Source: Hylemonella gracilis (GTDB lineage Bacteria; Pseudomonadota; Gammaproteobacteria; Burkholderiales; Burkholderiaceae_C). Taken from it: a stretch of DNA of 64,000 nucleotides. The stretch spans positions 1,203,501 to 1,267,500 of the forward strand of contig NZ_CP031395.1 in NCBI RefSeq assembly GCF_004328645.1, given 5' to 3'. The translations under genes were made by a program, and so were the position numbers. Positions 1 to 64,000 of this stretch are shown piece by piece. The notes beneath the pieces are model-generated. The model had not been told where the DNA came from. It saw nothing but the letters and a program-made list of their open reading frames with translations, and searched no databases. Every line of letters begins with the position of its first letter. Position 1 is the stretch's first letter.

Positions 1-56
1 GAGTCCCAGGGTCTTCCCCCCTCTAGCAAGCAAGCAAAAATCCAACAGGAGACAAC

Positions 57-1298
57 ATGCAATACAAACGCGCCCTTATCGCGACCGCCTGTATGGCGGC
101 CATCACGGCGGCCAGCGCGGCCGACCTCGGCTCCGGCATCGAGTTCACCGGCTACAGCCGTGGCGGCCCGGTGTTCAAGTCCGACAAGAACATCGACGCC
201 GCCAAGGACTCCGTGGGCGGCTTCAGCCTGGGCGGTGACCTGCAGGGCTACCGCCTCGGCAACGAAGGCACCCAGGGCGGCTACGAGTTCTTCGTCGGCA
301 AGACCTTCGACGCGGACAATGGCGTGAAGTACAAGTTCGGCTACATGCCGGAAAACTGGGGCGGCGGCATTGGCACCGTGCAGGCGTACAGCGAAATCTG
401 GGGCCTGGATTTCGCGCCCGAAGCCAAGTTCTGGGTCGGCCAGCGTCGTCTGCGCATCCAGGACGTGCACATCGTCGACAACTTCCTGATGGACCTGGGC
501 GAGTACCAGGGTGCCGGCGTGCAGGACTGGGCCGTCGGTCCGGCCAGCGTCGCCGTGACCGTGTCCTCGGGCGACAAGTTCGACGCCAAGCTGCCCCAAG
601 GCACGTCGGCGAGCAAGGTGAACCTCGATGTCGGCATCCCGGTCAGCGACAGCGGCAAGCTCCGCCTGGTGGCGACCAGCGTCAGCACCACGGGTTTCGA
701 GAAGAACGGCGGTAGTGGTTTCTCGCTGCTGTACAACCAAGGCTTCGGCGCCCTGAAGAACAGCCTGTACCTGCAGACTTCCAGCGGTCTGGCGAACATC
801 CAGGGCAAGTTTGTGAACCTCGAGCAGAGCGATGATGCATCGGGAGTCGCCGCTAACGTGATTGCTTACAAGGTGAGCCGCGTTGCCGATTCCATCGACT
901 GGCAGGTCGGCAACTTCGGCGGTCAGGCGCTGCTGGCTTACCAGACCAGCGAGCCCGAAAACGGCGCGGACAAGGATGTGGAAACCAAGGACCTCTCCTT
1001 CGGCGGCCGCGTGTCCTACGCCTTCACCAACAACTTCAAGCTGCTGCTGGAAGCGGCCACGACGAAGCGTACGCGTGATGGCAGCGACGACCAGACGCTG
1101 AACAAGGTCACGATCGCCCCCACGCTCAGCAGCGGGCCGGGCTTCTACAAGCGTCCTGAGCTGCGTTTGTACGTGACCATGGCGAACTGGAACACCGCTG
1201 CCGCCGAGGCCAATGCGAGCTCGTTCGGCGCGGACGACAACGGCGACTCCCTGAAGAAGCAGACCATCGTGGGTCTGCAGTACGAAATCTGGTGGTAA
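57..1298 (+). CDS. LamB-type carbohydrate porin (maltoporin family)
   Basis: Outer-membrane sugar channel of 413 aa. A Sec signal peptide of about 22 residues ends at SAA. The mature chain is rich in alternating aromatic/polar strands and ends in EIWW, the C-terminal signature of LamB porins recognised by the Bam machinery. A Shine-Dalgarno AGGAGA lies 5 bases before the ATG. The following genes are sugar ABC permeases and an ATPase, so it probably supplies a monosaccharide such as glucose across the outer membrane; the periplasmic receptor is expected upstream of the window. Pseudomonas uses OprB in this position, so the LamB fold is a local variation. The family call is firm; the substrate is inferred from context. 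Confidence 0.85.
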   Translation: MQYKRALIATACMAAITAASAADLGSGIEFTGYSRGGPVFKSDKNIDAAKDSVGGFSLGGDLQGYRLGNEGTQGGYEFFVGKTFDADNGVKYKFGYMPENWGGGIGTVQAYSEIWGLDFAPEAKFWVGQRRLRIQDVHIVDNFLMDLGEYQGAGVQDWAVGPASVAVTVSSGDKFDAKLPQGTSASKVNLDVGIPVSDSGKLRLVATSVSTTGFEKNGGSGFSLLYNQGFGALKNSLYLQTSSGLANIQGKFVNLEQSDDASGVAANVIAYKVSRVADSIDWQVGNFGGQALLAYQTSEPENGADKDVETKDLSFGGRVSYAFTNNFKLLLEAATTKRTRDGSDDQTLNKVTIAPTLSSGPGFYKRPELRLYVTMANWNTAAAEANASSFGADDNGDSLKKQTIVGLQYEIWW

Positions 1299-1323
1299 AA
1301 ATCCGCTGGGTTGAATGAGGCCA

Positions 1324-1358
1324 GGGGAAGAGCCGTGCGCTCTTCCCCGGTTTTTTTT
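1324..1358 (+). terminator. Rho-independent terminator after the porin
   Basis: A perfect 10-bp stem (1324-1333 with 1339-1348) and 5-base loop are followed by eight T at 1351-1358. It lies 25 bases after the porin stop and about 20 bases before the permease GTG. The downstream transport genes must therefore come from read-through or a separate promoter, giving more porin than transporter. Confidence 0.9.
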
Positions 1359-1378
1359 GTTTGGATACGTGAACCCTT

Positions 1379-2263
1379 GTGCCTTTGACTGATCGATTGG
1401 AAAAATGGCTGCCGAGGCTGGTCCTGGCGCCTGGTGTGGTGTTGGGGCTGGCCTTTGTCTACGGCCTGATGATCTGGAACGGCGTGCTGTCGGTCTCGGT
1501 CTCACGCATGCTGCCCAACTACGAATTTGTGGGCCTGGCGCAGTACGCCCGGCTGTGGGAGATGGACCGCTGGTGGGTGGCGCTGAAGAATCTGGTGATC
1601 TTCGGTTTCGGCTACGTGGGTGGTTCCATGGTGCTGGGCATCTGGCTGGCCATTCTGCTGGACCAGAAAATCCGCGCCGAAGGCTTCATCCGCACGGTCT
1701 ACCTCTACCCCATGGCCCTGTCTTTCGTGGTCACGGGCACAGTCTGGAAATGGCTGCTCAACCCCAGTCTGGGCCTGGAGAAGCTGTTGCACGACTGGGG
1801 CTGGGAGAGCGCCAGCTTCACCTGGTTGGTGGACAACGACATGGCGATCTACTGTGTGGTGATCGCGGGTGTCTGGCAGTCGGCGGGTTTCACCATGGCG
1901 CTGTTCCTGGCGGGCCTGCGCGGTATCGACGACAGCATCATCAAGGCCGCGCAGATCGACGGGGCCTCGCTGCCCCGCATCTACTGGCGCATTGTGCTGC
2001 CGGCGCTGCGGCCGGTGGTCTTCTCCACGCTCATGGTGCTGTCGCATCTGGCGATCAAGAGTTTCGACCTGGTCATGGCCCTGACGGCTGGCGGACCCGG
2101 TTACGCCACCGACGTGCCCGCGACCTTCATGTACGCCATGAGCTTCACGCGCGGCCAGATCGGCCTGGGCGCGGCCAGCGCCATGGTGATGCTGATGACG
2201 GTCGCGGCTCTGGTCGTGCCTTATCTGTACAGCGAACTAAGGAGCAAGCCTCATGAGCGCTGA
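1379..2263 (+). CDS. gtsB: Sugar ABC transporter permease 1 (MalF/GtsB-like)
   Basis: Inner-membrane permease of 294 aa with six or so hydrophobic helices. The cytoplasmic EAA loop that docks the ATPase is visible as AAQIDGASLPRIYWRIVLP, about residues 190-210. It starts at a GTG without a strong Shine-Dalgarno. The second permease and the ATPase follow directly. In Pseudomonas the equivalent GtsB/GtsC pair imports glucose and mannose. Glucose is favoured here because glk and zwf lie convergently just downstream; this is contextual. The symbol is by analogy. Confidence 0.85.
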   Translation: MPLTDRLEKWLPRLVLAPGVVLGLAFVYGLMIWNGVLSVSVSRMLPNYEFVGLAQYARLWEMDRWWVALKNLVIFGFGYVGGSMVLGIWLAILLDQKIRAEGFIRTVYLYPMALSFVVTGTVWKWLLNPSLGLEKLLHDWGWESASFTWLVDNDMAIYCVVIAGVWQSAGFTMALFLAGLRGIDDSIIKAAQIDGASLPRIYWRIVLPALRPVVFSTLMVLSHLAIKSFDLVMALTAGGPGYATDVPATFMYAMSFTRGQIGLGAASAMVMLMTVAALVVPYLYSELRSKPHER

Positions 2264-2328
2264 ACGGCCGCCCGAAAGCGTTCGCATCGCAGTGCGAAGC
2301 ACGGAGACTACCCCATGAGCGCTGAACG
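2253..2328 (+). repeat. 14-bp duplicated start region (two copies)
   Basis: The 14 bases ATGAGCGCTGAACG occur at 2253-2266 and again at 2315-2328, 62 bases apart. The second copy is the start of the second permease. The first copy overlaps the stop of the first permease, has the better Shine-Dalgarno (AAGGAG at 2239-2244) and opens a 21-codon reading frame ending exactly at the second ATG (ATGA overlap). Confidence 0.9.
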
Positions 2329-3184
2329 CAAGCTGAGCCACTGGCTCAACCGGGGCCTGATCTACGGCAGCCTGGGCCTGGGCGCGCTGCTCTTTCTCGC
2401 GCCGCTGTATGTGATGCTGGTCACCTCGCTCAAGGACGCCGAGCAGATCCGCGCCGGCAATCTGCTGGCCTGGCCGACCTCGCTGAACTGGGAGTCGTGG
2501 ACGCTGGCCTGGTCCACGGCCTGCACGGGCGCGCAGTGCTCGGGCCTGCAGCCTTATTTCTGGAATTCGGTGCTGATGGCCGTGCCGGCCGTGCTGCTGT
2601 CCACGACCTGGGGCGCCATCAACGGCTATGTGTTGAGCCTGTGGAAGTTCCGCGGCAGCGACACCCTGTTCGCCCTGCTGCTCTTTGGCGTCTTCATGCC
2701 CTTCCAGGTGGTGCTGCTGCCCATGAGCCAGGTGCTGGGTTGGCTGGGCCTGTCCAGCTCGGTGGGCGGGCTGATCCTGGTGCACATGCTCGCGGGCCTG
2801 CCCAGCACCACGCTGTTCTTCCGCAATTACTACGCGGCCGTGCCGCCCGAGTTGCTGCGCGCGGCACGCATCGATGGCGCGGGTTTCTGGATGATCTTCT
2901 GGCGCATCATCCTGCCGATGTCGACGCCGATCGTGATGGTCACCCTGATCTGGCAGTTCACCCAGGTCTGGAACGATTTCCTGTTCGGCGTGGCTTTCAC
3001 CGGGGCGGACTCCAAGCCCGTCACGGTGGGCCTGAACAATCTGGCCAACACCTCGAGCAGCGTGAAGGCCTACAACGTGGACATGGCCGCGGCGTTGATC
3101 GCGGGTCTGCCCACCATGCTGGTTTACGTGCTGGCGGGACGTTATTTCGTGCGCGGGCTGACCGCCGGTGCCGTCAAGGGTTGA
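2315..3184 (+). CDS. gtsC: Sugar ABC transporter permease 2 (MalG/GtsC-like)
   Basis: Inner-membrane permease of 289 aa, partner of the preceding permease. The EAA loop is visible as ELLRAARIDGAGFWMIFWRI, about residues 180-200, followed by two C-terminal helices. The start is ATG with GGAG about 10 bases upstream. A 14-bp copy of its own start lies 62 bases upstream and may couple its translation to the first permease through a 21-codon leader frame. It is followed after 16 bases by the ATPase gene. Substrate specificity (probably glucose) is inferred from neighbours. Confidence 0.87.
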   Translation: MSAERKLSHWLNRGLIYGSLGLGALLFLAPLYVMLVTSLKDAEQIRAGNLLAWPTSLNWESWTLAWSTACTGAQCSGLQPYFWNSVLMAVPAVLLSTTWGAINGYVLSLWKFRGSDTLFALLLFGVFMPFQVVLLPMSQVLGWLGLSSSVGGLILVHMLAGLPSTTLFFRNYYAAVPPELLRAARIDGAGFWMIFWRIILPMSTPIVMVTLIWQFTQVWNDFLFGVAFTGADSKPVTVGLNNLANTSSSVKAYNVDMAAALIAGLPTMLVYVLAGRYFVRGLTAGAVKG

Positions 3185-3200
3185 GGAAAGTAAAGACGAT

Positions 3201-4268
3201 ATGGCTTCTGCGCTGGATATTCGCGGCATCCGCAAGAGTTTTGGCAAGGGCGAGCGGCAGGTGGAGGTGCTCAAGCGCATCGACATCGACGTCAAGCCCG
3301 GTGAGTTTCTGATCCTGGTCGGCCCCTCGGGCTGTGGCAAATCGACCCTGCTCAATCTGATCGCGGGCCTGGACGACCCGACCGAGGGCGCCATCCGCAT
3401 CGGGGACCGCGACGTGGTGGGCGTGCCCCCGGCGCAGCGGGACATCGCCATGGTGTTCCAGAGCTATGCCCTGTACCCGACCATGAGCGTGGCCGAGAAC
3501 ATCGGCTTTGCCATGGAAATCCGCAAGGTGCCCAAGGCCCAGCGCGTGCAGCGCATCGCCGAAGTGGCCGCCATGCTGCAGATCAGCCACCTGCTGGACC
3601 GCCGGCCCTCGCAGCTTTCGGGCGGGCAGCGCCAGCGCGTGGCCATGGGGCGGGCGCTGGCGCGCCAGCCCGAGCTCTTTCTTTTCGACGAACCGCTGTC
3701 CAACCTGGACGCCAAGCTGCGCGTCGAGATGCGGGCCGAGATCAAACGCCTGCACCAGTTGAGCGGTATCACCAGCGTTTACGTGACGCATGACCAGATC
3801 GAAGCCATGACCCTGGGCAGTCGCATCGCGGTCATGAAGGACGGACTGGTGCAGCAACTCGGCACCCCCGACGAGATCTACAACCGGCCTGCCAACACCT
3901 ATGTGGCCACCTTCATTGGTTCGCCAACCATGAACCTGATCGCGGGGACGGCCGCGCCGGATGGCAACGGTTTCGTGTTGCCCGAAGCCCGGCTGCCGCT
4001 GGTCTGTCCGGCTCCCGCATCGCAGGCATTGACCCTCGGCGTGCGGCCCGAGCACCTGCTGCTCAGCGATGGCTCGGATTGGCGTGGTGAGGTCCAAGTG
4101 GTGGAGCCCACGGGCGCAGATACCTATGTGATGGTGCAGACGGCCGCGGGTCGGGTGACGGTGCGAACCTCGCCGCAGACGCCGGTGCGTCCCGGCGATC
4201 GCGTGGGCCTGACCCTCAGCCCGGAGCAGGCGCACTGGTTCGACGCGGCCTCAGGCGCGCGCCTGTGA
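3201..4268 (+). CDS. Sugar ABC transporter ATP-binding protein (MalK/UgpC type)
   Basis: ATPase of 355 aa energising the permease pair. Visible motifs: Walker A GPSGCGKST (41-49), signature LSGGQ (139-143), Walker B LFLFDE (159-164), H-loop His197, and a C-terminal TOBE regulatory region from about 240. The start at 3201 is preferred because GAGGAAAG lies 10 bases upstream; an in-frame extension to 3168 would overlap the permease. Its last 18 bases overlap the 3' end of the convergent histidine kinase gene. Equivalent to GtsD/MalK of Pseudomonas glucose systems; such ATPases are sometimes shared between transporters. Confidence 0.92.
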   Translation: MASALDIRGIRKSFGKGERQVEVLKRIDIDVKPGEFLILVGPSGCGKSTLLNLIAGLDDPTEGAIRIGDRDVVGVPPAQRDIAMVFQSYALYPTMSVAENIGFAMEIRKVPKAQRVQRIAEVAAMLQISHLLDRRPSQLSGGQRQRVAMGRALARQPELFLFDEPLSNLDAKLRVEMRAEIKRLHQLSGITSVYVTHDQIEAMTLGSRIAVMKDGLVQQLGTPDEIYNRPANTYVATFIGSPTMNLIAGTAAPDGNGFVLPEARLPLVCPAPASQALTLGVRPEHLLLSDGSDWRGEVQVVEPTGADTYVMVQTAAGRVTVRTSPQTPVRPGDRVGLTLSPEQAHWFDAASGARL

Positions 4269-5681
4269 GGCGTCCGCCAGGCGGGGCAGCAGCAGGCGCA
4301 CCCGCAGACCGTGGCCGGCTGGGTTGGTTGCGCTCGGGGGCTGCGCGGTTTCGATGAGGGCCTCGCCGCCGTGGCGGCGCGCGATCTCTTGCACGATGGA
4401 CAGACCCAGGCCACAGCCGCCGGGCAGGTTGCTGCCACGCCAGAAGCGTTCAAAGGCCTGCTCGCGCAGCGCGGCGTCCAAGCCCGGTCCGTTGTCCTCC
4501 ACGCGCAGCTCGATTCGGGGGCCGTGTTCCAGCACGGCGATCGTGACGGTGCTGTCGCCCCGCGCCGCACCCTCCTGGTGACCGTAGCGCAGGGCGTTGT
4601 CGATCAGGTTGCCCAGGGCCTCGCGCAGCAGCAACTCAGAGCCCAGCACCCAGACCCAGGCTTGATCGGGTCCTTCGTAACCCAGGTCCACGCCCAGGTT
4701 GACCGCGCGCGGGCTGAACTCCCGCGCGACGGCCCGCGCCAGTTGGCCCAGGTCCAGGGGCTGCATGGGCACGTCGGCGCCGCTGCGCGCCAGCATGAGC
4801 AGTTGGTTCAGCAGGTGCGCGCTGCGCAGCGCACCCGCGTGCACCTTGCGCAAGCGGGCCTGGATCAGCGCGGGTGATTCTTCCTGCAGCGCCAGTTCGG
4901 TCTGACTGATCAGGCCGGCCAGGGGAGTGCGCAGTTGGTGGGCCGCGTCGTTGATGAAGCGCTTCTCTTGCACCATGCTGCGCGCCACCGAGGCCAGCAG
5001 GCGGTTGATGGCGGTGAGCAGGGTGTGGACTTCGCTCGGCGCCGTGGTCAGCTCCAGTGGCGTCAGTTCCTGCGGGGAACGCTGCTGCAGCTGCGCCTCC
5101 AGCCGCGTCAGGGGCTGCATGCCGCGCTTGATGCCGGCGTAGACGAGCAGGCTGAGCAGCAGGCCCAGTACCAGCAGCGGCGCGAGCAGGGTGGCGATCA
5201 GCTCGCGCGCGATGCGGTCGCGCGCCACGTAGCTCTTTGCCAACTGCACCCGCAACAATTGCGTATCACCTTCGCCATAGGGCAGGTCCAGCACCACGGC
5301 GCGCATGGTGCGCCCGTTTTGCTCAGTGCGGTAGACGGCTGGTGTGCCCGGGCGCAGCGGCAGGGGCGGCTCGGCGAAGGACTGGTTGCCGATCAGGAAG
5401 CGGCCCGGCGGCGAGGACACCATGTAGTTCACGCGATCCTCGGGCTCCTCCTCGATGATGGCCTGGGCCGCCTTGGGAAAGTCCACCAGCAGGCCCGAGC
5501 CGATGGGCTTGACCTGCCGTGCCAGCGAGCGCACCGACTGCAGCAGAGACTGATCCAGGGCTTTTTCGGCCGAGATCAGCGCGATGCGGTAGGTCAGCGC
5601 CCCGCCCACCAGCCAAAGCACCAACTGCGGCAGCAGCAGCCAGGCCAGCAACTGACGACGCAGGGAGGGGATGGACTTCAT
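4251..5681 (-). CDS. Sensor histidine kinase (TctE/GtrS-like)
   Basis: Membrane sensor kinase of 476 aa. It has TM1 at about 12-30, a periplasmic 2CSK-type sensing segment of about 130 residues, TM2 at about 162-182, a HAMP-like linker, a HisKA helix with phospho-acceptor His248 (AAHQLRTPL), an N box at about 358-366 (NLIDNALRYG) and a G1 box DNGPGLD. It lies 22 bases after its response regulator in the zwf-glk run and converges on the sugar transporter. In Pseudomonas the GtrS/GltR pair next to glk controls glucose uptake and early catabolism. That role is inferred here; TctE-like kinases can also sense tricarboxylates. Confidence 0.85.
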   Translation of the reverse strand: MKSIPSLRRQLLAWLLLPQLVLWLVGGALTYRIALISAEKALDQSLLQSVRSLARQVKPIGSGLLVDFPKAAQAIIEEEPEDRVNYMVSSPPGRFLIGNQSFAEPPLPLRPGTPAVYRTEQNGRTMRAVVLDLPYGEGDTQLLRVQLAKSYVARDRIARELIATLLAPLLVLGLLLSLLVYAGIKRGMQPLTRLEAQLQQRSPQELTPLELTTAPSEVHTLLTAINRLLASVARSMVQEKRFINDAAHQLRTPLAGLISQTELALQEESPALIQARLRKVHAGALRSAHLLNQLLMLARSGADVPMQPLDLGQLARAVAREFSPRAVNLGVDLGYEGPDQAWVWVLGSELLLREALGNLIDNALRYGHQEGAARGDSTVTIAVLEHGPRIELRVEDNGPGLDAALREQAFERFWRGSNLPGGCGLGLSIVQEIARRHGGEALIETAQPPSATNPAGHGLRVRLLLPRLADASQARA

Positions 5682-5703
5682 GCCGGATCAGGCCGATGCG
5701 GCC

Positions 5704-6417
5704 TCAGTCCATTTCGAGCATGTAACCCAGGCCGCGGATGTTGCGGATGCTCGCGCCCGTGCCCTGCAGCTTGCGCCGCAGGCGATGCACGTAGACCTCC
5801 AGGGCATTGGAGGCGATAGGTTCGGAGCCTTCGCTCTGCCAGACCAGCAGCACGTTGTCGCGGCTGACGACTTGGTTGATTTGCGCGTGCAGCACCCGCA
5901 GCAACTCCCACTCGCGCTGGGTCAGCAGGATGGACTGACCCCGGACCCAGACACGGGGCTGTTCCGTGTCGAATTGCAGATCGGGCGCGGAAGACCCAGA
6001 GGCGCCTGCTGGGTCGACGCCCGCGCCGACATGCCGGGCTTCGAAGGCGGGCAGGCGCGCGCGCCGCAGCAGGGCCTGAAGGCGCGCGCTGAGTTCGGCG
6101 TTTCCGAAGGGCTTGGTGAGGTAGTCGTCGGCGCCAGCCATCAGACCCTCGACGCGGTGGTCGATGCTGTCGCGCGCCGTCAGGATCAGCACGGGCAGGC
6201 TCTCGAAGCGTTCGCGGATCCAGCGCAGCAGGCGCATGCCGTCGATGCCGGGCAGTCCCAGGTCCAGGAGCACGGCATCCACCGCCTCGGTCGACAACTG
6301 CTGCTGCGCACTGAGGCCATCGGCGCAGGCCAGGGTGTGATGCCCGGCCTGAACCAGCAGGTCCGACACGCTGTCGCGCAGCAGTTCGTCGTCTTCGACC
6401 AGGAGGATGAGTGCCAT
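5704..6417 (-). CDS. OmpR-family response regulator (GltR/TctD-like)
   Basis: Response regulator of 237 aa. The receiver domain occupies 1-120, with acidic pocket ED at 8-10, phospho-acceptor Asp52 (LLDLGLPG) and the KPF switch at about 102-104. The C-terminal winged helix (about 145-235) carries the TQREWELL and ALEVYVHRLRRKL segments. It pairs with the kinase immediately downstream and follows glk by about 50 bases. The likely targets are the convergent porin/ABC genes and its own zwf-glk operon, by analogy with GltR. The interdomain linker is long and Ala/Gly-rich. Confidence 0.88.
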   Translation of the reverse strand: MALILLVEDDELLRDSVSDLLVQAGHHTLACADGLSAQQQLSTEAVDAVLLDLGLPGIDGMRLLRWIRERFESLPVLILTARDSIDHRVEGLMAGADDYLTKPFGNAELSARLQALLRRARLPAFEARHVGAGVDPAGASGSSAPDLQFDTEQPRVWVRGQSILLTQREWELLRVLHAQINQVVSRDNVLLVWQSEGSEPIASNALEVYVHRLRRKLQGTGASIRNIRGLGYMLEMD

Positions 6418-6468
6418 GCCGGGGATTGTGCCGTGAAGCGCGGCGAGGTCGTCCCCGAGGGCGGGTGC

Positions 6469-7476
6469 TCACCAGCGCGTGAGGTCCAGGGCCTTCGAGG
6501 CGCCCTGCAAGGCGGGTGAGACCGGGCTCTGGATGACCCAGGTTGGGATGGCGGCGAGGTACGCGCGAAAGCGCCCCTTGTTTTCGAAGCGCTGCCGGAA
6601 GGGCGAACGATCGAAGCGCTCCCCCAGGCGCGGCACGATGCCTCCGCCGATGTAGACACCGCCGCGTGCGCCCAGGGTCAGGGCCAGGTCGCCGGCCACG
6701 CTGCCCAGCCATCCGCAGAACATGTCCAGGGCCTGTGCCGCCTTGGACTGGGGCAGGGCCTCGGCGCGTTCCATCACCTCGGCTGGCGTGGTGATCTCGA
6801 GGCCCTGCCCGTCCTGCAGTTCGCACAAGGCGTGGTAGAGGTCGACCAGGCCGGGCCCGGAGAGGACGCGTTCGGCCGAGACATGGCCGTAGCGCACGCG
6901 CAGGTGTTCGATGACGGCGTACTCCTGCGCGTTGCCGGCGCTCAGGGTGACGTGTCCGCCTTCCCCCGCGATCGGCAGCCATTTGTCCTGGTGCCCAAGC
7001 GGCAACAAGCCCGACACCCCCAGGCCCGTGCCCGCGCCGATGAGGCCGATCGCTGCCAGCGGTGCCGCCAGACCCGTGCCCACCTGGCGCAGCTGTTCAC
7101 GCGGCAGTTCCGGCAGGGCCAGGGCCAGGGCCGTGAAGTCGTTGAGCAGCAGCAGGCGCGGCAGGGCCAGGGCCTCGCGCGTGGCCTGGATGGAAAACTT
7201 CCAATGGTGGTTGGTCATCGCGATCTGGTCACCCGTGACTGGGTTGGCGATGCCGAAGGCGGCGCAGGCCGGCCGGGGCAGGTCCTGGGCTTGCAGGTAG
7301 GCCTGGCCGGCGGCGACCAGGGACGCATGCTCGGCGCAGGGCAGCACCTGGACATGGCGGATCGGGCTGGTGGCGCTTTCCTGCCAGCCAAAACGCGCAT
7401 TGGTGCCGCCGATGTCGCCCAGCCAGCGGGGGTAGGCGGCTGGGGGCGTAGCGGCGGGGGCTATCGATTCAAACAT
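6469..7476 (-). CDS. glk: Glucokinase
   Basis: Cytoplasmic ATP-dependent kinase of 335 aa converting glucose to glucose 6-phosphate. The N-terminal phosphate-binding motif LGDIGGTNARFG lies at 19-30. Further marks are LLNDFTALALALP around 110-125 with the catalytic Asp, the GAGTGLG nucleotide-site glycine motif, and GGVYIGGGIVPR near the C-terminus. It lies between zwf and the two-component pair, so glucose imported by the neighbouring ABC system is phosphorylated here and oxidised by Zwf next door. Confidence 0.95.
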   Translation of the reverse strand: MFESIAPAATPPAAYPRWLGDIGGTNARFGWQESATSPIRHVQVLPCAEHASLVAAGQAYLQAQDLPRPACAAFGIANPVTGDQIAMTNHHWKFSIQATREALALPRLLLLNDFTALALALPELPREQLRQVGTGLAAPLAAIGLIGAGTGLGVSGLLPLGHQDKWLPIAGEGGHVTLSAGNAQEYAVIEHLRVRYGHVSAERVLSGPGLVDLYHALCELQDGQGLEITTPAEVMERAEALPQSKAAQALDMFCGWLGSVAGDLALTLGARGGVYIGGGIVPRLGERFDRSPFRQRFENKGRFRAYLAAIPTWVIQSPVSPALQGASKALDLTRW

Positions 7477-7546
7477 GGTGGGCGGTGCAAGCGGTGGGTC
7501 AGTCTGTCGGTGAGTCAGTCCGTGCGTCAGGTGGCAGGGCTGCGGC

Positions 7547-9010
7547 TCAGGAGGCTTCGAACCAGGCGCCGTGCTCGCGCGCCATCAGCGCCGAGGAAGC
7601 CGCGGGGCCCCAACTGCCTGCCGGGTAATTGCGAGCCTGCTCGTTCAACTCGTGCCAGCCGGCGAGGATGGGGTCGATCCAGCGCCAGGCGGCTTCCAGC
7701 TCGTCGCGGCGCATGAAGTGTGTCAGACGACCCTTGATCACGTCCATCAGCAGGCGCTCGTAGGCCTCGGCCCGGCGCTGGCGCGAGGTTTCCTGCAGGT
7801 CCAGGCTCAGGCGCACCGGATGCAGATTCATGCCCGAGCCAGGCTCCTTGACCATCATGGCCAGTTCGATCGATTCCTCGGGCTGCAGGCTGATGATGAG
7901 GCGGTTGGCTTGCTGGCCGGGGCTTTGCCCGAAAGGGGAAAAGGGCTGCTCGGCGAACTCGATGATGATCTCGGACTGGCGCTTCTGCATGCGCTTGCCG
8001 GTGCGCAGGAAGAAGGGCACCTGGGCCCAGCGCGCGTTGTCGATGTGCGCGCGCAGCGCGACGAAGGTCTCGGTCTGGCTCTGCGCGGGCACGTCCGCCT
8101 CTTGGAGATAAGCAGGCACGGCCGTCCCGTCGCTCACGCCGGCCGTGTACTGTCCGCGCACGGTGTCCCGCTTCACATCGTTGATGTTCATCTTGCGCAG
8201 GGAACGCAGGACCTTGAGCTTTTCGTCGCGCACGTCGTCGGGGTCCAGCGAGATGGGGGGCTCCATGGCCACGATGCACAGCAACTGCAGCAGGTGGTTC
8301 TGCACCATGTCGCGCAGCGCGCCCGTCTGGTCATAGAACCCCGCGCGGCTGCCCACGCCCACCGATTCAGCCACGGTGATCTGCACGCTGCGGATGAAGG
8401 GTGCGCGCCACAACGGCTCGAAGATGGCGTTGCCGAAGCGCAGCACCATCAGGTTCTGCACCGTTTCCTTGCCCAGGTAGTGGTCGATGCGGTAGATCTG
8501 GTCTTCGCGGAAGTGGCGCGCGATCTCGGCGTTGATGGCCTGGGCCGAGGCCAGGTCCGTGCCCAGCGGTTTTTCCACCACCACGCGGGCTTGCGGGTCG
8601 ATCAGTCCATCAGCGTGCAGGCGCGCGCAAATCTGCGCGAACAACGCAGGCGCCGTGGCCAGGTAGTAGACGCGCAAAGCGTCCGGGCTCAGGGCCTGGC
8701 TCAGTGGGCCGCAGCCCTCGGTCTGAGCGAGGTCCAGCGCCACGTAGTCCAGGCAGGCCAGGAAGCGTTGCCAATGGGCTTCAGACCACGCCGCAGGCGC
8801 GATCAAACCGGTGGACCGCGCTTGGATGAACTGCAGGTAACCGTCGCGATCCCAGTCCTCGCGGCCAATGCCAATGATGCGGGTCTGTTCGGGCAGCCGT
8901 CCATGCAGATAGGCCATGTAGAGCGCCGGCAGCAGCTTGCGCCAAGCCAGATCCCCCGTGCCACCAAAGATGACGATGTCCAGCCTGCCGGGTGTCGCGT
9001 CTGCGTTCAT
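7547..9010 (-). CDS. zwf: Glucose-6-phosphate 1-dehydrogenase
   Basis: Oxidises glucose 6-phosphate to 6-phosphogluconolactone with NAD(P)+, feeding the Entner-Doudoroff or pentose phosphate route. It is 487 aa, the usual length. The Rossmann motif FGGTGDLA spans 15-22, EKPLGTD lies near 146-152 and the active-site signature RIDHYLGKE spans 174-182. It is first in the - strand run zwf-glk-regulator-kinase. No pgl, edd or eda is in the window, so the rest of the pathway lies elsewhere. An AT-rich block about 140 bases upstream may hold its promoter. Confidence 0.97.
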
Positions 9011-9149
9011 GCGTGTTGTATTGGCTGCGGCATGCAGGCATGAACCGGCCGGGCGGGAGTTCCGCGACCTGCCGCATGGCCTGTGCGCCCTTGTCTCTGG
9101 GTCTTCTTTTCGGTGTCTTGTCGCGCCTGCGTACGGTCACGGCCAAGGC

Positions 9150-9170
9150 TTTTAATAATACTGTAATTCA
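9150..9170 (-). promoter_or_regulatory. AT-rich element upstream of zwf (candidate promoter or operator)
   Basis: In the 251-base gap between zwf and the phosphatase gene, bases 9150-9170 are almost pure A/T inside GC-rich DNA. Read on the - strand they give TTGAAT followed by AATTACAG and TATTATT. This could be a promoter core or an operator half-site. HexR operators contain TGTAAT-like arms, but no clean palindrome is seen. The rest of the gap shows nothing recognisable. Confidence 0.35.
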
Positions 9171-9261
9171 AGACGCTGGCGAGGCGGTCGCTTCCATCCG
9201 CTCGTGCTCAGACGCCAGGGGCTTCGGTTCTGAACGTGGGGTGCCGTGGTTCGGCACGGCT

Positions 9262-9957
9262 TCAGGTGCTGGTTTCGTCCAGGCCTGCGCCTTCCAGGTG
9301 CGAGGTATCGGCCCAGCCGACCAGGCTCATGCCCTCGGGCGTCCACAGCAGGTGGTTGAGGGCCGCGTTGCCCAGTTGCCAGGTGCGAGGGGCTTGCAAG
9401 TCCTGAGCCGTGGCAAGTCGGTACAGCTGGTCCATCACGCCGCCGTGCGCCACCAGCACGATCAACTGCCCCGCATGCGGCGCGGCCAGGGCCGCAAGGG
9501 TGCGCGCCACACGCTCGCGGACCTGCAACAGCGATTCTCCTGGCGCCACCTCGGTGCGTTCCGGTGCGGCAGGCGGGGGCGCCCAGTCCGGTACGCGCTT
9601 GCGCCAGAGCCGGGCTTGCTCAGGCCAGCGCGCGTCGATCTCGGCATAGGTCAGACCTTCGAAGGCACCGAAGCCGCGTTCGCGCAGGCCCGCGTGCAGT
9701 GTCAGCGGCGCGCCCGTGGCCTGATGGATGGCCTGCGCGGTCTGTCGTGCGCGCTGCAAGTCGCTGCTGTAAATGGCGGAAATGCGGTCCAGCTCCGCGT
9801 CGCCCGCGTGACGCTCGGCCAGTGCGCGCCCCAGGCGCCCGGCTTGCCAGCGGCCGGTGTCATTGAGCGGGATGTCCAAGTGGCCCTGGATCCGTGTGTC
9901 CACGTTCCAGGCGGTTTCGCCGTGGCGCACGGCGATGATGCGGGTCGGCTGATGCAT
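9262..9957 (-). CDS. Histidine phosphatase family protein (phosphoglycerate-mutase-like)
   Basis: Cytoplasmic phosphatase of 231 aa. The catalytic RHGET motif is at about 11-15 with the phospho-histidine. A second conserved segment, SDLQRARQTA, is near 64-75, the acid residue lies in LRERGFGAFEG and the late catalytic His in LVAHGGVMDQLYR. These match the GpmB/CobC-type branch. The substrate cannot be told: sugar phosphates, alpha-ribazole phosphate and nucleotides are all used in this family, and no cobalamin gene is adjacent. The frame opens with ATG immediately after a short non-coding stretch. Confidence 0.88.
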   Translation of the reverse strand: MHQPTRIIAVRHGETAWNVDTRIQGHLDIPLNDTGRWQAGRLGRALAERHAGDAELDRISAIYSSDLQRARQTAQAIHQATGAPLTLHAGLRERGFGAFEGLTYAEIDARWPEQARLWRKRVPDWAPPPAAPERTEVAPGESLLQVRERVARTLAALAAPHAGQLIVLVAHGGVMDQLYRLATAQDLQAPRTWQLGNAALNHLLWTPEGMSLVGWADTSHLEGAGLDETST

Positions 9958-9998
9958 GGGCCGATTTTAGTTTTACGGCCCCGGACCTGCGCGGTGGG

Positions 9999-10111
9999 GC
10001 AGTGAGCGATCGTGGGGGGCCCTGTTTCGGCGCCGGGCCGCCCCAAGCTGAAACGCCACCTCCTCGGGGGGCAGGGAGCTACACGCAGTGAGCGACCGTG
10101 GGGGCCCTGTT
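9999..10111. repeat. Intergenic direct-repeat element (two copies of a 27-28 bp unit)
   Basis: The unit beginning GCAGTGAGCGA and ending GGGGGCCCTGTT is present at 9999-10026 (28 bases) and 10085-10111 (27 bases), differing by one substitution and one G. The spacer holds G/C-run-rich sequence with CCACCTCCTCGGGGGG. The second copy touches the stop codon of the DUF4136 gene. Similar short GC-rich intergenic repeats are common in Comamonadaceae genomes; the resemblance is from memory. Confidence 0.75.
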
Positions 10112-10779
10112 CAACGGGGAATCTGGACCGTCACCGGGCCGGCGTGCGGTGCGGGAAAATCTTGCAGCGCCGCCTTCAGCAGGGCGGGCAGCACCTTGTC
10201 CCGGTCGCCCCAGGGACCTTCATGGCTGGCGCGGGTTTCGTAGACGATGCGCTGAGTTTCCAGGTCGCGCAGCAGCAGGGACACGGCATAGGCGTAGCGG
10301 ACGGTCGGCGGCCAACTGGTCCAGCCCATGCCGATGCGGGTGCCGGGGCCGACACGGCCCGGCCCGACGAACACGCCGAACTCACTGAAGAAACCCGGGC
10401 TGTACGGCGGTACGCCGGGGTAGCGCCGGCCCCAGTCATCCACGTAGAACGACTCGGTGCCGGTGTGGACTTGCACGCTGTAGCGTGGCTGCTGGTCATC
10501 ACGCACTAGGCCCACGGCCTGGAGCGCGGTGTCGGCCATCGCCTCGATGGCCTGCGCCCGCGCCGGTTCTTCGGCTTGTGACGGCAGGCGCTCGTAGCGG
10601 TAGCGCGCACCGGGTCCGAGCGGCGTTGGGGCCTTCATGGGCGCGGCGGATGGGGCTGGCGCATCGTTCGTGGGCACGGTGGCGCGCACGTCGGTTTCGA
10701 TGGTTCGCAGTCCGGAACAGCCCGTGGTGAACAGCGCGAACAGGGCGGCGCAGCTGAGGGCAATAATCCGACGCGGCAT
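10111..10779 (-). CDS. DUF4136-type lipoprotein
   Basis: Probable lipoprotein of 222 aa. The signal peptide has a lipobox LFTTGC, with the lipidated Cys at 21. The mature part has an Ala/Pro linker and a conserved region with YERLPSQ, a Gly/Pro-rich central stretch (RRYPGVPPYSPGFF) and YAYAVSLLLRDLETQRIVYETRA near the C-terminus. These are typical of DUF4136 envelope proteins, whose function is unknown. It lies 11 bases downstream of ttcA on the same strand and is probably co-transcribed. Its stop codon abuts the direct-repeat element. Confidence 0.8.
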   Translation of the reverse strand: MPRRIIALSCAALFALFTTGCSGLRTIETDVRATVPTNDAPAPSAAPMKAPTPLGPGARYRYERLPSQAEEPARAQAIEAMADTALQAVGLVRDDQQPRYSVQVHTGTESFYVDDWGRRYPGVPPYSPGFFSEFGVFVGPGRVGPGTRIGMGWTSWPPTVRYAYAVSLLLRDLETQRIVYETRASHEGPWGDRDKVLPALLKAALQDFPAPHAGPVTVQIPR

Positions 10780-10790
10780 GGTGCGGCAGC

Positions 10791-11735
10791 TCAGAGGGTG
10801 ACGACCTGAATGCCCGGCAGGGCTCCCATGGTTGGGGCTGTCTCAGGGAATTCTTCTTCGTCGAAAGCCGTGTCGCCGTTGGCATCGGGCACGCCCGTGG
10901 TCTGGATGTTCTTGAAGTCGTGCAATGACGCGTCCATCAAGTGCGTGGGGGCGACGTTCTGCAGCGCGCTGAACATGGTGGCCAGGCGACCCGGGTACTT
11001 CTTGTCCCACTCGCGCAGCATCTCGCCGACCTGCTTGCGTTGCAGGTGTTCCTGGCTGCCGCAGAGCGTGCAGGGGATGATGGGGTATTGCCGGTGGGCG
11101 GCCCAGCGGATCAGGTCTTTCTCGGCCACGTAGGCCAGCGGGCGGATCACGATGAACTCGCCGTTGTCGCTGACCAGCTTGGGCGGCATGCCCTTGAGCT
11201 TGCCCCCGAAGAACATGTTGAGGAAGAAGGTCTGCAGCATGTCGTCACGGTGGTGGCCGAGCGCGAGCTTGTTGCACTTCAGTTCGCGCGCGACCCGGTA
11301 GAGGATGCCGCGGCGCAACCGGCTGCACAGGCTGCACATCGTCTTGCCTTCGGGGATGTTCTTCTTGACGATGGAATAGGTGTCCTGCGTCTCGATGTGG
11401 AACTCGATGCCGAGTTGCTTCAGGTACGCGGGCAGGATGTGGTCCGGAAAGCCGGGCTGCTTCTGGTCCAGGTTGACGGCCACCAGCGTGAAGCTCACCG
11501 GCGCGCGGCTTTGCAGCTTCATGAGGATGTCCAGCATGCCGTAACTGTCTTTGCCGCCGGACATGCAGACCATGACACGGTCGCCTTCCTCGATCATGTT
11601 GTAGTCCACGATGGCGCGGCCCACCTCTCGGCACAGGCGCTTCTCGAGCTTGTGCGTCTCGCGCTCGATTTTCAGCGCCTTCTCGTGGCTGATCTCGGGG
11701 GCGGCGGTTTCGGGTTCGGTCCAGGTGGCGGTCAT
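10791..11735 (-). CDS. ttcA: tRNA 2-thiocytidine biosynthesis protein TtcA
   Basis: Thiolates cytidine 32 of certain tRNAs using ATP and an Fe-S cluster. It is 314 aa. The PP-loop SGGKDS spans 59-64. The cluster cysteines are in CSLC (134-137) and CTLC (222-225), and the GHHRDD segment lies near 160-165. It is adjacent to the DUF4136 lipoprotein. It is well conserved and shows nothing unusual. Confidence 0.96.
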
Positions 11736-11814
11736 GGTCGTGCGGGGGCTTGCGGTCGCGTGAGCGTGTGAAGGACTGAATTATCCGGCGTGGGCTGCGT
11801 TCATGCCGAGGCTC

Positions 11815-12633
11815 TCACCATTCCCCGGTTTCCGCCCGGATGGCGACTTCGCAGTCCTGGAAGATCTCGAGCTTGACAATCTTCACCCGCACCCCGCGAA
11901 CGCCGGGCAGTTGTAGCAGGCGATGGGCCAGTTTGCCGATCATGCTCTCCAGCAGGTTGAGGTGCTCGCGCTGGCATTCGTCGATGATGATCTGCCGCAC
12001 CTTGCGGTAATCCAGCACGTGCTTGATGTCGTCGTCGTGTGGTTCCAGTGGCTGCGGGCCGAAATTGAGTTCGGCGTCCACCTGGATCGGCTGTGGCGCG
12101 GTCTTCTCGTGGTCGAGGATGCCCAGGTTGGCGTTGAAGCGCAGGCCGGTGAGGGTGAGGGTCTGGTTGCCTTGGTCGGGTTTGGCGGTGATCGGGGCGG
12201 CCCATTCGGGACGCAGGGCCATGCGCTCGACGCCCACCGATTCGCTGTCGGGGTACACGTCGGGCTTGCGGGTGGCGACACGCACCGCGGCGATGCGGGG
12301 ATCGTCCAGCAGCTGGCGCACGATCTCGTCGCACAGGGTTTCTTGCAGTTCGTAGCGGCCCTGGCTGGCAAGGCGCGTGATCAGCTCGCGGACGGGGTCG
12401 TAGTCCACCGTGCTGCTCAATTGGTCCGCGCTGGCCGGGGCGTGTGACAGGGGCACGCAGAGGTCCACGTCGAAGAGCACGCGCTGTGCGGCGTGTTTTT
12501 CGAAGTCATGTACCCCGATGCGCACCCTTTGTTCATGACCACGCAGAGACAGCACGCGGCTGTTCAGCGCCAAGGTGGGGTCCAGCGCCGCGAAAGGCAG
12601 CATGGCGGAAGAAGGTGTATTCGTTGTTGTCAT
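11815..12633 (-). CDS. folB: Tandem dihydroneopterin aldolase (two FolB domains)
   Basis: Folate-pathway enzyme of 272 aa, about twice the usual 115-125 aa. Domain 1 (about 25-142) shows the FolB pattern GVHDFEKHAAQRV, helix LQETLCDEIVRQLL and TRKPDVYP with the likely catalytic Lys123. Domain 2 (about 158-270) repeats it with GILDHEKTAPQPIQVD, helix LLESMIGKLAHRLL and VKLEIFQDCEVAI. FolB converts 7,8-dihydroneopterin to 6-hydroxymethyl-dihydropterin and normally forms octamers of single domains. The start ATG overlaps the stop of the upstream reductase by four bases (ATGA), so translation is coupled. A longer in-frame opening upstream is ignored for that reason. Confidence 0.82.
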   Translation of the reverse strand: MTTTNTPSSAMLPFAALDPTLALNSRVLSLRGHEQRVRIGVHDFEKHAAQRVLFDVDLCVPLSHAPASADQLSSTVDYDPVRELITRLASQGRYELQETLCDEIVRQLLDDPRIAAVRVATRKPDVYPDSESVGVERMALRPEWAAPITAKPDQGNQTLTLTGLRFNANLGILDHEKTAPQPIQVDAELNFGPQPLEPHDDDIKHVLDYRKVRQIIIDECQREHLNLLESMIGKLAHRLLQLPGVRGVRVKIVKLEIFQDCEVAIRAETGEW

Positions 12634-13448
12634 CGTGGCGTGAGTCCCAGGTCGATCGCGTACATCACGTCGCGCGCCAGTGGCAATTGATGTTGACCGT
12701 TGTCCACCGGCAGCACGCAGCCATTGAGCGCGAGGTTCTGGGCCAGGTGCAGCGCGGCTTGCGCGACGTGCTCGGGGTTCAGGGGCTGGCGCAGCAGGTT
12801 GACGCGGCGCGCGCGTTCGAAGTTGTCCTCGGTCTGCGGTCCGCTGACGAAGGACAGGCCCGGCGAGATGCCGCAGACGCGCAGATGGGGCGCATAGGCC
12901 TGAGCCTGCAAGGCCACGGCGCGCTCCAGCGCCAGCTTGCTCAGGGTGTAGGAGAAATAGTCGGGGTTCAGGTTGTGTACTTTTTGGTCCAGCACGTGGA
13001 TGACGCAGCCAGGCGTCGCTGTCCGTTGGCGCACTTGGCGGAAAAATCCCTGCGTCAGCAGCAGGGGCGCCATCGTGTTCACGGTGAAGGCGCGCAGCAA
13101 TTGTTCCGGCGTGAAGTCCGCGGCGCTGTCGGCCTCGAATTCCGACGCGTTGTTGATGATGCACTCCAGCCCGGCTTGCGCGAGCCCGGTTGCCCGGTCC
13201 ACGAGATTTGTGGCGTCCTCGGTGTCAGCCAAGTCTGCCTGCACCGTTCGGCAGGTACCGCCCAGGGATTCGATCTCCACTTGCAGTGCGCGCGCCGGGG
13301 CATCGGAATGGCGGTAGTGGCAGACGACGCCCCAGCCGTCACGGGCGAAGGCCAGGCAGAGGATGCGGCCCAGCCGTTGCGCGCCGCCCGTGATCAGCAC
13401 CCATTTTTTTGGGGAGGAGGAATGATTGATCGACGGTTTTTCGTTCAT
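12630..13448 (-). CDS. FolM/PTR1-like pteridine reductase (SDR family)
   Basis: Short-chain dehydrogenase of 272 aa. The nucleotide motif TGGAQRLG (about 20-27) has the TGxxxRxG form typical of NADPH-dependent pteridine reductases such as PTR1 and FolM. NNAS lies near 100 and the catalytic pair is YTLSK in SYTLSKLALE. Translational coupling (ATGA) to a double FolB strongly supports a pterin substrate, such as dihydromonapterin or dihydrofolate. This is inference, because other SDRs share the fold. The start lies only 26 bases from the divergent methyltransferase GTG. Confidence 0.78.
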   Translation of the reverse strand: MNEKPSINHSSSPKKWVLITGGAQRLGRILCLAFARDGWGVVCHYRHSDAPARALQVEIESLGGTCRTVQADLADTEDATNLVDRATGLAQAGLECIINNASEFEADSAADFTPEQLLRAFTVNTMAPLLLTQGFFRQVRQRTATPGCVIHVLDQKVHNLNPDYFSYTLSKLALERAVALQAQAYAPHLRVCGISPGLSFVSGPQTEDNFERARRVNLLRQPLNPEHVAQAALHLAQNLALNGCVLPVDNGQHQLPLARDVMYAIDLGLTPR

Positions 13449-13474
13449 AGCATCGCTTCGGTGACAATCCGCGC

Positions 13475-14659
13475 GTGAGCAATACGACGCAGAGTTTAAC
13501 GACCCACCTGTCAGCGCATCTGGCGCAGGCCCTGACGGAGGCGGGTGGCTGGCTCGGCTTTGACGATTTCATGGCGCGGGCGTTGTACACGCCGGGGCTG
13601 GGCTATTACGCCAACGATCTGCGCAAGCTGGGCTTGATGCCAGGCGCCAGTGGCGGGGGCAGCGATTTCGTGACGGCTCCCGAGTTGTCGCCGCTGTTCG
13701 GGCAGGCTCTGGCGGCTCAGATCGGCGAGGCGCTGGAACGCACCGACGCGGACCAGGTCTGGGAGTTCGGCGCTGGCTCCGGCGCGCTGGCCTTGCAACT
13801 GCTGCGCGCCTTGCGCGGCAAGGTGCGGCGCTACACCATCGTTGACGTGTCAGGTGCCCTGCGCGCCCGTCAGCAGGAGACCCTGCAAGAGTTCGCTGAT
13901 CAGGCTGACGTGCGCATCGACTGGGCCAATTCCTTGCCCGAGGCCATGCATGGCGTCGTGGTGGGCAACGAGGTGCTGGATGCCATGCCGGTCAAGCTGT
14001 TGATGCGCAAGCATGGCATTTGGCATGAGCGTGGCGTGGCCGAGGCCCGTGGTCATTTCGTCTGGGCCGATCGACCGACCGAGCTGCGTCCGCCGCTGGC
14101 GATCGCGAGTGAGCACGACTACCTGACTGAAATCCACGCGCAGGCCGAAGCCTTCATGCGCACCGTGGCTGGCAAGCTGCTGCGCGGCGCCAGGGAGGGC
14201 CGGCATGGCGCGGCCTTTTTCATCGACTACGGCTTTCCAGAGGCCGAGTACTACCATCCGCAGCGCCACATGGGCACGGTGATGTGCCACCGCGCGCACC
14301 AATCCGACACCGACCCGCTGAGCGATGTGGGCCTCAAGGACATCACCGCCCACGTGAACTTCACCGGCATCGCGCTGGCGGGGCAGGAGGCCGGGCTGGA
14401 AGTGCTGGGCTACACCTCGCAGGGGCGCTTTCTGTTCAATTGCGGTCTGGCCCGCTTGATGACGCTGGCCGAAGCCGCTGCAGACACGCCCGGGGCGCTG
14501 GCCCGGCGCGTGCAGGCCAGCAGGTTGGTGATGGAGCATGAAATGGGCGAATTGTTCAAGGTGATTGGTTTTGCCACGCCCGACTCGGCGGGTCTGTCCC
14601 CCTGGGGGGACGCCGCTGCGCTGGGCTTCGCCTCGGGCGATCGCACACACGCGCTCTGA
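13475..14659 (+). CDS. MidA/NDUFAF7-type SAM-dependent methyltransferase
   Basis: Class I SAM-dependent methyltransferase of 394 aa. Seen are the N-terminal ALYTPGLGYY and DFVTAPELSPLFG blocks, the SAM-binding EFGAGSGALALQLL (about 90-103), a GNEVLDAMPV segment (about 165-174) and FIDYGFPEAEYYHPQRH. These define the MidA (DUF185) family. Its mitochondrial relative NDUFAF7 methylates an Arg of complex I; the bacterial substrate is unclear. It starts at a GTG with no Shine-Dalgarno; GACAAT at 13463-13468, six bases before it, looks like a -10 box, so the mRNA may be nearly leaderless. It is divergent from the FolM-like gene. Confidence 0.85.
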   Translation: MSNTTQSLTTHLSAHLAQALTEAGGWLGFDDFMARALYTPGLGYYANDLRKLGLMPGASGGGSDFVTAPELSPLFGQALAAQIGEALERTDADQVWEFGAGSGALALQLLRALRGKVRRYTIVDVSGALRARQQETLQEFADQADVRIDWANSLPEAMHGVVVGNEVLDAMPVKLLMRKHGIWHERGVAEARGHFVWADRPTELRPPLAIASEHDYLTEIHAQAEAFMRTVAGKLLRGAREGRHGAAFFIDYGFPEAEYYHPQRHMGTVMCHRAHQSDTDPLSDVGLKDITAHVNFTGIALAGQEAGLEVLGYTSQGRFLFNCGLARLMTLAEAAADTPGALARRVQASRLVMEHEMGELFKVIGFATPDSAGLSPWGDAAALGFASGDRTHAL

Positions 14660-14683
14660 CAGGGCCGGGAGCAAGGACGAGTC

Positions 14684-14878
14684 ATGTGGCGCTGGTTGCT
14701 CGCTGTTTTCATCATCGTGCTGATCGTCAACGCACTGACGCCCTGGTTCCAGCGTATCGGCTTCGGCCGTCTACCTGGTGACCTCAACTTCACGCTGTTC
14801 GGCAGGCGCTTCAACCTGCCCTTCATGAGCACCATCCTGCTGAGTCTGGCGGCGGCGCTGATCGCCCGCCTCATCTGA
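14684..14878 (+). CDS. DUF2905 small membrane protein
   Basis: Protein of 64 aa with two hydrophobic helices (about 3-20 and 45-63) flanking the conserved core RIGFGRLPGDLNFTLFGRRF, which identifies DUF2905. Function unknown. It starts 24 bases after the methyltransferase gene with AAGGAC upstream and is probably in the same transcript. Its short length is normal for the family. Confidence 0.82.
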   Translation: MWRWLLAVFIIVLIVNALTPWFQRIGFGRLPGDLNFTLFGRRFNLPFMSTILLSLAAALIARLI

Positions 14879-14961
14879 GGTCTGTGGAGCCCGGGTCGTC
14901 CCCGCAGTGACGCTGTCCGCTGACCGACAGGCCTGCACGATGGGCGGGTTGGCTTGCCCGG

Positions 14962-16233
14962 TCAAACGTCCTGCAGGGCTCGTTCGATGGCATGCACGCG
15001 CGCCGCGTGGATGCGCCGACCCACGTCTGGTCCCTTGAGTCCTTGTGCCATGGCCTGCGTCGCGATGTCATGGGTGGGCAGGGCCAGCGCGGCATCCAGC
15101 GCGGCCTGCAGGCGCGCGGCCTGCGGGTAGGAGCGCTCGCGCAGCCCATCGCCGGGTACCCCGCGCCCGCGTGCATCGCAAGTGCAGGCCAGCAACACAA
15201 GGCCGAAACGTTCGGGCTTGCGCAGGGCATCGCAACGCTCCAGCAGGCGCAGCACCGCCTCGGCATTCAGCTTGCCACTGGCGTGGATGTTGCCGTGTTC
15301 GCGCGCCACCACCTCGCCCAGCTCGCGGCAGTCCAAGGGCACCCGCAGCCGCTCGGAAATGCCTTGCAGCAGCCGCGCGCTGCGCCCTTCGTGCCCGAGA
15401 TGGCGTGGCAGCAGGTCCGAGGGCGTGGTGCCCTTGCCCAGGTCGTGGCCCAGGCAGGCGTAGCGCACGGGCAGGGGCGCGCGCAACTCGGCGGCCAGGT
15501 CCAATACCAGCATCAGGTGCACGCCGGTGTCCACCTCGGGATGGTGCGCGGCGGGCTGGGGCACGCCCCAGAGCCGGTCCACCTCGGGCAACAGGCGTTT
15601 CAGGGCACCGCAGGCGCGCAGCACCTCGAACATGCGCGAGGGCTGGTCTTCCATCAGGCCGCGGCTGAGTTCCTGCCAGACACGTTCGGGGACCAAGTGG
15701 TCCACTTCGCCGTCTTCGACCATCTCCCGCATCAGCGCCACGGTCTCGGGCGCGACCTGAAAATCCGTGAAACGCGCCGAGAAGCGCGCCACGCGCAGGA
15801 TGCGCACCGGGTCCTCGCGGAAGGCCGGGGTGACGTGGCGCAAGATGCGCTGTTCCAGATCGCGCCGGCCCTGGTAGGGGTCGACGACCTGCGTGGCATC
15901 GAAGCTGCCATCGGTCCGGCAATGTTCACGCGGCACGGCCAGGGCGTTGAGGGTGAGGTCGCGCCGGGCCAGGTCGTCTTCCAGCGTCACGTCGGGCGCG
16001 GCGTGGATGGCAAAACCCTTGTAGCCGGGCGCGGTCTTGCGCTCGGTGCGGGCAAGTGCGTGCTCTTCGTGCGTCTCGGGGTGGAGGAAGACCGGGAAGT
16101 CCTTGCCCACGGGCGTGAAGCCCTGGGCGGCCATGGCCTCGGGGGTGGCGCCCACCACCACCCAGTCCCGGTCCTTGACCGGCAGGCCGAGCAGGGCATC
16201 GCGTACCGCGCCGCCCACCATGTAAATCTGCAT
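14962..16233 (-). CDS. cca: CCA-adding tRNA nucleotidyltransferase (multifunctional)
   Basis: Builds and repairs the 3' CCA of tRNAs; the HD domain adds phosphohydrolase activity. It is 423 aa. The class II nucleotidyltransferase head shows GGAVRD (7-12) and DRDW (21-24) with the metal aspartates, then RRDLTLNAL (90-98) and the EDPVRILRVARF block (140-151). The HD motif HDLGKG spans 263-268. The length fits the bacterial two-domain enzyme. It converges with the small DUF2905 gene. Confidence 0.96.
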   Translation of the reverse strand: MQIYMVGGAVRDALLGLPVKDRDWVVVGATPEAMAAQGFTPVGKDFPVFLHPETHEEHALARTERKTAPGYKGFAIHAAPDVTLEDDLARRDLTLNALAVPREHCRTDGSFDATQVVDPYQGRRDLEQRILRHVTPAFREDPVRILRVARFSARFTDFQVAPETVALMREMVEDGEVDHLVPERVWQELSRGLMEDQPSRMFEVLRACGALKRLLPEVDRLWGVPQPAAHHPEVDTGVHLMLVLDLAAELRAPLPVRYACLGHDLGKGTTPSDLLPRHLGHEGRSARLLQGISERLRVPLDCRELGEVVAREHGNIHASGKLNAEAVLRLLERCDALRKPERFGLVLLACTCDARGRGVPGDGLRERSYPQAARLQAALDAALALPTHDIATQAMAQGLKGPDVGRRIHAARVHAIERALQDV

Positions 16234-16242
16234 GGGGACAGT

Positions 16243-17112
16243 CTAGCCGCTTGCGCCCGCAGCAGCGAATTGGTGCAGCAGTGCGTCCGTCGCAGGGTCG
16301 GACGGGTAGAAAAGTTCGACGCTGAGTTCGGCCAGGGTGATGTCCCGCGGCGTGCCAAAGGCCGTCAAGGTCGTGAACAGCGAGAGCGAGTGGCCGCCGA
16401 TCTCCATCTCGCAAGGGATGAGCAACTCGGGCATGCCGCCTGCCGGACCCGGTGCCTCCGCCAGCGCGGCCACATGGGGGTAGCCCAACACCTCCTGCTC
16501 CAATTTCGCCAACTGCGCGTCGCGTGACTCCTGCACCTGGCGACGCAGCGTGCGCAGCAGGTAAGCGCCCCATTCGTCGAAGTTGCGTGTCCGCGCCGCG
16601 TAGCCCTCCGGGTGCAGGCTGGCACGGAACATGTTGACGCCCGGTTCGCGCAGCGCAGCGGGCAGCAGGGCGATCAGGCGCTGCGCGGCGCTGTTGGCTC
16701 GCACCACGTTCCAGCCGCCGTCCAGCACCACACCGGGGTAGGGGTCGTGCGCGCGCAGCAGCTTGTCCAGCGCGGCGTGGATCTGCGACATCTGCCCGGA
16801 GGCCAGCGGCTGTTCGGTGTAGCGCGGCGCGTAACCCGCCGCCAACAGCCAGACATTGCGCGTGCGCAGTGGCAGGGCCAGGCGTTCGGCCAGGGCCAGC
16901 AGCACCTCGGCACCCGGCCGGGCGCGCCCGGTCTCCACATAGCTCAGGTGGCGGGGCGAGATGCCCACGTCCAGCGCCAAGTCCATCTGGCTCAGGCGCC
17001 GTTGCTGGCGCCATTCTCGGATCAAGGTGCCGACGGCACCGGTTTGGCCGTGGCTCGAAGGCCGGGCGGAGGTGTGCAAGGTTTTCATGGGGACGGGCGA
17101 ATTGGTGGGCAC
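16243..17112 (-). CDS. XRE-family regulator with MmyB-like ligand-binding domain
   Basis: DNA-binding regulator of 289 aa. The helix-turn-helix occupies about 28-80 (LIREWRQQRRLSQMDLALDV, GISPRHLSYVETG). The C-terminal part (about 105-285), with DPYPGVVLDGGWNVVRANSAA and NMFRASLHPEG, is the MmyB-like domain, thought to bind a fatty-acid-like ligand. The start may be this ATG or the ATG 24 bases further in. It is divergent from a small membrane protein gene, and a 17-bp palindrome lies between them. The regulators of this family that I recall control an adjacent divergent gene. Confidence 0.85.
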   Translation of the reverse strand: MPTNSPVPMKTLHTSARPSSHGQTGAVGTLIREWRQQRRLSQMDLALDVGISPRHLSYVETGRARPGAEVLLALAERLALPLRTRNVWLLAAGYAPRYTEQPLASGQMSQIHAALDKLLRAHDPYPGVVLDGGWNVVRANSAAQRLIALLPAALREPGVNMFRASLHPEGYAARTRNFDEWGAYLLRTLRRQVQESRDAQLAKLEQEVLGYPHVAALAEAPGPAGGMPELLIPCEMEIGGHSLSLFTTLTAFGTPRDITLAELSVELFYPSDPATDALLHQFAAAGASG

Positions 17113-17151
17113 TCAAGGTGCTCAGCATGCGCCATTTTGCGCAGCGCTTCC

Positions 17152-17168
17152 ATGACCTGGGAGGTCAT
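17152..17168. promoter_or_regulatory. 17-bp palindrome, candidate operator of the XRE regulator
   Basis: ATGACCTGGGAGGTCAT is a perfect 7-bp inverted repeat with a 3-base spacer. It sits in the 128-base gap between the divergent XRE regulator and the membrane protein gene, about 40 bases from the regulator start and 73 bases from the membrane protein start. Size and position fit a dimeric helix-turn-helix binding site. Binding is inferred. Confidence 0.6.
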
Positions 17169-17240
17169 CGACGTGCTGCGGGCTGGGGCCGACACTGGCG
17201 CCGTCAGCCATCTTGTCCACACCCTTTAAGGAGCTTCACC

Positions 17241-17648
17241 ATGTCGTCTTTCACCACGGTTCTTTCCTCGCCCCGTCTGCTGCATCTCGCCCTGCGCAGC
17301 GACGCCGCCAGTTGTCTCGCCATGGGCCTGCCCTTGGTGGCGTTCGCCGATCCCTTGTCGGTCTGGCTGGGGCTGCCAACGCCGCTATTGCTGGCCTGCG
17401 GTTGGGCGCTATTTCCCTCTGCAGCCTTGATGTTGCTGGCCGCCCGCAGCGCCCGGCCTCCTGCAGCCTTGGTCTGGCTGGTGATCCTGGGTAATCTGGC
17501 CTGGCTGCTGGGCAGCGTCTACCTTGGGTTCGCGCTGCGACTGACCGGTTTGGGGCAGGTGTTCCTTGCCAGCCAGGCCCTGGTGGTCGTGCTTCTGACC
17601 GAGCTGGAGTACATGGCTTGGCGGCGCCTGTCCCAGGCGCGCCAGTGA
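17241..17648 (+). CDS. Small integral membrane protein (unknown function)
   Basis: Protein of 135 aa with about four hydrophobic helices (roughly 20-40, 45-70, 78-98 and 100-122) and a short basic C-terminus. The start ATG at 17241 has an ideal Shine-Dalgarno AAGGAG seven bases upstream; a much longer in-frame opening upstream is antisense to the regulator and is ignored. I do not recognise a named family. It is divergent from the XRE/MmyB regulator and is its most likely target. Confidence 0.78.
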   Translation: MSSFTTVLSSPRLLHLALRSDAASCLAMGLPLVAFADPLSVWLGLPTPLLLACGWALFPSAALMLLAARSARPPAALVWLVILGNLAWLLGSVYLGFALRLTGLGQVFLASQALVVVLLTELEYMAWRRLSQARQ

Positions 17649-17689
17649 GTCGATCCTGAGTGGCACTCCGGATGTGCCGGCCTGGCCGT

Positions 17690-18664
17690 TCAGCAGCCGG
17701 AACCCGGCCAACGCGCGCGCAGTGCCAGCAGGGGGTCGGTCTGTCCCAGATAGCCGGGGGCGACTGCCATCGGCGAGGCTGGCGTGATGCCCAGCGCGTC
17801 CAGGCCGGGCAGCCGACCAGTGGCCACATTGGGTACCTTCATCGAATCCAGGTTGTCGCGGCTCATCAGCGGTTCTCCGGGTGCGCATTCCATCAGCGCA
17901 GCTTGCAAGCGACCCAGCATGGCGGGCAGCGCGATCACCGGGCGTGGCACGCCGGCCGCTCGACCAGCCAACTGAACCAGTTCACGCAAGCTGTGCACCG
18001 AGGGTCCGCAGAGTTCGTAGGTTTGCCCGACCGTGCGTGCGTCGAGCAGGCAACGGGCCACCGCCTCGGCCACATCCTCCACCCAGACCGGCTGGAAGCG
18101 TGCTTCGGCACCGGCCAGCGGGAGCAGGGGAAAGACGCGTTGCAGCGCGGCGAAGAGGTTCAGGAAGCGGTCATCCGCACCGAAAATCACACTCGGACGC
18201 AGCACCGTGAGTTGCAGGCTTGGGCCGACCGTCGCACCGGCCGCTTCTCGCAGCACGGCTTCACCCCGGCTCTTGCTGCGCAGATAACGCGAAGGCGCGG
18301 TGGTGGCGTTCGCCGGGTCGGCGCCCAGCGCACTGACGTGGACCAGGCGCCACACGCCGCTGGTCAGGCAGGCCTGGGCCAACTTGCGCGGCAGCGCCAC
18401 GTGCACGCGCTCGAAATCGGCTTCGCGACCTTGCAGGATGGCCACCAGATGGACCACGGCGTCGTGGCCGGGCAGCAGGCGGCGCAGGGTGGCTTGGTCG
18501 TGCGCGTCGCCTTCCAGTACGGTCAGGCCCGGCAGATGCTGCACGAGACGAGCGTGCTCGGCGCGGCGTGTGAGCACCGTGAGGTCGCAGCCCCGGCGGA
18601 CCAGGTGTTCGCAGACATGGCGGCCCACGAAACCGGTACCGCCGAGCAACAGCACACGCTTCAT
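17690..18664 (-). CDS. NAD(P)-binding SDR-type protein (NDUFA9/NmrA-like)
   Basis: Atypical short-chain dehydrogenase of 324 aa. The N-terminal Rossmann motif GGTGFVG spans 8-14, followed by HLVAIL and LVHVSALGA; SRYLRSKSRGE contains the YxxxK-like pair. It resembles NDUFA9/complex I-associated NAD(P)H-binding proteins of proteobacteria, whose exact role is unsettled. Its start overlaps the stop of slt by four bases (ATGA), so the two are translationally coupled. Confidence 0.82.
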   Translation of the reverse strand: MKRVLLLGGTGFVGRHVCEHLVRRGCDLTVLTRRAEHARLVQHLPGLTVLEGDAHDQATLRRLLPGHDAVVHLVAILQGREADFERVHVALPRKLAQACLTSGVWRLVHVSALGADPANATTAPSRYLRSKSRGEAVLREAAGATVGPSLQLTVLRPSVIFGADDRFLNLFAALQRVFPLLPLAGAEARFQPVWVEDVAEAVARCLLDARTVGQTYELCGPSVHSLRELVQLAGRAAGVPRPVIALPAMLGRLQAALMECAPGEPLMSRDNLDSMKVPNVATGRLPGLDALGITPASPMAVAPGYLGQTDPLLALRARWPGSGC

Positions 18665-20964
18665 GGCAGATCTTCGACCGGTTCAGGCTTGGCCACGCCC
18701 TGTGGCCCGACGTAACCCAGGCGCACCTTGAGCGATTGCGGCTGGCCGCTCAGGACGGCGGCGTAGTTGACGGTGTTGGGCAGCACTTTTTTCACGTAAT
18801 CCCGGGTCTCGCCGAAGGGGATGTTCTCGATCCAGATGGCAGCTTCCAGCACGGGATCACTGGTGTTGCCACGCCAGGCGCGAGCGCGGGTGGGGCCGGC
18901 GTTGTAGGCCGCCGCCGCCATGGGCATGGAGCCATCGAAAGCTTCCAGTACGAGCTGGAGGTAGCTGGAGCCCAGGGCGATATTGGTGTCGCGGTCGGTG
19001 ATTTGCTTGGGTTTGTAGCTGCGCAATCCGATGCGCCGCGCCGTCCAATGCGCGGTGGCGGGCATGACCTGCATCAGGCCGGCCGCGCCCACGCTGGACT
19101 GGGCTTCGGCGATGAAGCGGCTTTCCTGTCGGATCAGGCCGTAGATGAAGGCGGGTTCCAGCCCGGTCTGCGTGGCGCGTTCCTGCACCTGTTCGCGGTA
19201 GGGCGTTGGGAAGCGCTGCGCGTAGTTCATGAAGGCGCGGGTGCGGTCGCTGGTGTTGATGCAGCGGTCCCAGACCTGGGCCTCGCAGGCCAGGGTCGCG
19301 GCCGCCAGCAGCTCGCGATCGCTCATGCCGCCGGGTACATGCAGGCCGATGGTGTAGTTCCATTCGCGCACGCCTTCATCGCGCAGGCCGATGCGAATGG
19401 CTTGCAGCGCGCGCTGCAGGCCTGGATTGTCGCGCGCGGCTTGCAGCTCTTCGGGCTTGGGTTCCGCTTGCTCGGCCGGCGCCACCACGGTCTGTCCCAG
19501 CTCTTCCAGCGCGAGCTGGCCGTAGAAATGGCTGGGCGAGGCAATGGACTGTAGCAGGGCGCGGGCACGCTGTTCGGCGTCCGGCACCTGCAGGGCCAGC
19601 ACGGCGCGGGCACGCCAGTAGACCCAGGTCGGGTCTCGCATCTGCGCGGGACTCAGGGCGGCGATGGCGTCGTTCACTTGCTGCCAGTCGTTGGCGCGCA
19701 AAGCGGCACGCACGCGCCAGAGCAGATGGTCGCTGTGCATGTTGGCAGGGTCACCCTGGGAGTAGTACTCCAGCGCCTTGTCGGACAGCAGGCGCGCGGC
19801 GCGCTTGCCAATCACGCCCCAGATCCAGCCGCGTTCCTCCTCGGTCAGCTGGGCGCGCCAGCGCAGCTTGTTCAGTTCCTCGGCCGCGGCATGCGGATCG
19901 TTGGAGGCCATGCGCACGATGGCCAGCGTCACCCATTCACGCGTCTTGGGGCGGAAGGCCGTCAGGTTCTCGTCCAGGTAGCGCCTGGGGCCGGCGTAGA
20001 GCTGGTTCAGCCCCACGGCCCAGGCCGGGTTGAGCAGGCCCACGGCCTGCTGGGCGATCTGGGGTTGGTCGAATTCAAAGCCCAGGCGCGCACGCCGCCA
20101 GACCACCATCGGGTCCAGCCGGCCGTCCTGCAAGAGGCGCTGGGCGGCCGCGGCGCAGCCTTCTCCAGGCGTGAACAGCTGGCCCAGCCACAGATCCGTC
20201 ACCTGCCGGGCGATGGCGTCGCTCACTTCGGCCGGCGTGTTACTGCCTTCTCGTGCGTAGGTCGAGTGCAGGGCGTGGCAGCGCACCTCGGGGTCGTCGT
20301 GCATGCGGAACTTGGCGTATTCGGCATCGAAGCGCGTCCAGTCACGCCGCTTGCCGAGGATCAGCAGCCAGTCGTTGCGCAGGCGGTCTTCCAGGTAACT
20401 GCCGGCATAGCGAGTCAGGAAGGCTTCGATTTCTGGTGCCTTGGCGTCTTCCAGCCGGGCGCTCAGGTCCCAGTAGGCGGCCCAGATTTCCAGGGCATGG
20501 CCGCGAAGCTGGGGCAGAAGCTCGGCCATCCGGCGGCGGTCGAGTTTTTTGTAGGCCATGCCCATGTCGCCCAACAGCATGTCCTGGCGGGATTTGTTCC
20601 AGGCCGTGGCAGCTTGCGCCACAGGTGCCGCTGGGGTGGGCACGATCGCCGCCATCGACTCGGCGTTCGGGCTGGCTTGGGGGGTGGCGGGCAGGGCTGT
20701 TTCGGGGGCGGTCGTGGCGCCAGGCAGCGTGTTGGCCGTACCGGACGTGGCCACCAGCGCGGACACGACGGGCAGCGATGCAGCCACCGGGGGCGCCAGG
20801 GGCGCACGCGCGGCGGGGCTGGCGGAGGCTGGGGCGGGCACGAGGAAGGCCGCGGGCACGTCCGGCGCGGCTTCGCCCTGGGCCGGCGCCGCCTGGCTGG
20901 GGGCAAGCAGTCCGCCAGCCAGCAACAGGCTGGTCGTCGATGTCAGAATAGCTCGAAACTTCAT
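18661..20964 (-). CDS. slt: Soluble lytic murein transglycosylase
   Basis: Periplasmic enzyme cleaving the peptidoglycan glycan strand to 1,6-anhydro products. It is 767 aa from ATG 20964; a TTG six bases upstream is the alternative. A signal peptide (about 1-27) is followed by an unusually long Ala/Pro-rich low-complexity stretch to about residue 120, then an alpha-superhelical U/L domain and a C-terminal goose-lysozyme-like domain with the catalytic Glu in IRQESRF, then VGAAGLMQVMPATA and AAYNAGPTRARAW. It is coupled to the NDUFA9-like gene downstream. Its start is only 9 bases from that of the divergent cyclo-ligase. Confidence 0.93.
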   Translation of the reverse strand: MKFRAILTSTTSLLLAGGLLAPSQAAPAQGEAAPDVPAAFLVPAPASASPAARAPLAPPVAASLPVVSALVATSGTANTLPGATTAPETALPATPQASPNAESMAAIVPTPAAPVAQAATAWNKSRQDMLLGDMGMAYKKLDRRRMAELLPQLRGHALEIWAAYWDLSARLEDAKAPEIEAFLTRYAGSYLEDRLRNDWLLILGKRRDWTRFDAEYAKFRMHDDPEVRCHALHSTYAREGSNTPAEVSDAIARQVTDLWLGQLFTPGEGCAAAAQRLLQDGRLDPMVVWRRARLGFEFDQPQIAQQAVGLLNPAWAVGLNQLYAGPRRYLDENLTAFRPKTREWVTLAIVRMASNDPHAAAEELNKLRWRAQLTEEERGWIWGVIGKRAARLLSDKALEYYSQGDPANMHSDHLLWRVRAALRANDWQQVNDAIAALSPAQMRDPTWVYWRARAVLALQVPDAEQRARALLQSIASPSHFYGQLALEELGQTVVAPAEQAEPKPEELQAARDNPGLQRALQAIRIGLRDEGVREWNYTIGLHVPGGMSDRELLAAATLACEAQVWDRCINTSDRTRAFMNYAQRFPTPYREQVQERATQTGLEPAFIYGLIRQESRFIAEAQSSVGAAGLMQVMPATAHWTARRIGLRSYKPKQITDRDTNIALGSSYLQLVLEAFDGSMPMAAAAYNAGPTRARAWRGNTSDPVLEAAIWIENIPFGETRDYVKKVLPNTVNYAAVLSGQPQSLKVRLGYVGPQGVAKPEPVEDLP

Positions 20965-20973
20965 GCGCAAATT

Positions 20974-21606
20974 ATGACCATGACTGGGCCCCGCGATATG
21001 TCAGAAAAAACCACAGGAATAAGGTCAGAAAAACAGGAACTGCGCCAGCGCCTGATTGCCGAGCGCCTGGATCTGCCCGATCGGATGGCCCGGGCGGCGG
21101 CGCTGCAGCAGGTCATGCGCATCTGGCTGATCGGACGCCCCGATCTGGTGATCGGAGCCTATTGGCCGATCAAGGGCGAATTCGACCCCTTGCCGGCCCT
21201 GCACCGGTGGAAGGAGGACGGCGAACTGCTGGACCAGGCGCAGCGCCGCCGCATAGGCCTGCCGGTGATCGACAAGGTGCACAAGACGCTGACCTTCCAC
21301 GCCTGGTACCCCGGCTGCCCCATGGAAGAGGATGCCTATGGCATTCCCAAGCCCAAGGACACGGAAGTCATCGTGCCGACCCTGCTGTTCGTTCCGTGCG
21401 TGGGGTACGGCCCCGGTGGCTACCGTCTAGGTTATGGCGGGGGGTTCTACGACCGCACGCTCGCCACCTTGCAGCCCAAGCCGCACACGGTGGGCCTGGG
21501 CTATGCGCCGGGTTTTGTCGACGACCTCGAGCCCGAGTCCCACGACATGCCCCTGGACGCCATCCTCAACGACAAGGGCGTGGTCTGGCCGGTGGGCATA
21601 GGCTGA
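20974..21606 (+). CDS. 5-formyltetrahydrofolate cyclo-ligase
   Basis: Converts 5-formyl-THF to 5,10-methenyl-THF with ATP. It is 210 aa from ATG 20974; in-frame ATGs at 20980 and 20998 are also possible and none has a clear Shine-Dalgarno. Family marks are the N-terminal KQELRQRLIAERL, the substrate/ATP loop GYGPGGYRLGYGGGFYDRTL (about 148-167) and VGLGYAPGFVDDLEPESHDMPLD. It is divergent from slt with only 9 bases between start codons, so each promoter must lie inside the other coding region or the mRNA must be leaderless. Confidence 0.92.
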   Translation: MTMTGPRDMSEKTTGIRSEKQELRQRLIAERLDLPDRMARAAALQQVMRIWLIGRPDLVIGAYWPIKGEFDPLPALHRWKEDGELLDQAQRRRIGLPVIDKVHKTLTFHAWYPGCPMEEDAYGIPKPKDTEVIVPTLLFVPCVGYGPGGYRLGYGGGFYDRTLATLQPKPHTVGLGYAPGFVDDLEPESHDMPLDAILNDKGVVWPVGIG

Positions 21607-21767
21607 GCCGGCATCGGGTTGGATGGGGCGTCCGTCCGACCCGTGTCACCTTGATTTCCGAATCCGGATTCCCAAGGTCTTGGCTTTGGCGCCGTGCAGC
21701 GGCTGGATGAGGCCGACGAGAGCTGCTGGAATGAATGTCCCAGCAACTTCGTTCAAGAGGCTTCATC

Positions 21768-22097
21768 ATGAAATCATCTTCCTTGAAATACGCACATTGG
21801 GCATTTCAGTTCTGCTTGGCCCTGGGTTTGGCCTTGGGGCTGAGTTACGTCTGGGCGGCTGTGCCCGCACAGGCTGCAAGCGCTCAAAGTGGAGGTGCGG
21901 CAAAGCCCGCCAAGCCGCCAGCCGTGGCGCAGGCCCAGCCTGGTAAGGAAACGGACAAAAAGCACACGCAGCAGGAGCGGATGAAGAACTGCAACGCCGA
22001 GGCCAGGGCCAAGACCTTGAAGGGTGACGAGCGCAAGGCCTTCATGAGTCAGTGCCTGAGCAACAAGCCGGAGGAGCAGCAGGGGGCGAAGAAATAG
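21768..22097 (+). CDS. PsiF-repeat exported protein
   Basis: Small periplasmic protein of 109 aa. A signal peptide (about 1-35, ending AQA) and an Ala/Pro/Lys linker precede one PsiF repeat, visible as RMKNCNAEARAKTL and ERKAFMSQCLS. PsiF of E. coli is induced by phosphate starvation and its function is unknown. The start at 21768 has AAGAGG seven bases upstream. It ends at a bidirectional terminator shared with the porin. No Pho box was recognised in the 160-base gap upstream. Confidence 0.83.
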   Translation: MKSSSLKYAHWAFQFCLALGLALGLSYVWAAVPAQAASAQSGGAAKPAKPPAVAQAQPGKETDKKHTQQERMKNCNAEARAKTLKGDERKAFMSQCLSNKPEEQQGAKK

Positions 22098-22133
22098 GCG
22101 CAGCCTGTCCAGCACATTCCTTTGTGACATAAA

Positions 22134-22165
22134 AAAACCCGTGCAGCATGAGCTGCACGGGTTTT
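22134..22165. terminator. Bidirectional terminator between psiF-like gene and porin
   Basis: A 14-bp perfect stem (22134-22147 with 22152-22165) and ATGA loop, with A tract on the left and T tract on the right, lies between two convergent genes. It can end transcripts from both sides. Confidence 0.93.
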
Positions 22166-22227
22166 GTTCTGAGATCGCATCAGACCAGTGCCAGGCCGAG
22201 GCCCGAGCACCGATCAGGTGGCAAGGA

Positions 22228-23361
22228 TCAGAACACCAGGATCATGCCCACGGCGAAGCCCGAAGCGGAATCTTCAGCGCTTTCGAAGAGCACGCCTTCG
22301 TCGGTCTTGGCGGAGCCAAACTCGGCATAGCCATAGACGTTCTTCAGGACTTCCTTGTTGACGAATACTTCGTAACCAGTCGTCTTCACGTCCTTGGTCG
22401 TCACAACAGTCCTCGACTTGTCCGTGTTGACGGAGTATTGGGCCCCAACGCTCCAGCCGGCCACCGTGGTCACTGCACCAAAGTTAACTTGGTTGATGGT
22501 GTCCAACTTCTGATAGTCGGCCTTGAGCTTGAATGCGCCAAAGTCATATTGAGCGCCGAAACCTGCATAAGCAGCGGTTTCATCAAAGTCATCGGTCCCC
22601 TTGTTGTCATCCTTGACGCCAGAGCCTTGGTAGGCAGCGGCCAAAGTCACCGGGCCGACAACGTAGGTCAAACCGAGGGAGGCTACGCCCTTGTTGTCTT
22701 TGTCGTCTGCACCAGTCCAGGTCGACGGATCGTCCTTATCATTGGTGGCGTCGTCCTCGTCAAAAGTCTTGCCATCAACGTAGTCTTGGCTGCCTGCCTT
22801 CACATAGCCAGCTTGAACCGTCAGGCCACCCATGCTCGGGGAGATGTACTGCAACGAATTGCTTTGACGAGCGGCGATAACGCTGCCCCAGATGCCGCTG
22901 CTGTTGGATCCATAGGACGTATTGAACGCGGAGGACACGCCGTTGGAAGCGCCGTTGAAGTCCAGGCCGATGAAAGTTTGGAAGGGCACGCTGTCTTGCT
23001 TGCCGAAACGGAACTCACCAAAACCGCCCGACAGGCCAGCCCAGGCTTGACGGTTGAACAGCGTGGTGCCACCGTTGGTGGCGCCAGAACCATCGATACC
23101 AGCTTGGTAGTTGAAGTTGGCCTTGACGCCGCTGCCGACGTCGCTGCTGCCCTTCAGGCCGAAACGCGTCGTGGAATTGCCTTCCGAGGCGCCGCCGTTG
23201 CCGCCCGAGTTCAGACCAACGTCGTTGCCCAATGCGTCACCTGCGACGCTCTTGCCGGCGCTGATGTCGAACAGGCCATAGGCGGTCACTTGGGCTTGAG
23301 CCACACCGGCAGCGCCCAACAGGGCGGCTGCGGCTGCGGCGGAAATCAGAGCTTTTTTCAT
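22228..23361 (-). CDS. General porin (Gram-negative porin_4 family)
   Basis: Trimeric outer-membrane diffusion porin of 377 aa. The signal peptide (MKKALISAAAAAALLGAAGV up to AQA) is typical for burkholderial porins, and the mature chain starts QVTAYGLFDIS. Further marks are TRFGLKGSSDVGSGVKANF, NRQAWAGLSGGFGEFRFGKQ and the terminal Phe (ILVF). The start at 23361 was chosen over an upstream ATG because AAGGA lies 8 bases before it and it opens the signal peptide. Base composition is less GC-biased than that of its neighbours, as is usual for a highly expressed porin. The 249 bases upstream hold its promoter but I could not place it. Confidence 0.92.
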   Translation of the reverse strand: MKKALISAAAAAALLGAAGVAQAQVTAYGLFDISAGKSVAGDALGNDVGLNSGGNGGASEGNSTTRFGLKGSSDVGSGVKANFNYQAGIDGSGATNGGTTLFNRQAWAGLSGGFGEFRFGKQDSVPFQTFIGLDFNGASNGVSSAFNTSYGSNSSGIWGSVIAARQSNSLQYISPSMGGLTVQAGYVKAGSQDYVDGKTFDEDDATNDKDDPSTWTGADDKDNKGVASLGLTYVVGPVTLAAAYQGSGVKDDNKGTDDFDETAAYAGFGAQYDFGAFKLKADYQKLDTINQVNFGAVTTVAGWSVGAQYSVNTDKSRTVVTTKDVKTTGYEVFVNKEVLKNVYGYAEFGSAKTDEGVLFESAEDSASGFAVGMILVF

Positions 23362-23610
23362 TTGAAAAGTCCTTGATGGGTTGAACAAAGTCTTCGAAAG
23401 ACCGTCGGGAATTATGACAGCCTAGTCACGGCCATCTGGGTGATTTCGTACGCAAGAAGCATGCCTTTGATCTGCATCAGTTGCGCCTGAGCAACAGGGA
23501 GTTGCACGGAGTGGTCTTCGCATGACGGGCGTGCGGGATGCCGTTACATCTTCGGCACTGCGCTGTTTTGGGCGGACCCGTAGATCCTCCAGAACAGGCA
23601 CCTGCCGTGC

Positions 23611-25491
23611 TCAGATTTCCACTTTGCTTCCCAACTCCACCACGGCGTTGCTGGGCAGGTTGAGGAAGTCCGCCGCGGCACTGGCGTTGTGGTGCATCTG
23701 GGCGAAAAGCTTTTCGCGCCAGGCGGCCATGCCGCCGCCCAGGGTGGGCACCACCACGTCACGCGAGAGGAAGTAGCTGGTGTTCATCGTCTCCATCAGG
23801 CAGCCGCGATTGCGCACCGGTTCCAGCGCTGCGGGCAGGTCGGGGTCGTTCTTGAAGCCGTAGTTGACGATGACTTGCCAGCAGTCATGGCCCAGCGGGG
23901 TGATTTCGATGCGCTTGTCCAGGCCAATCCAGGGCGTTTCGTGGTTGCGCACGGTGACGAAGAGGTTGTTCTCGTGCAGCACCTTGTTGTGCTTGAGGTT
24001 GTGCAGCAGGGCATTGGGTACCGCGCCGGCCTCGGCGGTCAGGAAGACCGCCGTGCCTTCGACCCGCGCGGGCGGGCTGATGAAGACGGCGTCCAGGAAG
24101 CTTCGCAGGTCGATCGCGTCGGCATGCTGCTTGTCCGCCAGCAGGCGGCGACCCCGTTTCCAGGTGAGCATGATGGTGAAGACGAAGATGCCGATCAGCA
24201 CGGGGAACCAGCCGCCATCCACGATCTTGAGCATGTTCGAGGCGACGAAGAACAGGTCGATCACGAAGAACAGGCCGGTGGCGGCGACGCACAGCGCCAG
24301 GGGGAGCTTCCAGGCGTAGCGGATGACGAAGAAAGTCAGCACCGTGGTGATCAGCATGTCCATGGTGACGACGATGCCGTAGGCCGAGGCCAGGGCTGTG
24401 GAATTGCGGAACAGCCCGATGGCGAGCACGATGGCCGCGAACAGGAACCAGTTGATCGCGGGGATGTAAATCTGCCCAGCCTCGCGCACCGAAGTGTGGC
24501 GGATCACCATGCGCGGCAGATAACCCAGCTGGATGGCCTGCTTGGTGACGGAAAACGCCGCCGTCAGCAAGGCCTGGGAGGCGATGACGGTGGCTGCGGT
24601 GGCCAGTACCACGAGGGGCAGCAGGGCCCATTCACGCAACTGCGGGGGCACCATCAGATAGAAGGGATTGCTGACCGCGCTGGGGTCTTCCAGCAGCAAG
24701 GCGCCCTGGCCGAAATAGTTGAGCAGCAGCGAAGGCATGACCACGGAGAACCAGGCCAGGCGGATGGGCTTCTTGCCGAAGTGACCCATGTCAGCGTACA
24801 GCGCCTCGGCCCCGGTGACGGTCAGCACCAGCGCGCCCAGCAGCAGGAAGGCGGTGCCCGGATTCCCGAGGATGAAGTCCAGTGCGTAATGCGGGCTGAC
24901 GGCGTAGAGGATGGTGGGATGGCGCGCGATCTGCGTGATGCCCAGCATGGCCAGCACGAAGAACCAGGTCAGCGTGATGGGGCCGAAGAAGCGTCCGATG
25001 CCACCCGTGCCGAACTTCTGCACGAAGAACAGCGCGAACAGAATGACCAATGCCGCCGGGATGATGAAGGGGTGCACACGGGGCGTGATCAGTTCCAGGC
25101 CTTCGATGGCGGAAAGCACCGAGATGGCGGGCGTGATGACACCGTCGCCGTAGAAGATGGCCGTGCCAAAGATGCCCACCATCAGCAGCACGCGACGCAG
25201 GGGCGGGCGGTCTTTCACCGCCTGTGAGGCCAGGGTCAGCATGGCGATCAGGCCGCCCTCGCCGTTGTAGTCGGCGCGCAGGATCAGCGTCACGTACTTG
25301 AGCGACACGATGACCGTGACGCTCCAGAACACCATGGAAAGAATACCGTAGACGTTGTCGGGCGTGAAGGCGATCAGCCCTGAACTGAACACGACCTTGA
25401 GCGCGTACAGCACGCTGGTGCCGATGTCGCCATAGACGATGCCGATGGCGCCCAGGGTCAGGGCGGCGAGGGAGGATTTGCTGGCGCTCAT
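23611..25491 (-). CDS. kup: Potassium transporter Kup
   Basis: Proton-coupled potassium uptake protein of 626 aa, the usual length. The N-terminal signature [20 protein letters not shown] is present, with [16 protein letters not shown] and about twelve hydrophobic helices to about 450, then a cytoplasmic domain ending ELGSKVEI. It is a single-component system for potassium at moderate to low concentration. It follows gshA by about 45 bases on the same strand. Confidence 0.96.
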
Positions 25492-25535
25492 GGGGGATGG
25501 CGCTGGGCCTTGGTGTTGGGTGGCCTTGCGCCGGA

Positions 25536-26846
25536 TCAGGCGTAGACCTCGGCCTCAGGGTCCGTGGCCTCCAGCTCATAGCTGGCAGCGAGCAGGCCCA
25601 GGCGAGCGACAACGCCGTACATGTAGAAGCGGTTGGGCACGGACGCGCCGGGCTTGGCGCCAGGCTGCGGCAGTTGTGTGCTTTGGTCAAAGGCCAGAGG
25701 CACATAGCTGGCGCCGGGGGCATTGAGGTTTTCGTCCTCGCCGCGTTCCGCGTGGATGCGATAGAAGCCGCCGACCACGTAGCGGTCCACCATGTAGACC
25801 ACAGGTTCGGCCACGGCATCGTGCATGCGCTCGTGGGTGAGAACGCCTTCCTGGATGATGACGCTGGGGATGTTCTTCTGCGCGCGCAGCTTGGCACGGG
25901 CGTGTTCGTTGAGGACCTGCAGGTCCTTGGCGTCGCGCACGGTCATGATGCCCTTGCCATCGGTGCCGTTGTCGGCCTTGACCACGACAAAGGGCTTTTC
26001 CTTGATGCCGTACTCCTTGTACTTGCGACGGATGCGCGCCAGCAACGTGTCGACATTGCTGCTCAGGCACTCCAGGCCGGAGTCCGTGTCGGTGTCCGAG
26101 AACGCAACGCCTTCGCACTGTTCATGCATGGGCGTGATCAACCAGGGATCAATGCCCAGCAGCTTGCCCAGGCGTTTGGCGACCTCCTCGTAGCTCTTGA
26201 AGTGGCGGCTCTTGCGCCGCAGGCTCCAGCCCGCGTGCAGTGGCGGCAGCAGGTACTGCTCGTGGATGTCTTCCAGGATGCCCGGGATGCCTGCGGACAG
26301 GTCATTGTTGAGCAGGATGGTGCAGGGGTCGAAGTCCTTCAACCCTAGACGGGTCTTGCTGCGCACCACGGGCTCCAGCGTGATGGATTCGCCGCCAGGC
26401 AGCGCGATGGTGGTGTTTTTCTTGATCGACGGACTGATGGAGCCGATGCGCACGTTCAGCCCGGTCATGTGGAAGATGCGCTGCAACTGGGCGATGTTGC
26501 TCAGGTAGAAGGTGTTGCGCCCGGCGTTCGCGGGGTCGATGTTCTCCGGAATGAGCAGCAGGTTGCGTGCTTCCGGACAGATCTTCTCCACGGCGGCCAT
26601 CGAGGCCTGCACGGCCAGGGGTAGCATCTCGGGCGTGAGGTGGTCCCAGCCGCCGGGGAAGAGGTTGGTGTCCACCGGCGCGAGCTTGAAGCCCGCGTTG
26701 CGGATGTCGACCGAGCAGTAGAAGGGCGGTGTGTGCTCCATCCACTCCAGGCGGAACCAGCGCTCTATCGCTGGCATGGAGTCCAGCACGCGCTGTTCGA
26801 GCTCGTTGATCGGCCCCGTGAGGGCGGTGATGAGATGCGGAACCAT
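25536..26846 (-). CDS. gshA: Glutamate--cysteine ligase (proteobacterial GshA type)
   Basis: First enzyme of glutathione synthesis: joins glutamate and cysteine with ATP. It is 436 aa. It belongs to the GshA class first described in acidophilic and beta-proteobacteria rather than the E. coli class: [50 protein letters not shown] (ATP-site loop) and [20 protein letters not shown]. Start 26846 has an AAAAAAGGG stretch six bases upstream; a 14-residue extension is possible. No gshB is nearby in the window. Confidence 0.9.
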
Positions 26847-26916
26847 GCAAACCCTTTTTTCTTGATCAGGGGCGCGAGACGCCCGCATCCCCGGGGATGC
26901 GCGGCCCGTCGGAGTG

Positions 26917-28257
26917 TCACGTCCTGACTTCTCCCTGCCCCAGCACCACCCATTTGAGCGACGTCAGCCCGGCGATGCCCACCGGGCCGCGGGCGTGGAA
27001 TTTGTCCGTGCTGATGCCGATCTCGGCGCCCAGCCCGTATTCGAAACCGTCGGCGAAGCGCGTGCTGGCGTTGACCATCACGCTGGCTGAGTCCACCTCG
27101 CGCAGGAAGCGCTGGGCATGGACATGGTCGGTGGTGAGGATGGCATCCGTGTGATGGCTGCCATAACGGTTGATGTGGGCGATCGCCTCGTCCAGACCAT
27201 CCACCACCTTGATGCTGATGATGGGGGCGAGGTATTCGGTGGACCAATCCTGCTCGGTGGCGGCCGTCAGGTTCGCGCCCTGGACCGAGGCCAGGATGGC
27301 CTGCGCCTCGGGGTCACAGCGCATCTCCACACCCTTGGCCGCGTAGATCGCGCCGATCTTCGGGAGAAATTCGCGGGCCACGCCGCGCGCGACCAGCAGG
27401 CCTTCGCTGGCGTTGCAGGGGCTGTATTTCTGGGTCTTGGCATTGTCGGACACGGCGACGGCCATGTCGATGTCGCAAGGCGCGTCGACATAGGTATGGC
27501 AATTGCCGTCCAGATGCTTGATGACGGGCACCTTGGCCTCGCGACTCACGCGCTCGATCAGGCTGCGTCCGCCGCGCGGGATGATGACGTCCACGTAGTC
27601 TGGCATGGCGACCAACTGGCCGACGGCAGCGCGGTCGGTGGTTGGCACGAGCTGCACCGCGTTGGGCGGCAGGCCAGCCTCGGTCAGCGCCTCGTGCACC
27701 AGGCGTGCAAGGGCTTTGTTGGAATCGATGGCTTCAGAACCGCCGCGCAGGATGCAGGCGTTGCCGCTCTTGATGGAGAGGCTGGCGGCCTCGATCGTTA
27801 CGTTGGGTCGGCTCTCGTAGATCATGCCGAACACGCCCAGCGGCACGCGCATCTGTCCCACGCGAATGCCTGAGGGCTGCTGCATCAGACCAGAGATCTC
27901 GCCGATGATGTCGGGCATCGCGGCAAGCTGTTCGCAGCCCAGCGCCACGGTTTCGATGATCCTCGGCGTGAGCTTGAGCCGGTCCATCATGGGGGCGCTC
28001 AGGCCCGAGGCCTGGGCCCGTTCCAGGTCCTGCGTGTTGTCGGCCTGCAAGCGGGTGGTCTGGTCACGCAGCCGCCGCGCCAGCGCGCGCAGCGCGGCGT
28101 TCTTGCGGGCTGAGCTGGCCTTGGCCATGAGTGCCGATGCCGCCCGGGCTTGGGTGCCCAGGTTCTGCATCAGGGCGATCAGGTCCGATGTGGCTGCCTC
28201 GGTTTCAGCCCCGGGCGCCGCCTGGGCGAGCAAAGGGGCTTTTTCTGGCGCGTTCAT
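26917..28257 (-). CDS. proA: Glutamate-5-semialdehyde dehydrogenase
   Basis: Gamma-glutamyl phosphate reductase of proline synthesis, 446 aa. Visible are the aldehyde-dehydrogenase-like segments [19 protein letters not shown] (NADPH site) and [17 protein letters not shown], and the active-site region [14 protein letters not shown] with [13 protein letters not shown] holding the catalytic Cys. Start 28257 (MNAPEK) is preferred; an ATG nine bases upstream is possible. It is last in the bamE-dapB-leuS-lptE-pagL-holA-proA run. The holA-proA linkage is common in betaproteobacteria. Confidence 0.95.
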
Positions 28258-28280
28258 GGAGGGCATTTTACGCCGGAGGG

Positions 28281-29327
28281 CTATTGCACTGCACGGCAGA
28301 CCGCCATGGCGAGCCGGTGCAGGGCTTGCCACCCATCTGCGGGCCACCCGGGCGCCCTCAGGCCTTTCACGATGCCATCCACCTGGTGCGCGGCATAGAG
28401 CAGGTCGTTCAGTTGAGTTTCTGACAAGCGCGGCAAGGCGCGCTCGTAGAGTTTTTCCTTCACGCCCCAGACGCGTTGTTCGCGCAGCGCCATGGGCAGG
28501 GGGCGGCCCTGGCCGATGGCATCCTTGACACGCTTGAGGCCTCGGATCTCCTCGGCGATGGCGTAATGAGCCAGCACCCCGGCCTCGCCTTCGGCCTGCA
28601 GGCCGTCCAGCATTTTCTGCGTGCGGACCGCCTGGCCGCCCAGCACGGCCTCGGCGAGTTTGAACACGTCGTAGCGGGCGACGTTGAGCACGGCAGACTC
28701 AATCTGCTCGAAACTCAAGGTGCCTGCAGGGTAGAGCAAGGCCAGCTTGCTGATTTCCTGGTGCGCTGCCAGCAGATTGCCTTCCACCCGGTCGGCGAAG
28801 AATTGCAGGCTGCGCTGGCCTTCCTCCCCCTCGGCCACGCGTTGACCCTGGGCCCCCAGGCGCTGGGCGATCCAGGTCGGCAGGGCCCGGCGTTCCACCG
28901 GATCCACTTGCACGGTGACGCCAAAGCTCTCCAGCGCACCGAACCAGGCCCCTTTTTTGGTCTGCATGTCCAGGCGCGGCAAGAGCACCAGGGTGAGGGT
29001 GCTGTCATTGCCCTGTGCCGCCTCAGCGATCTGCTGCAAGGCCGTGCTGCCGTCCTTGCCCGGCTTGCCACTGGGGATGCGGACTTCGACGATTTGCCGT
29101 TGCGCGAACAGGCTCAAGCTGCCACCCGCAGCCAGCACCTCACTCCAGTCAAAGTGGGCGCCCGCCACGGCGTGCACGCTGCGTTCGCTAAAGCCCTCGG
29201 CGCGCGCGGCAGCCCTGATGGCGTCCGCAGCTTCCTGTTGCAGCAAGGCTTCGTCACCGTGCACGGTGTAGAGGCTTTTCAGGCCTTTACGCAGATGGAC
29301 TTCCAACTGAACGGCGGGGACCTGCAT
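28281..29327 (-). CDS. holA: DNA polymerase III subunit delta
   Basis: Clamp-loader subunit that opens the beta sliding clamp. It is 348 aa. Seen are the N-terminal [19 protein letters not shown], the beta-binding region around [20 protein letters not shown], the helical [20 protein letters not shown] block and a C-terminal collar domain. It follows the PagL-like gene by two bases and precedes proA by about 23 bases. Confidence 0.93.
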
Positions 29328-29329
29328 GC

Positions 29330-29890
29330 TCAGAAGTTCTTGACCAAGCCCAAGCCCACGAAGTTGTAGGCCGCGTTGACGGGCGTGATATCGCCATTGG
29401 AGAAATGCCGCCAGTAAAGCTCAAGACCGAAGTCGTTGTCGAAGCGATAACCCAGGAACAGTTTTTCCCCAAAGGTGAATGCGGAATCGACGCGTCCATC
29501 GATCTTGCGTTCCTTGATGTAGATGCCCAGGCCCAGACCCGCATAGAAATGTTCGAAGTTCGGGACCAGCAGGAATTCCTGCATCAAGCCGAAGACGGCC
29601 TGGGTTTTGTCCAGACCGATGATCTGCGAGACGTGGATCGACGAGCGCGCGGGTAAGCGGAAAAATGTTGAGGGCTGCGCGTATTGCAGTTCGACCAGCC
29701 CCAAATCTTCCTGAATTTGCAGCGTGCTGCCCATGCGAGACAAGTCTCCCTCGCCGGTCGAGCCGGCTGCATAAAGGGCGAACTGATTCTGCTTGTCCCC
29801 GAACATCGGGTTGTACGCCTGAGCGTCTGCCATCGCGGGGATGAGCAGCCAGGACAGCAGCAAGAGGAGATGGATCCAACGCGGCGGCAT
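29330..29890 (-). CDS. PagL-like lipid A 3-O-deacylase / acyloxyacyl hydrolase
   Basis: Outer-membrane beta-barrel enzyme of 186 aa. A signal peptide (about 1-23, ending ADA) precedes the barrel, and the last residue is Phe, as in outer-membrane proteins. The C-terminal WRHFSNGDI contains the His-Ser pair with Asn found at the PagL active site; a Glu follows from the family (ELYWRH has one nearby). PagL removes the 3-position acyl chain of lipid A. It sits between lptE and holA, which are usually neighbours, in the same transcript. Start 29890 was chosen for the signal peptide; it lies 37 bases after the lptE stop. Confidence 0.82.
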   Translation of the reverse strand: MPPRWIHLLLLLSWLLIPAMADAQAYNPMFGDKQNQFALYAAGSTGEGDLSRMGSTLQIQEDLGLVELQYAQPSTFFRLPARSSIHVSQIIGLDKTQAVFGLMQEFLLVPNFEHFYAGLGLGIYIKERKIDGRVDSAFTFGEKLFLGYRFDNDFGLELYWRHFSNGDITPVNAAYNFVGLGLVKNF

Positions 29891-29927
29891 TTTGTTCAAG
29901 TTCGGTCTCCGTCCTGTGGCGATGGCC

Positions 29928-30539
29928 TTATTCCTGCGACGATGTTTCGAGGGTCTTGGCATCAAGGGCGGCCAGACGCCGCACGATTTGCTGCACCAGA
30001 TCAATCTGCATGCCACGGTAGAGCGCAGCTTCTTCGGCTTCCTTGGCCAGTGCCAAGGTCTCGTCGTAGCTCATGGTGCGTTGCTGTGTGAGCGTGGTTT
30101 CCGGGATGATGATCTGGCCTTGGGGCGTGCGCAGTCGGAACTTCAGGGTCAGGTTCAGCTGGAATTCACGTGCCTGGCCCGTGGCGTTGACGCCAATGAC
30201 GGTCTTTTTGCGCAGTTCGCCATACACGTCCAGCACGACCTGTGCGTCCGTGGGTTTGGCCGGTTCTGTCAGATAAACCAGGGGCCCGCTGGCGGGCAAT
30301 TGACGTTTCAGCTCCACGCCCAGCGGCGAGTAGCGTGGCGCGCTGCTGTACAGGGTCCGGAACGGATAGTCGACGCTGGGGCGCAGGCCGAAGCCGCAAC
30401 CCGCAAGAAGCGCGGTCAACACAAAGCATGCGAGCAGGACGGCCGTGGTACTGGCTTGGGCCAGCCACGGGCGGTGCTCCCCGCAGGAGTTCGAAAACGG
30501 CCGTCGCGAGCCGGGGGGACGCAGCGTTGTGGTGAACAT
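29928..30539 (-). CDS. lptE: LPS-assembly lipoprotein LptE
   Basis: Outer-membrane lipoprotein of 203 aa that plugs LptD and helps insert lipopolysaccharide. A basic N-terminus and a hydrophobic segment end at the lipobox LLAGC (Cys about 48), followed by GFGLRPSVDYPFRTLY, then VQLDVYGELRKKTVIGVNATGQ-like strands. The hydrophilic leader of about 25 residues is long; an internal start is possible. It starts four bases after leuS, a conserved pair. Confidence 0.88.
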   Translation of the reverse strand: MFTTTLRPPGSRRPFSNSCGEHRPWLAQASTTAVLLACFVLTALLAGCGFGLRPSVDYPFRTLYSSAPRYSPLGVELKRQLPASGPLVYLTEPAKPTDAQVVLDVYGELRKKTVIGVNATGQAREFQLNLTLKFRLRTPQGQIIIPETTLTQQRTMSYDETLALAKEAEEAALYRGMQIDLVQQIVRRLAALDAKTLETSSQE

Positions 30540-30543
30540 AACC

Positions 30544-33255
30544 TTAGACCACGACGTTGACCAAGCGACCCGGAACGATGATGACTTTTTTCGCTGGCTT
30601 GCCTTCCGCGAACTTGGTGAAGTCGGGTGAGGTCAGCGCCGCAGCTTCGATGGCTTCCTTGCTCGCATCCGCCGCCACGCGCAGCGCGCCACGCAACTTG
30701 CCGTTGACCTGCAGCATCAGTTCCACTTCGTCCTGGCTCAGGGCGTTGTCATCCACCTTGGGCCAGGCGGTGTCCAGCAGGCCGCCGAACTGACCGGCAT
30801 AACCCAACTGCTCCCACAGCACATGGGTGATGTGGGGCGTGGCAGGGTAGAGGCAGCGCAGCAGGATGCCGAAACCTTCGATCAGCACCACTTCCGCGCC
30901 TGGGGTGCCAAGTGCCTTGAAGCTTTCCAGGGCATTGAGCATCTTCATCACGCCCGAGACCACCGTGTTGTACTGCATGCGCTGGTAGTCGTAATCCACC
31001 TGCTTGAGCGCGCTGTGCACCTCGAAGCGCAGGGCCTTGGCTTCCTGGCTGAAGGCCACGTCGTTCAGCGATTGCTTGCCGGCCACGCTGGCTTCGGCCG
31101 CGCTCTTGTCCATGGCTGCGAGCTTGGCGCCGAAAGCCCAGACGCGCTTGAGGAAGCGGTGGCTGCCTTCGACGGCGGTGTCGTTCCACTCCAGCGTGGC
31201 CTCGGGCGGCGCGGCGAACATGGTGTACAGACGCGCCGTGTCGGCGCCGTACTTCTCGATCAGGTCTTGCGGGTCCACGCCGTTGTTCTTGGACTTGGAC
31301 ATGGTGCCCACGCCCTCGTAGTCGATGGGCGTGCCGATGGGCAGCGTGCCCACCGCGTTCTTGAGCTTGGCCCCGACGATCTTGCCGGTCGCGTCGAGCA
31401 CATGCTCCACATCGTGCGGCCAGAAGTATTCCTTGCCGCCCTTGTCGGTGCGACGCGAATAGATATGGTTGAGCACCATGCCCTGCGTGAGCAAGTGAGT
31501 GAAGGGCTCGTCGATCTTGACCAGACCCAGGTCGCGCATCACCTTGGTCCAGAAGCGCGCGTACAGCAGGTGCAGGATGGCGTGCTCGATGCCGCCGATG
31601 TACTGGTTCATCGGCATCCAGTAGTCGGCGCCACCTGCGACCATCCGATCGGCGTTGGCCGGATCGCAGTAGCGCATGAAATACCAGGAACTGTCCACGA
31701 AGGTGTCCATGGTGTCCGTTTCGCGGCGTGCAGGCTTGCCGCAGACCGGGCACGCTACGCCGGCGTGAAAGCCTTCGTGCTTGTGCAGCGGATTGCCGGA
31801 GCCGTCAGGAACGCAGTCCTGGGGCAGCACCACCGGAAGGTCTCGCTCGGGCACCGGCACGGCGCCGTGCTCCTCGCAATGGATGATGGGGATGGGGGTG
31901 CCCCAGTAGCGCTGGCGGCTGACGCCCCAGTCGCGCAGGCGCCAGGTCGTCTTTTTTTCGCCCAGGCCCTTGGCCCCCAGCAGCTGGGCCACCTTGTCGA
32001 CGGCGGCCTTATGGCCCAGGCCATCCAGTACCCCGCTGTGGACGCAGGCGCCTTTTTGCTTGTCGCCGTACCACTCGGCCCAGGCCTCGGTGGAGAAGGT
32101 CGCGCCCTCGACCGCGACCACCTGCTTGATCGAGATGCCGTATTTCTTGGCGAAGGCGAAGTCGCGCTCGTCGTGCGCGGGCACGCCCATGACGGCGCCG
32201 TCACCATAGCTCATGAGCACGTAGTTGCCGACCCAGACTTCCACTGTCTCGCCCGTGAGTGGGTGCGTGACGAAGAGTCCCGTGGGCAGCCCTTCCTTTT
32301 CCTTGAGCGCCAATTCGGCTTCGGTAGTGCCACCCTTCTTGCAGTCCTCGATGAAGGCCGCGAGCTTGGCGTTGCCCTGGGCCGCGTGCGTGGCCAAGGG
32401 GTGCTCCGGCGCGACCGCGCAGAAGGTCACACCCATGATGGTGTCGGCACGGGTGGTGAAGACGTGGAGCTTGCCGTCCTGGATGAGTTGGCCGTCCGCG
32501 CTTTTGATCTCGTGCGGAAAAGCAAAACGCAGGCCTTCACTCTTGCCGATCCAGTTTTCCTGCATCAGCCGCACCTTGTCGGGCCAACCGGTCAAGGTGG
32601 CCTGGGGGTTGCCGAGCTGTACATGCGCCAGCAGTTCTTCAGCGTAGTCGGTGATCTTGAGGTAATACCCTGGGATCTCGCGTTTTTCCACCAGCGCGCC
32701 TGTGCGCCAGCCACGCCCGTCGATGACCTGCTCATTGGCCAGCACGGTCTGGTCCACCGGGTCCCAGTTGACGACCTGGGTCTTGCGGTAGGCGATGCCT
32801 TTTTCGAGCATCTTGAGGAAGAGCCACTGGTTCCACTTGTAGTAAGTGGGGTCGCAGGTGGCGACCTCGCGGCTCCAGTCGATGGCCAAGCCCATGGCCT
32901 GCATCTGCCCCTTCATGTAGGCGATGTTTTCGTAGGTCCACTTCGCCGGCGGCACGCCGTTCTTGAGGGCCGCGTTCTCGGCCGGCAGGCCGAAGGCGTC
33001 CCAGCCCATGGGCATGAGCACGTTGTGGCCCTTCATGCGCAGGCTGCGCGCCAGCATGTCGTTGATGGTGTAGTTGCGCACGTGCCCCATGTGCAGCTTG
33101 CCGCTGGGGTAGGGCAGCATGGAGCAGGCGTAGAACTTCGGTTTGGGCTGGCCCTGCGCGTCCAGCGCGTTCTCCGTCACGCGGTAGGCGTCCTGCGCGA
33201 TCCAGTCGGTGCGCGCGTCGTGTTCGACTTCGAGAGGCGAGTATTTTTCTTGCAT
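30544..33255 (-). CDS. leuS: Leucyl-tRNA synthetase
   Basis: Charges tRNA-Leu; 903 aa. The HIGH-type motif is in [16 protein letters not shown] (about 48-63), a zinc-ribbon-like segment [25 protein letters not shown] is present, the editing (CP1) domain fills about 220-420 and the KMSKS motif is MSKSKNN. The length matches the bacterial enzyme. It lies 17 bases after dapB and four before lptE. The long open frame on the opposite strand across the gene is a GC-bias artefact. Confidence 0.98.
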
Positions 33256-33272
33256 GGTGCGGGTGGGAATGC

Positions 33273-34115
33273 TTATTTCAGGCCGAGCACGTCGAACATG
33301 TCGTACAGGCCGTTCTGCTTGTCGGCGAGGAAGCCCACGGCGCGCAGGCTGCCCTGGGCGTAGGTGGCGCGGCTCGCGGATTTGTGCGTGATCTCGATGC
33401 GCTCGCCCGTACCCGCGAAGAGCACGGTGTGGTCACCCACGATGTCACCCCCGCGGATGGTCGAGAAGCCGATGGTCGACGGATCGCGCTCCCCGGTATG
33501 GCCGTAACGCTCGTAGACCGCGCAATCCTTCAGGTCGCGGCCAAGCGCCTCGGCGATGACCTCGCCCATCTTGAGCGCGGTGCCGCTGGGGGCGTCGACC
33601 TTGTGACGGTGGTGGGCCTCGATGATCTCGATGTCGTAACCCGTGGACAGGGCCTGGGCGGCCATGGCCAGCAATTTCAGCGTCACGTTGACACCCACGC
33701 TCATATTGGGCGCAAGCATGATGGGAATGTCCCGGGCCGCTGCGGTGATCTCGGCCTTCTGCGCGTCGCTGAAGCCCGTGGTGCCGATGACCAGGGCCAC
33801 GCCCAGTTCGCGGCAGACCGCGAGATGGGCCATCGTACCTTCGGGGCGTGTGAAATCGATCAAGGTGCCGGCGTCTTTGAGCCCTGCCCGCAAATCGGAG
33901 GTGATGGCCACGCCGCTCACTTGGCCGAGAAAGGCCGTGGCTTCCTGGCCCAGGGCGGGGCTATGGGGCTGGTCCAGCGCACCGGCGAGTTCAAAGGTGT
34001 CCGCTGCCTGCACGGCCTCGATCAGCATGCGGCCCATGCGGCCGGAAGCGCCCGCCACGGCGACGCGGCGGCGGCGCGCGTTGGATGGCGTGGAAAGAGT
34101 AGGAGTAAAGCTCAT
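33273..34115 (-). CDS. dapB: 4-hydroxy-tetrahydrodipicolinate reductase
   Basis: NAD(P)H-dependent step of the diaminopimelate/lysine pathway; 280 aa. The dinucleotide motif [14 protein letters not shown] is near 18-31, [12 protein letters not shown] near 110 and the catalytic [16 protein letters not shown] block near 165-180. The ATG overlaps the frameshift-corrected bamE stop by ATGA, which argues for coupled translation and for the original bamE frame. A 35-residue upstream extension in this frame is bamE tail read out of frame. Confidence 0.95.
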
Positions 34116-34632
34116 GACTGGGGCGTGGGTTCCAGGGGCGGGTAGCTGGCGGGCAGGGGGGGCACGGGCGGCAACGGTGCGGCGGGTGCTGGTGGGGGAA
34201 ATCCGCGAGGTCTTTTTCATTGGCCTGCAGCAAGGGCACGCGTTTGCTGACGGGTTTGCTCAGGCTGGCGGCGAATTCTGTTTCGCTGGGGAACTCTGCA
34301 TCGGTTTCAAAACGCTCCAGGCGATCGTCCTGAAAGTAGACCGTGAGCCGGCGTGCCTGCGGCGCCACGCCCTGCTGGTCGATCGTGAAGACATAGTCCC
34401 AGCGGCCGGCATGAAAGAGATCAGCGACCAGCGGCGTGCCCAGGATGTCGCGCGCCTGGATGCGACTCATGCCCGGACGCAGGGCGCCGAGCTGCTCGCG
34501 CGTGATCACATTGCCTTGCACCACAGGGGGGCGGTAGGGCGCGCAGGCCGACAGTAGTGTCAGGGTGCCAGCTGCGAATGCCAGTGTGGCGAGGTAGGCC
34601 GCGCGGTGTAGGCGGTGCAGGATGTTGGGCAT
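34112..34632 (-). pseudogene. bamE: Outer-membrane assembly lipoprotein BamE with one-base frameshift near its end
   Basis: Small lipoprotein of the Bam complex. The N-terminus has a signal peptide with lipobox LLSAC, then the BamE/SmpA core GNVITREQLGALRPGMSRIQ, VADLFHAGRWDYVF and VYFQDDRLERFE. After EKDLADF the frame continues as an odd Cys/His-rich tail that runs into dapB. Adding one base in the five-base G run (C run on the coding strand) at 34194-34198 restores a Pro/Ala-rich tail ending [14 protein letters not shown], with its stop overlapping the dapB ATG. The core domain is intact, so function may survive; sequencing error is possible. Start 34632. Coordinates are those of the restored gene. 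Confidence 0.82.
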
Positions 34633-34783
34633 GGGAGAAAAGGCGTGCGACCGGAAGGAATAAGCGCGATGAAGGCGGGTGTAAACCCGGCATCGGGCTG
34701 GCGGGAACAGTGAACGCGCTATCATCGTCGATTGTATTTTCTCTCATCCTGCCCACGAATTTCCTCAGTACAGGAGCCCGCCC

Positions 34784-35211
34784 ATGAGCACCATCGACGA
34801 ACTCAAGAGCACCGGTCTGAAAGCGACCCTGCCCGACTGAAGGTGCTGGAGATCTTCCAGAAGGGCAAGCAGCGGCACATGAGCGCGGAAGATGTCTTCC
34901 GCGTGCTGCTGGACGAACATTCTGACGTGGGCCTGGCCACCGTCTACCGCGTGCTGACCCAGTTTGAACAGGCCGGTATCCTGATCCGCAGCAATTTCGA
35001 GGGTGGCAAGGCCATCTATGAATTGAACGAAGGGCATCACCACGACCACTTCATCTGCACCAAGTGCGGCAAGGTCGAGGAGTTCTACGACGAGCAGATC
35101 GAAAGCCGGCAGAAGGCCATCGCCAAGGACAAGGGCTGGTTGCTGCAGGAACACACCATGTCGCTCTACGGCCTGTGCACCGATTGCGCCAAGGTGGCGT
35201 TGCAGCGCTGA
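34784..35211 (+). pseudogene. fur: Ferric uptake regulator Fur with one-base frameshift at codon 17
   Basis: Iron-dependent repressor. ATG 34784 opens [17 protein letters not shown] and then hits TGA at 34838. One extra C in the CCC run at 34832-34834 would restore the Fur sequence [20 protein letters not shown] and a product of about 142 aa. The rest is intact: recognition helix region [15 protein letters not shown], metal-binding [17 protein letters not shown] and a C-terminal CTDC. An AGGAG lies 8 bases before the ATG. An essential global regulator broken at a homopolymer, close to a similar defect in bamE, suggests a consensus error; a real mutation cannot be excluded. Confidence 0.85.
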
Positions 35212-35244
35212 AACGTGGCGGCCCTTCGTCGCGGGGGCGCCTGA

Positions 35245-36189
35245 TCAGCCCCCCATGGCCTTGCGGTGCCGCTCCGTGAATTCCTTGTAGGTGTCGATGC
35301 CGCGCAGTTGCAGGATGGTGTTGCGCACTGCAGCCTCCACCAGCACCGCCAAGTTGCGCCCGGCCACCACCTGGATGATGGCTTTGCGCACCGGGATGCC
35401 CAGCACGTCCTGTCGTAGTGGTTCGGAAGGAATGCGCTCGTAGTCGCGCTCCATCGTCTCCTTGCGCACGAGGTGGACGATCAGCTTGAGCCGCATCCGT
35501 CGGCGCACCGCGGTCTCTCCGAAAATGGCCTTGATGTCGAGCAGGCCGATGCCGCGCACTTCCAGCAGGTTGCGCAACAGCTCGGGGCAGCGGCCTTCGA
35601 TCGTGTCCTGATTCACGCGGTAGAGATCGACTGCGTCATCCGCCACCAGGCCGTGCCCGCGCGAGATCAACTCCAGACCCAGCTCACTCTTGCCCAGGCC
35701 TGATTCACCGGTGATCAGCACGCCCAGGCCCAGGATGTCCATGAACACGCCGTGCATGGACGAGCGGTCCGCGAAATGTCGCGACAGGTAGCTGCGCAGC
35801 ACGTCAATGACGTAAGCCGATGATTCCGGCGAGGCGAACATGGGGATGTTCGCGTTCTCGCAGAAATCCACCAAGGCCTTCGGTGCGGGTTGGCCGTCGG
35901 CCAGCACCAGCACGGGGGGTTCCAGCGTGGTGATGCGCGCCACCCGACGCGCGCAGTCATCGTGCGTGCCGCGTGTCAGGTAGGCGATCTCGCGCTCGCC
36001 CATCACCTGCACGCGGTAGGGATGGATGTAGTTGAGGTACCCCACCAGGTCTGCCCCCGAACGCGCGGCACGCACGGCGACTTCGTCGAAGCGGCGCTCG
36101 GAAGCGCCCAGGCCCGCCACCCATTCCCACTTGAGTCGACCGCGAAACTCTTCAAACAGCACTTCGGCGCTGACAACGGTAGGCCTCAT
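35245..36189 (-). CDS. hprK: HPr kinase/phosphorylase
   Basis: Phosphorylates and dephosphorylates HPr on Ser in the regulatory PTS of proteobacteria; 314 aa. The N-terminal domain is followed by the catalytic MHGVF (His146 region) and the P-loop GESGLGKS (161-168), then [12 protein letters not shown] and the C-terminal signature around [22 protein letters not shown]. ptsN lies 65 bases upstream on the same strand. This suggests an incomplete, regulatory PTS, not sugar transport. Confidence 0.95.
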
Positions 36190-36254
36190 GGCGCTCCTTC
36201 CTGGGGTGTATGGGGACGATGGCCGGCGCGGCTCAACTGCAGTTCAGCGCCACG

Positions 36255-36740
36255 CTAGGCAGACAGAGTGTGTGCCGAGCTTTGTGATGAGCGCCAAGCG
36301 GCGATCAGCGCGTGCAGCGACGTGGCGTCGCCGTCGGTCGCGAGCTGGTCGCGTAGCGCGGTGTCGCTGAGCATCTCGGCGATTTCGGAGAGGATCTCCA
36401 GGTGTTTCTGCGTCGCGGCCTCCGGCACCAGCAGGACGATGAGCAATCCCACCGGCAGTGCATCGGGCGCGTCGAAGACGATCGGGCGCGCCAACTGCAG
36501 CACGGCAGCCAGCGGCGTCTTGAGCCCCTTGATGCGTCCATGAGGGATGGCGACGCCGTGTCCCAGCCCGGTGGAGCCCAGGCGCTCGCGCGCGAACAGG
36601 CTGTCGGCCACCAGCGCACGGTTCAGACCTTGCAGGTTCTCGAACAGCAGACCGATTTCCTCGAATACCCGCTTCTTGCTGGTGGCTTCAACGTGCGTGA
36701 GCACTTGCGCGGCGGGCAGGATGGCGGCGAGGCGGTTCAT
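36255..36740 (-). CDS. ptsN: PTS IIA-like nitrogen-regulatory protein PtsN
   Basis: EIIA-Ntr of 161 aa. The phosphorylated His67 lies in LGHGVAIPHGRIKG (59-72), followed by APDALPVGLLIVLLVPEAAT. It regulates potassium, nitrogen and phosphate responses by protein contacts; kup is in the same window but not adjacent. Start 36740 (MNRLAAILP) fits the family; a 15-residue extension is less likely. It lies between hpf and hprK, the order seen in many betaproteobacteria. Confidence 0.92.
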   Translation of the reverse strand: MNRLAAILPAAQVLTHVEATSKKRVFEEIGLLFENLQGLNRALVADSLFARERLGSTGLGHGVAIPHGRIKGLKTPLAAVLQLARPIVFDAPDALPVGLLIVLLVPEAATQKHLEILSEIAEMLSDTALRDQLATDGDATSLHALIAAWRSSQSSAHTLSA

Positions 36741-36791
36741 TGGAGCGCTGATTATGCATAAGTGGGCGCTCCGTTCCATGGGCATGAAAAA

Positions 36792-36844
36792 GCGCCTGTA
36801 TCTGCATACAGGCGCCCGGATATTCCGGCGCCCGGAGGGCGCCG
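36792..36844 (-). terminator. Tandem hairpins between hpf and ptsN
   Basis: Two stem-loops follow hpf on the - strand. The first is GC-rich (36826-36833 paired with 36837-36844). The second is a perfect 10-bp stem, 36792-36801 with 36806-36815 and CTGC loop, followed on the - strand by five T. The second has the form of a Rho-independent terminator or attenuator, allowing hpf to be expressed well above ptsN-hprK. Confidence 0.8.
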
Positions 36845-36858
36845 AGAAGCGCAGTTAT

Positions 36859-37191
36859 TTACTGCAGCAGGTGCTTGGCGGCGGCGCCGTGGTGGTCCTG
36901 AAGACGATCCTTGTGGCGTACCACCTGGCGGTCCAGCTTGTCCATCAGCTCATCGACGGCGGCGTAGAGATCCGCATGCGTGCTTTCGGCGAACAGGTCG
37001 TTGCCCTTGACGTGGATATTGCATTCGGCGCGTTGACGCCGCTCTTTCTCCTTCTGCTTTTCCACGCTCAGGAGCACCTTGATATCAACAAGCTGATCGA
37101 AGTGCCGCGTGATGCGGTCCAGCTTGCTTGTGACATAGTTGCGCAGGGCCGGAGTGACATCGAGATGATGGCCGCTGATCGTCAAATTCAT
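36859..37191 (-). CDS. hpf: Ribosome hibernation promoting factor
   Basis: Binds idle ribosomes and promotes 70S inactivation/dimerisation; 110 aa, intermediate between short HPF and long forms. [20 protein letters not shown] opens the family fold, and [19 protein letters not shown] and the [14 protein letters not shown] strand follow. Start 37191 was chosen on family grounds; the 46-residue upstream extension is not conserved in character. In many proteobacteria rpoN lies directly upstream; here the divergent corA does instead. Confidence 0.92.
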
Positions 37192-37498
37192 GGACGCCTC
37201 CATAGTCTTGATAGAGAGAAAACGCCGTACCCAGCAGCCCCGTGATCCATCCCTTGCGACACCGATGAATGATCGGAGCTGCGCAGCTGCGGACGAATTC
37301 ACTATGCGCCCGGTGTCACGGAAATGCAATGCCTTTTCCCGTCGGCCCGTCCTGTTTTTTCATTCATGCGGGCGCGTGAAATTTGTCTCATTGCAGAATG
37401 TTGAAAGCTGCTTCATCTGCCGCAAAGGCTGTGTGCCCTGCCATGGTGCGGTGCGATAATCGAACGCCTTTCTTCCAACGTTTCCCGTCGCAAGCGCC
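37192..37498. other. Intergenic region between divergent hpf and corA
   Basis: 307 bases without a convincing gene. A GATAAT box at 37455-37460 is a candidate corA -10 element about 40 bases before its ATG. A 12-bp palindrome AGCTGCGCAGCT lies near 37274. The T-rich stretch near 37360 and A/T-rich 37378-37410 could hold the hpf promoter. No magnesium riboswitch structure or sigma-54 site was recognised. Confidence 0.4.
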
Positions 37499-38488
37499 AT
37501 GCTCAATATCTTCACGCTCGTCAATGGCCGTTTGTTTCAGGAAGAGATCGAATCGCTGGAGGAGCTGTCCCGTTTTCAGCCCATCTGGGTGGACTTGGAG
37601 GCGCCAACGCTCGAGGAAAAACGCTGGGTCAAGCAGTACTATGGCCTTTCGATTCCCGAAGACGCGATGGATGAAGACATCGAGGAATCGGCCCGTTTCT
37701 ACGAGGAAGACAACGGCGACCTGCACATCCGCAGCGATTTCCTGATCACCGACGAGGATCAGCCGCGTTCCGTGCGTGCGGCCTTCATCCTGAACCTGGC
37801 GAACGATCAACTCAAGAGCAAGGGCGTGCTGTTTTCCATCCACGACGAAGACCTGCCTGTGTTCCGTCTGCTGCGCATGCGCGCGCGGCGCGCGCCGGGT
37901 CTGATCGCCGATGCCAAGGAAGTCTTGCTCAAACTCTTCGACGCCGACGTGGAATATTGCGCGGATCGCCTCGAAAGCGTTTACGACGAACTCGAAAAGG
38001 CCAGCAAACTAGTGCTGTCCGGCGAGGTGACCGACGAACTGGCCGGTGACGTGCTCGCGGCCATCGCCCGGCAGGAAGACTTGAACGGGCGCATCCGTCG
38101 CAATGCCATGGACACGCGCCGCGCCGTCAGCTTCATGATGCGTAGTCGCATGCTGGGCGCCGAGCAGTTCGAGGAGGCGAGGCAGATCATGCGCGACATT
38201 GATTCGCTCGATGGCCACACCGCATTCCTGTTCGACAAGATCAACTTTCTGATGGACGCCACCGTGGGCTTCATCAACATCAACCAGAACAAGATCATCA
38301 AGATTTTTTCCGTGGCCAGCGTGGCATTCCTGCCGCCGACCATGATTGCCAGTCTCTACGGCATGAACTTCGAGCACATGCCCGAGCTGAGCCAGCCCTG
38401 GGGTTATCCATTTGCGCTTGGGTTGATGGTCCTGAGCGCCGTGGTGCCCATGGTCTATTTTCACAAGAAAGGGTGGTTGCGACGATGA
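37499..38488 (+). CDS. corA: Magnesium/cobalt transporter CorA
   Basis: Pentameric divalent-cation channel of 329 aa. A large acidic cytoplasmic domain is followed by two C-terminal helices. The selectivity motif GMN spans 288-290 (SLYGMNFEHMPE), and the chain ends with a basic tail KKGWLRR. Its stop overlaps the ATG of the next gene (ATGA), coupling it to an exported protein of unknown role. Confidence 0.95.
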   Translation: MLNIFTLVNGRLFQEEIESLEELSRFQPIWVDLEAPTLEEKRWVKQYYGLSIPEDAMDEDIEESARFYEEDNGDLHIRSDFLITDEDQPRSVRAAFILNLANDQLKSKGVLFSIHDEDLPVFRLLRMRARRAPGLIADAKEVLLKLFDADVEYCADRLESVYDELEKASKLVLSGEVTDELAGDVLAAIARQEDLNGRIRRNAMDTRRAVSFMMRSRMLGAEQFEEARQIMRDIDSLDGHTAFLFDKINFLMDATVGFININQNKIIKIFSVASVAFLPPTMIASLYGMNFEHMPELSQPWGYPFALGLMVLSAVVPMVYFHKKGWLRR

Positions 38489-39246
38489 GAAAGCCGATTC
38501 TGAAAAGCCTTCGACAAGGCGCGTTGCTGGCAGGCGCCTGGCTCCTGGCCTCGGGCGCGCAGGCGGCCGGTGGGCATCACGCGGTGGATGACGCGGCCAT
38601 TCTTGATTCGCGCTCTTGCGTGGCGGATGCCTGGGTGGGGGACAGCCGCACCACCCTGCTGCACCTGGGGGCTTCCTGTGGGGTGGGCCCGGTGGAGTTG
38701 GGCGTGTCGACCGAGCATGAGCGCTCCTTCAATTCCGATTCGGACTTTCCTTCGCAGACCGGGCTCGGCTTGGAGGTGAAATGGGCGCACGAATTGGACC
38801 AGGAGGTTGGTCTGGGGCTGTCCTATGAATTTGGACTGGATGCGCGTCCCTTCCCGCCGGAATATGCCCTGAGCTCCTTCAACGGTCTTTTCACCTGGAC
38901 GCCATCGTGGTCGTCACGGCGCGAATATGCCGTGCACCTCAACCTCGGGACCGACATCGTGGATGGTGGGGACGCCGGTGGCAACGAGGACTATTCCCGC
39001 TGGGGCGTGGCTCTGGAGTGGACGCCCGATGGCGCGCGCTTGCCCGACATGATGAAGGACATGGGCCAATGGTCCTTTGTTGGCGAGCGGTTTCGCCGTT
39101 TCGACGCTGACTATCTGCGTCTGGGTTTCCGCATCGGTGTCGGTCGCAACGGCAACATCGATATCAGCCGTGAGCAAGGCTTGAACAGCACCGACGAGGG
39201 CGGACGCTGGTTCTTCGGCGTGACGATGCCGCTCGAAATCCGATGA
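38485..39246 (+). CDS. Exported protein of unknown function coupled to corA
   Basis: 253 aa with a signal peptide (about 1-26, ending GAQA). The mature chain has two early cysteines (SRSCVAD and GASCGVG) that may form a disulphide, and alternating strands such as LGLEVKWAHELDQEVGLGLSYEF and DYLRLGFRIGVG that suggest a beta-barrel or beta-sandwich envelope protein. It lacks a terminal aromatic residue (ends LEIR). I do not recognise the family. The four-base overlap with corA suggests a linked role, perhaps in cation passage through the envelope; this is inference. Confidence 0.72.
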   Translation: MRKPILKSLRQGALLAGAWLLASGAQAAGGHHAVDDAAILDSRSCVADAWVGDSRTTLLHLGASCGVGPVELGVSTEHERSFNSDSDFPSQTGLGLEVKWAHELDQEVGLGLSYEFGLDARPFPPEYALSSFNGLFTWTPSWSSRREYAVHLNLGTDIVDGGDAGGNEDYSRWGVALEWTPDGARLPDMMKDMGQWSFVGERFRRFDADYLRLGFRIGVGRNGNIDISREQGLNSTDEGGRWFFGVTMPLEIR

Positions 39247-39299
39247 GCGTGGGTGGAGTTACGGCTGACCGGGGCCGCCGCCGTGCCCTCCGTGAGTTG

Positions 39300-39992
39300 T
39301 CAGCCCAGCAGCGCACGCACAATGGCCGCTGAATGGCGGCTGGCCGTTTCCTCGATGAAGCGCTGGAAGTCGCCGTGTGCCGTGTCGTCGGCGCGGTCCG
39401 ACACGGTCCGGACGGCGGCATAGGGCAAGCCGTAGTCGAGGCAGACCTGGGCAAAGGCCGCCCCTTCCATCTCCACCGCCAGTGCATCGGGCAGGGCATC
39501 CCGCAAGGCCCGGCTGTCCGCGGCGCTTGCGACGAAGCGGTCGCCGCTGATCACGAGGCCGCGGTGCAACCCGGCTTGCGGCAGTGCCTGCCGCGCGGCC
39601 TGCGCGAGCCGCTCGCTCCAGTGGGGGTCGGTGGGAAAACGCGCTCGCCCGTACAGCGGCGCCTCGAAACGCGGGAAGAGCGGCGAGGCGTCCATGTCAT
39701 GCTGCAGGAATTCGCTGGCCACGACCACGTCGCCGCGACATACGCCTTCGGCCAGGCCGCCCGCAACACCCGTGAAGAGGATGACATCGACCTGGTAGCG
39801 CTCGGCCAGCACGGTGGCCGTGGCTGCCGCAGCGACCTTGCCGATGCGGGCCTGCACGGCGACGACCTCGTGACCGTGCAAGCGACCACGCCAGAACTCG
39901 CGCCCGGCCACCTGCTCCGCCGTACCGTGCTCGATGTCGGACAATACAGCCGCAAGTTCCTCGCGCATGGCGGAGACAATGGCAACTCGCAT
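39300..39992 (-). CDS. mtnN: 5'-methylthioadenosine/S-adenosylhomocysteine nucleosidase
   Basis: Cleaves adenine from MTA and SAH in the methyl cycle; 230 aa. Family marks: N-terminal VAIVSAMREELAAVL, FTGVAGGLAEGV, LAVEMEGAAFAQVC with the ribose-binding Glu, and TVSDRADD with the catalytic Asp. It lies downstream of the acyl-CoA ligase on the same strand, but a 12-bp hairpin separates them. Confidence 0.88.
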   Translation of the reverse strand: MRVAIVSAMREELAAVLSDIEHGTAEQVAGREFWRGRLHGHEVVAVQARIGKVAAAATATVLAERYQVDVILFTGVAGGLAEGVCRGDVVVASEFLQHDMDASPLFPRFEAPLYGRARFPTDPHWSERLAQAARQALPQAGLHRGLVISGDRFVASAADSRALRDALPDALAVEMEGAAFAQVCLDYGLPYAAVRTVSDRADDTAHGDFQRFIEETASRHSAAIVRALLG

Positions 39993-40027
39993 GGGATGGG
40001 TTGAACGCCGTGTGATGTCGGTCGCCG

Positions 40028-40057
40028 CGCTTGACTTTGCTCGTGCAAAGTCAAGCG
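40028..40057. repeat. Perfect 12-bp inverted repeat upstream of mtnN
   Basis: 40028-40039 pairs perfectly with 40046-40057 across a six-base loop (arms contain CTTGACTTTG and CAAAGTCAAG). It lies between the acyl-CoA ligase stop and mtnN start on the - strand. There is no T run on either side, so a classic terminator is unlikely; an operator or RNA-processing hairpin is possible. Confidence 0.7.
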
Positions 40058-40082
40058 ACTGCTCAGATGGTGACCTCCGCGA

Positions 40083-41756
40083 TCACTGTTTGTCGCGCAG
40101 CTCGCGCCGCAGAATCTTGCCCACTGGCGTCTTGGGTAACTCGGTGCGGAACTCGATCACCTTCGGGCGCTTGTAGCCCGTCAGGTTCTCGCGGCAATAA
40201 GCCTGCACCTGCTCCTGGGTCAGAGACGGGTCGCGCTTGACGATGACCAGTTTGACGGCTTCGCCGCTTTCCTCGTTGGGCACGCCCACCGCCGCGACTT
40301 CCAGCACGCCGGGCATGCGCGCCACCACGTCCTCGACCTCGTTCGGGTAGACGTTGAAGCCGCTGACCAAGATCATGTCCTTCTTGCGGTCGACGATCTT
40401 GAAGTAGCCCTTCTCGTCCATGACGCCGATGTCGCCGCTCTTGAACCAGCCGTCCGCGGTCATGACCTTGGCGGTTTCGTCCGGCCGCTGCCAGTAGCCA
40501 GCCATCACCTGCGGTCCCTTGATGACGATCTCGCCGGCTTGGCCCAGGGGCACGTCGTTGCCGTTGTCGTCGATGATCTTCATGTAGGTCGACGGCAGCG
40601 GCACGCCGATGGTGCCGGTGAACTCCTTGTTGGTCACCGGGTTGCAACTGGCAGAAGGGCTGGTTTCCGACAGGCCGTAGCCTTCGACGATGGGGCAGTG
40701 GGTCTGCTTCAGCCACTTGTCGGCCACCGCGCTCTGCACGGACATGCCACCGCCCAACGATACCTTGAGGTTGCTCCAGTCCGCCGTGTGGAAATCCGGA
40801 TGATTGACCAGGCCGTTGAAGAGCGTGTTGACTGCGGGGAAGCTGTGGAAGGTGTGCTTGCTCAGTTCCTTCAGCACGGCGGGCAGGTCGCGCGGATTGG
40901 GGATGAGAATGAGCTTGCTGCCGTTGCGCAAGCTGAGCATCATGCCCACGGTGAAGGCGAAGATGTGATACAGCGGCAGCGCGCAGACGCCCGTGGGCTG
41001 TTCACCCGCTGGCACCTTGCTCATCACCGGCGCATTCCACAGCTCCGACTGCAGCGCATTGGAGATCACGTTGCGGTGCAACAGCACCGCGCCCTTGCTC
41101 ACGCCCGTGGTGCCGCCCGTGTACTGCAGCACGGCAACGTCGTCAGGGTTCAGCTTGGGCGGGGTCAGGGTCTTGCGCGCGCCCTGGGCCAGGGCGTCGT
41201 TGAAGCGCACCGCGGTCGGCAGGTCGAAGGGCGGCACCATTTTCTTGACCTTGCGCACCACCAGGTTGACGATGTGGCCCTTGAGGCCGATCAGGTCACC
41301 CATGGCGGCCAGCACCACGTGCTTGACGGGGGTGTTGGCGATGCACTTCTGCAGCGTGGCGGCGAAGTTTTCGATGATGACGATGGCCTTGGCACCGCTG
41401 TCCTTCAACTGGTGCTCCAGCTCGCGCGCGGTGTACAGCGGGTTGACGTTCACCACCACGTAGCCGGCGCGCAGGATGGCGGCGACCGTCACCGGGTACT
41501 GCGGCACGTTGGGCATCATGATGGCGACACGGTCCCCTTGCACCAGGCCCAGGCCCTGCAGGTAGGCCGCGAAGGCTCGGCTGAGTCGATCGGTGTCGGC
41601 GTAGCTGAGGTCCTTGCCCAGGAAGCTGTAGGCGGGGCGGTCCGCGTACTTGCGAAAGCTCTCGTCCAGCAGGCCCACCAGCGAGTCGTAGGGCAGGGGC
41701 GGCAGGTCGTGCGGCACGCCTTCGGGGTAGCTCTTGAGCCAGATGCGTTCGCTCAT
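40083..41756 (-). CDS. Long-chain acyl-CoA synthetase (FadD-type)
   Basis: AMP-forming ligase of 557 aa activating fatty acids to acyl-CoA. The ATP/AMP signature YTGGTTGVSKGAVLLHRN lies near 210-227, a GYGLSETSP motif is present and the C-terminal region has GWFKSGDIGVMDEKGYFKIVDR and the catalytic Lys in TPVGKILRREL. The length and motifs match proteobacterial FadD. A terminator separates it from pntB upstream. It is not part of a visible beta-oxidation cluster, although acyl-CoA-binding protein lies elsewhere in the window. Confidence 0.9.
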   Translation of the reverse strand: MSERIWLKSYPEGVPHDLPPLPYDSLVGLLDESFRKYADRPAYSFLGKDLSYADTDRLSRAFAAYLQGLGLVQGDRVAIMMPNVPQYPVTVAAILRAGYVVVNVNPLYTARELEHQLKDSGAKAIVIIENFAATLQKCIANTPVKHVVLAAMGDLIGLKGHIVNLVVRKVKKMVPPFDLPTAVRFNDALAQGARKTLTPPKLNPDDVAVLQYTGGTTGVSKGAVLLHRNVISNALQSELWNAPVMSKVPAGEQPTGVCALPLYHIFAFTVGMMLSLRNGSKLILIPNPRDLPAVLKELSKHTFHSFPAVNTLFNGLVNHPDFHTADWSNLKVSLGGGMSVQSAVADKWLKQTHCPIVEGYGLSETSPSASCNPVTNKEFTGTIGVPLPSTYMKIIDDNGNDVPLGQAGEIVIKGPQVMAGYWQRPDETAKVMTADGWFKSGDIGVMDEKGYFKIVDRKKDMILVSGFNVYPNEVEDVVARMPGVLEVAAVGVPNEESGEAVKLVIVKRDPSLTQEQVQAYCRENLTGYKRPKVIEFRTELPKTPVGKILRRELRDKQ

Positions 41757-41795
41757 GTCTTGTCTCCTGTGTTATCGGTTCTGACGATCGCGGAA

Positions 41796-41838
41796 CAAAA
41801 AGACCGTGCTGGAATTTCCAGCACGGTCGTGCTTTTTT
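41796..41838 (-). terminator. Terminator after pntB
   Basis: An 11-bp perfect stem (41802-41812 with 41818-41828) and AATTT loop is flanked by A5 at 41797-41801 and T6 at 41833-41838. On the - strand the U tract follows the stem 30 bases after the pntB stop, ending the pntAB transcript. Confidence 0.88.
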
Positions 41839-41858
41839 CCGCCGAGGAATTATGCCCG

Positions 41859-43268
41859 TCAAATTTTCAGGGCGACCAGCACTTCGTCCAGCATCTTCTT
41901 CGCATCTCCGAAAAGCATGCGGTTGTTTTCCTTGTAGAACAGGGGGTTATCCACGCCGGCATACCCCGAGGCCATGGAGCGCTTCATGACGATGGAGGTG
42001 CGGGCCTTCCAGACTTCCAGCACGGGCATGCCGGCGATGGGGCTGGTCGGATCCTCCTGTGCCGCGGGGTTCACGATGTCGTTGGCGCCGATGACCATGG
42101 CCACGTCGGTGTCGCCGAAGTCCTCGTTGATCTCGTCCATCTCCATCACGATGTCGTAAGGTACCTTGGCCTCGGCCAGCAGCACGTTCATGTGGCCGGG
42201 CATGCGGCCCGCCACCGGGTGGATGGCGAAGCGCACGTTGATGCCTCGCGCACGCAGCGTCTTGGTGATTTCATTCACCGTGTGCTGGGCTTGCGCCACC
42301 GCCATGCCGTAACCCGGCACGATGACCACGTTCTTGCTGCCTGCCAGCAGCTCGGCGGTTTCCGCCGCGCTGATCGGGCTGACCTCGCCTTGCGGCTGGG
42401 GCCCCGTGCTGGCGGCCGCCTTGGCCGGTGCGGCGCCGAAGCCGCCAGCGATCACGCTGATGAAGTTGCGGTTCATGGCCCGGCACATGATGTAGGACAG
42501 GATGGCCCCGGAGGATCCCACCAGCGCGCCGGTGACGATCAGCAGGTCATTGCCCAGCATGAAGCCGGTGGCCGCCGCGGCCCAGCCGGAGTAGCTGTTG
42601 AGCATGGACACTACCACGGGCATGTCCGCGCCGCCAATGGCCATCACCATGTGGATGCCGAACAGCAGGGCGATGGCCGTCATGACGTACAGCGCCGTCA
42701 TGCCCTCGGCCGGCGTCTCGGCATGGATGAAGTCACGTCCGAACCAGATCACGGCCAGCAGGCCGGCAAGGTTGAGCCAGTGGCGCGCGGGCAGCAGCAG
42801 CGGCTTGCCGCCGATCTTGCCCGAGAGCTTGCCGAATGCGATCAGCGAGCCGCTGAAGGTGACCGCGCCGATCAGGATGCCGATGTAGATCTCGACTTCG
42901 TGGATCAGCTTCTCGGCGCCCTCGAAGTGGATCGAAGTGTCCACGTAGCTGGCGTAACCGACCAGACAGGCGGCCAGGCCGACCAGGCTGTGCATCAGCG
43001 CCACCAGTTCGGGCATCTGCGTCATCTTCACGACCTTGGCAGCATAGAGGCCGATGCTGCCACCGATCAACAGCGCGCCGACGATCCACGATACGCCGGC
43101 CGCGCTGACCTGCGGACCGAACACGGTGGCCAACACGGCCAGCGCCATGCCCACCATGCCGAACAGATTGCCACGGCGCGAGGTTTCCGGGTTGGACAGT
43201 CCGCCCAGACTCAGGATGAAAAGAATGGCGGCGCCGAGGTAGGCCACCGTCGCAAGACTTGAGGACAT
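41859..43268 (-). CDS. pntB: NAD(P) transhydrogenase subunit beta
   Basis: Membrane subunit of the proton-translocating transhydrogenase, 469 aa. About nine hydrophobic helices are followed by the NADP(H)-binding domain III with [17 protein letters not shown] and [16 protein letters not shown]. With PntA it makes NADPH from NADH using the proton gradient. It starts 24 bases after pntA in a two-gene operon. Confidence 0.96.
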
Positions 43269-43292
43269 GATCTTCTGCTCTTTCTTCTCGTT

Positions 43293-44897
43293 TTACTTGC
43301 GGAACATCGCCAGCATGCGGCGCGTGACGGCGAAGCCGCCGAACATGTTGACGGCCGTGAGCACCAGGGCGGCGGCGGCCAGCCAGCGGATCAGCCCATC
43401 GGGCCGGCTTGCGCCTTCGGCGATCGGCGGCGCGATTTGCACCAACGCGCCGATGGCGATGATGCTGGAGATGGCGTTGGTCACACTCATCAGCGGCGTG
43501 TGCAGCGCCGGAGTGACGTTCCAAACCACCATGTAGCCGATGAAGCAGGCCAGCACGAAGACCGTGAAATGGCCCACGAAGGCCGCAGGTGCGTAGGCAC
43601 CGATGAACCAGAAGGCCAGCGCGCCCAGCGCGAAGACGATGGCCAGGGTACGGGCGGGCATGGGAGCGCCCGGGCCATGGCCATGGGCGGCGGCTTTTTT
43701 CTCAGGCGCGGCGGCTGGCTTGGGGGCGGGCGCGGCGGTCTTGATCGGCGGCGCGGGCCAGGTGATGACGCCGTCCTTGACGACGGTGAGGCCGCGGATG
43801 GCGTCGTCCTCCATGTTGACGTGCATGACACCATCCTTGGTCTTGCACAGCTCCTCGGTCAGGCGGAACAGATTGGTGGCGTAGAGCGAGGACGACTGCT
43901 TGGCCAGGCGGCTCACCAGATCGGTGTAGCCGATGATCGTGACGCCATGCTTGACCACGACCCGTCCCGGCTCGGTCAGCTCGCAGTTGCCGCCCTGTTC
44001 GGCGGCCATGTCCACGATGACGCTGCCCGGCTTCATGCTCTGGACCATCTCGGCCGTGATCAGCTTGGGCGCCGGCTTGCCTGGGATCAGCGCCGTGGTG
44101 ATGATGATGTCCACCTCGCGGGCTTGCTGCGCGTACATCGCGCGCTGCGCGGCCTGGAAGCCCTCGCTCATGACCTTGGCATAACCGCCGCCGCCCGAGC
44201 CTTCTTCTTCGTAATCGACCTTGACGAATTCACCGCCCAGCGAGATGACCTGATCGGCCACCTCGGCGCGTGTGTCGTTGGCGCGCACCATGGCGCCCAG
44301 GCCGGCCGCCGCGCCGATGGCCGCGAGGCCGGCCACGCCGGCGCCGGCGATGAAGACCTTGGCCGGCGGCACCTTGCCTGCCGCCGTGATCTGGCCGTTG
44401 AAGAAACGGCCGAAGGCGTTGGCGGCTTCGATCACGGCGCGGTAGCCGGCGACGCTGGCCTGGGAGGTCAGGGCGTCCATCTTCTGGGCGCGCGACAGGG
44501 TGCGCGGCAGGCAGTCGATGGCCAGCACCGTGGCCCTGCGCGCGGCCAGTTGCTGCATCAGATCGGGGTTCTGCGCGGGCCAGACGAAGCCGAGCAGCGC
44601 CGCGCCCTCGCGCAACTGGCCGACTTCGGCCGGGGTCGGGGGGCGGACCTTGAACACCACGTCCGCCTTCGACCACAGCGCGGTGGCGTCCGGGGCGATG
44701 TCCGCGCCTGCGGCGCGGAAGGCCTCGTCGCTGAAATTCGCCGCCGCGCCCGCGCCGGATTCGACCGTGACCGCGAAGCCGAGCTTGACGAGTTTTTCCA
44801 CCACCTCGGGCGAGGTGGCCACGCGCTGCTCACCGGGGAAGATTTCCCGCGGCACGCCGATGCGCTGGGCGACCGGGGTCGTTGAACCAGTCTGCAT
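43293..44897 (-). CDS. pntA: NAD(P) transhydrogenase subunit alpha (full length)
   Basis: 534 aa, the E. coli-type single alpha subunit. The NAD-binding domain I is visible as IGVPREIFPGEQRVATSP and VFIAGAGVAGLAAIGAAAGLGA. An Ala/Pro/Lys/His-rich linker (about 390-420) joins it to four C-terminal membrane helices, with WNVTPALHTPLMSVTNAIS. Many bacteria split this protein in two; here it is fused. It is divergent from the Nudix gene, with CAGGAGA before its ATG. Confidence 0.95.
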   Translation of the reverse strand: MQTGSTTPVAQRIGVPREIFPGEQRVATSPEVVEKLVKLGFAVTVESGAGAAANFSDEAFRAAGADIAPDATALWSKADVVFKVRPPTPAEVGQLREGAALLGFVWPAQNPDLMQQLAARRATVLAIDCLPRTLSRAQKMDALTSQASVAGYRAVIEAANAFGRFFNGQITAAGKVPPAKVFIAGAGVAGLAAIGAAAGLGAMVRANDTRAEVADQVISLGGEFVKVDYEEEGSGGGGYAKVMSEGFQAAQRAMYAQQAREVDIIITTALIPGKPAPKLITAEMVQSMKPGSVIVDMAAEQGGNCELTEPGRVVVKHGVTIIGYTDLVSRLAKQSSSLYATNLFRLTEELCKTKDGVMHVNMEDDAIRGLTVVKDGVITWPAPPIKTAAPAPKPAAAPEKKAAAHGHGPGAPMPARTLAIVFALGALAFWFIGAYAPAAFVGHFTVFVLACFIGYMVVWNVTPALHTPLMSVTNAISSIIAIGALVQIAPPIAEGASRPDGLIRWLAAAALVLTAVNMFGGFAVTRRMLAMFRK

Positions 44898-45062
44898 GCA
44901 TATCTCCTGGATAGTTTTGAAAACCGTCGCGCGGGTTCGCCCGGAGGCCGCTCCATGCCGGGTGGGATGCCGCTCTATTGGGCGGCTAGCTTACCCGAGA
45001 AACCCATGTCTCCCAGGAATAAGCGCTATGGCGTTCCCGGGCGTTTCATAGAATTCCGTCCC

Positions 45063-45557
45063 ATGAGCATCCGTTGGAATCCCAGCGTCACCGTGGCCGC
45101 CATCATCGAGCGCGCCGGCCGTTATCTGCTGGTGGAGGAGGAGACGCCCGAGGGGCTGCGTCTGAACAACCCGGCCGGCCATCTGGAGCCGGGCGAGTCG
45201 CCGCTGGAAGGCTGCGTGCGCGAGGCGCTGGAGGAAACCACCCATCGCTTCATGCCCACCCACCTGCTGGGCATCTACCTCTCGCGCTTCCAGCGCCAGC
45301 CCCCTGGCGAGGCCGTGCAGGACATCACCTACCTGCGTTTTGCCTACATCGGCGAGCTGGGCGAGGCCGTGGCCGGACGGGTTCTGGACACGGGCATCGT
45401 GCGCACGCTCTGGATGACGCCCGAGGAGATCCGCGCCAGTCATGCACGCCACCGCAGTCCCTTGGTGCTGCGTTGCATGGAAGACCATCTGCGCGGGCAG
45501 CGCCATCCGCTTGACCTGGTCTACACCGACGCGTCGGTGCAATTGATGAACCGTTGA
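45063..45557 (+). CDS. Nudix hydrolase (NudJ-like)
   Basis: Phosphohydrolase of 164 aa. The Nudix box spans 39-61 (GHLEPGESPLEGCVREALEETT), with the REALEE metal-binding helix intact. Similarity is to NudJ, which hydrolyses nucleoside di/triphosphates and thiamine pyrophosphate intermediates. In E. coli nudJ stands next to mnmA; here mnmA is about 12.9 kb downstream on the same strand with a metabolic island between. Start 45063 is preferred over an upstream in-frame ATG. Confidence 0.88.
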   Translation: MSIRWNPSVTVAAIIERAGRYLLVEEETPEGLRLNNPAGHLEPGESPLEGCVREALEETTHRFMPTHLLGIYLSRFQRQPPGEAVQDITYLRFAYIGELGEAVAGRVLDTGIVRTLWMTPEEIRASHARHRSPLVLRCMEDHLRGQRHPLDLVYTDASVQLMNR

Positions 45558-45941
45558 CTGCGGAATTGCGGGCTGTCGCTGTACAGCCCAGTCCATCGGC
45601 GCGGGCTACGCGTCCGCCACCCCGTGCCTCCCGCATCGAGCGGGCGCGCGATGCGGCGGTGTCGGGCAGGCCTGCATGGAGGGCTAGCAGACTGTTGCAA
45701 TTTCTTCGCTGAGTCTGAGTTGGGCGGGCATGAATCATGCAGGCCTGCGATTCAGGTTCATCGACGGAGTGATCCGCGCACGGGGAAGTTGGCATACAAG
45801 AATCAAGAATCGCTGTTCACGGTTTTAAAACTGGAGGACTTCGTGTGTGTGCGAGGCAGCCACTGAGTCCTTCGTGTACCTGGACTCGTTCGGTCATCTG
45901 GTTGTAAGAGTTTGCGAGCAACCTCTAAGCAGGGAGTACAC
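45558..45941. other. Gene-free region at the left edge of the accessory island
   Basis: 384 bases without a convincing gene. Just after the Nudix stop is a 7-bp GC-rich hairpin (45571-45577 with 45584-45590) lacking a T run, possibly a weak terminator. Bases 45785-45840 are AT-rich and may hold the chemoreceptor promoter; no sigma-28 site was recognised. No direct repeats, integrase or attachment site were seen. Confidence 0.45.
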
Positions 45942-47567
45942 ATGCACTTGAACGGTTTGAAAATTGGAACTCGTCTGGCAATCGCGTTTGCTCTGGTGCT
46001 TGCCTTGCTGCTGGCCAGTCTGGCGGCCGGCCTGACGGTGCTGAGCCGGGTGAGTCGTACCTTGAATCAGGTGGTGGAAGAACGGTACGCCCAGATCGCA
46101 CTCAGCAATGCGATCAAGACGGTGGGCGACAAAGGCATCATCACGATCGGCCGCATCCTGCTGGCCAACACGGCCGAGCAGACCAAGAAGTACATGGACG
46201 ACTACGCGGCCTTGCGGAGCATCAACACCGAGAATTTCGCCAAATTCGAAAAAACCCTGAACAACGACGACAGCAAGGCGATCTTTGCCGAGCAGTCGGA
46301 GGCCCGCAAAGCCTACGGAGGTGCGGTGCGCAGCTTCTTCGCTCTGATGGCTGACGGCAAGCGCGAGGAGGCCATGGCGGTCTACCAGGGTGACATGGCC
46401 AACCTGCAACCGCGCTACTACGCCTTGATCGACAAGATGGTGACGTACCAGGAACAGGGCATGATCACCGATGTGGCCCAGGCCAAGAGTGCGACCAATG
46501 CCGCGCGCATCGGCATGCTGGCCTTTTCGGCCGTCGCGGTGCTGCTGGGAATTGCAACGGCGGTCTTGATCACGCGTTCGATCACCCGACCGATAGACCG
46601 GGCCATCTCGATGGCAGAGTCAGTGGCCAAAGGCAATCTCACCTACAAGGTCACGGACGACAGCAAGGACGAAGTAGGCCGCCTGATCGGAGCACTCAAG
46701 CACATGGTGGACAACTTGCACCGCATCGTTTCGGAGGTGCGGACTGGGGCGGATACCATCGCCAGTGCCTCGCACCAAGTGACATTGGGCAATCAGGATC
46801 TTTCCGCCCGCACCGAGCAGCAGGCCAGTGCGCTCGAAGAGACGGCAGCCGCGATGGAGCAACTGACTTCAGCGATCAAGCTCAGCGCCGACAATGCCAA
46901 TCAGGCCAACTCCCTGGCCCTGGAGGCTTCATCCGTGGCCGTCCAGGGCGGTGAGGTCGTGGGCCAGGTGGTGGCCACGATGAGCTCCATCACGGATTCC
47001 TCCAAGCGCATCGTCGAGATCATCAGCGTGATCGACGGCATCGCCTTCCAGACCAATATCCTGGCCCTGAACGCCGCAGTCGAAGCGGCCCGCGCGGGCG
47101 ATCATGGGCGGGGCTTTGCGGTGGTGGCTGCCGAGGTCCGTACTCTGGCGCAGCGCAGTGCCGTGGCGGCCAAGGAGATCAAATCCTTGATCGACAACTC
47201 GGTGCAGCAGGTCGACCGAGGAAGCGCGATGGTGGATCATGCCGGCGCGACGATGAAGCAGGTGGTTGCCAGCATCAAGCAGGTCAGCAGCATCGTGGCC
47301 GAAATCAGTGCCTCCAGCCGCGAGCAGAGTCAGGGTATCGAGCAGTTGAACGACGCCATCGTGCAGATGGACGACTCGACACAGAAGAACGCGGCCATGG
47401 TGGAGGAAAGCACGGCAGCGGCACGGTCGCTGCAGGATCAGGCCAACCAGCTCAACGAAGTGGTGCGAGCCTTCGTGCTGAGTCAATCGGCCCAGCCTTC
47501 ACGGCAACTGCTGGCGGCAGTGCCGGCACCAGCGCTAGGTTTTTCAGGCGGAGACAACAGCCGGTAG
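45942..47567 (+). CDS. Methyl-accepting chemotaxis protein (4HB-type sensor)
   Basis: Chemoreceptor of 541 aa. TM1 is at about 10-33, a four-helix-bundle periplasmic sensor follows, TM2 is at about 185-207, then a HAMP ([11 protein letters not shown] on) and a cytoplasmic signalling hairpin with tip [20 protein letters not shown]. The C-terminus ends GGDNSR without an NWETF-type CheR docking pentapeptide. Start 45942 has AGGGAG 8 bases upstream. It opens the island of carboxylic-acid genes, so its ligand may be the same substrate; that is a guess from position. Confidence 0.9.
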
Positions 47568-47723
47568 ACCGACCGGCATGATTCCCGATCTGCGTCCTGC
47601 GACAGGGGCGCAATCGGGGCCCTGCCATCCATGGCATGCGGCGCCCCAGAACGCGCCCCCATGGCGAACCTCAGAACGCGCGAGCGGCGTGGGTTCGGTG
47701 CCATTTGCTTTTGGGAGGAAGCC

Positions 47724-50354
47724 ATGCAAAGCCTGTCACCCGTGCAGCAGTCGTCGCTGCATCGTTCTCTTTTCGATCCCGGTCATCCCATCGCAGAAGA
47801 GCCTGATCGGATCGTGAGTCAGCGCGTCCGTCCGGGCGTGCTGCGCCTGCTCGACGCCTTCCGCCAGCATGGTTACCGATCTTCCGTGCTCGACCCCTTG
47901 GAATCTGCGCCGGTGGCCGAGGCGGCGCTGCTGACGCCGGAACGCTTCGGATTGGTGCACGGCGACGCGGTCAGCGAAGACGATTCGCCGTTGCTGGGCG
48001 CGAAGACGGTGCAGGAATTGACGTCCGCGCTGCACGCCGTGTATTGCGGCAGCCTCGCACTGGACGCGAGCGCGGTGCGTGATGAGACGCGGTTGGCCTG
48101 GCTGTATGCAGAAATGGAGACCCCGGTGCGTGCGTTGCCACTGCCGGCCGCCATGACCGGTACCGGCTTGCTGGCACGGCTTGTGGGCGTGCAGAGCTGG
48201 GAGCACTATGTGGCTCGGCGTTTCCCGAACGCCAAGCGTTTTTCGCTGGAGGGTTGCGAGGCGCTGATACCTCTGCTCGATGTGCTGGTCGCGCAGGCGG
48301 GCGCCTATGGCGTGCGCGAGCTGCTGCTGGGCATGCCGCATCGCGGTCGCATCAATGTACTGGTCAATCTGCTGGGCCGATCTGCACCGGAGTTGCTGAG
48401 CTACTTCGACCCTAAGAACCCGGATCCCGAGCGCCACAAGGACCTGCCGTATCACCTGGGGGCGCGGCATCGGGTCAGCACGCGTCATGGCGACATTGAC
48501 CTGCAGCTTGCCGCCAACCCCTCGCATCTGCAAAGCGTCATGCCGGTGGTGGCCGGCATGGCGCGCGCCAGCCAGGATCACGGCGAGCATCATGCCCCGC
48601 ATCAGACGCTGCCGGTCGTGATGCATGGCGATGCCGCCTTGGCCGGACAAGGCGTGGTGATGGAAACGCTGATGCTGGGTCGCAAGGCGGGCTACACCGT
48701 CGGCGGCACCGTGCACATCGTGATCAACAACCAGGTCGGCTTCACCGAACTGCATGCCATGGACGCGCGACAGCCACGCTACGCCAGCGATGTCGCGCGG
48801 ATGATTGATGCACCCGTGCTGCGCGTCAGCGCGGATGCCCCTGAGCAGGTGCAGCGCGCCGCTGCGATTGCGTTGGCCTACCGCGCACGTTTCGGCGGCG
48901 ATGTCTTCATCGATTTGATCGGCTACCGCCGCCTTGGCCATTCCGAACATGATGTGCCGACACTGACCGCCCCGACACGCCAATCCCGCATCGATCAGTT
49001 GCCCACCGTGGTGGATCGCTTCGCCGCTCAGCTCTGCAGTGCAGGACGGGGCAGCGAGCCGGATCTGGCACTTTTCATTACACATTGTCGCGAGCGGGCG
49101 CAGCGGTCGTTTGAGCGCCCGTTGGCGCAAGCCCCCGCACTTGGGCAACACCGCGCAGCGGTAGCTGACCTGCCGGCGCCCGGCTTGGCCCAACTGCAAG
49201 GCATCGTTTCGACGCTGACCCGATTGCCGGACGGTTTTCAGCCACATGCCATGGTGCAGGCCCTGATCCAGGATTGGCAATCCATGTCGGCCAACCGTGA
49301 CGCCCTGTGTGATTGGCGTTTTGCCGAGAACATGGCCTACGCGACACTGCTGCAGGCCGGTATCGGCGTGCGCGTGTCCGGCATGGACGTGCGCCGTGGC
49401 ACCTTCATGCACCGCCAGGCGGTCTGGCATGGCCAGCAGGCAGATGGCCAGGGGCCGGCCGAGTTTCAGCCACTGGACAGACTGCGTGCCGGCCCGGTGC
49501 GCTTCGAGGTCTACAACTCGCTGTTGTCCGAGGAAGCGGTGCTGGGTTTTGAGTATGGCTACAGCCTGCGCGAAGAGCACCGCCTGGCGATCTGGGAGGC
49601 GCAGTTCGGTGATTTCGTCAACGGGGCTCAGGTCTTCATTGACCACTACATTGCATCAGGTGAGGCGAAGTGGGGATTCGCGTCCGGTTTGATGCTATTG
49701 CTGCCACACGGTTACGAGGGTGTCGGCCCCGAGCATTCCAGCGGCTTTCTGGGCCGCTTCCTGCAGCTGTGCGCGCAGGGCAATCTGCAAGTGGCCATGC
49801 CATCCACTGCGGCGCAATGGTTCCATCTGCTGCGTCGCCAAGCCAGTTTGCAGCCGCGCCGACCGCTGGTGGTGATGAGCCCCAAGGGCACGCTGTATGA
49901 GGAGCCTGGTTCTCACACACCGCTGCAGCGGATGCTGGAGGGCGCTTTCGAGCCCGTGCTGGACGATGCCACGGTGAAGTCACCCGCTTCCGTGGAGCGT
50001 GTCGTGTTGTCCAGCGGCAAGCTGCACTACGACCTAGAGCGGGCACGTCAGGCAAGCTCGACTGAGAGCACTGCGCTGCTGCGGTTGGAGCAGCTCTATC
50101 CGTTCCCGCAACTGGCCTTGCAGCGTCTGCTGCAGCGCTACAGCGGCTTGCGGGAGCTGGTGTGGGCACAGGAGGAAGAGCTGAACCAGGGCGCCTGGCC
50201 TTTCATCCGCGACGAACTGACTGCCTTGTGTCCGCAGGGCGTACAGCTGCGCTGCGTCGCCAGGCCCAGCACGGCGACAGGCCCCACCGTATCGCAGGTG
50301 GTCCATCGGGCTGAGCAGCGCCTGCTGGCGATGCAGGCTCTGGGCCTGCAATAG
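47724..50354 (+). CDS. SucA-like 2-oxoacid dehydrogenase E1 component, stand-alone paralogue
   Basis: Thiamine-diphosphate enzyme of 876 aa related to 2-oxoglutarate dehydrogenase E1. Shared motifs: KRFSLEG (171-177), GMPHRGRINVLVN (about 203-215), NPSHLQ (265-270), HGDAALAGQG (301-310) and VINNQVGF (333-340). It departs from E. coli SucA at usually fixed places: YRRHGHNE is YRRLGHSE (401-408), GRGTF is RRGTF and HRHAV is HRQAV. The N-terminal segment that SucA uses to bind E2 is missing. No sucB or lpd is adjacent. Start 47724 has GGGAGG six bases upstream. It may act as a free 2-oxoacid decarboxylase or carboligase; the substrate is unknown. Confidence 0.82.
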   Translation: MQSLSPVQQSSLHRSLFDPGHPIAEEPDRIVSQRVRPGVLRLLDAFRQHGYRSSVLDPLESAPVAEAALLTPERFGLVHGDAVSEDDSPLLGAKTVQELTSALHAVYCGSLALDASAVRDETRLAWLYAEMETPVRALPLPAAMTGTGLLARLVGVQSWEHYVARRFPNAKRFSLEGCEALIPLLDVLVAQAGAYGVRELLLGMPHRGRINVLVNLLGRSAPELLSYFDPKNPDPERHKDLPYHLGARHRVSTRHGDIDLQLAANPSHLQSVMPVVAGMARASQDHGEHHAPHQTLPVVMHGDAALAGQGVVMETLMLGRKAGYTVGGTVHIVINNQVGFTELHAMDARQPRYASDVARMIDAPVLRVSADAPEQVQRAAAIALAYRARFGGDVFIDLIGYRRLGHSEHDVPTLTAPTRQSRIDQLPTVVDRFAAQLCSAGRGSEPDLALFITHCRERAQRSFERPLAQAPALGQHRAAVADLPAPGLAQLQGIVSTLTRLPDGFQPHAMVQALIQDWQSMSANRDALCDWRFAENMAYATLLQAGIGVRVSGMDVRRGTFMHRQAVWHGQQADGQGPAEFQPLDRLRAGPVRFEVYNSLLSEEAVLGFEYGYSLREEHRLAIWEAQFGDFVNGAQVFIDHYIASGEAKWGFASGLMLLLPHGYEGVGPEHSSGFLGRFLQLCAQGNLQVAMPSTAAQWFHLLRRQASLQPRRPLVVMSPKGTLYEEPGSHTPLQRMLEGAFEPVLDDATVKSPASVERVVLSSGKLHYDLERARQASSTESTALLRLEQLYPFPQLALQRLLQRYSGLRELVWAQEEELNQGAWPFIRDELTALCPQGVQLRCVARPSTATGPTVSQVVHRAEQRLLAMQALGLQ

Positions 50355-50753
50355 GTCGGGAGCACCGCAGTTCACGCCCAACACAAGCAGACGCTCCTGT
50401 GGCCGAATCTGATCAGTCTTGGACGAACGACTGATCTGAGGCGAGCGGTCAATTGCGCACGTGTCCAGCAAATGACCGGTAGCAATGACTGCGGTCGATC
50501 GCTCCAGTTGGCCAGCTTCTCAGCATGGGGATCCTGCTTGCTTGGGCTGAAACCGAGCTGCGGGGCCACCGCATCCGCGCGCTGGAAACCCTTGCGCAGG
50601 TCGGGGCAGGGCGGGTAACGCTGCGCCTGCGCCGGGTATCACGATTCGTGAATCCGGCATCAGCGCGCGAGGTCTCTTTCTCCGTAGAAACCAGTGCATC
50701 TCCCCGGAGGGCGCTTCCTATACTGGATCGAACGGAGATTGCGAGGAGACCTC
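50355..50753 (+). other. Leader region before the first Bug receptor
   Basis: 399 bases with no convincing gene. It contains a perfect 8-bp inverted repeat at 50411-50418/50429-50436 (GATCAGTC and GACTGATC, ten-base loop), a possible operator or end-of-gene hairpin for the E1 gene. A strong Shine-Dalgarno GAGGAG precedes the receptor ATG. Nothing else was recognised. Confidence 0.5.
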
Positions 50754-51722
50754 ATGAAATTCAAGTCCCTGACTGCGGTCCTGGGCGCCGCGCTGGCCTG
50801 CATGCCTGTGCTCGCGCAGAGCAACTGGCCCGCCAAGCCCATCACGATGGTCGTGGGCTTCGCCGCCGGTGGCGCCACCGACGCGGTGGCGCGCATCATC
50901 GCCAAACACCTGGGGGACGAGCTCAAGACCAATGTGGTGGTGGACAACAAGGCTGGCGCAGGCGGCAACATCGCTACCGAGTTGGTGGCACGCGCCGAGG
51001 CGGACGGCTACACCATCCTGCTGGGCAGCGTGGGCTCGCTCACCGTGGCGCCGCATCTGGTCGCCAAGCTGCCTTACAAGCCGCTGGAGGATTTCGCGCC
51101 TGTCACGATGGCTGTGGTCTTCTCGAATGTGCTTGTGGTCAAGCCCGACCTGCCTGTCCACACTCTGGCCGAGTACATCGCGCTGGCCAAGAAGGAGCCC
51201 GGCAAACTGTCCTATGCATCACCCGGCATCGGCGGTGCGGGCCATCTGGCCGGTGAATTGCTCAAACTGCGCGCCGGCATCGATGTCACCCACGTGGCTT
51301 TCAAGGGGGGTGGCCCGGCCATGCTGGCTCTGTTGGGCGGGCAGATCGATTCCTTCATGTCTACCCCGCCCACGGCCGGCCCGCACATCAAGACGGGCAA
51401 GGTACGCGCTTTGGCTACCACGGGCGCCAAGCGTGACCCACTGATGCCCGATGTGCCGACGGTGGCCGAGCAAGGCTTTCCCGGCTTCGACACGTTGAAC
51501 TGGTATGCCTACGTGGTCCCGGTCAAGACGCCCAAGCCCATCGTGGAGCGGTTCAGCAAGGCACTGGTCAAGATCCTCAGCAACCCCGATGTGGTTCGGG
51601 AGCTCGAACTCAAGGGCCTGTCTCCCAGCCCAGGTACCCCTGCAGAGCTCGCGGCTTACATGAAGCGTGAGTACGACACCTGGGCCGAGGTGGTCAGCAA
51701 GGCCGGCATCAAGCCGGAATGA
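50754..51722 (+). CDS. Bug/TctC-family periplasmic solute receptor 1
   Basis: Tripartite tricarboxylate transporter receptor of 322 aa. A Sec signal peptide ends near VLAQS. Mature-chain marks: WPAKPITMVVGFAAGGATDAVAR, then NKAGAGGNIATELVARAEADGY, then PHIKTGKVRALATTG and the C-terminal EYDTWAEVVSKAGIKPE. Such receptors bind carboxylates with high affinity. No TctA/TctB membrane genes are nearby, as for many burkholderial Bug proteins. GAGGAG lies upstream of ATG 50754. It is followed by a second receptor. Confidence 0.92.
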   Translation: MKFKSLTAVLGAALACMPVLAQSNWPAKPITMVVGFAAGGATDAVARIIAKHLGDELKTNVVVDNKAGAGGNIATELVARAEADGYTILLGSVGSLTVAPHLVAKLPYKPLEDFAPVTMAVVFSNVLVVKPDLPVHTLAEYIALAKKEPGKLSYASPGIGGAGHLAGELLKLRAGIDVTHVAFKGGGPAMLALLGGQIDSFMSTPPTAGPHIKTGKVRALATTGAKRDPLMPDVPTVAEQGFPGFDTLNWYAYVVPVKTPKPIVERFSKALVKILSNPDVVRELELKGLSPSPGTPAELAAYMKREYDTWAEVVSKAGIKPE

Positions 51723-51785
51723 ACGAATCTATCCGACAAGAAAAGAAGGGGACGCGTCCCGCGTCCCGGCAATAAGGAGACTCTC

Positions 51786-52784
51786 ATGCAACGTGATCAC
51801 GAAACCCTGACCCGGCGCGATGGCCTGAAATGGGTGGGAGCGGTCGGCCTGTCGGCCATTGCCGGTCTGCCGGCCCGTGCCGAGGAGGCCTGGCCCAGCA
51901 AGCCCATCCGCTGGATTCAACCCTTTGCCCCGGGCGGCACATCCAGCATCGTGGCGCGCGTTATCGCCAACGAGATCACGAAGCAGACCGGCGCTGCCTT
52001 CGTCATCGAGAACAAGGGCGGCGGCGGCGGTGTGCCGGCCATGCAGGAATTGCTACGGGCGCCGGCCGATGGCTACAGCTTCATCATGAGCCATATCGGC
52101 CTGCTGGCGGTCAACCCGCTGATCTACCCGGACGCCGGTTACGACGTGAACAAGGACTTCGTGCCCGTGACCCTGGTCAACCGCCTGCCCAGCCTCTTTG
52201 TCGTTCACAAGGATGTGCCGGCAACCGATATCAAGTCTTTTCTCGCGTATGCCAAGACGCGGTCCGGTCTGCTCAATTACGCCTCGGCGGGCAATGCCAG
52301 TGCCGGCCATCTGGCCATCGAGGCGCTCAAGCTCGCGACCGGGCTGTCCATCATGCACGTGCCCTACCGCGGCACCGGTCCCGCGCTCAACGACGTGCTC
52401 GCCGGGCGGTGCGAGTTGTTCTCGGCCGGCACACCGGCCTTGCTGCCGCACATCCAGAGCGGTGCCTTGCGCTGCATCGGCGTGGGCTCACCCAAGCGCA
52501 TTTCCGCCTTGCCCGACGTGCCCGCGATCGCCGAGCTCTACCCCGGCTTCGAAACCGAGCAGTGGTACGGCATCCACGCCCGTGCTGGCACGCCGCGCAA
52601 CATCATCCTGCGCATGCAGAAGGAAGTCGCGAAAGCCCTGAATGCGCCCGAGGTCGTGGCCCGGCACGAATCCGAAAGCGCCACGCCGGGCGGCGGCTCG
52701 CCGGAAGACTTCGGCCGATTCGTGCGTCAACAGCAGGTGCGCTGGAAGGAAGTGGTGCTCAAGGCCGGGATCAAGGCTGAATAA
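51786..52784 (+). CDS. Bug/TctC-family periplasmic solute receptor 2
   Basis: Second receptor of the same family, 332 aa. Its signal region contains TRRDGLKWVG before a hydrophobic stretch ending ARA, which resembles a twin-arginine signal more than the Sec signal of its neighbour. Family marks are WPSKPIRWIQPFAPGGTSS, NKGGGGGVPAMQELL, HVPYRGTGPALNDVLAG and the terminal WKEVVLKAGIKAE. AAGGAG lies upstream of ATG 51786. It ends two bases from the convergent dehydrogenase. The sequence is clearly divergent from receptor 1, so a recent duplication is unlikely. Confidence 0.9.
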   Translation: MQRDHETLTRRDGLKWVGAVGLSAIAGLPARAEEAWPSKPIRWIQPFAPGGTSSIVARVIANEITKQTGAAFVIENKGGGGGVPAMQELLRAPADGYSFIMSHIGLLAVNPLIYPDAGYDVNKDFVPVTLVNRLPSLFVVHKDVPATDIKSFLAYAKTRSGLLNYASAGNASAGHLAIEALKLATGLSIMHVPYRGTGPALNDVLAGRCELFSAGTPALLPHIQSGALRCIGVGSPKRISALPDVPAIAELYPGFETEQWYGIHARAGTPRNIILRMQKEVAKALNAPEVVARHESESATPGGGSPEDFGRFVRQQQVRWKEVVLKAGIKAE

Positions 52785-52786
52785 GC

Positions 52787-53824
52787 TCAAGGCCGAGCAG
52801 GCGCCGCTCCCATTGCCGGATGCGCCAAGTTCACCAGGGCGCGTCCGGTGCACCAGCGCGCCAGGTTGTCGAGGAACAGCGCGGCGACGCGCTGTTCGTG
52901 GCCGCTGAAATGCCCCGCCGTGTGGGGCGTGGCGATCACGTTCGGCAAATCCCAGAGCGGCGAGGTGGCGGGCAGCGGTTCATGTTCGTACACATCGAGG
53001 AAGGCGCCGCCCAGGTGGCCCGATCGCAGCGCGGCGATCAGGTCTGCTTCCACCACCACCGCACCACGCGACACATTGATCAGTTGCGCGCCCGCCGGCA
53101 GTGCGGCCAGCGCGCGCGCATCCGCCAGGCGGTGCGTGCGCTCGGTCAGCGGGCAGGCCAGCAGCAGCCAGTTAGTGCCTGGCAGGTGGGCATGGAAATC
53201 GTCGTAGCCGACAAACTCGACACCGCCCAGCGCAGGCGCGGCCTGCCTGCGCACGACCACGACCTTCAGGCCCAGGGCCAGCAGCAGAGCGGCGATGCGC
53301 TGGCCGATCGGCCCCCAACCCACCAGCAGGGCGGTCTGCCCCGCCACCGAGGGCGGCGGATCGTTCAGCAGCGGCGCCCAGCGGTGTTCGCGCTGTGCCG
53401 CCATCAGTTGCGGCAGGCGCCGCGCCAGCGCCAGCAGTCCGGCCAGCATGCTCTGCGCCACGACGTCGGCGTTCGCACCCGAAGACGTCGTGACGTGCAC
53501 GCCGCGTGCATGCAACTCCATGTAGATGTCGCGGTCGGTCCCCGCCGAATGGACATGAACCCAGCGCAGGCCTTGCGACCTGCTCAGCACTTCGTAGCAT
53601 GCGCGCAGCGCGGGGGCGATCTCGTGCTTGGTGGACAGGCCCGTGATGTCGCGCGAGATGAAGGCGATGTCGATGTCATCGCGTGCCCCGGTCACTGCCG
53701 ACTCGGTGGTGACGAACTCGAGCGCGTCCCGTCCATGCTCGGCCAGCACGTGTTCGATGTCCGCGCGCCAGCGCGTCAGTGCCTGCCGCGACAGCAGGAT
53801 GCGCAGAGGAAGCGACGAGTTCAC
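52787..53824 (-). CDS. D-2-hydroxyacid dehydrogenase (NAD-dependent)
   Basis: Reduces 2-oxo acids to D-2-hydroxy acids or the reverse; 345 aa. The NAD motif is GWGPIG (about 168-173). The catalytic set is Arg in NVSRGAVV, Glu in LDVYEHEPLP and His in TPHTAGHFSG. It resembles the glyoxylate/hydroxypyruvate reductase branch. Last gene of the - strand run lysR-tcuA-tcuB-aldolase-dehydrogenase, starting 7 bases after the aldolase. The substrate is unknown; island context suggests a hydroxy-di- or tricarboxylate. Confidence 0.87.
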   Translation of the reverse strand: MNSSLPLRILLSRQALTRWRADIEHVLAEHGRDALEFVTTESAVTGARDDIDIAFISRDITGLSTKHEIAPALRACYEVLSRSQGLRWVHVHSAGTDRDIYMELHARGVHVTTSSGANADVVAQSMLAGLLALARRLPQLMAAQREHRWAPLLNDPPPSVAGQTALLVGWGPIGQRIAALLLALGLKVVVVRRQAAPALGGVEFVGYDDFHAHLPGTNWLLLACPLTERTHRLADARALAALPAGAQLINVSRGAVVVEADLIAALRSGHLGGAFLDVYEHEPLPATSPLWDLPNVIATPHTAGHFSGHEQRVAALFLDNLARWCTGRALVNLAHPAMGAAPARP

Positions 53825-53831
53825 GACTGCC

Positions 53832-54620
53832 TCAGGTCTTGTAGCCCGGATCCAGGCGGTCGAGCTTGCGCAGCAGGGCCGGCCATTCCATCTGACCGTA
53901 GGGGCGGCGCGTGCCTGGCTGATAGTTGTTCCAGGTTTCTTCCAGTACCGGCTGCGGCACCTGCACCAGTGGTGTGTTGCAGGCCATGGCCGCGAGCTGG
54001 CTGCGGCAGGAGAGCTCGAGCCGGTGCATCCAGTTGAAGGCTTCGCCCACGGTGCGGCCCACGACGAGCGCGCCGTGGTTGCGCAGGATGAGCGCTTCGC
54101 CTTGTCCCAGGTCTTTGAGCAGCGATGCCTGCTCGGCCGTGTCCAGCACCACGCCCTGGTAGTCGTGGTAGCCGATCTTGAGGAAACGCATGGCGGTCTG
54201 CGTGATGGGCAGCAGGCCGCACTCCAGCGCCGACACCGCCATCGAAGCCCAGCTGTGCGTGTGGATCACGCAGGCCAGTTCGTGCCGCGCCTCGTGCACG
54301 GCGCTGTGGATCACATAGCCGGCCTTGTTGATGCCGTAATCGAGGTTGCCGAAGTCGGGCTTGGAGAGGATGTTGCCTTCGACGCCGATCTTGACCAGGC
54401 TGGAGGCCGTGATCTCCTCGTACATCATCCCGTAGGCGTTGATGAGGAAGGCGCCGTCCTCGTCCGGCACGCGCATGGAGATGTGGTTGGCCATCATGTC
54501 CGACATGCCGTAAAGGTCCACCAGGCGGTAGCAGGCCGCCAGGTCCACGCGCGCCTGCCACTCGGCCGGCGTGCAGCGCGCCTTCATCGAAGCAATCTTC
54601 AGGCGTCCGTTCTCAACCAT
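53832..54620 (-). CDS. Class II aldolase/adducin family protein
   Basis: 262 aa, metal-dependent aldolase fold. Probable zinc ligands are the two His of CVIHTHSW and the His of LRNHGALVVG. The preceding GYVIHSAVHEARHELA block is typical of the adducin-like branch, where the FucA catalytic Glu is not at its usual spacing, so lyase, epimerase or decarboxylase activity is open. Start ATG 54620 has GAGGAG seven bases upstream, which rules against the GTG two codons earlier. It lies between the dehydrogenase and tcuB. Confidence 0.85.
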   Translation of the reverse strand: MVENGRLKIASMKARCTPAEWQARVDLAACYRLVDLYGMSDMMANHISMRVPDEDGAFLINAYGMMYEEITASSLVKIGVEGNILSKPDFGNLDYGINKAGYVIHSAVHEARHELACVIHTHSWASMAVSALECGLLPITQTAMRFLKIGYHDYQGVVLDTAEQASLLKDLGQGEALILRNHGALVVGRTVGEAFNWMHRLELSCRSQLAAMACNTPLVQVPQPVLEETWNNYQPGTRRPYGQMEWPALLRKLDRLDPGYKT

Positions 54621-54650
54621 GGTCACTCTCCTCGAAATGCGAATGCGGTG

Positions 54651-55850
54651 TCAGTCATCGCCGAGCTTGAGTTGGCTCGGCAGGCGTTTCTCGATGGCCC
54701 ACTTGAGCAGGGCCGCGCTGCGGAAAATGCCGTGTGCGAACTTGCCGTAAGGCAGAGTCAGGAAAAAAGCCATCACGAAACCCAAATGGAGGGCCAGTAG
54801 CGTAGGCATGGCCGCACTGCCGCGCGCCGCCCACAGGCCCAGGCCCGTGAGCGAGGTGAAGAACAGCAGGGCGATGAAGCCGCGGTCCATGGGTTTCTGA
54901 GCAGCGTCGCCGTGCCGTGGATGACGGCGCAGGTTCAGCCGGTATAGGCCCGCCGTGCCGATGCACAGACTCGCGCCGCCCACGGCACCCAGCAACTTGG
55001 GCAGACTGGGCAAGTCGTAGGGCGCCACCCAGCCGAACAGGTAGTGGTAGAGCGTGGCCACGCCGGTCGCTGCGAAGCAGAGCAGGAAGCCGTAGAAGGT
55101 GAGGTGGTGCATCACACGGCGCTGCTTGGTCCAGGCGTCGTCCTCGTTGTGACAACCCTCGCCGTGGCCGCCATCCAAGTAGGTGAGTCGCAGCGCGTCC
55201 TGCGTGGCCTCGGCGGTCGCGCCGACGCGCACGGCGGCGATGGCCGGCGCCGCGTAGTCATGGCCCGGCGTCACCTCGCGCCAGAAGCGGCGCACGCCCA
55301 GGGCCAGGGCCAGCACCGCCAGCAGGAAGATGGGCGCGAACAGGCTCACCAGCAGGTTGTGCGGGAAGATGCCGTAGAAACCCGTCTGCGGCGGCACGTT
55401 CCACAACGTGCCCTTGAGCCAGAGCGTGAACAGCATGAAGAAGGACAGCGCCAAGGCGGCGGCCAGCGCGAGCGTGAGGCCGTTGCGCTGGTAGAGCCGA
55501 CCCAGCGCGGGCGGCCACGCGAAATCCGTGTAAGTCTGCAGGCGCACCTTCGCCATGGCCTGCGGCACGTTGACGGCGAATTCGTGCGGCGGCGCGTACT
55601 GACAGGCGTGCAGGCAGGCGCCGCAGTTGTGGCAGAGATTGGCCAGGTAGTGCACATCGGCCTGTGGGAAGGACAGGCGGCGCGTCATGGCCGGGAACAC
55701 GGCGCAGAAACCCTCGCAGTAGCGGCAGGCGTTGCAGATCTGGAGCTGGCGTGCCACCTCTGCCTCGGCCGCGCCGGGCGCGGAACCATCCGCCGGTTCG
55801 CCATTCGCCAGGGCCAGCGCCTCGCGGGTCAGACGGTCAAGCTGCAACAT
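54651..55850 (-). CDS. tcuB: Tricarballylate-utilisation protein TcuB (CitB family)
   Basis: Membrane electron-transfer protein of 399 aa. Two [4Fe-4S] motifs, [11 protein letters not shown] and [11 protein letters not shown], lie in the first 100 residues or so and are followed by six or more hydrophobic helices with conserved His residues for haem. In Salmonella TcuB re-oxidises the FADH2 of TcuA and passes electrons to the quinone pool. Its start overlaps the end of tcuA by 14 bases. Start 55850 was chosen; the longer frame runs back over tcuA. Confidence 0.9.
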
Positions 55851-57252
55851 GCGCTTGCTCCGTCTTTTTCTCTTGCAAGGCGGCGCGCGCTGCCCCGGTC
55901 CCGGCGATGCGGCCGAAGGCCGTGCCGATGGACATGCCCACGCCGGCCGTGTAACCCTTGCCCAGTACATTGCCGGCCATCATCTCGCCCGCCACGTACA
56001 GGTTCTTGCTGGGCACGCCACCGAAGTGCACGGCCGAGCGTTCGTTGACCTTGAGCCCGAAGTAGGTGAAGGTGATGCCGGGGCGCAGGGCGTAGCCGTA
56101 GTAGGGGCCGGTGTCCAGCGGCAGGGCCCAGTGGGTCTTGGCCGGCGCCAGGTCTTCGGTGTGGCAGTCGTCCAGCGCCGTGTGGTCGAAGCTGCCGACG
56201 CGGCAGGCCGCGTTGTAGGCGTTCAGCGTGTCCATGAAGACGTCGACCGGCAGGCCGAGCTTGCGCGCCAGCTCGGGCAGGCTGTCGGCCTGCACGCCGG
56301 GGAAGACCGGCGGCATGAAGCGGCCGATGGCCTTGCTGTCGATGATGGAGTAGCCGATCTGCTCTGGCTGCTGCGCAACCAGGCGGCCCCAGATGGCGTA
56401 GCGCTTGGGCCAGAAGTCCTCGCCCTCGTCGTAGAAGCGTTCGCCTTGCCGGTTCACCACCACGCCCAGCGAGACGCAGTCGATGCGCGTGCAGATGCCG
56501 CCGTCGTACAGCGGCGCGCGCGCGTCGATGGCCACGCAGTGCGACTGGGTGGGGTCACCGATCATGTCGGCGCCCTGCGCCTGCATGTGCTTGATGAGCA
56601 CGCCCTGGTTGTAGCGCGTGCCGCGGATCAGGAAGTTGTCGGCCGGCCATTCGCCGCGTTCGTTGCGGCCCCAGGCCTCGCGCAGCCATTCGCGGTTCGA
56701 CTCGAAGCCGCCAGCCGCCAGCACGCAGGCGCGCGCCGTGATGCGTTCGCCCTTCACCCAGGCCGCCTGGAACTGGCCGTCCACAATCTCGAGCCGGTCC
56801 ACGGGGGCTTCATAGCGGATCGACACGCCCAGCTTCGCGGCGCTGCGGTAGTAGGCGTTGACCAGGGCCTTGCCGCCGCCCATGAAGAAGGCATTGGTGC
56901 GCGCCACGTGCAGCGCGCCCGACAGCGGGGGCTGGAAGCGCACGCCGTGCTTGCGCATCCAGTCGCGGCAGTGGCTCGAGGCGCGGATGGCCATACGCGC
57001 GAGCTTCTCGTCGGTCAGGCCGCCCGTGACCTTGAGCAGGTCCTGCCAGAACTCCTCCTCGGGGTAGGCGTCCACCAGCACGTCCTGCGGCGCGTCGTGC
57101 ATGCAGCGCAGGTTGCGGGTGTGCATGGAATTGCCGCCGCGCCATTCCTGGGGCGCGGCTTCGAGCAGCAGCACGGAGGCACCGGCCTCGCGCGCCATCA
57201 GGGCGGCGCAGAGGGCGGCGTTGCCGCCGCCTATGACCAGAACATCGATCAT
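55837..57252 (-). CDS. tcuA: FAD-dependent tricarballylate dehydrogenase TcuA
   Basis: Flavoprotein of 471 aa of the fumarate reductase/succinate dehydrogenase group. The FAD motif [11 protein letters not shown] (8-18) is followed by [12 protein letters not shown], a substrate domain, and the C-terminal [22 protein letters not shown]. In Salmonella TcuA oxidises tricarballylate to cis-aconitate. The MFS transporter tcuC found there is absent; two Bug receptors lie nearby instead. It is preceded by a LysR gene with a palindromic site between. The enzyme family is firm; tricarballylate itself is not proven. Confidence 0.9.
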
Positions 57253-57362
57253 GGGAAAAACTCCGGCGCTGGCGCCTGCGGGCCCGACGCTTCAAGACAC
57301 TTCAATGGAACGAACTGTAAGGAGCGCGACGTGGCCGTGGCAGATCATCCCTCGTATGGGGC

Positions 57363-57379
57363 CATCACGATCCGTGATG
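57363..57379. promoter_or_regulatory. LysR-type T-N11-A palindrome upstream of tcuA
   Basis: CATCACGATCCGTGATG is a perfect 7-bp inverted repeat with a three-base spacer and contains T-N11-A (57365-57377), the core of LysR-type operators. It lies about 110 bases before the tcuA start, in the 179-base gap after the LysR gene. It is the likely binding site of that regulator. Confidence 0.65.
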
Positions 57380-57431
57380 CCTCAACGCGACGCGGCCGGG
57401 GCTGCGAAACGGTCGGTGCACTGGCGGCGAC

Positions 57432-58361
57432 TCAGTCCAGCAGACTGGCGCCCACCCAGCGCCCCGAACGTACGAGTTCGCGCGCGCAGTCGGCCAGTAC
57501 CACGCGCGTGGCCAGGGCCGCCGGCGAGAGCTCGTCGTCCGATAGGCTGCACAACACGTTGCGGCGGCGGGCCAGGGGATCGACCAGCTCCGACAGGGCG
57601 AAACGCCCGTCCGCGTCGCTGTAGCGGCTTACGGCCGCCCAAGGTTGCAGCGAGCCGCCGAGACCGGCCTCGACCGCGTCCATCAGCATGGACAGGGAAT
57701 CGATCTCGGCCACCACCAAGGGCTGAATGCGCGCGCGGCCGAATACCGCGTCGAGCGCGCTGCGCAGGCCATGGCCGCCCGTGGGCATGATCAGCGGCTC
57801 ATCTTTGAGCGAGGCCGTGCGCACGTGCGCTGGAGGCTTGCCCTTTAGCGCGTTGCGCGCGCGGATGAAATAGAGCTTTTCTTCCAGCAGCGGCATCATG
57901 CTCCAGCGCCGCCCGGGGTCCGTGTTGAACAGCACGGCCAAGTCCAATTGGCGCGCATTGAGCATGGTCGTGACATGGCCGGACATGCTTTCCACCAAAT
58001 GGAGGCGCACGTCAGGGTAGCGCGCCCGCATGGCGCGCAGCAATGGAATGCCCAGTACGGCCGCCGTGGTCGGCGCCAGGCCCACGCTGACGGAGCCGGA
58101 CAGCCGCGCCTGCTGGGCCGCACGTGCGGCCTGTTCGGCGTGGCGCAGGATCAGTTGGGCTTCGCGGAAAAAGGCCAGGCCGGCCTCCGTCGGCACGACG
58201 CCCTTGCTGCTGCGCTGGAGCAGACGCGTGGACAGCTCGCTTTCGAGCCGGCTGATCTGCTGGCTCAGCGCCGACTGAACCAGATCGAGCTCCAGCGCGG
58301 CGCGGCTCATGGAGCCGAGCTCCACGATGCGTACGAAGTAGCGGATCTGCCGGAGTTCCAT
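57432..58361 (-). CDS. LysR-family regulator (TcuR-like)
   Basis: Transcription factor of 309 aa. The N-terminal winged helix-turn-helix is MELRQIRYFVRIVELGSMSR with ALELDLVQSALSQQISRLE, then GVVPTEAG; an effector-binding domain fills about 90-300. Start 58361 is set by the conserved MELRQIRYF. It is upstream of and co-oriented with tcuA-tcuB, like TcuR in Salmonella, and a T-N11-A palindrome lies between. It probably activates the island when the carboxylate is present. It is divergent from mnmA, at the right edge of the island. Confidence 0.88.
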   Translation of the reverse strand: MELRQIRYFVRIVELGSMSRAALELDLVQSALSQQISRLESELSTRLLQRSSKGVVPTEAGLAFFREAQLILRHAEQAARAAQQARLSGSVSVGLAPTTAAVLGIPLLRAMRARYPDVRLHLVESMSGHVTTMLNARQLDLAVLFNTDPGRRWSMMPLLEEKLYFIRARNALKGKPPAHVRTASLKDEPLIMPTGGHGLRSALDAVFGRARIQPLVVAEIDSLSMLMDAVEAGLGGSLQPWAAVSRYSDADGRFALSELVDPLARRRNVLCSLSDDELSPAALATRVVLADCARELVRSGRWVGASLLD

Positions 58362-58413
58362 CAATAACCTGCTGTCTACGGGATTGTCCTGAGCTTGGGA
58401 TAATCGCACACCT

Positions 58414-59574
58414 ATGAGCAAGGCAGGCAAACAACGTGTGGTGGTGGGACTGAGCGGGGGCGTGGACTCCGCGGTCAGTGCTTATCTGCTGAAAAAGCAG
58501 GGCTACGACGTGGTCGGCATCTTCATGAAAAACTGGGAAGATGACGACGACAACGAGTACTGCTCGTCGAACATCGACTTCGTGGACGCTGCCGCCGTGG
58601 CCGATGTGATCGGCATCGAGATTGAGCATGTCAACTTCGCCGCCGAGTACAAGGACCGCGTCTTCGCCGACTTCTTGCGCGAATACCAGGCCGGCCGCAC
58701 ACCCAACCCGGACGTGCTGTGCAACGCCGAGATCAAGTTCAAGGCCTTCCTCGACCATGCCATGCGCCTGGGCGCCGAGAAGATCGCCACCGGTCACTAC
58801 GCACGGGTGCGCCTCAATGACCAAACCGGCCGGCATGAATTGCTCAAGGGCCTGGACCCGTCCAAGGACCAGAGTTACTTCCTGCACCGCTTGAACCAGG
58901 CACAGCTGAGCAAGACGCTGTTTCCGGTGGGCGAATTGCACAAGACCGAGGTGCGCCGCATTGCCGAAGAAATCGGCCTGCCGAACGCGAAGAAGAAGGA
59001 CTCCACGGGCATCTGCTTCATCGGTGAGCGGCCCTTCCGCGAGTTCCTGAACCGCTACATCCAGAAGGAGCCCGGTCCCATCAAGGACGGCACGCCGCTG
59101 CCTGGCAGCGAGGGCGTCGAGCGCGCACACGGCCGCGTGATCGGCAGGCATGTGGGCCTGAGTTTCTACACTCTGGGCCAGCGCCAGGGCCTGGGCATTG
59201 GCGGCATCAAGGAAAAAGGTGCGCAGAAAGGCGGGGGCGAGCACGCGCCCTGGTTCGTCGCGCGCAAGGACATGGCAAAAAACCAGCTCTGGGTGGTGCA
59301 GGGCCATGACCACCCGCTGCTACAGAGCCACGGCCTGCATGCGCTCGACGCCAGTTGGATCGCTGGCGAGCCGCCCGTGCCCGGTGACTTGCACGCCAAG
59401 GCCCGCTACCGCCAGGCCGACGCGGCCTGCACGCTGGACCAGGTGAAGGCCTCGGGTTTCAGCCTGCGGTTTCCCGAAGCCCAGTGGGCGGTGACACCGG
59501 GCCAGAGTGCCGTGCTGTACGACGGCGACGTCTGCCTGGGCGGCGGCATCATCGACGCCGCGCAAGCCGCGTGA
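58414..59574 (+). CDS. mnmA: tRNA-specific 2-thiouridylase MnmA
   Basis: Thiolates U34 of tRNA-Lys, -Glu and -Gln; 386 aa. PP-loop GLSGGVDSA (12-20), catalytic Cys103 (NPDVLCN) and Cys201 (STGICFIGE) are present. A loop near 268-280 ([14 protein letters not shown]) is longer than in E. coli. No Shine-Dalgarno is seen; GATAAT at 58399-58404, ten bases before the ATG, looks like a -10 box, so the mRNA may be nearly leaderless. It is the expected neighbour of the Nudix gene at 45063 and marks the right edge of the inserted block. It ends three bases from the convergent DUF1840 gene. Confidence 0.96.
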
Positions 59575-59577
59575 GGC

Positions 59578-59907
59578 TCAGACGCCCCAGACCACGTCCT
59601 TGCCCGCCGCCTGGCTGCGGCGCAGCATCTCGATGAAGGGCGTAGCCCGCTGGCGCAGGCTCACGGTCTCCTCGGCCTCGCTGCTGGACTTGGGCTCGAC
59701 TTGCGTCTTGGCCGCTTCCTCCGCAGTTTCCCGTTCTTCCTGTGTGATCGCAGCTTCCAGCGCCGTGATGGCTGTCGGCATCTCGCTGGGGCGCAGGATG
59801 CCACGCCGATCCTCGCCGTACTTGCCAACGATCTGCAGGATGCGCCGGCCTTGTGGCTCCAGCATCAGCAGGTCGGAGGCAGCGCGGGACTGGAACTTGT
59901 AAAGCAT
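59578..59907 (-). CDS. DUF1840 domain protein
   Basis: Cytoplasmic protein of 109 aa. The conserved start MLYKFQSRAASDLLMLEPQG and middle ILQIVGKYGEDRRGIL are typical of DUF1840, a family of betaproteobacteria with no known function. Residues 45-90 form a predicted charged helix rich in Glu. Start 59907 is set by the family N-terminus. It lies 56 bases after the acyl-CoA-binding protein gene on the same strand. Confidence 0.85.
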   Translation of the reverse strand: MLYKFQSRAASDLLMLEPQGRRILQIVGKYGEDRRGILRPSEMPTAITALEAAITQEERETAEEAAKTQVEPKSSSEAEETVSLRQRATPFIEMLRRSQAAGKDVVWGV

Positions 59908-59963
59908 GGTGTGAGGTCGATAAAACGGCGTTTCACGGGTAGACGCGGGAGGCAACGCAACTC

Positions 59964-60218
59964 TCAGCTCAACGACTCAATCAAATCGATGTAGTCCTGC
60001 ATGGCTGCGTCGGCGCTCTTGCCCTTGTGCGCGTTCCATGCATCCCATTTGGCGCGCGCGACCATGTCGGTAAAGCTGGGGCGCGAACCGGTCGCGTCGC
60101 CTTCGGTGGCCTGCTTGTAGAGGGAATAGATCTTGAGCAAGGTGGCGTTGTCAGGCCTCTCGTCCAATTCCTTGGACTGGGCGACGGCGGCTTCAAACTG
60201 TTTTTTCAGATCGCTCAT
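59964..60218 (-). CDS. Acyl-CoA-binding protein
   Basis: Small cytosolic carrier of 84 aa. The ACBP signature is clear: LLKIYSLYKQATEGDATGSRPSF with the acyl-CoA-binding Tyr and Lys residues, and KWDAWNAHKGKSADAAMQDY. It binds medium- to long-chain acyl-CoA esters. Its first 26 bases overlap the end of the upstream TetR-type regulator gene. The phasin two genes upstream suggests a local lipid/PHA theme. Confidence 0.93.
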   Translation of the reverse strand: MSDLKKQFEAAVAQSKELDERPDNATLLKIYSLYKQATEGDATGSRPSFTDMVARAKWDAWNAHKGKSADAAMQDYIDLIESLS

Positions 60219-60954
60219 GGCGGTGTTCCATATTCAGGGATTGCGGTTCCCGAGTCGGGGCGGCCTCGGGCTGGTAGGCGCGCAGCAGATGCCGCAGCAG
60301 GGTCTGCTGCGTCGCAACCAGATAGGGTAACAGCAAAGCCAGGGACTGAGCCGCCGCGCGCAGCACCGCGTTCTGCAATTGCTCGGGTTCCAGCGCTTGG
60401 CGAGGGTCCAGCGCATAGTCATGGCTCAGGCCATGGCTGAGTAGCACACTCTGGGTCGTAGCCAACTGGTCGAGTTGCGCGGCGAAGTCTCGCGCCGCGT
60501 CCGGGCCTTCGACCCATCGGCCGGGCTCAAGGGCACCTTGGGCCAGCAGACTGTCGAGCAACTGGCGCAGGGCGGCGGCCTGCGCCAGCAGCAGCCGGCG
60601 CATGCCCTGTTCCAGATGGCGGTTGCGCTGCAGCAGCAGGCTCAGGTCACGGTAGAGGAAGCGGTACTCCCAGATGCGTTCCGCCAGGCTGTGGGTGAAG
60701 AACCAGGCGTCCTCCACGTCGCGCGCTTGCGAGGCCGCGATGAGCAAGGGCGCCAAGGCGTCCAGGTGGTGGTCAAACAGGGTGCTGACCAGTCCATCCT
60801 TGCTGGGTTGGTGGTAATGCAGATTGCCCGCGCTGATGCCCATTTCGGCCGCGATCTGCCCGATGGACACCTGCGGCTCGCCATATCGGTTGAACAGTGT
60901 CAGCGCCGTTTCCAGGATGCGCTCGGCCGTGCGGCGCGGAGCTTTGCGGGTCAT
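60193..60954 (-). CDS. TetR-family regulator
   Basis: Repressor-type protein of 253 aa. The N-terminal helix-turn-helix is ILETALTLFNRYGEPQVSIG followed by IAAEMGISAGNLHYHQPSKD; the long helical C-terminal domain (about 75-240) belongs to the larger TetR-C group found with lipid and PHA genes. ATG 60954 follows an in-frame GTG at 60957. It overlaps the acyl-CoA-binding protein gene by 26 bases and starts after the phasin gene, so it may respond to an acyl-CoA. No operator was identified. Confidence 0.88.
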   Translation of the reverse strand: MTRKAPRRTAERILETALTLFNRYGEPQVSIGQIAAEMGISAGNLHYHQPSKDGLVSTLFDHHLDALAPLLIAASQARDVEDAWFFTHSLAERIWEYRFLYRDLSLLLQRNRHLEQGMRRLLLAQAAALRQLLDSLLAQGALEPGRWVEGPDAARDFAAQLDQLATTQSVLLSHGLSHDYALDPRQALEPEQLQNAVLRAAAQSLALLLPYLVATQQTLLRHLLRAYQPEAAPTREPQSLNMEHRHERSEKTV

Positions 60955-60972
60955 CACAGTGCTGGCCCGCGC

Positions 60973-61473
60973 TCAGCGGGCCTTTTTGGTGGCCGTCTTG
61001 CGGGTGGGCGTTTTGCGTGCCGCTGTCTTTGCCGCGCCCGTGGTTTTTTTCCTCGCCGCGGTCTTTGAGGCGCGCGCTGTACCGCGCCTGTCGGTGTTGG
61101 TGGCCTCAAGCTCGGCCTCCAGGCGTGCAATGCGGTCCTTCAGTGCCTGCAGCTCCTGGGCGGTCGGCAGGCCCAGCCGTTGCAGGGTGCGTGCCACGCG
61201 CTCCTCGAACAGACCTTCCAGCTTGCTCCACTGCTGGCCCAAGTTGTCACTCAGCTTGTCACTGAAGTTGTCGCCCAACTTCTGGTTAAAGGCGGCCTGA
61301 GCTTTTTCCGCCACCGAGCCGGCCATGGCCTGGGTGCGGCGTTGCATGGCCAAGCCCTCCTGCACCAGCGCGTCCAGCACCTGGCTGCCTTGCGCTTGAG
61401 CCCGTGCCAGGGCGTCCAGGCCGCCTTGCCAGATCTGACGGGCGGTTTCGTCGAAATCAGGGTGTTTCTGCAT
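60973..61473 (-). CDS. PHA-granule phasin with histone-like tail (PhaF/PhaI-like)
   Basis: Granule-associated protein of 166 aa. Residues 1-120 are amphipathic helix and coiled coil (QIWQGGLDALARAQAQGSQV, then AFNQKLGDNFSDKLSDNLGQ, then LKDRIARLEAELEAT). The last 45 residues are an Ala/Lys/Thr/Arg-rich histone H1-like tail (TAARKKTTGAAKTAARKTPT) that can bind DNA. Pseudomonas PhaF has the same plan and helps segregate PHA granules by binding the nucleoid. Start 61473 has GGAGGAGA five bases upstream. It is divergent from rfbB. Confidence 0.85.
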   Translation of the reverse strand: MQKHPDFDETARQIWQGGLDALARAQAQGSQVLDALVQEGLAMQRRTQAMAGSVAEKAQAAFNQKLGDNFSDKLSDNLGQQWSKLEGLFEERVARTLQRLGLPTAQELQALKDRIARLEAELEATNTDRRGTARASKTAARKKTTGAAKTAARKTPTRKTATKKAR

Positions 61474-61574
61474 GATGTCTCCTCCGCAGGTATGCACTGT
61501 AAGGTGTCGGTGAGGGGAGCACCAGAGGGTGCTGCGATAATCCCTGCGATTAAAAATACCGAGGGATGGCAGGA

Positions 61575-62642
61575 ATGATTCTGGTGACAGGTGGGGCGGG
61601 TTTCATCGGCTCCAACTTCGTGCTGGACTGGCTGGGGACAGGCCATGCGCATCGCGACGAGCCGGTGCTGAATCTGGACAAGCTCACCTACGCGGGCAAT
61701 CTGGAAAATCTTGCCTCGTTGCAAGGTGATGCCCGGCATGTTTTTGTGCAGGGCGACATTGGCGACAGCGCCTTGTTGACCCGCCTGCTGGCCGAGCACC
61801 GGCCGCGAGCCGTCGTCAACTTCGCCGCCGAGTCCCATGTGGACCGCTCCATCCACGGTCCCGAGGATTTCATCCAGACCAACATCGTTGGTACTTTCCG
61901 TCTATTGGAATCTGTGCGCGCGTACTGGAATGCTCTTGATGAGCCGGACCGGTCGGCCTTCCGCTTCCTGCATGTGTCCACCGACGAGGTTTATGGTTCG
62001 CTGGCCGCTGAGGCTCCGGCGTTCACCGAAGCGCACCGGTACGAACCGAACAGCCCATATTCCGCGAGCAAGGCCGCGAGCGACCACCTTGTGCGTGCTT
62101 ACCGCCACACCTATGGCCTGCCGGTCCTCACGACCAACTGCTCCAACAACTACGGTCCTTATCACTTCCCCGAGAAGCTGATCCCCTTGATGATCGTCAA
62201 TGCCCTTGCAGGTAAGTCACTGCCGGTCTATGGAGACGGCATGCAAGTGCGCGATTGGTTGTACGTCCAGGACCACTGCAGTGCCATCCGTACGGTGCTG
62301 GCGCGTGGCCAGGTGGGTGAGACCTACAACGTTGGTGGCTGGAACGAAAAACCCAATATCGAGATCGTCGAAACGCTTTGCGTCCTGCTCGACGAACTGC
62401 GCCCCCGCGGCGATGGCCAGAGCTATGCGGATCAGATCACCTACGTGAAGGACCGGCCCGGGCATGACCGGCGTTACGCCATCGACGCCCACAAGCTGGA
62501 GCGTGAACTGGGCTGGAGGCCGGCCGAGACCTTCGAGAGCGGCATCCGCAAGACGGTCGAGTGGTACCTGGCTCATCCGCACTGGGTGGCCCGCGTACAG
62601 TCCGGCGCCTACCGTGACTGGGTGCGTAAGCAGTACGCCTGA
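61575..62642 (+). CDS. rfbB: dTDP-glucose 4,6-dehydratase
   Basis: Second step of dTDP-L-rhamnose synthesis; 355 aa. NAD motif GGAGFIG is at 6-12, the catalytic segment STDEVYG is near 130 and YSASK is the YxxxK pair. ATG 61575 is chosen because GAGGG lies 9 bases upstream and [12 protein letters not shown] is the usual start; ATG 61566 is in frame and possible. A GATAAT box at 61537-61542 is a candidate -10 element. First of rfbB-rfbD-rfbA, which supply rhamnose for O-antigen or exopolysaccharide. Confidence 0.96.
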
Positions 62643-62659
62643 GTACAGACAGCGCGCGC

Positions 62660-63562
62660 ATGAAGATCCTCCTGTTCGGCAAGAACGGCCAAGTTGGCTG
62701 GGAACTGCAACGCAGTCTGTCCCCGCTGGGCGAGCTGATCGCGTTGGACCGCTCGGGCGCGGACGGTCTGACCGGGGACTTGAATGATCTGGCCGATCTG
62801 GCGCGAACGGTACACGCTGTGCAACCCCAGGTGATCGTCAATGCAGCGGCCTATACCGCCGTTGACCGGGCCGAGGCCGATGTCGAAGTGGCCCACCGAA
62901 TCAATGCCGAGGCACCCGGGGTACTGGCCCGGGCTGCCGCGCAGCATGACGCGCTGCTGGTGCACTACAGCACCGACTATGTGTTCGACGGCGGCGGCAC
63001 GCGGCCCTGGCGCGAGAACGACGCCACCGCACCCTTGAGTGTCTATGGCCGGACTAAGCGGGAAGGTGAGCTGGCCATACAGGCTGCTGGCTGCCGCCAT
63101 CTGATCTTCCGCACCAGTTGGGTCCATGCCGCGCGCGGCGGCAACTTCGCCAGGGCCATGCTGCGGCTGGCCGCGGAACGCGAAGTACTGAAGGTCATCA
63201 ACGATCAGATCGGCGCGCCTACGGGCGCTGATCTGCTGGCCGACGTGACGGCGCATGCCGTGCACCAGGTGATGCGCCAAGACGTGTCCGCCGAAGCATT
63301 GGGCATACACCATCTCACGGCTGCCGGTGAAACCAACTGGTTCGACTATGCCTGCTTCGTGCTCGGCCACGCGCAAGACAAGGGCTGGGCGCTCAAGACC
63401 TCCCCCCAGCAGGTGCAGTCCATTCCCAGCAGCGCTTATCCCACGCGTGCGCGCCGCCCTCACAATTCACGCTTGGACTGCGCGCGCCTGCAACGAACCT
63501 TCGGTCTGACTCTGCCCCCCTGGCAGGTTGGCGTGGCGCGTATGCTCGACGAAATATTTTGA
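62660..63562 (+). CDS. rfbD: dTDP-4-dehydrorhamnose reductase
   Basis: Last step of dTDP-L-rhamnose synthesis; 300 aa. N-terminal nucleotide motif [10 protein letters not shown] (about 6-15), [12 protein letters not shown] near 65, STDYVFDG near 105 and YGRTKREGE as the YxxxK pair. Starts 17 bases after rfbB and ends 16 bases before rfbA. Confidence 0.96.
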
Positions 63563-63578
63563 GAGAGACACCATCCAG

Positions 63579-64000
63579 ATGAGCGTACAACGCAAAGGCA
63601 TCATCCTCGCTGGCGGCTCCGGCACACGCTTGCACCCGGCCACGCTGGCCATCAGCAAGCAGCTGCTGCCGGTCTACGACAAGCCCATGGTCTATTACCC
63701 GCTTAGCACCCTGATGCTCGCGGGCATCCGCGACATCCTGCTCATCAGCACGCCACAAGATACGCCGCGCTTCACGCAATTGCTGGGCGACGGTAGCCAG
63801 TGGGGTTTGAATCTGCAGTACGCCGTGCAACCCAGTCCCGATGGTTTGGCGCAGGCCTTCATCATCGGCGAGCGGTTCATCAATGGCGGCCCGAGCGCAT
63901 TGGTGCTTGGCGACAACATCTTCTATGGAAACGACTTTCAACCGATGCTGGGACAGGCCATGGCACGAGGCCGTGGCGCCACAGTTTTTGCTTACCATGT
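63579..64000 (+). CDS. rfbA: Glucose-1-phosphate thymidylyltransferase, cut by window end
   Basis: First enzyme of dTDP-rhamnose synthesis, about 140 of about 295 residues visible. The N-terminal nucleotidyltransferase signature [14 protein letters not shown] and the following [17 protein letters not shown] are present, then [13 protein letters not shown] with the metal Asp. The frame is open to the last base of the window. GAGAGAGA lies about 10 bases upstream of the ATG. rfbC is expected next. Confidence 0.95.

Follow-up and report, generated by a model that had tools for sequence, protein, structure and literature searches.

In Hylemonella gracilis, whose genome is a single contig of 3,822,245 bases, the 12.9 kb between nudJ and mnmA is almost certainly a composite of independent pieces: a tcu-type carboxylate module of a kind that many congeners carry in this slot makes up the right half, the middle holds two Bug genes, and the left part is a separate, portable unit of two genes encoding a chemoreceptor (MCP) and a stand-alone 2-oxoglutarate-dehydrogenase-type E1. 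The receptor and the E1 are very probably a functional pair. An earlier note on this DNA had read the interval as one coherent carboxylic-acid module; its carboxylate-type genes and the variability of the nudJ-mnmA interval stood, and the single pathway did not. The features below lie in the window, which is the whole stretch of 64,000 nucleotides that was analysed.

44955..45557, + strand: nudJ-like Nudix hydrolase (ORF; PF00293), left border of the slot
45942..50354, + strand: portable MCP-E1 unit; similarity to other genomes ends at both borders
45942..47567, + strand: chemoreceptor (MCP), partner of the E1; 4HB_MCP_1/TarH, HAMP and MCPsignal; ORF opens at 45912
45942..46616, + strand: N-terminal part of the MCP, with membrane helices and a four-helix-bundle ligand-binding domain (structure model)
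47724..50354, + strand: stand-alone 2-oxoglutarate-dehydrogenase-type E1 without the E2/E3-docking arm; PF00676, PF02779 and PF16870 present, PF16078 absent; ORF opens at 47631
50694..51722, + strand: Bug/TctC solute receptor 1 (PF03401)
51786..52784, + strand: Bug/TctC solute receptor 2 (PF03401), 38% identical to receptor 1
52787..53824, - strand: D-2-hydroxyacid dehydrogenase of the tcu module (PF02826); 71% identical to its orthologue in the same slot of G145
53832..54626, - strand: class II aldolase/adducin-type protein of the tcu module (NF005451, PF00596); 92% identical to its G145 orthologue
54651..55850, - strand: tcuB, Fe-S/membrane electron-transfer partner of TcuA (NF011607); longest ORF to 55970
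55837..57252, - strand: tcuA, FAD-dependent tricarballylate dehydrogenase family (NF006130)
57432..58361, - strand: lysR, regulator of the tcu module (PF00126, PF03466), kept beside mnmA in congeners; longest ORF to 58430
58414..59574, + strand: mnmA (ORF), right border of the slot

The starts of the MCP (45942), E1 (~47724), TcuB (~55850) and LysR (~58361) were inferred from frame, family alignment and overlap, and differ from those of the longest ORFs. The E1 start was set partly because the E1 of G358 has one stop in the aligned stretch, before the conserved core; the E1 of G238 has one stop flagged in its aligned stretch, though its frame as read was open.

The nudJ-mnmA interval and its pieces

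The ORF list places the end of the nudJ-like gene at 45557 and the start of mnmA at 58414, both on the + strand, as the earlier note had it, and NCBIfam and Pfam bear out every gene type it named: NUDIX, MCP, SucA-like E1, two TctC/Bug receptors, dehydrogenase, aldolase, TcuB, TcuA and LysR. TcuA (764 bits against NF006130, cut-off 369) and TcuB (664 bits against NF011607, cut-off 524) exceed the curated cut-offs for the tricarballylate utilisation (Tcu) families, and the aldolase scores 320 bits against NF005451 (cut-off 207). The tcuA and tcuB families are shared with the tricarballylate operon tcuABC of Salmonella, as described in PMC10468695. In contrast to that operon, the H. gracilis block has Bug receptors, an aldolase and a dehydrogenase, and NCBIfam and Pfam detect no tcuC transporter gene among the genes between nudJ and mnmA.

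The slot varies within the genus. We found mnmA in 25 of 26 genus genomes (G787 gave no match) and compared the slot in 22 genomes besides our own, leaving out G796 and G801, where mnmA lies at a contig end. The claim that the interval splits genes otherwise adjacent holds at this level, as nudJ and mnmA adjoin in 3/22 congeners with gaps of 89, 86 and 116 bp (G358, G298 and G803). G229 has a gap of 675 bp and G791 carries about 4 kb at the slot, neither with any of the query genes. In 10/22 congeners tcuA lies beside mnmA, seven of these with the same lysR and none with the receptor (some contigs end inside the block). Beside mnmA, another seven (L125, L127, L130, L131, L135, L136 and L140) carry a different block that contains Bug genes and an additional LysR (41-43% identical); the original lysR still adjoins mnmA in six of them, and nudJ was not found within the stretch fetched in any of the seven. 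These variants indicate that modules come and go at this slot. In one of the seven, G797 (L136), tcuA follows the other LysR/Bug block, at about 17.6 kb. A different MCP directly follows mnmA in G229 (L134:5910-7511); its sensor domain is remotely related (52 bits) and keeps the Arg-Tyr-Tyr positions discussed below, and G229 has no E1-linked receptor.

The tcu module has the order lysR-tcuA-tcuB-aldolase-Bug-dehydrogenase in G145 and G798. Outside the genus, the aldolase and dehydrogenase adjoin tcuB in G002 and were not seen in the 16-17 kb fetched around tcuAB at 7/9 loci. In G078 the two form a pair beside a LysR gene of their own (L081:148-2952), about 5 kb from tcuAB, which suggests a separate sub-module.

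The left part behaves differently. With positions 44001-60000 as the query, DNA identity of 79-80% to three other MCP-E1 loci, two from further H. gracilis strains and one from a Methylibium, was confined to 45942-50349, 45949-50354 and 45938-50352, in effect everything between the MCP start and the E1 end, and no flanking DNA matched at these three loci. In the other two H. gracilis strains the MCP-E1 pair lies elsewhere in the genome and nudJ-mnmA has closed up. The stretch 45300-58600 contains repeats, but none of them flanks the pair, and they were rejected as insertion scars.

A single pathway over all 12.9 kb, dealing with one carboxylic acid through the receptors, TcuAB, aldolase, dehydrogenase and E1, is suggested by the fact that all the gene types are carboxylate-related and stand together in this genome. 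Their distribution argues otherwise. Among 150 family genomes, E1 orthologues (at least 50% identity) occur in 6 and TcuB in 43; co-occurrence, checked for E1 against TcuB only, was found in two, our own and G078, and in G078 the two genes are on different contigs. Congeners have tcu without the receptor, the other H. gracilis strains have MCP-E1 without tcu at the slot, the aldolase and dehydrogenase are optional even to tcuAB, the DNA similarity borders coincide with the ends of MCP-E1, and the constant neighbour of the E1 is a chemoreceptor and not a Tcu enzyme. By distribution, location in relatives and DNA borders, we rejected the single pathway, its probability being very low.

Linkage and spread of the receptor-E1 pair

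The E1 is patchily distributed. It occurs in 20/399 family genomes and 11/141 genera, a count for which two candidates were scored per genome and the E1 of G288 and second E1 of G350 were found by position instead; in 2/399 genomes of the order sample including our own; and in our own alone among 369 genomes of the class sample. The receptor sensor domain is present in 3/26 genus genomes, the three H. gracilis. At each place examined the two genes occur together. Starting from E1, the receptor is adjacent at all 20 other E1 places from whole genomes (5/5 and 15/15), and in the set of 15 the MCP lies upstream on the same strand in 14 and is divergent in one. Starting from the sensor domain alone, E1 is adjacent at 22/22 places in 21/399 family genomes, and a GTDB scan with the sensor domain found E1 adjacent in 32/32 loci, in records labelled Hylemonella, Roseateles, Rhizobacter, Methylibium, Paucibacter, Mitsuaria, Pelomonas, Rubrivivax, Aquincola, Ideonella and others. 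These sets overlap, and their counts are not additive. The only one of the 32 loci with MCP and E1 divergent and not in tandem, L186 (Ideonella, 4016-8539), still has them adjacent.

The pair is also present on plasmids. The E1 matches 59 plasmid records, and of four examined among the matches listed, three carry the pair (Eleftheria terrae, Caballeronia sp. M1242 and Paraburkholderia phymatum). The other, Caballeronia NK8 plasmid pNK81 (L145), has a SucA-like E1, 40.5% identical, and no receptor of this kind, and we set it apart as a SucA-like outsider. The Eleftheria terrae pair (L142, 13454-20508) is separated by a single small gene from a very large peptide/polyketide synthase gene. Six GTDB genomes, as judged from record names, carry two pairs each (L165/L187, L167/L180, L168/L175, L172/L184, L177/L179 and L181/L189), and their pairs sit in two kinds of gene neighbourhood. 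When ORFs of 37 loci were clustered, MCP and E1 were each recovered in 35, and no third gene family recurred near the pair in more than nine. A shared FliA-like flagellar promoter upstream of the receptor found no support, the best score being above all 30 shuffles in 5/37 loci (L163, L171, L173, L186 and L143) and not in the window.

Sensor-domain and E1 distances are correlated (r = 0.85 over 36 loci, after removal of one whose frames are broken; none of 2000 permutations was as high), and the nearest relative by sensor domain differs from that by E1 for 12/36 loci. In nine pairs, dN/dS was 0.07-0.15 for the MCP and 0.09-0.20 for E1, low values from which it follows that both proteins are maintained by purifying selection. 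In L160, a Roseateles Bin5 metagenome assembly, both genes are in broken frames, through decay or assembly error. The patchy distribution by E1 is what chance neighbours, or a hitch-hiking pair devoid of joint function, might be expected to leave; against such an origin stand the adjacency at 22/22 and 32/32 places in several contexts, the co-divergence and the selection on both genes, and we find it scarcely credible. The constancy of the arrangement suggests that a similar molecule is both sensed and metabolised, with the two functions wired together. Our search, which left most subscription literature outside, found no paper on the pair, and this is weak evidence of novelty.

The E1 and the sensor domain

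The E1 is an extra copy: sucA-sucB-lpd is intact elsewhere in the genome, and a second, SucA-like match is present in all six E1-bearing genomes of the 150-genome sample. It is 42% identical to the SucA of the same genome, shares with it (E1o) the three thiamine-diphosphate core domains, and is called '2-oxoglutarate dehydrogenase E1' in records because its score against NF006914 (926 bits, cut-off 764) exceeds the NCBIfam SucA cut-off. We compared 22 full-frame E1s (two partial-frame E1s and the plasmid outsider L145 were dropped) with 15 SucA-type proteins. Eight of nine tested active-site positions (F227, Y297, F394, D688, E661, H260, H298 and H729) are kept in 22/22 and 15/15, and the ninth, S302, is Ser in 15/15 comparison proteins but in only 1/22 E1s. 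S302 of SucA is a distal-carboxylate contact. R337 is kept in 1/22 E1s and R710 in none; these two arginines form the AMP site of E. coli SucA. The E1 is likely to be catalytically active on a 2-oxo dicarboxylate.

The E1 also differs from SucA in what would tie it to a complex. Its N-terminus falls about 60 residues short of that of SucA, the exact figure varying with the chosen start, and the docking region PF16078, on which SucA of the same genome scores 61 bits, was found in none of nine E1s (four of these cut at the first aligned residue). A YVEEM-type motif is absent from 22/22 E1s and present in 13/13 usable family SucAs (of 18 loci tried), by a strict pattern that also fails on the SucA-like L145 protein; in human E1o, according to PMC8146983, E2o and E3 are most likely contacted through YVEEM and a peptide that directly follows it. 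Neither sucB nor lpd lies next to the E1, beside which only the MCP recurs (37 loci). A spare SucA operon copy was rejected, given the absence of E2/E3 neighbours and of a docking arm. The 2-oxoadipate E1a, DHTKD1, belongs to the same fold family, and PMC8146983 gives Tyr190, Tyr370 and Ser263 as its specific residues. The corresponding sites 227, 394 and 297 are Phe, Phe and Tyr in 22/22 E1s, as in E1o, and that assignment was rejected on these three residues. Mycobacterial KGD, a 2-oxoglutarate decarboxylase, has the same SucA-type core, and its likeness as a free decarboxylase extends only to the reading proposed below. KGD carries an extra N-terminal acyltransferase part, which the H. gracilis E1 lacks.

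The sensor domain is modelled as a four-helix bundle (mean pLDDT 84.8) whose nearest solved fold is MCP2201, the citrate/malate chemoreceptor of Comamonas testosteroni. The carboxylate contacts R135, Y138 and Y172 of MCP2201 are kept in 37/37 receptors, as aligned on a weak sequence match (E 0.008). In contrast to MCP2201, the R142 position is Val in 35/37 and Leu in 2/37, with Arg at the next residue in 36/37, an invariant Arg/Asn stands in helix 2, and the gene lies beside E1. T104/T105/T108 of helix 2 correspond to R92/x93/T96 by sequence match and to L91/R92/N95 by helix ends, the register being uncertain by one residue. The receptor probably binds a dicarboxylate. By description alone, McpK, the 2-oxoglutarate receptor of Pseudomonas aeruginosa, resembles it in proposed ligand class.

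Possible roles of the pair

The reading towards which we lean is that the pair, as a portable unit, links taxis toward a 2-oxoglutarate-like dicarboxylate with decarboxylation of that compound outside the 2-oxoglutarate dehydrogenase complex. The receptor would bind 2-oxoglutarate or a closely related compound in a pocket like that of MCP2201, and steer swimming; the E1, instead of feeding the complex, would act as a free cytoplasmic thiamine-diphosphate 2-oxo-acid decarboxylase, converting 2-oxoglutarate to succinic semialdehyde and CO2 or to a carboligation product. Sensing and use of one compound would then be inherited as a unit. Adjacency, selection and residue loss can be read directly from the genomes; ligand, reaction and any physical contact between the proteins are put forward here as predictions, and that both act on the same compound is a tentative one.

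Two other accounts keep the pair and assign the E1 a different part. It could be a purely metabolic isozyme that borrows the housekeeping E2 and E3 to make acyl-CoA, the receptor only guiding cells to the substrate; sucB and lpd are available in the genome and the core E1 domains are complete, but a docking region was found in no E1 checked and neither an E2 nor an E3 family is a recurrent neighbour of the pair, which makes such borrowing unlikely. Or the E1 could be a signalling protein: having bound cytosolic 2-oxoglutarate, it would act directly on the receptor or the receptor's kinase complex, and the external input would be joined by an internal, metabolic one. Its presence beside the receptor at every place examined with no other recurrent enzyme, the lost docking arm, and an adjacency that survives inversion in Ideonella would all fit, yet most catalytic residues, needless for a pure sensor, are kept and no interaction domain is visible in the E1; we judge this account more doubtful still. 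Of similarly low probability is an enzyme-coupled chemoreceptor, with an E1 cut loose from its complex as the dedicated cytoplasmic partner of one receptor. Intracellular 2-oxoglutarate, the carbon/nitrogen signal of the cell, would in that case set or reset the response to extracellular dicarboxylate.

Chemotaxis genes are among the most up-regulated genes of H. gracilis in co-culture according to PMC9948732, in whose main text the words 'methyl-accepting' and 'oxoglutarate' do not appear. The pair offers a ready genetic handle: it has two genes, the host is in culture, and RNA-seq reads of H. gracilis are public (PRJNA483535, named in PMC9948732).

There are known receptors whose genes neighbour a catabolic pathway. 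If a receptor family is seen only next to one specialised copy of a subunit of a TCA-cycle enzyme, this would represent a new way of coupling sensing and metabolism. In these Burkholderiales, the genes named '2-oxoglutarate dehydrogenase E1 component' probably do not all serve in that complex, which matters for metabolic models.
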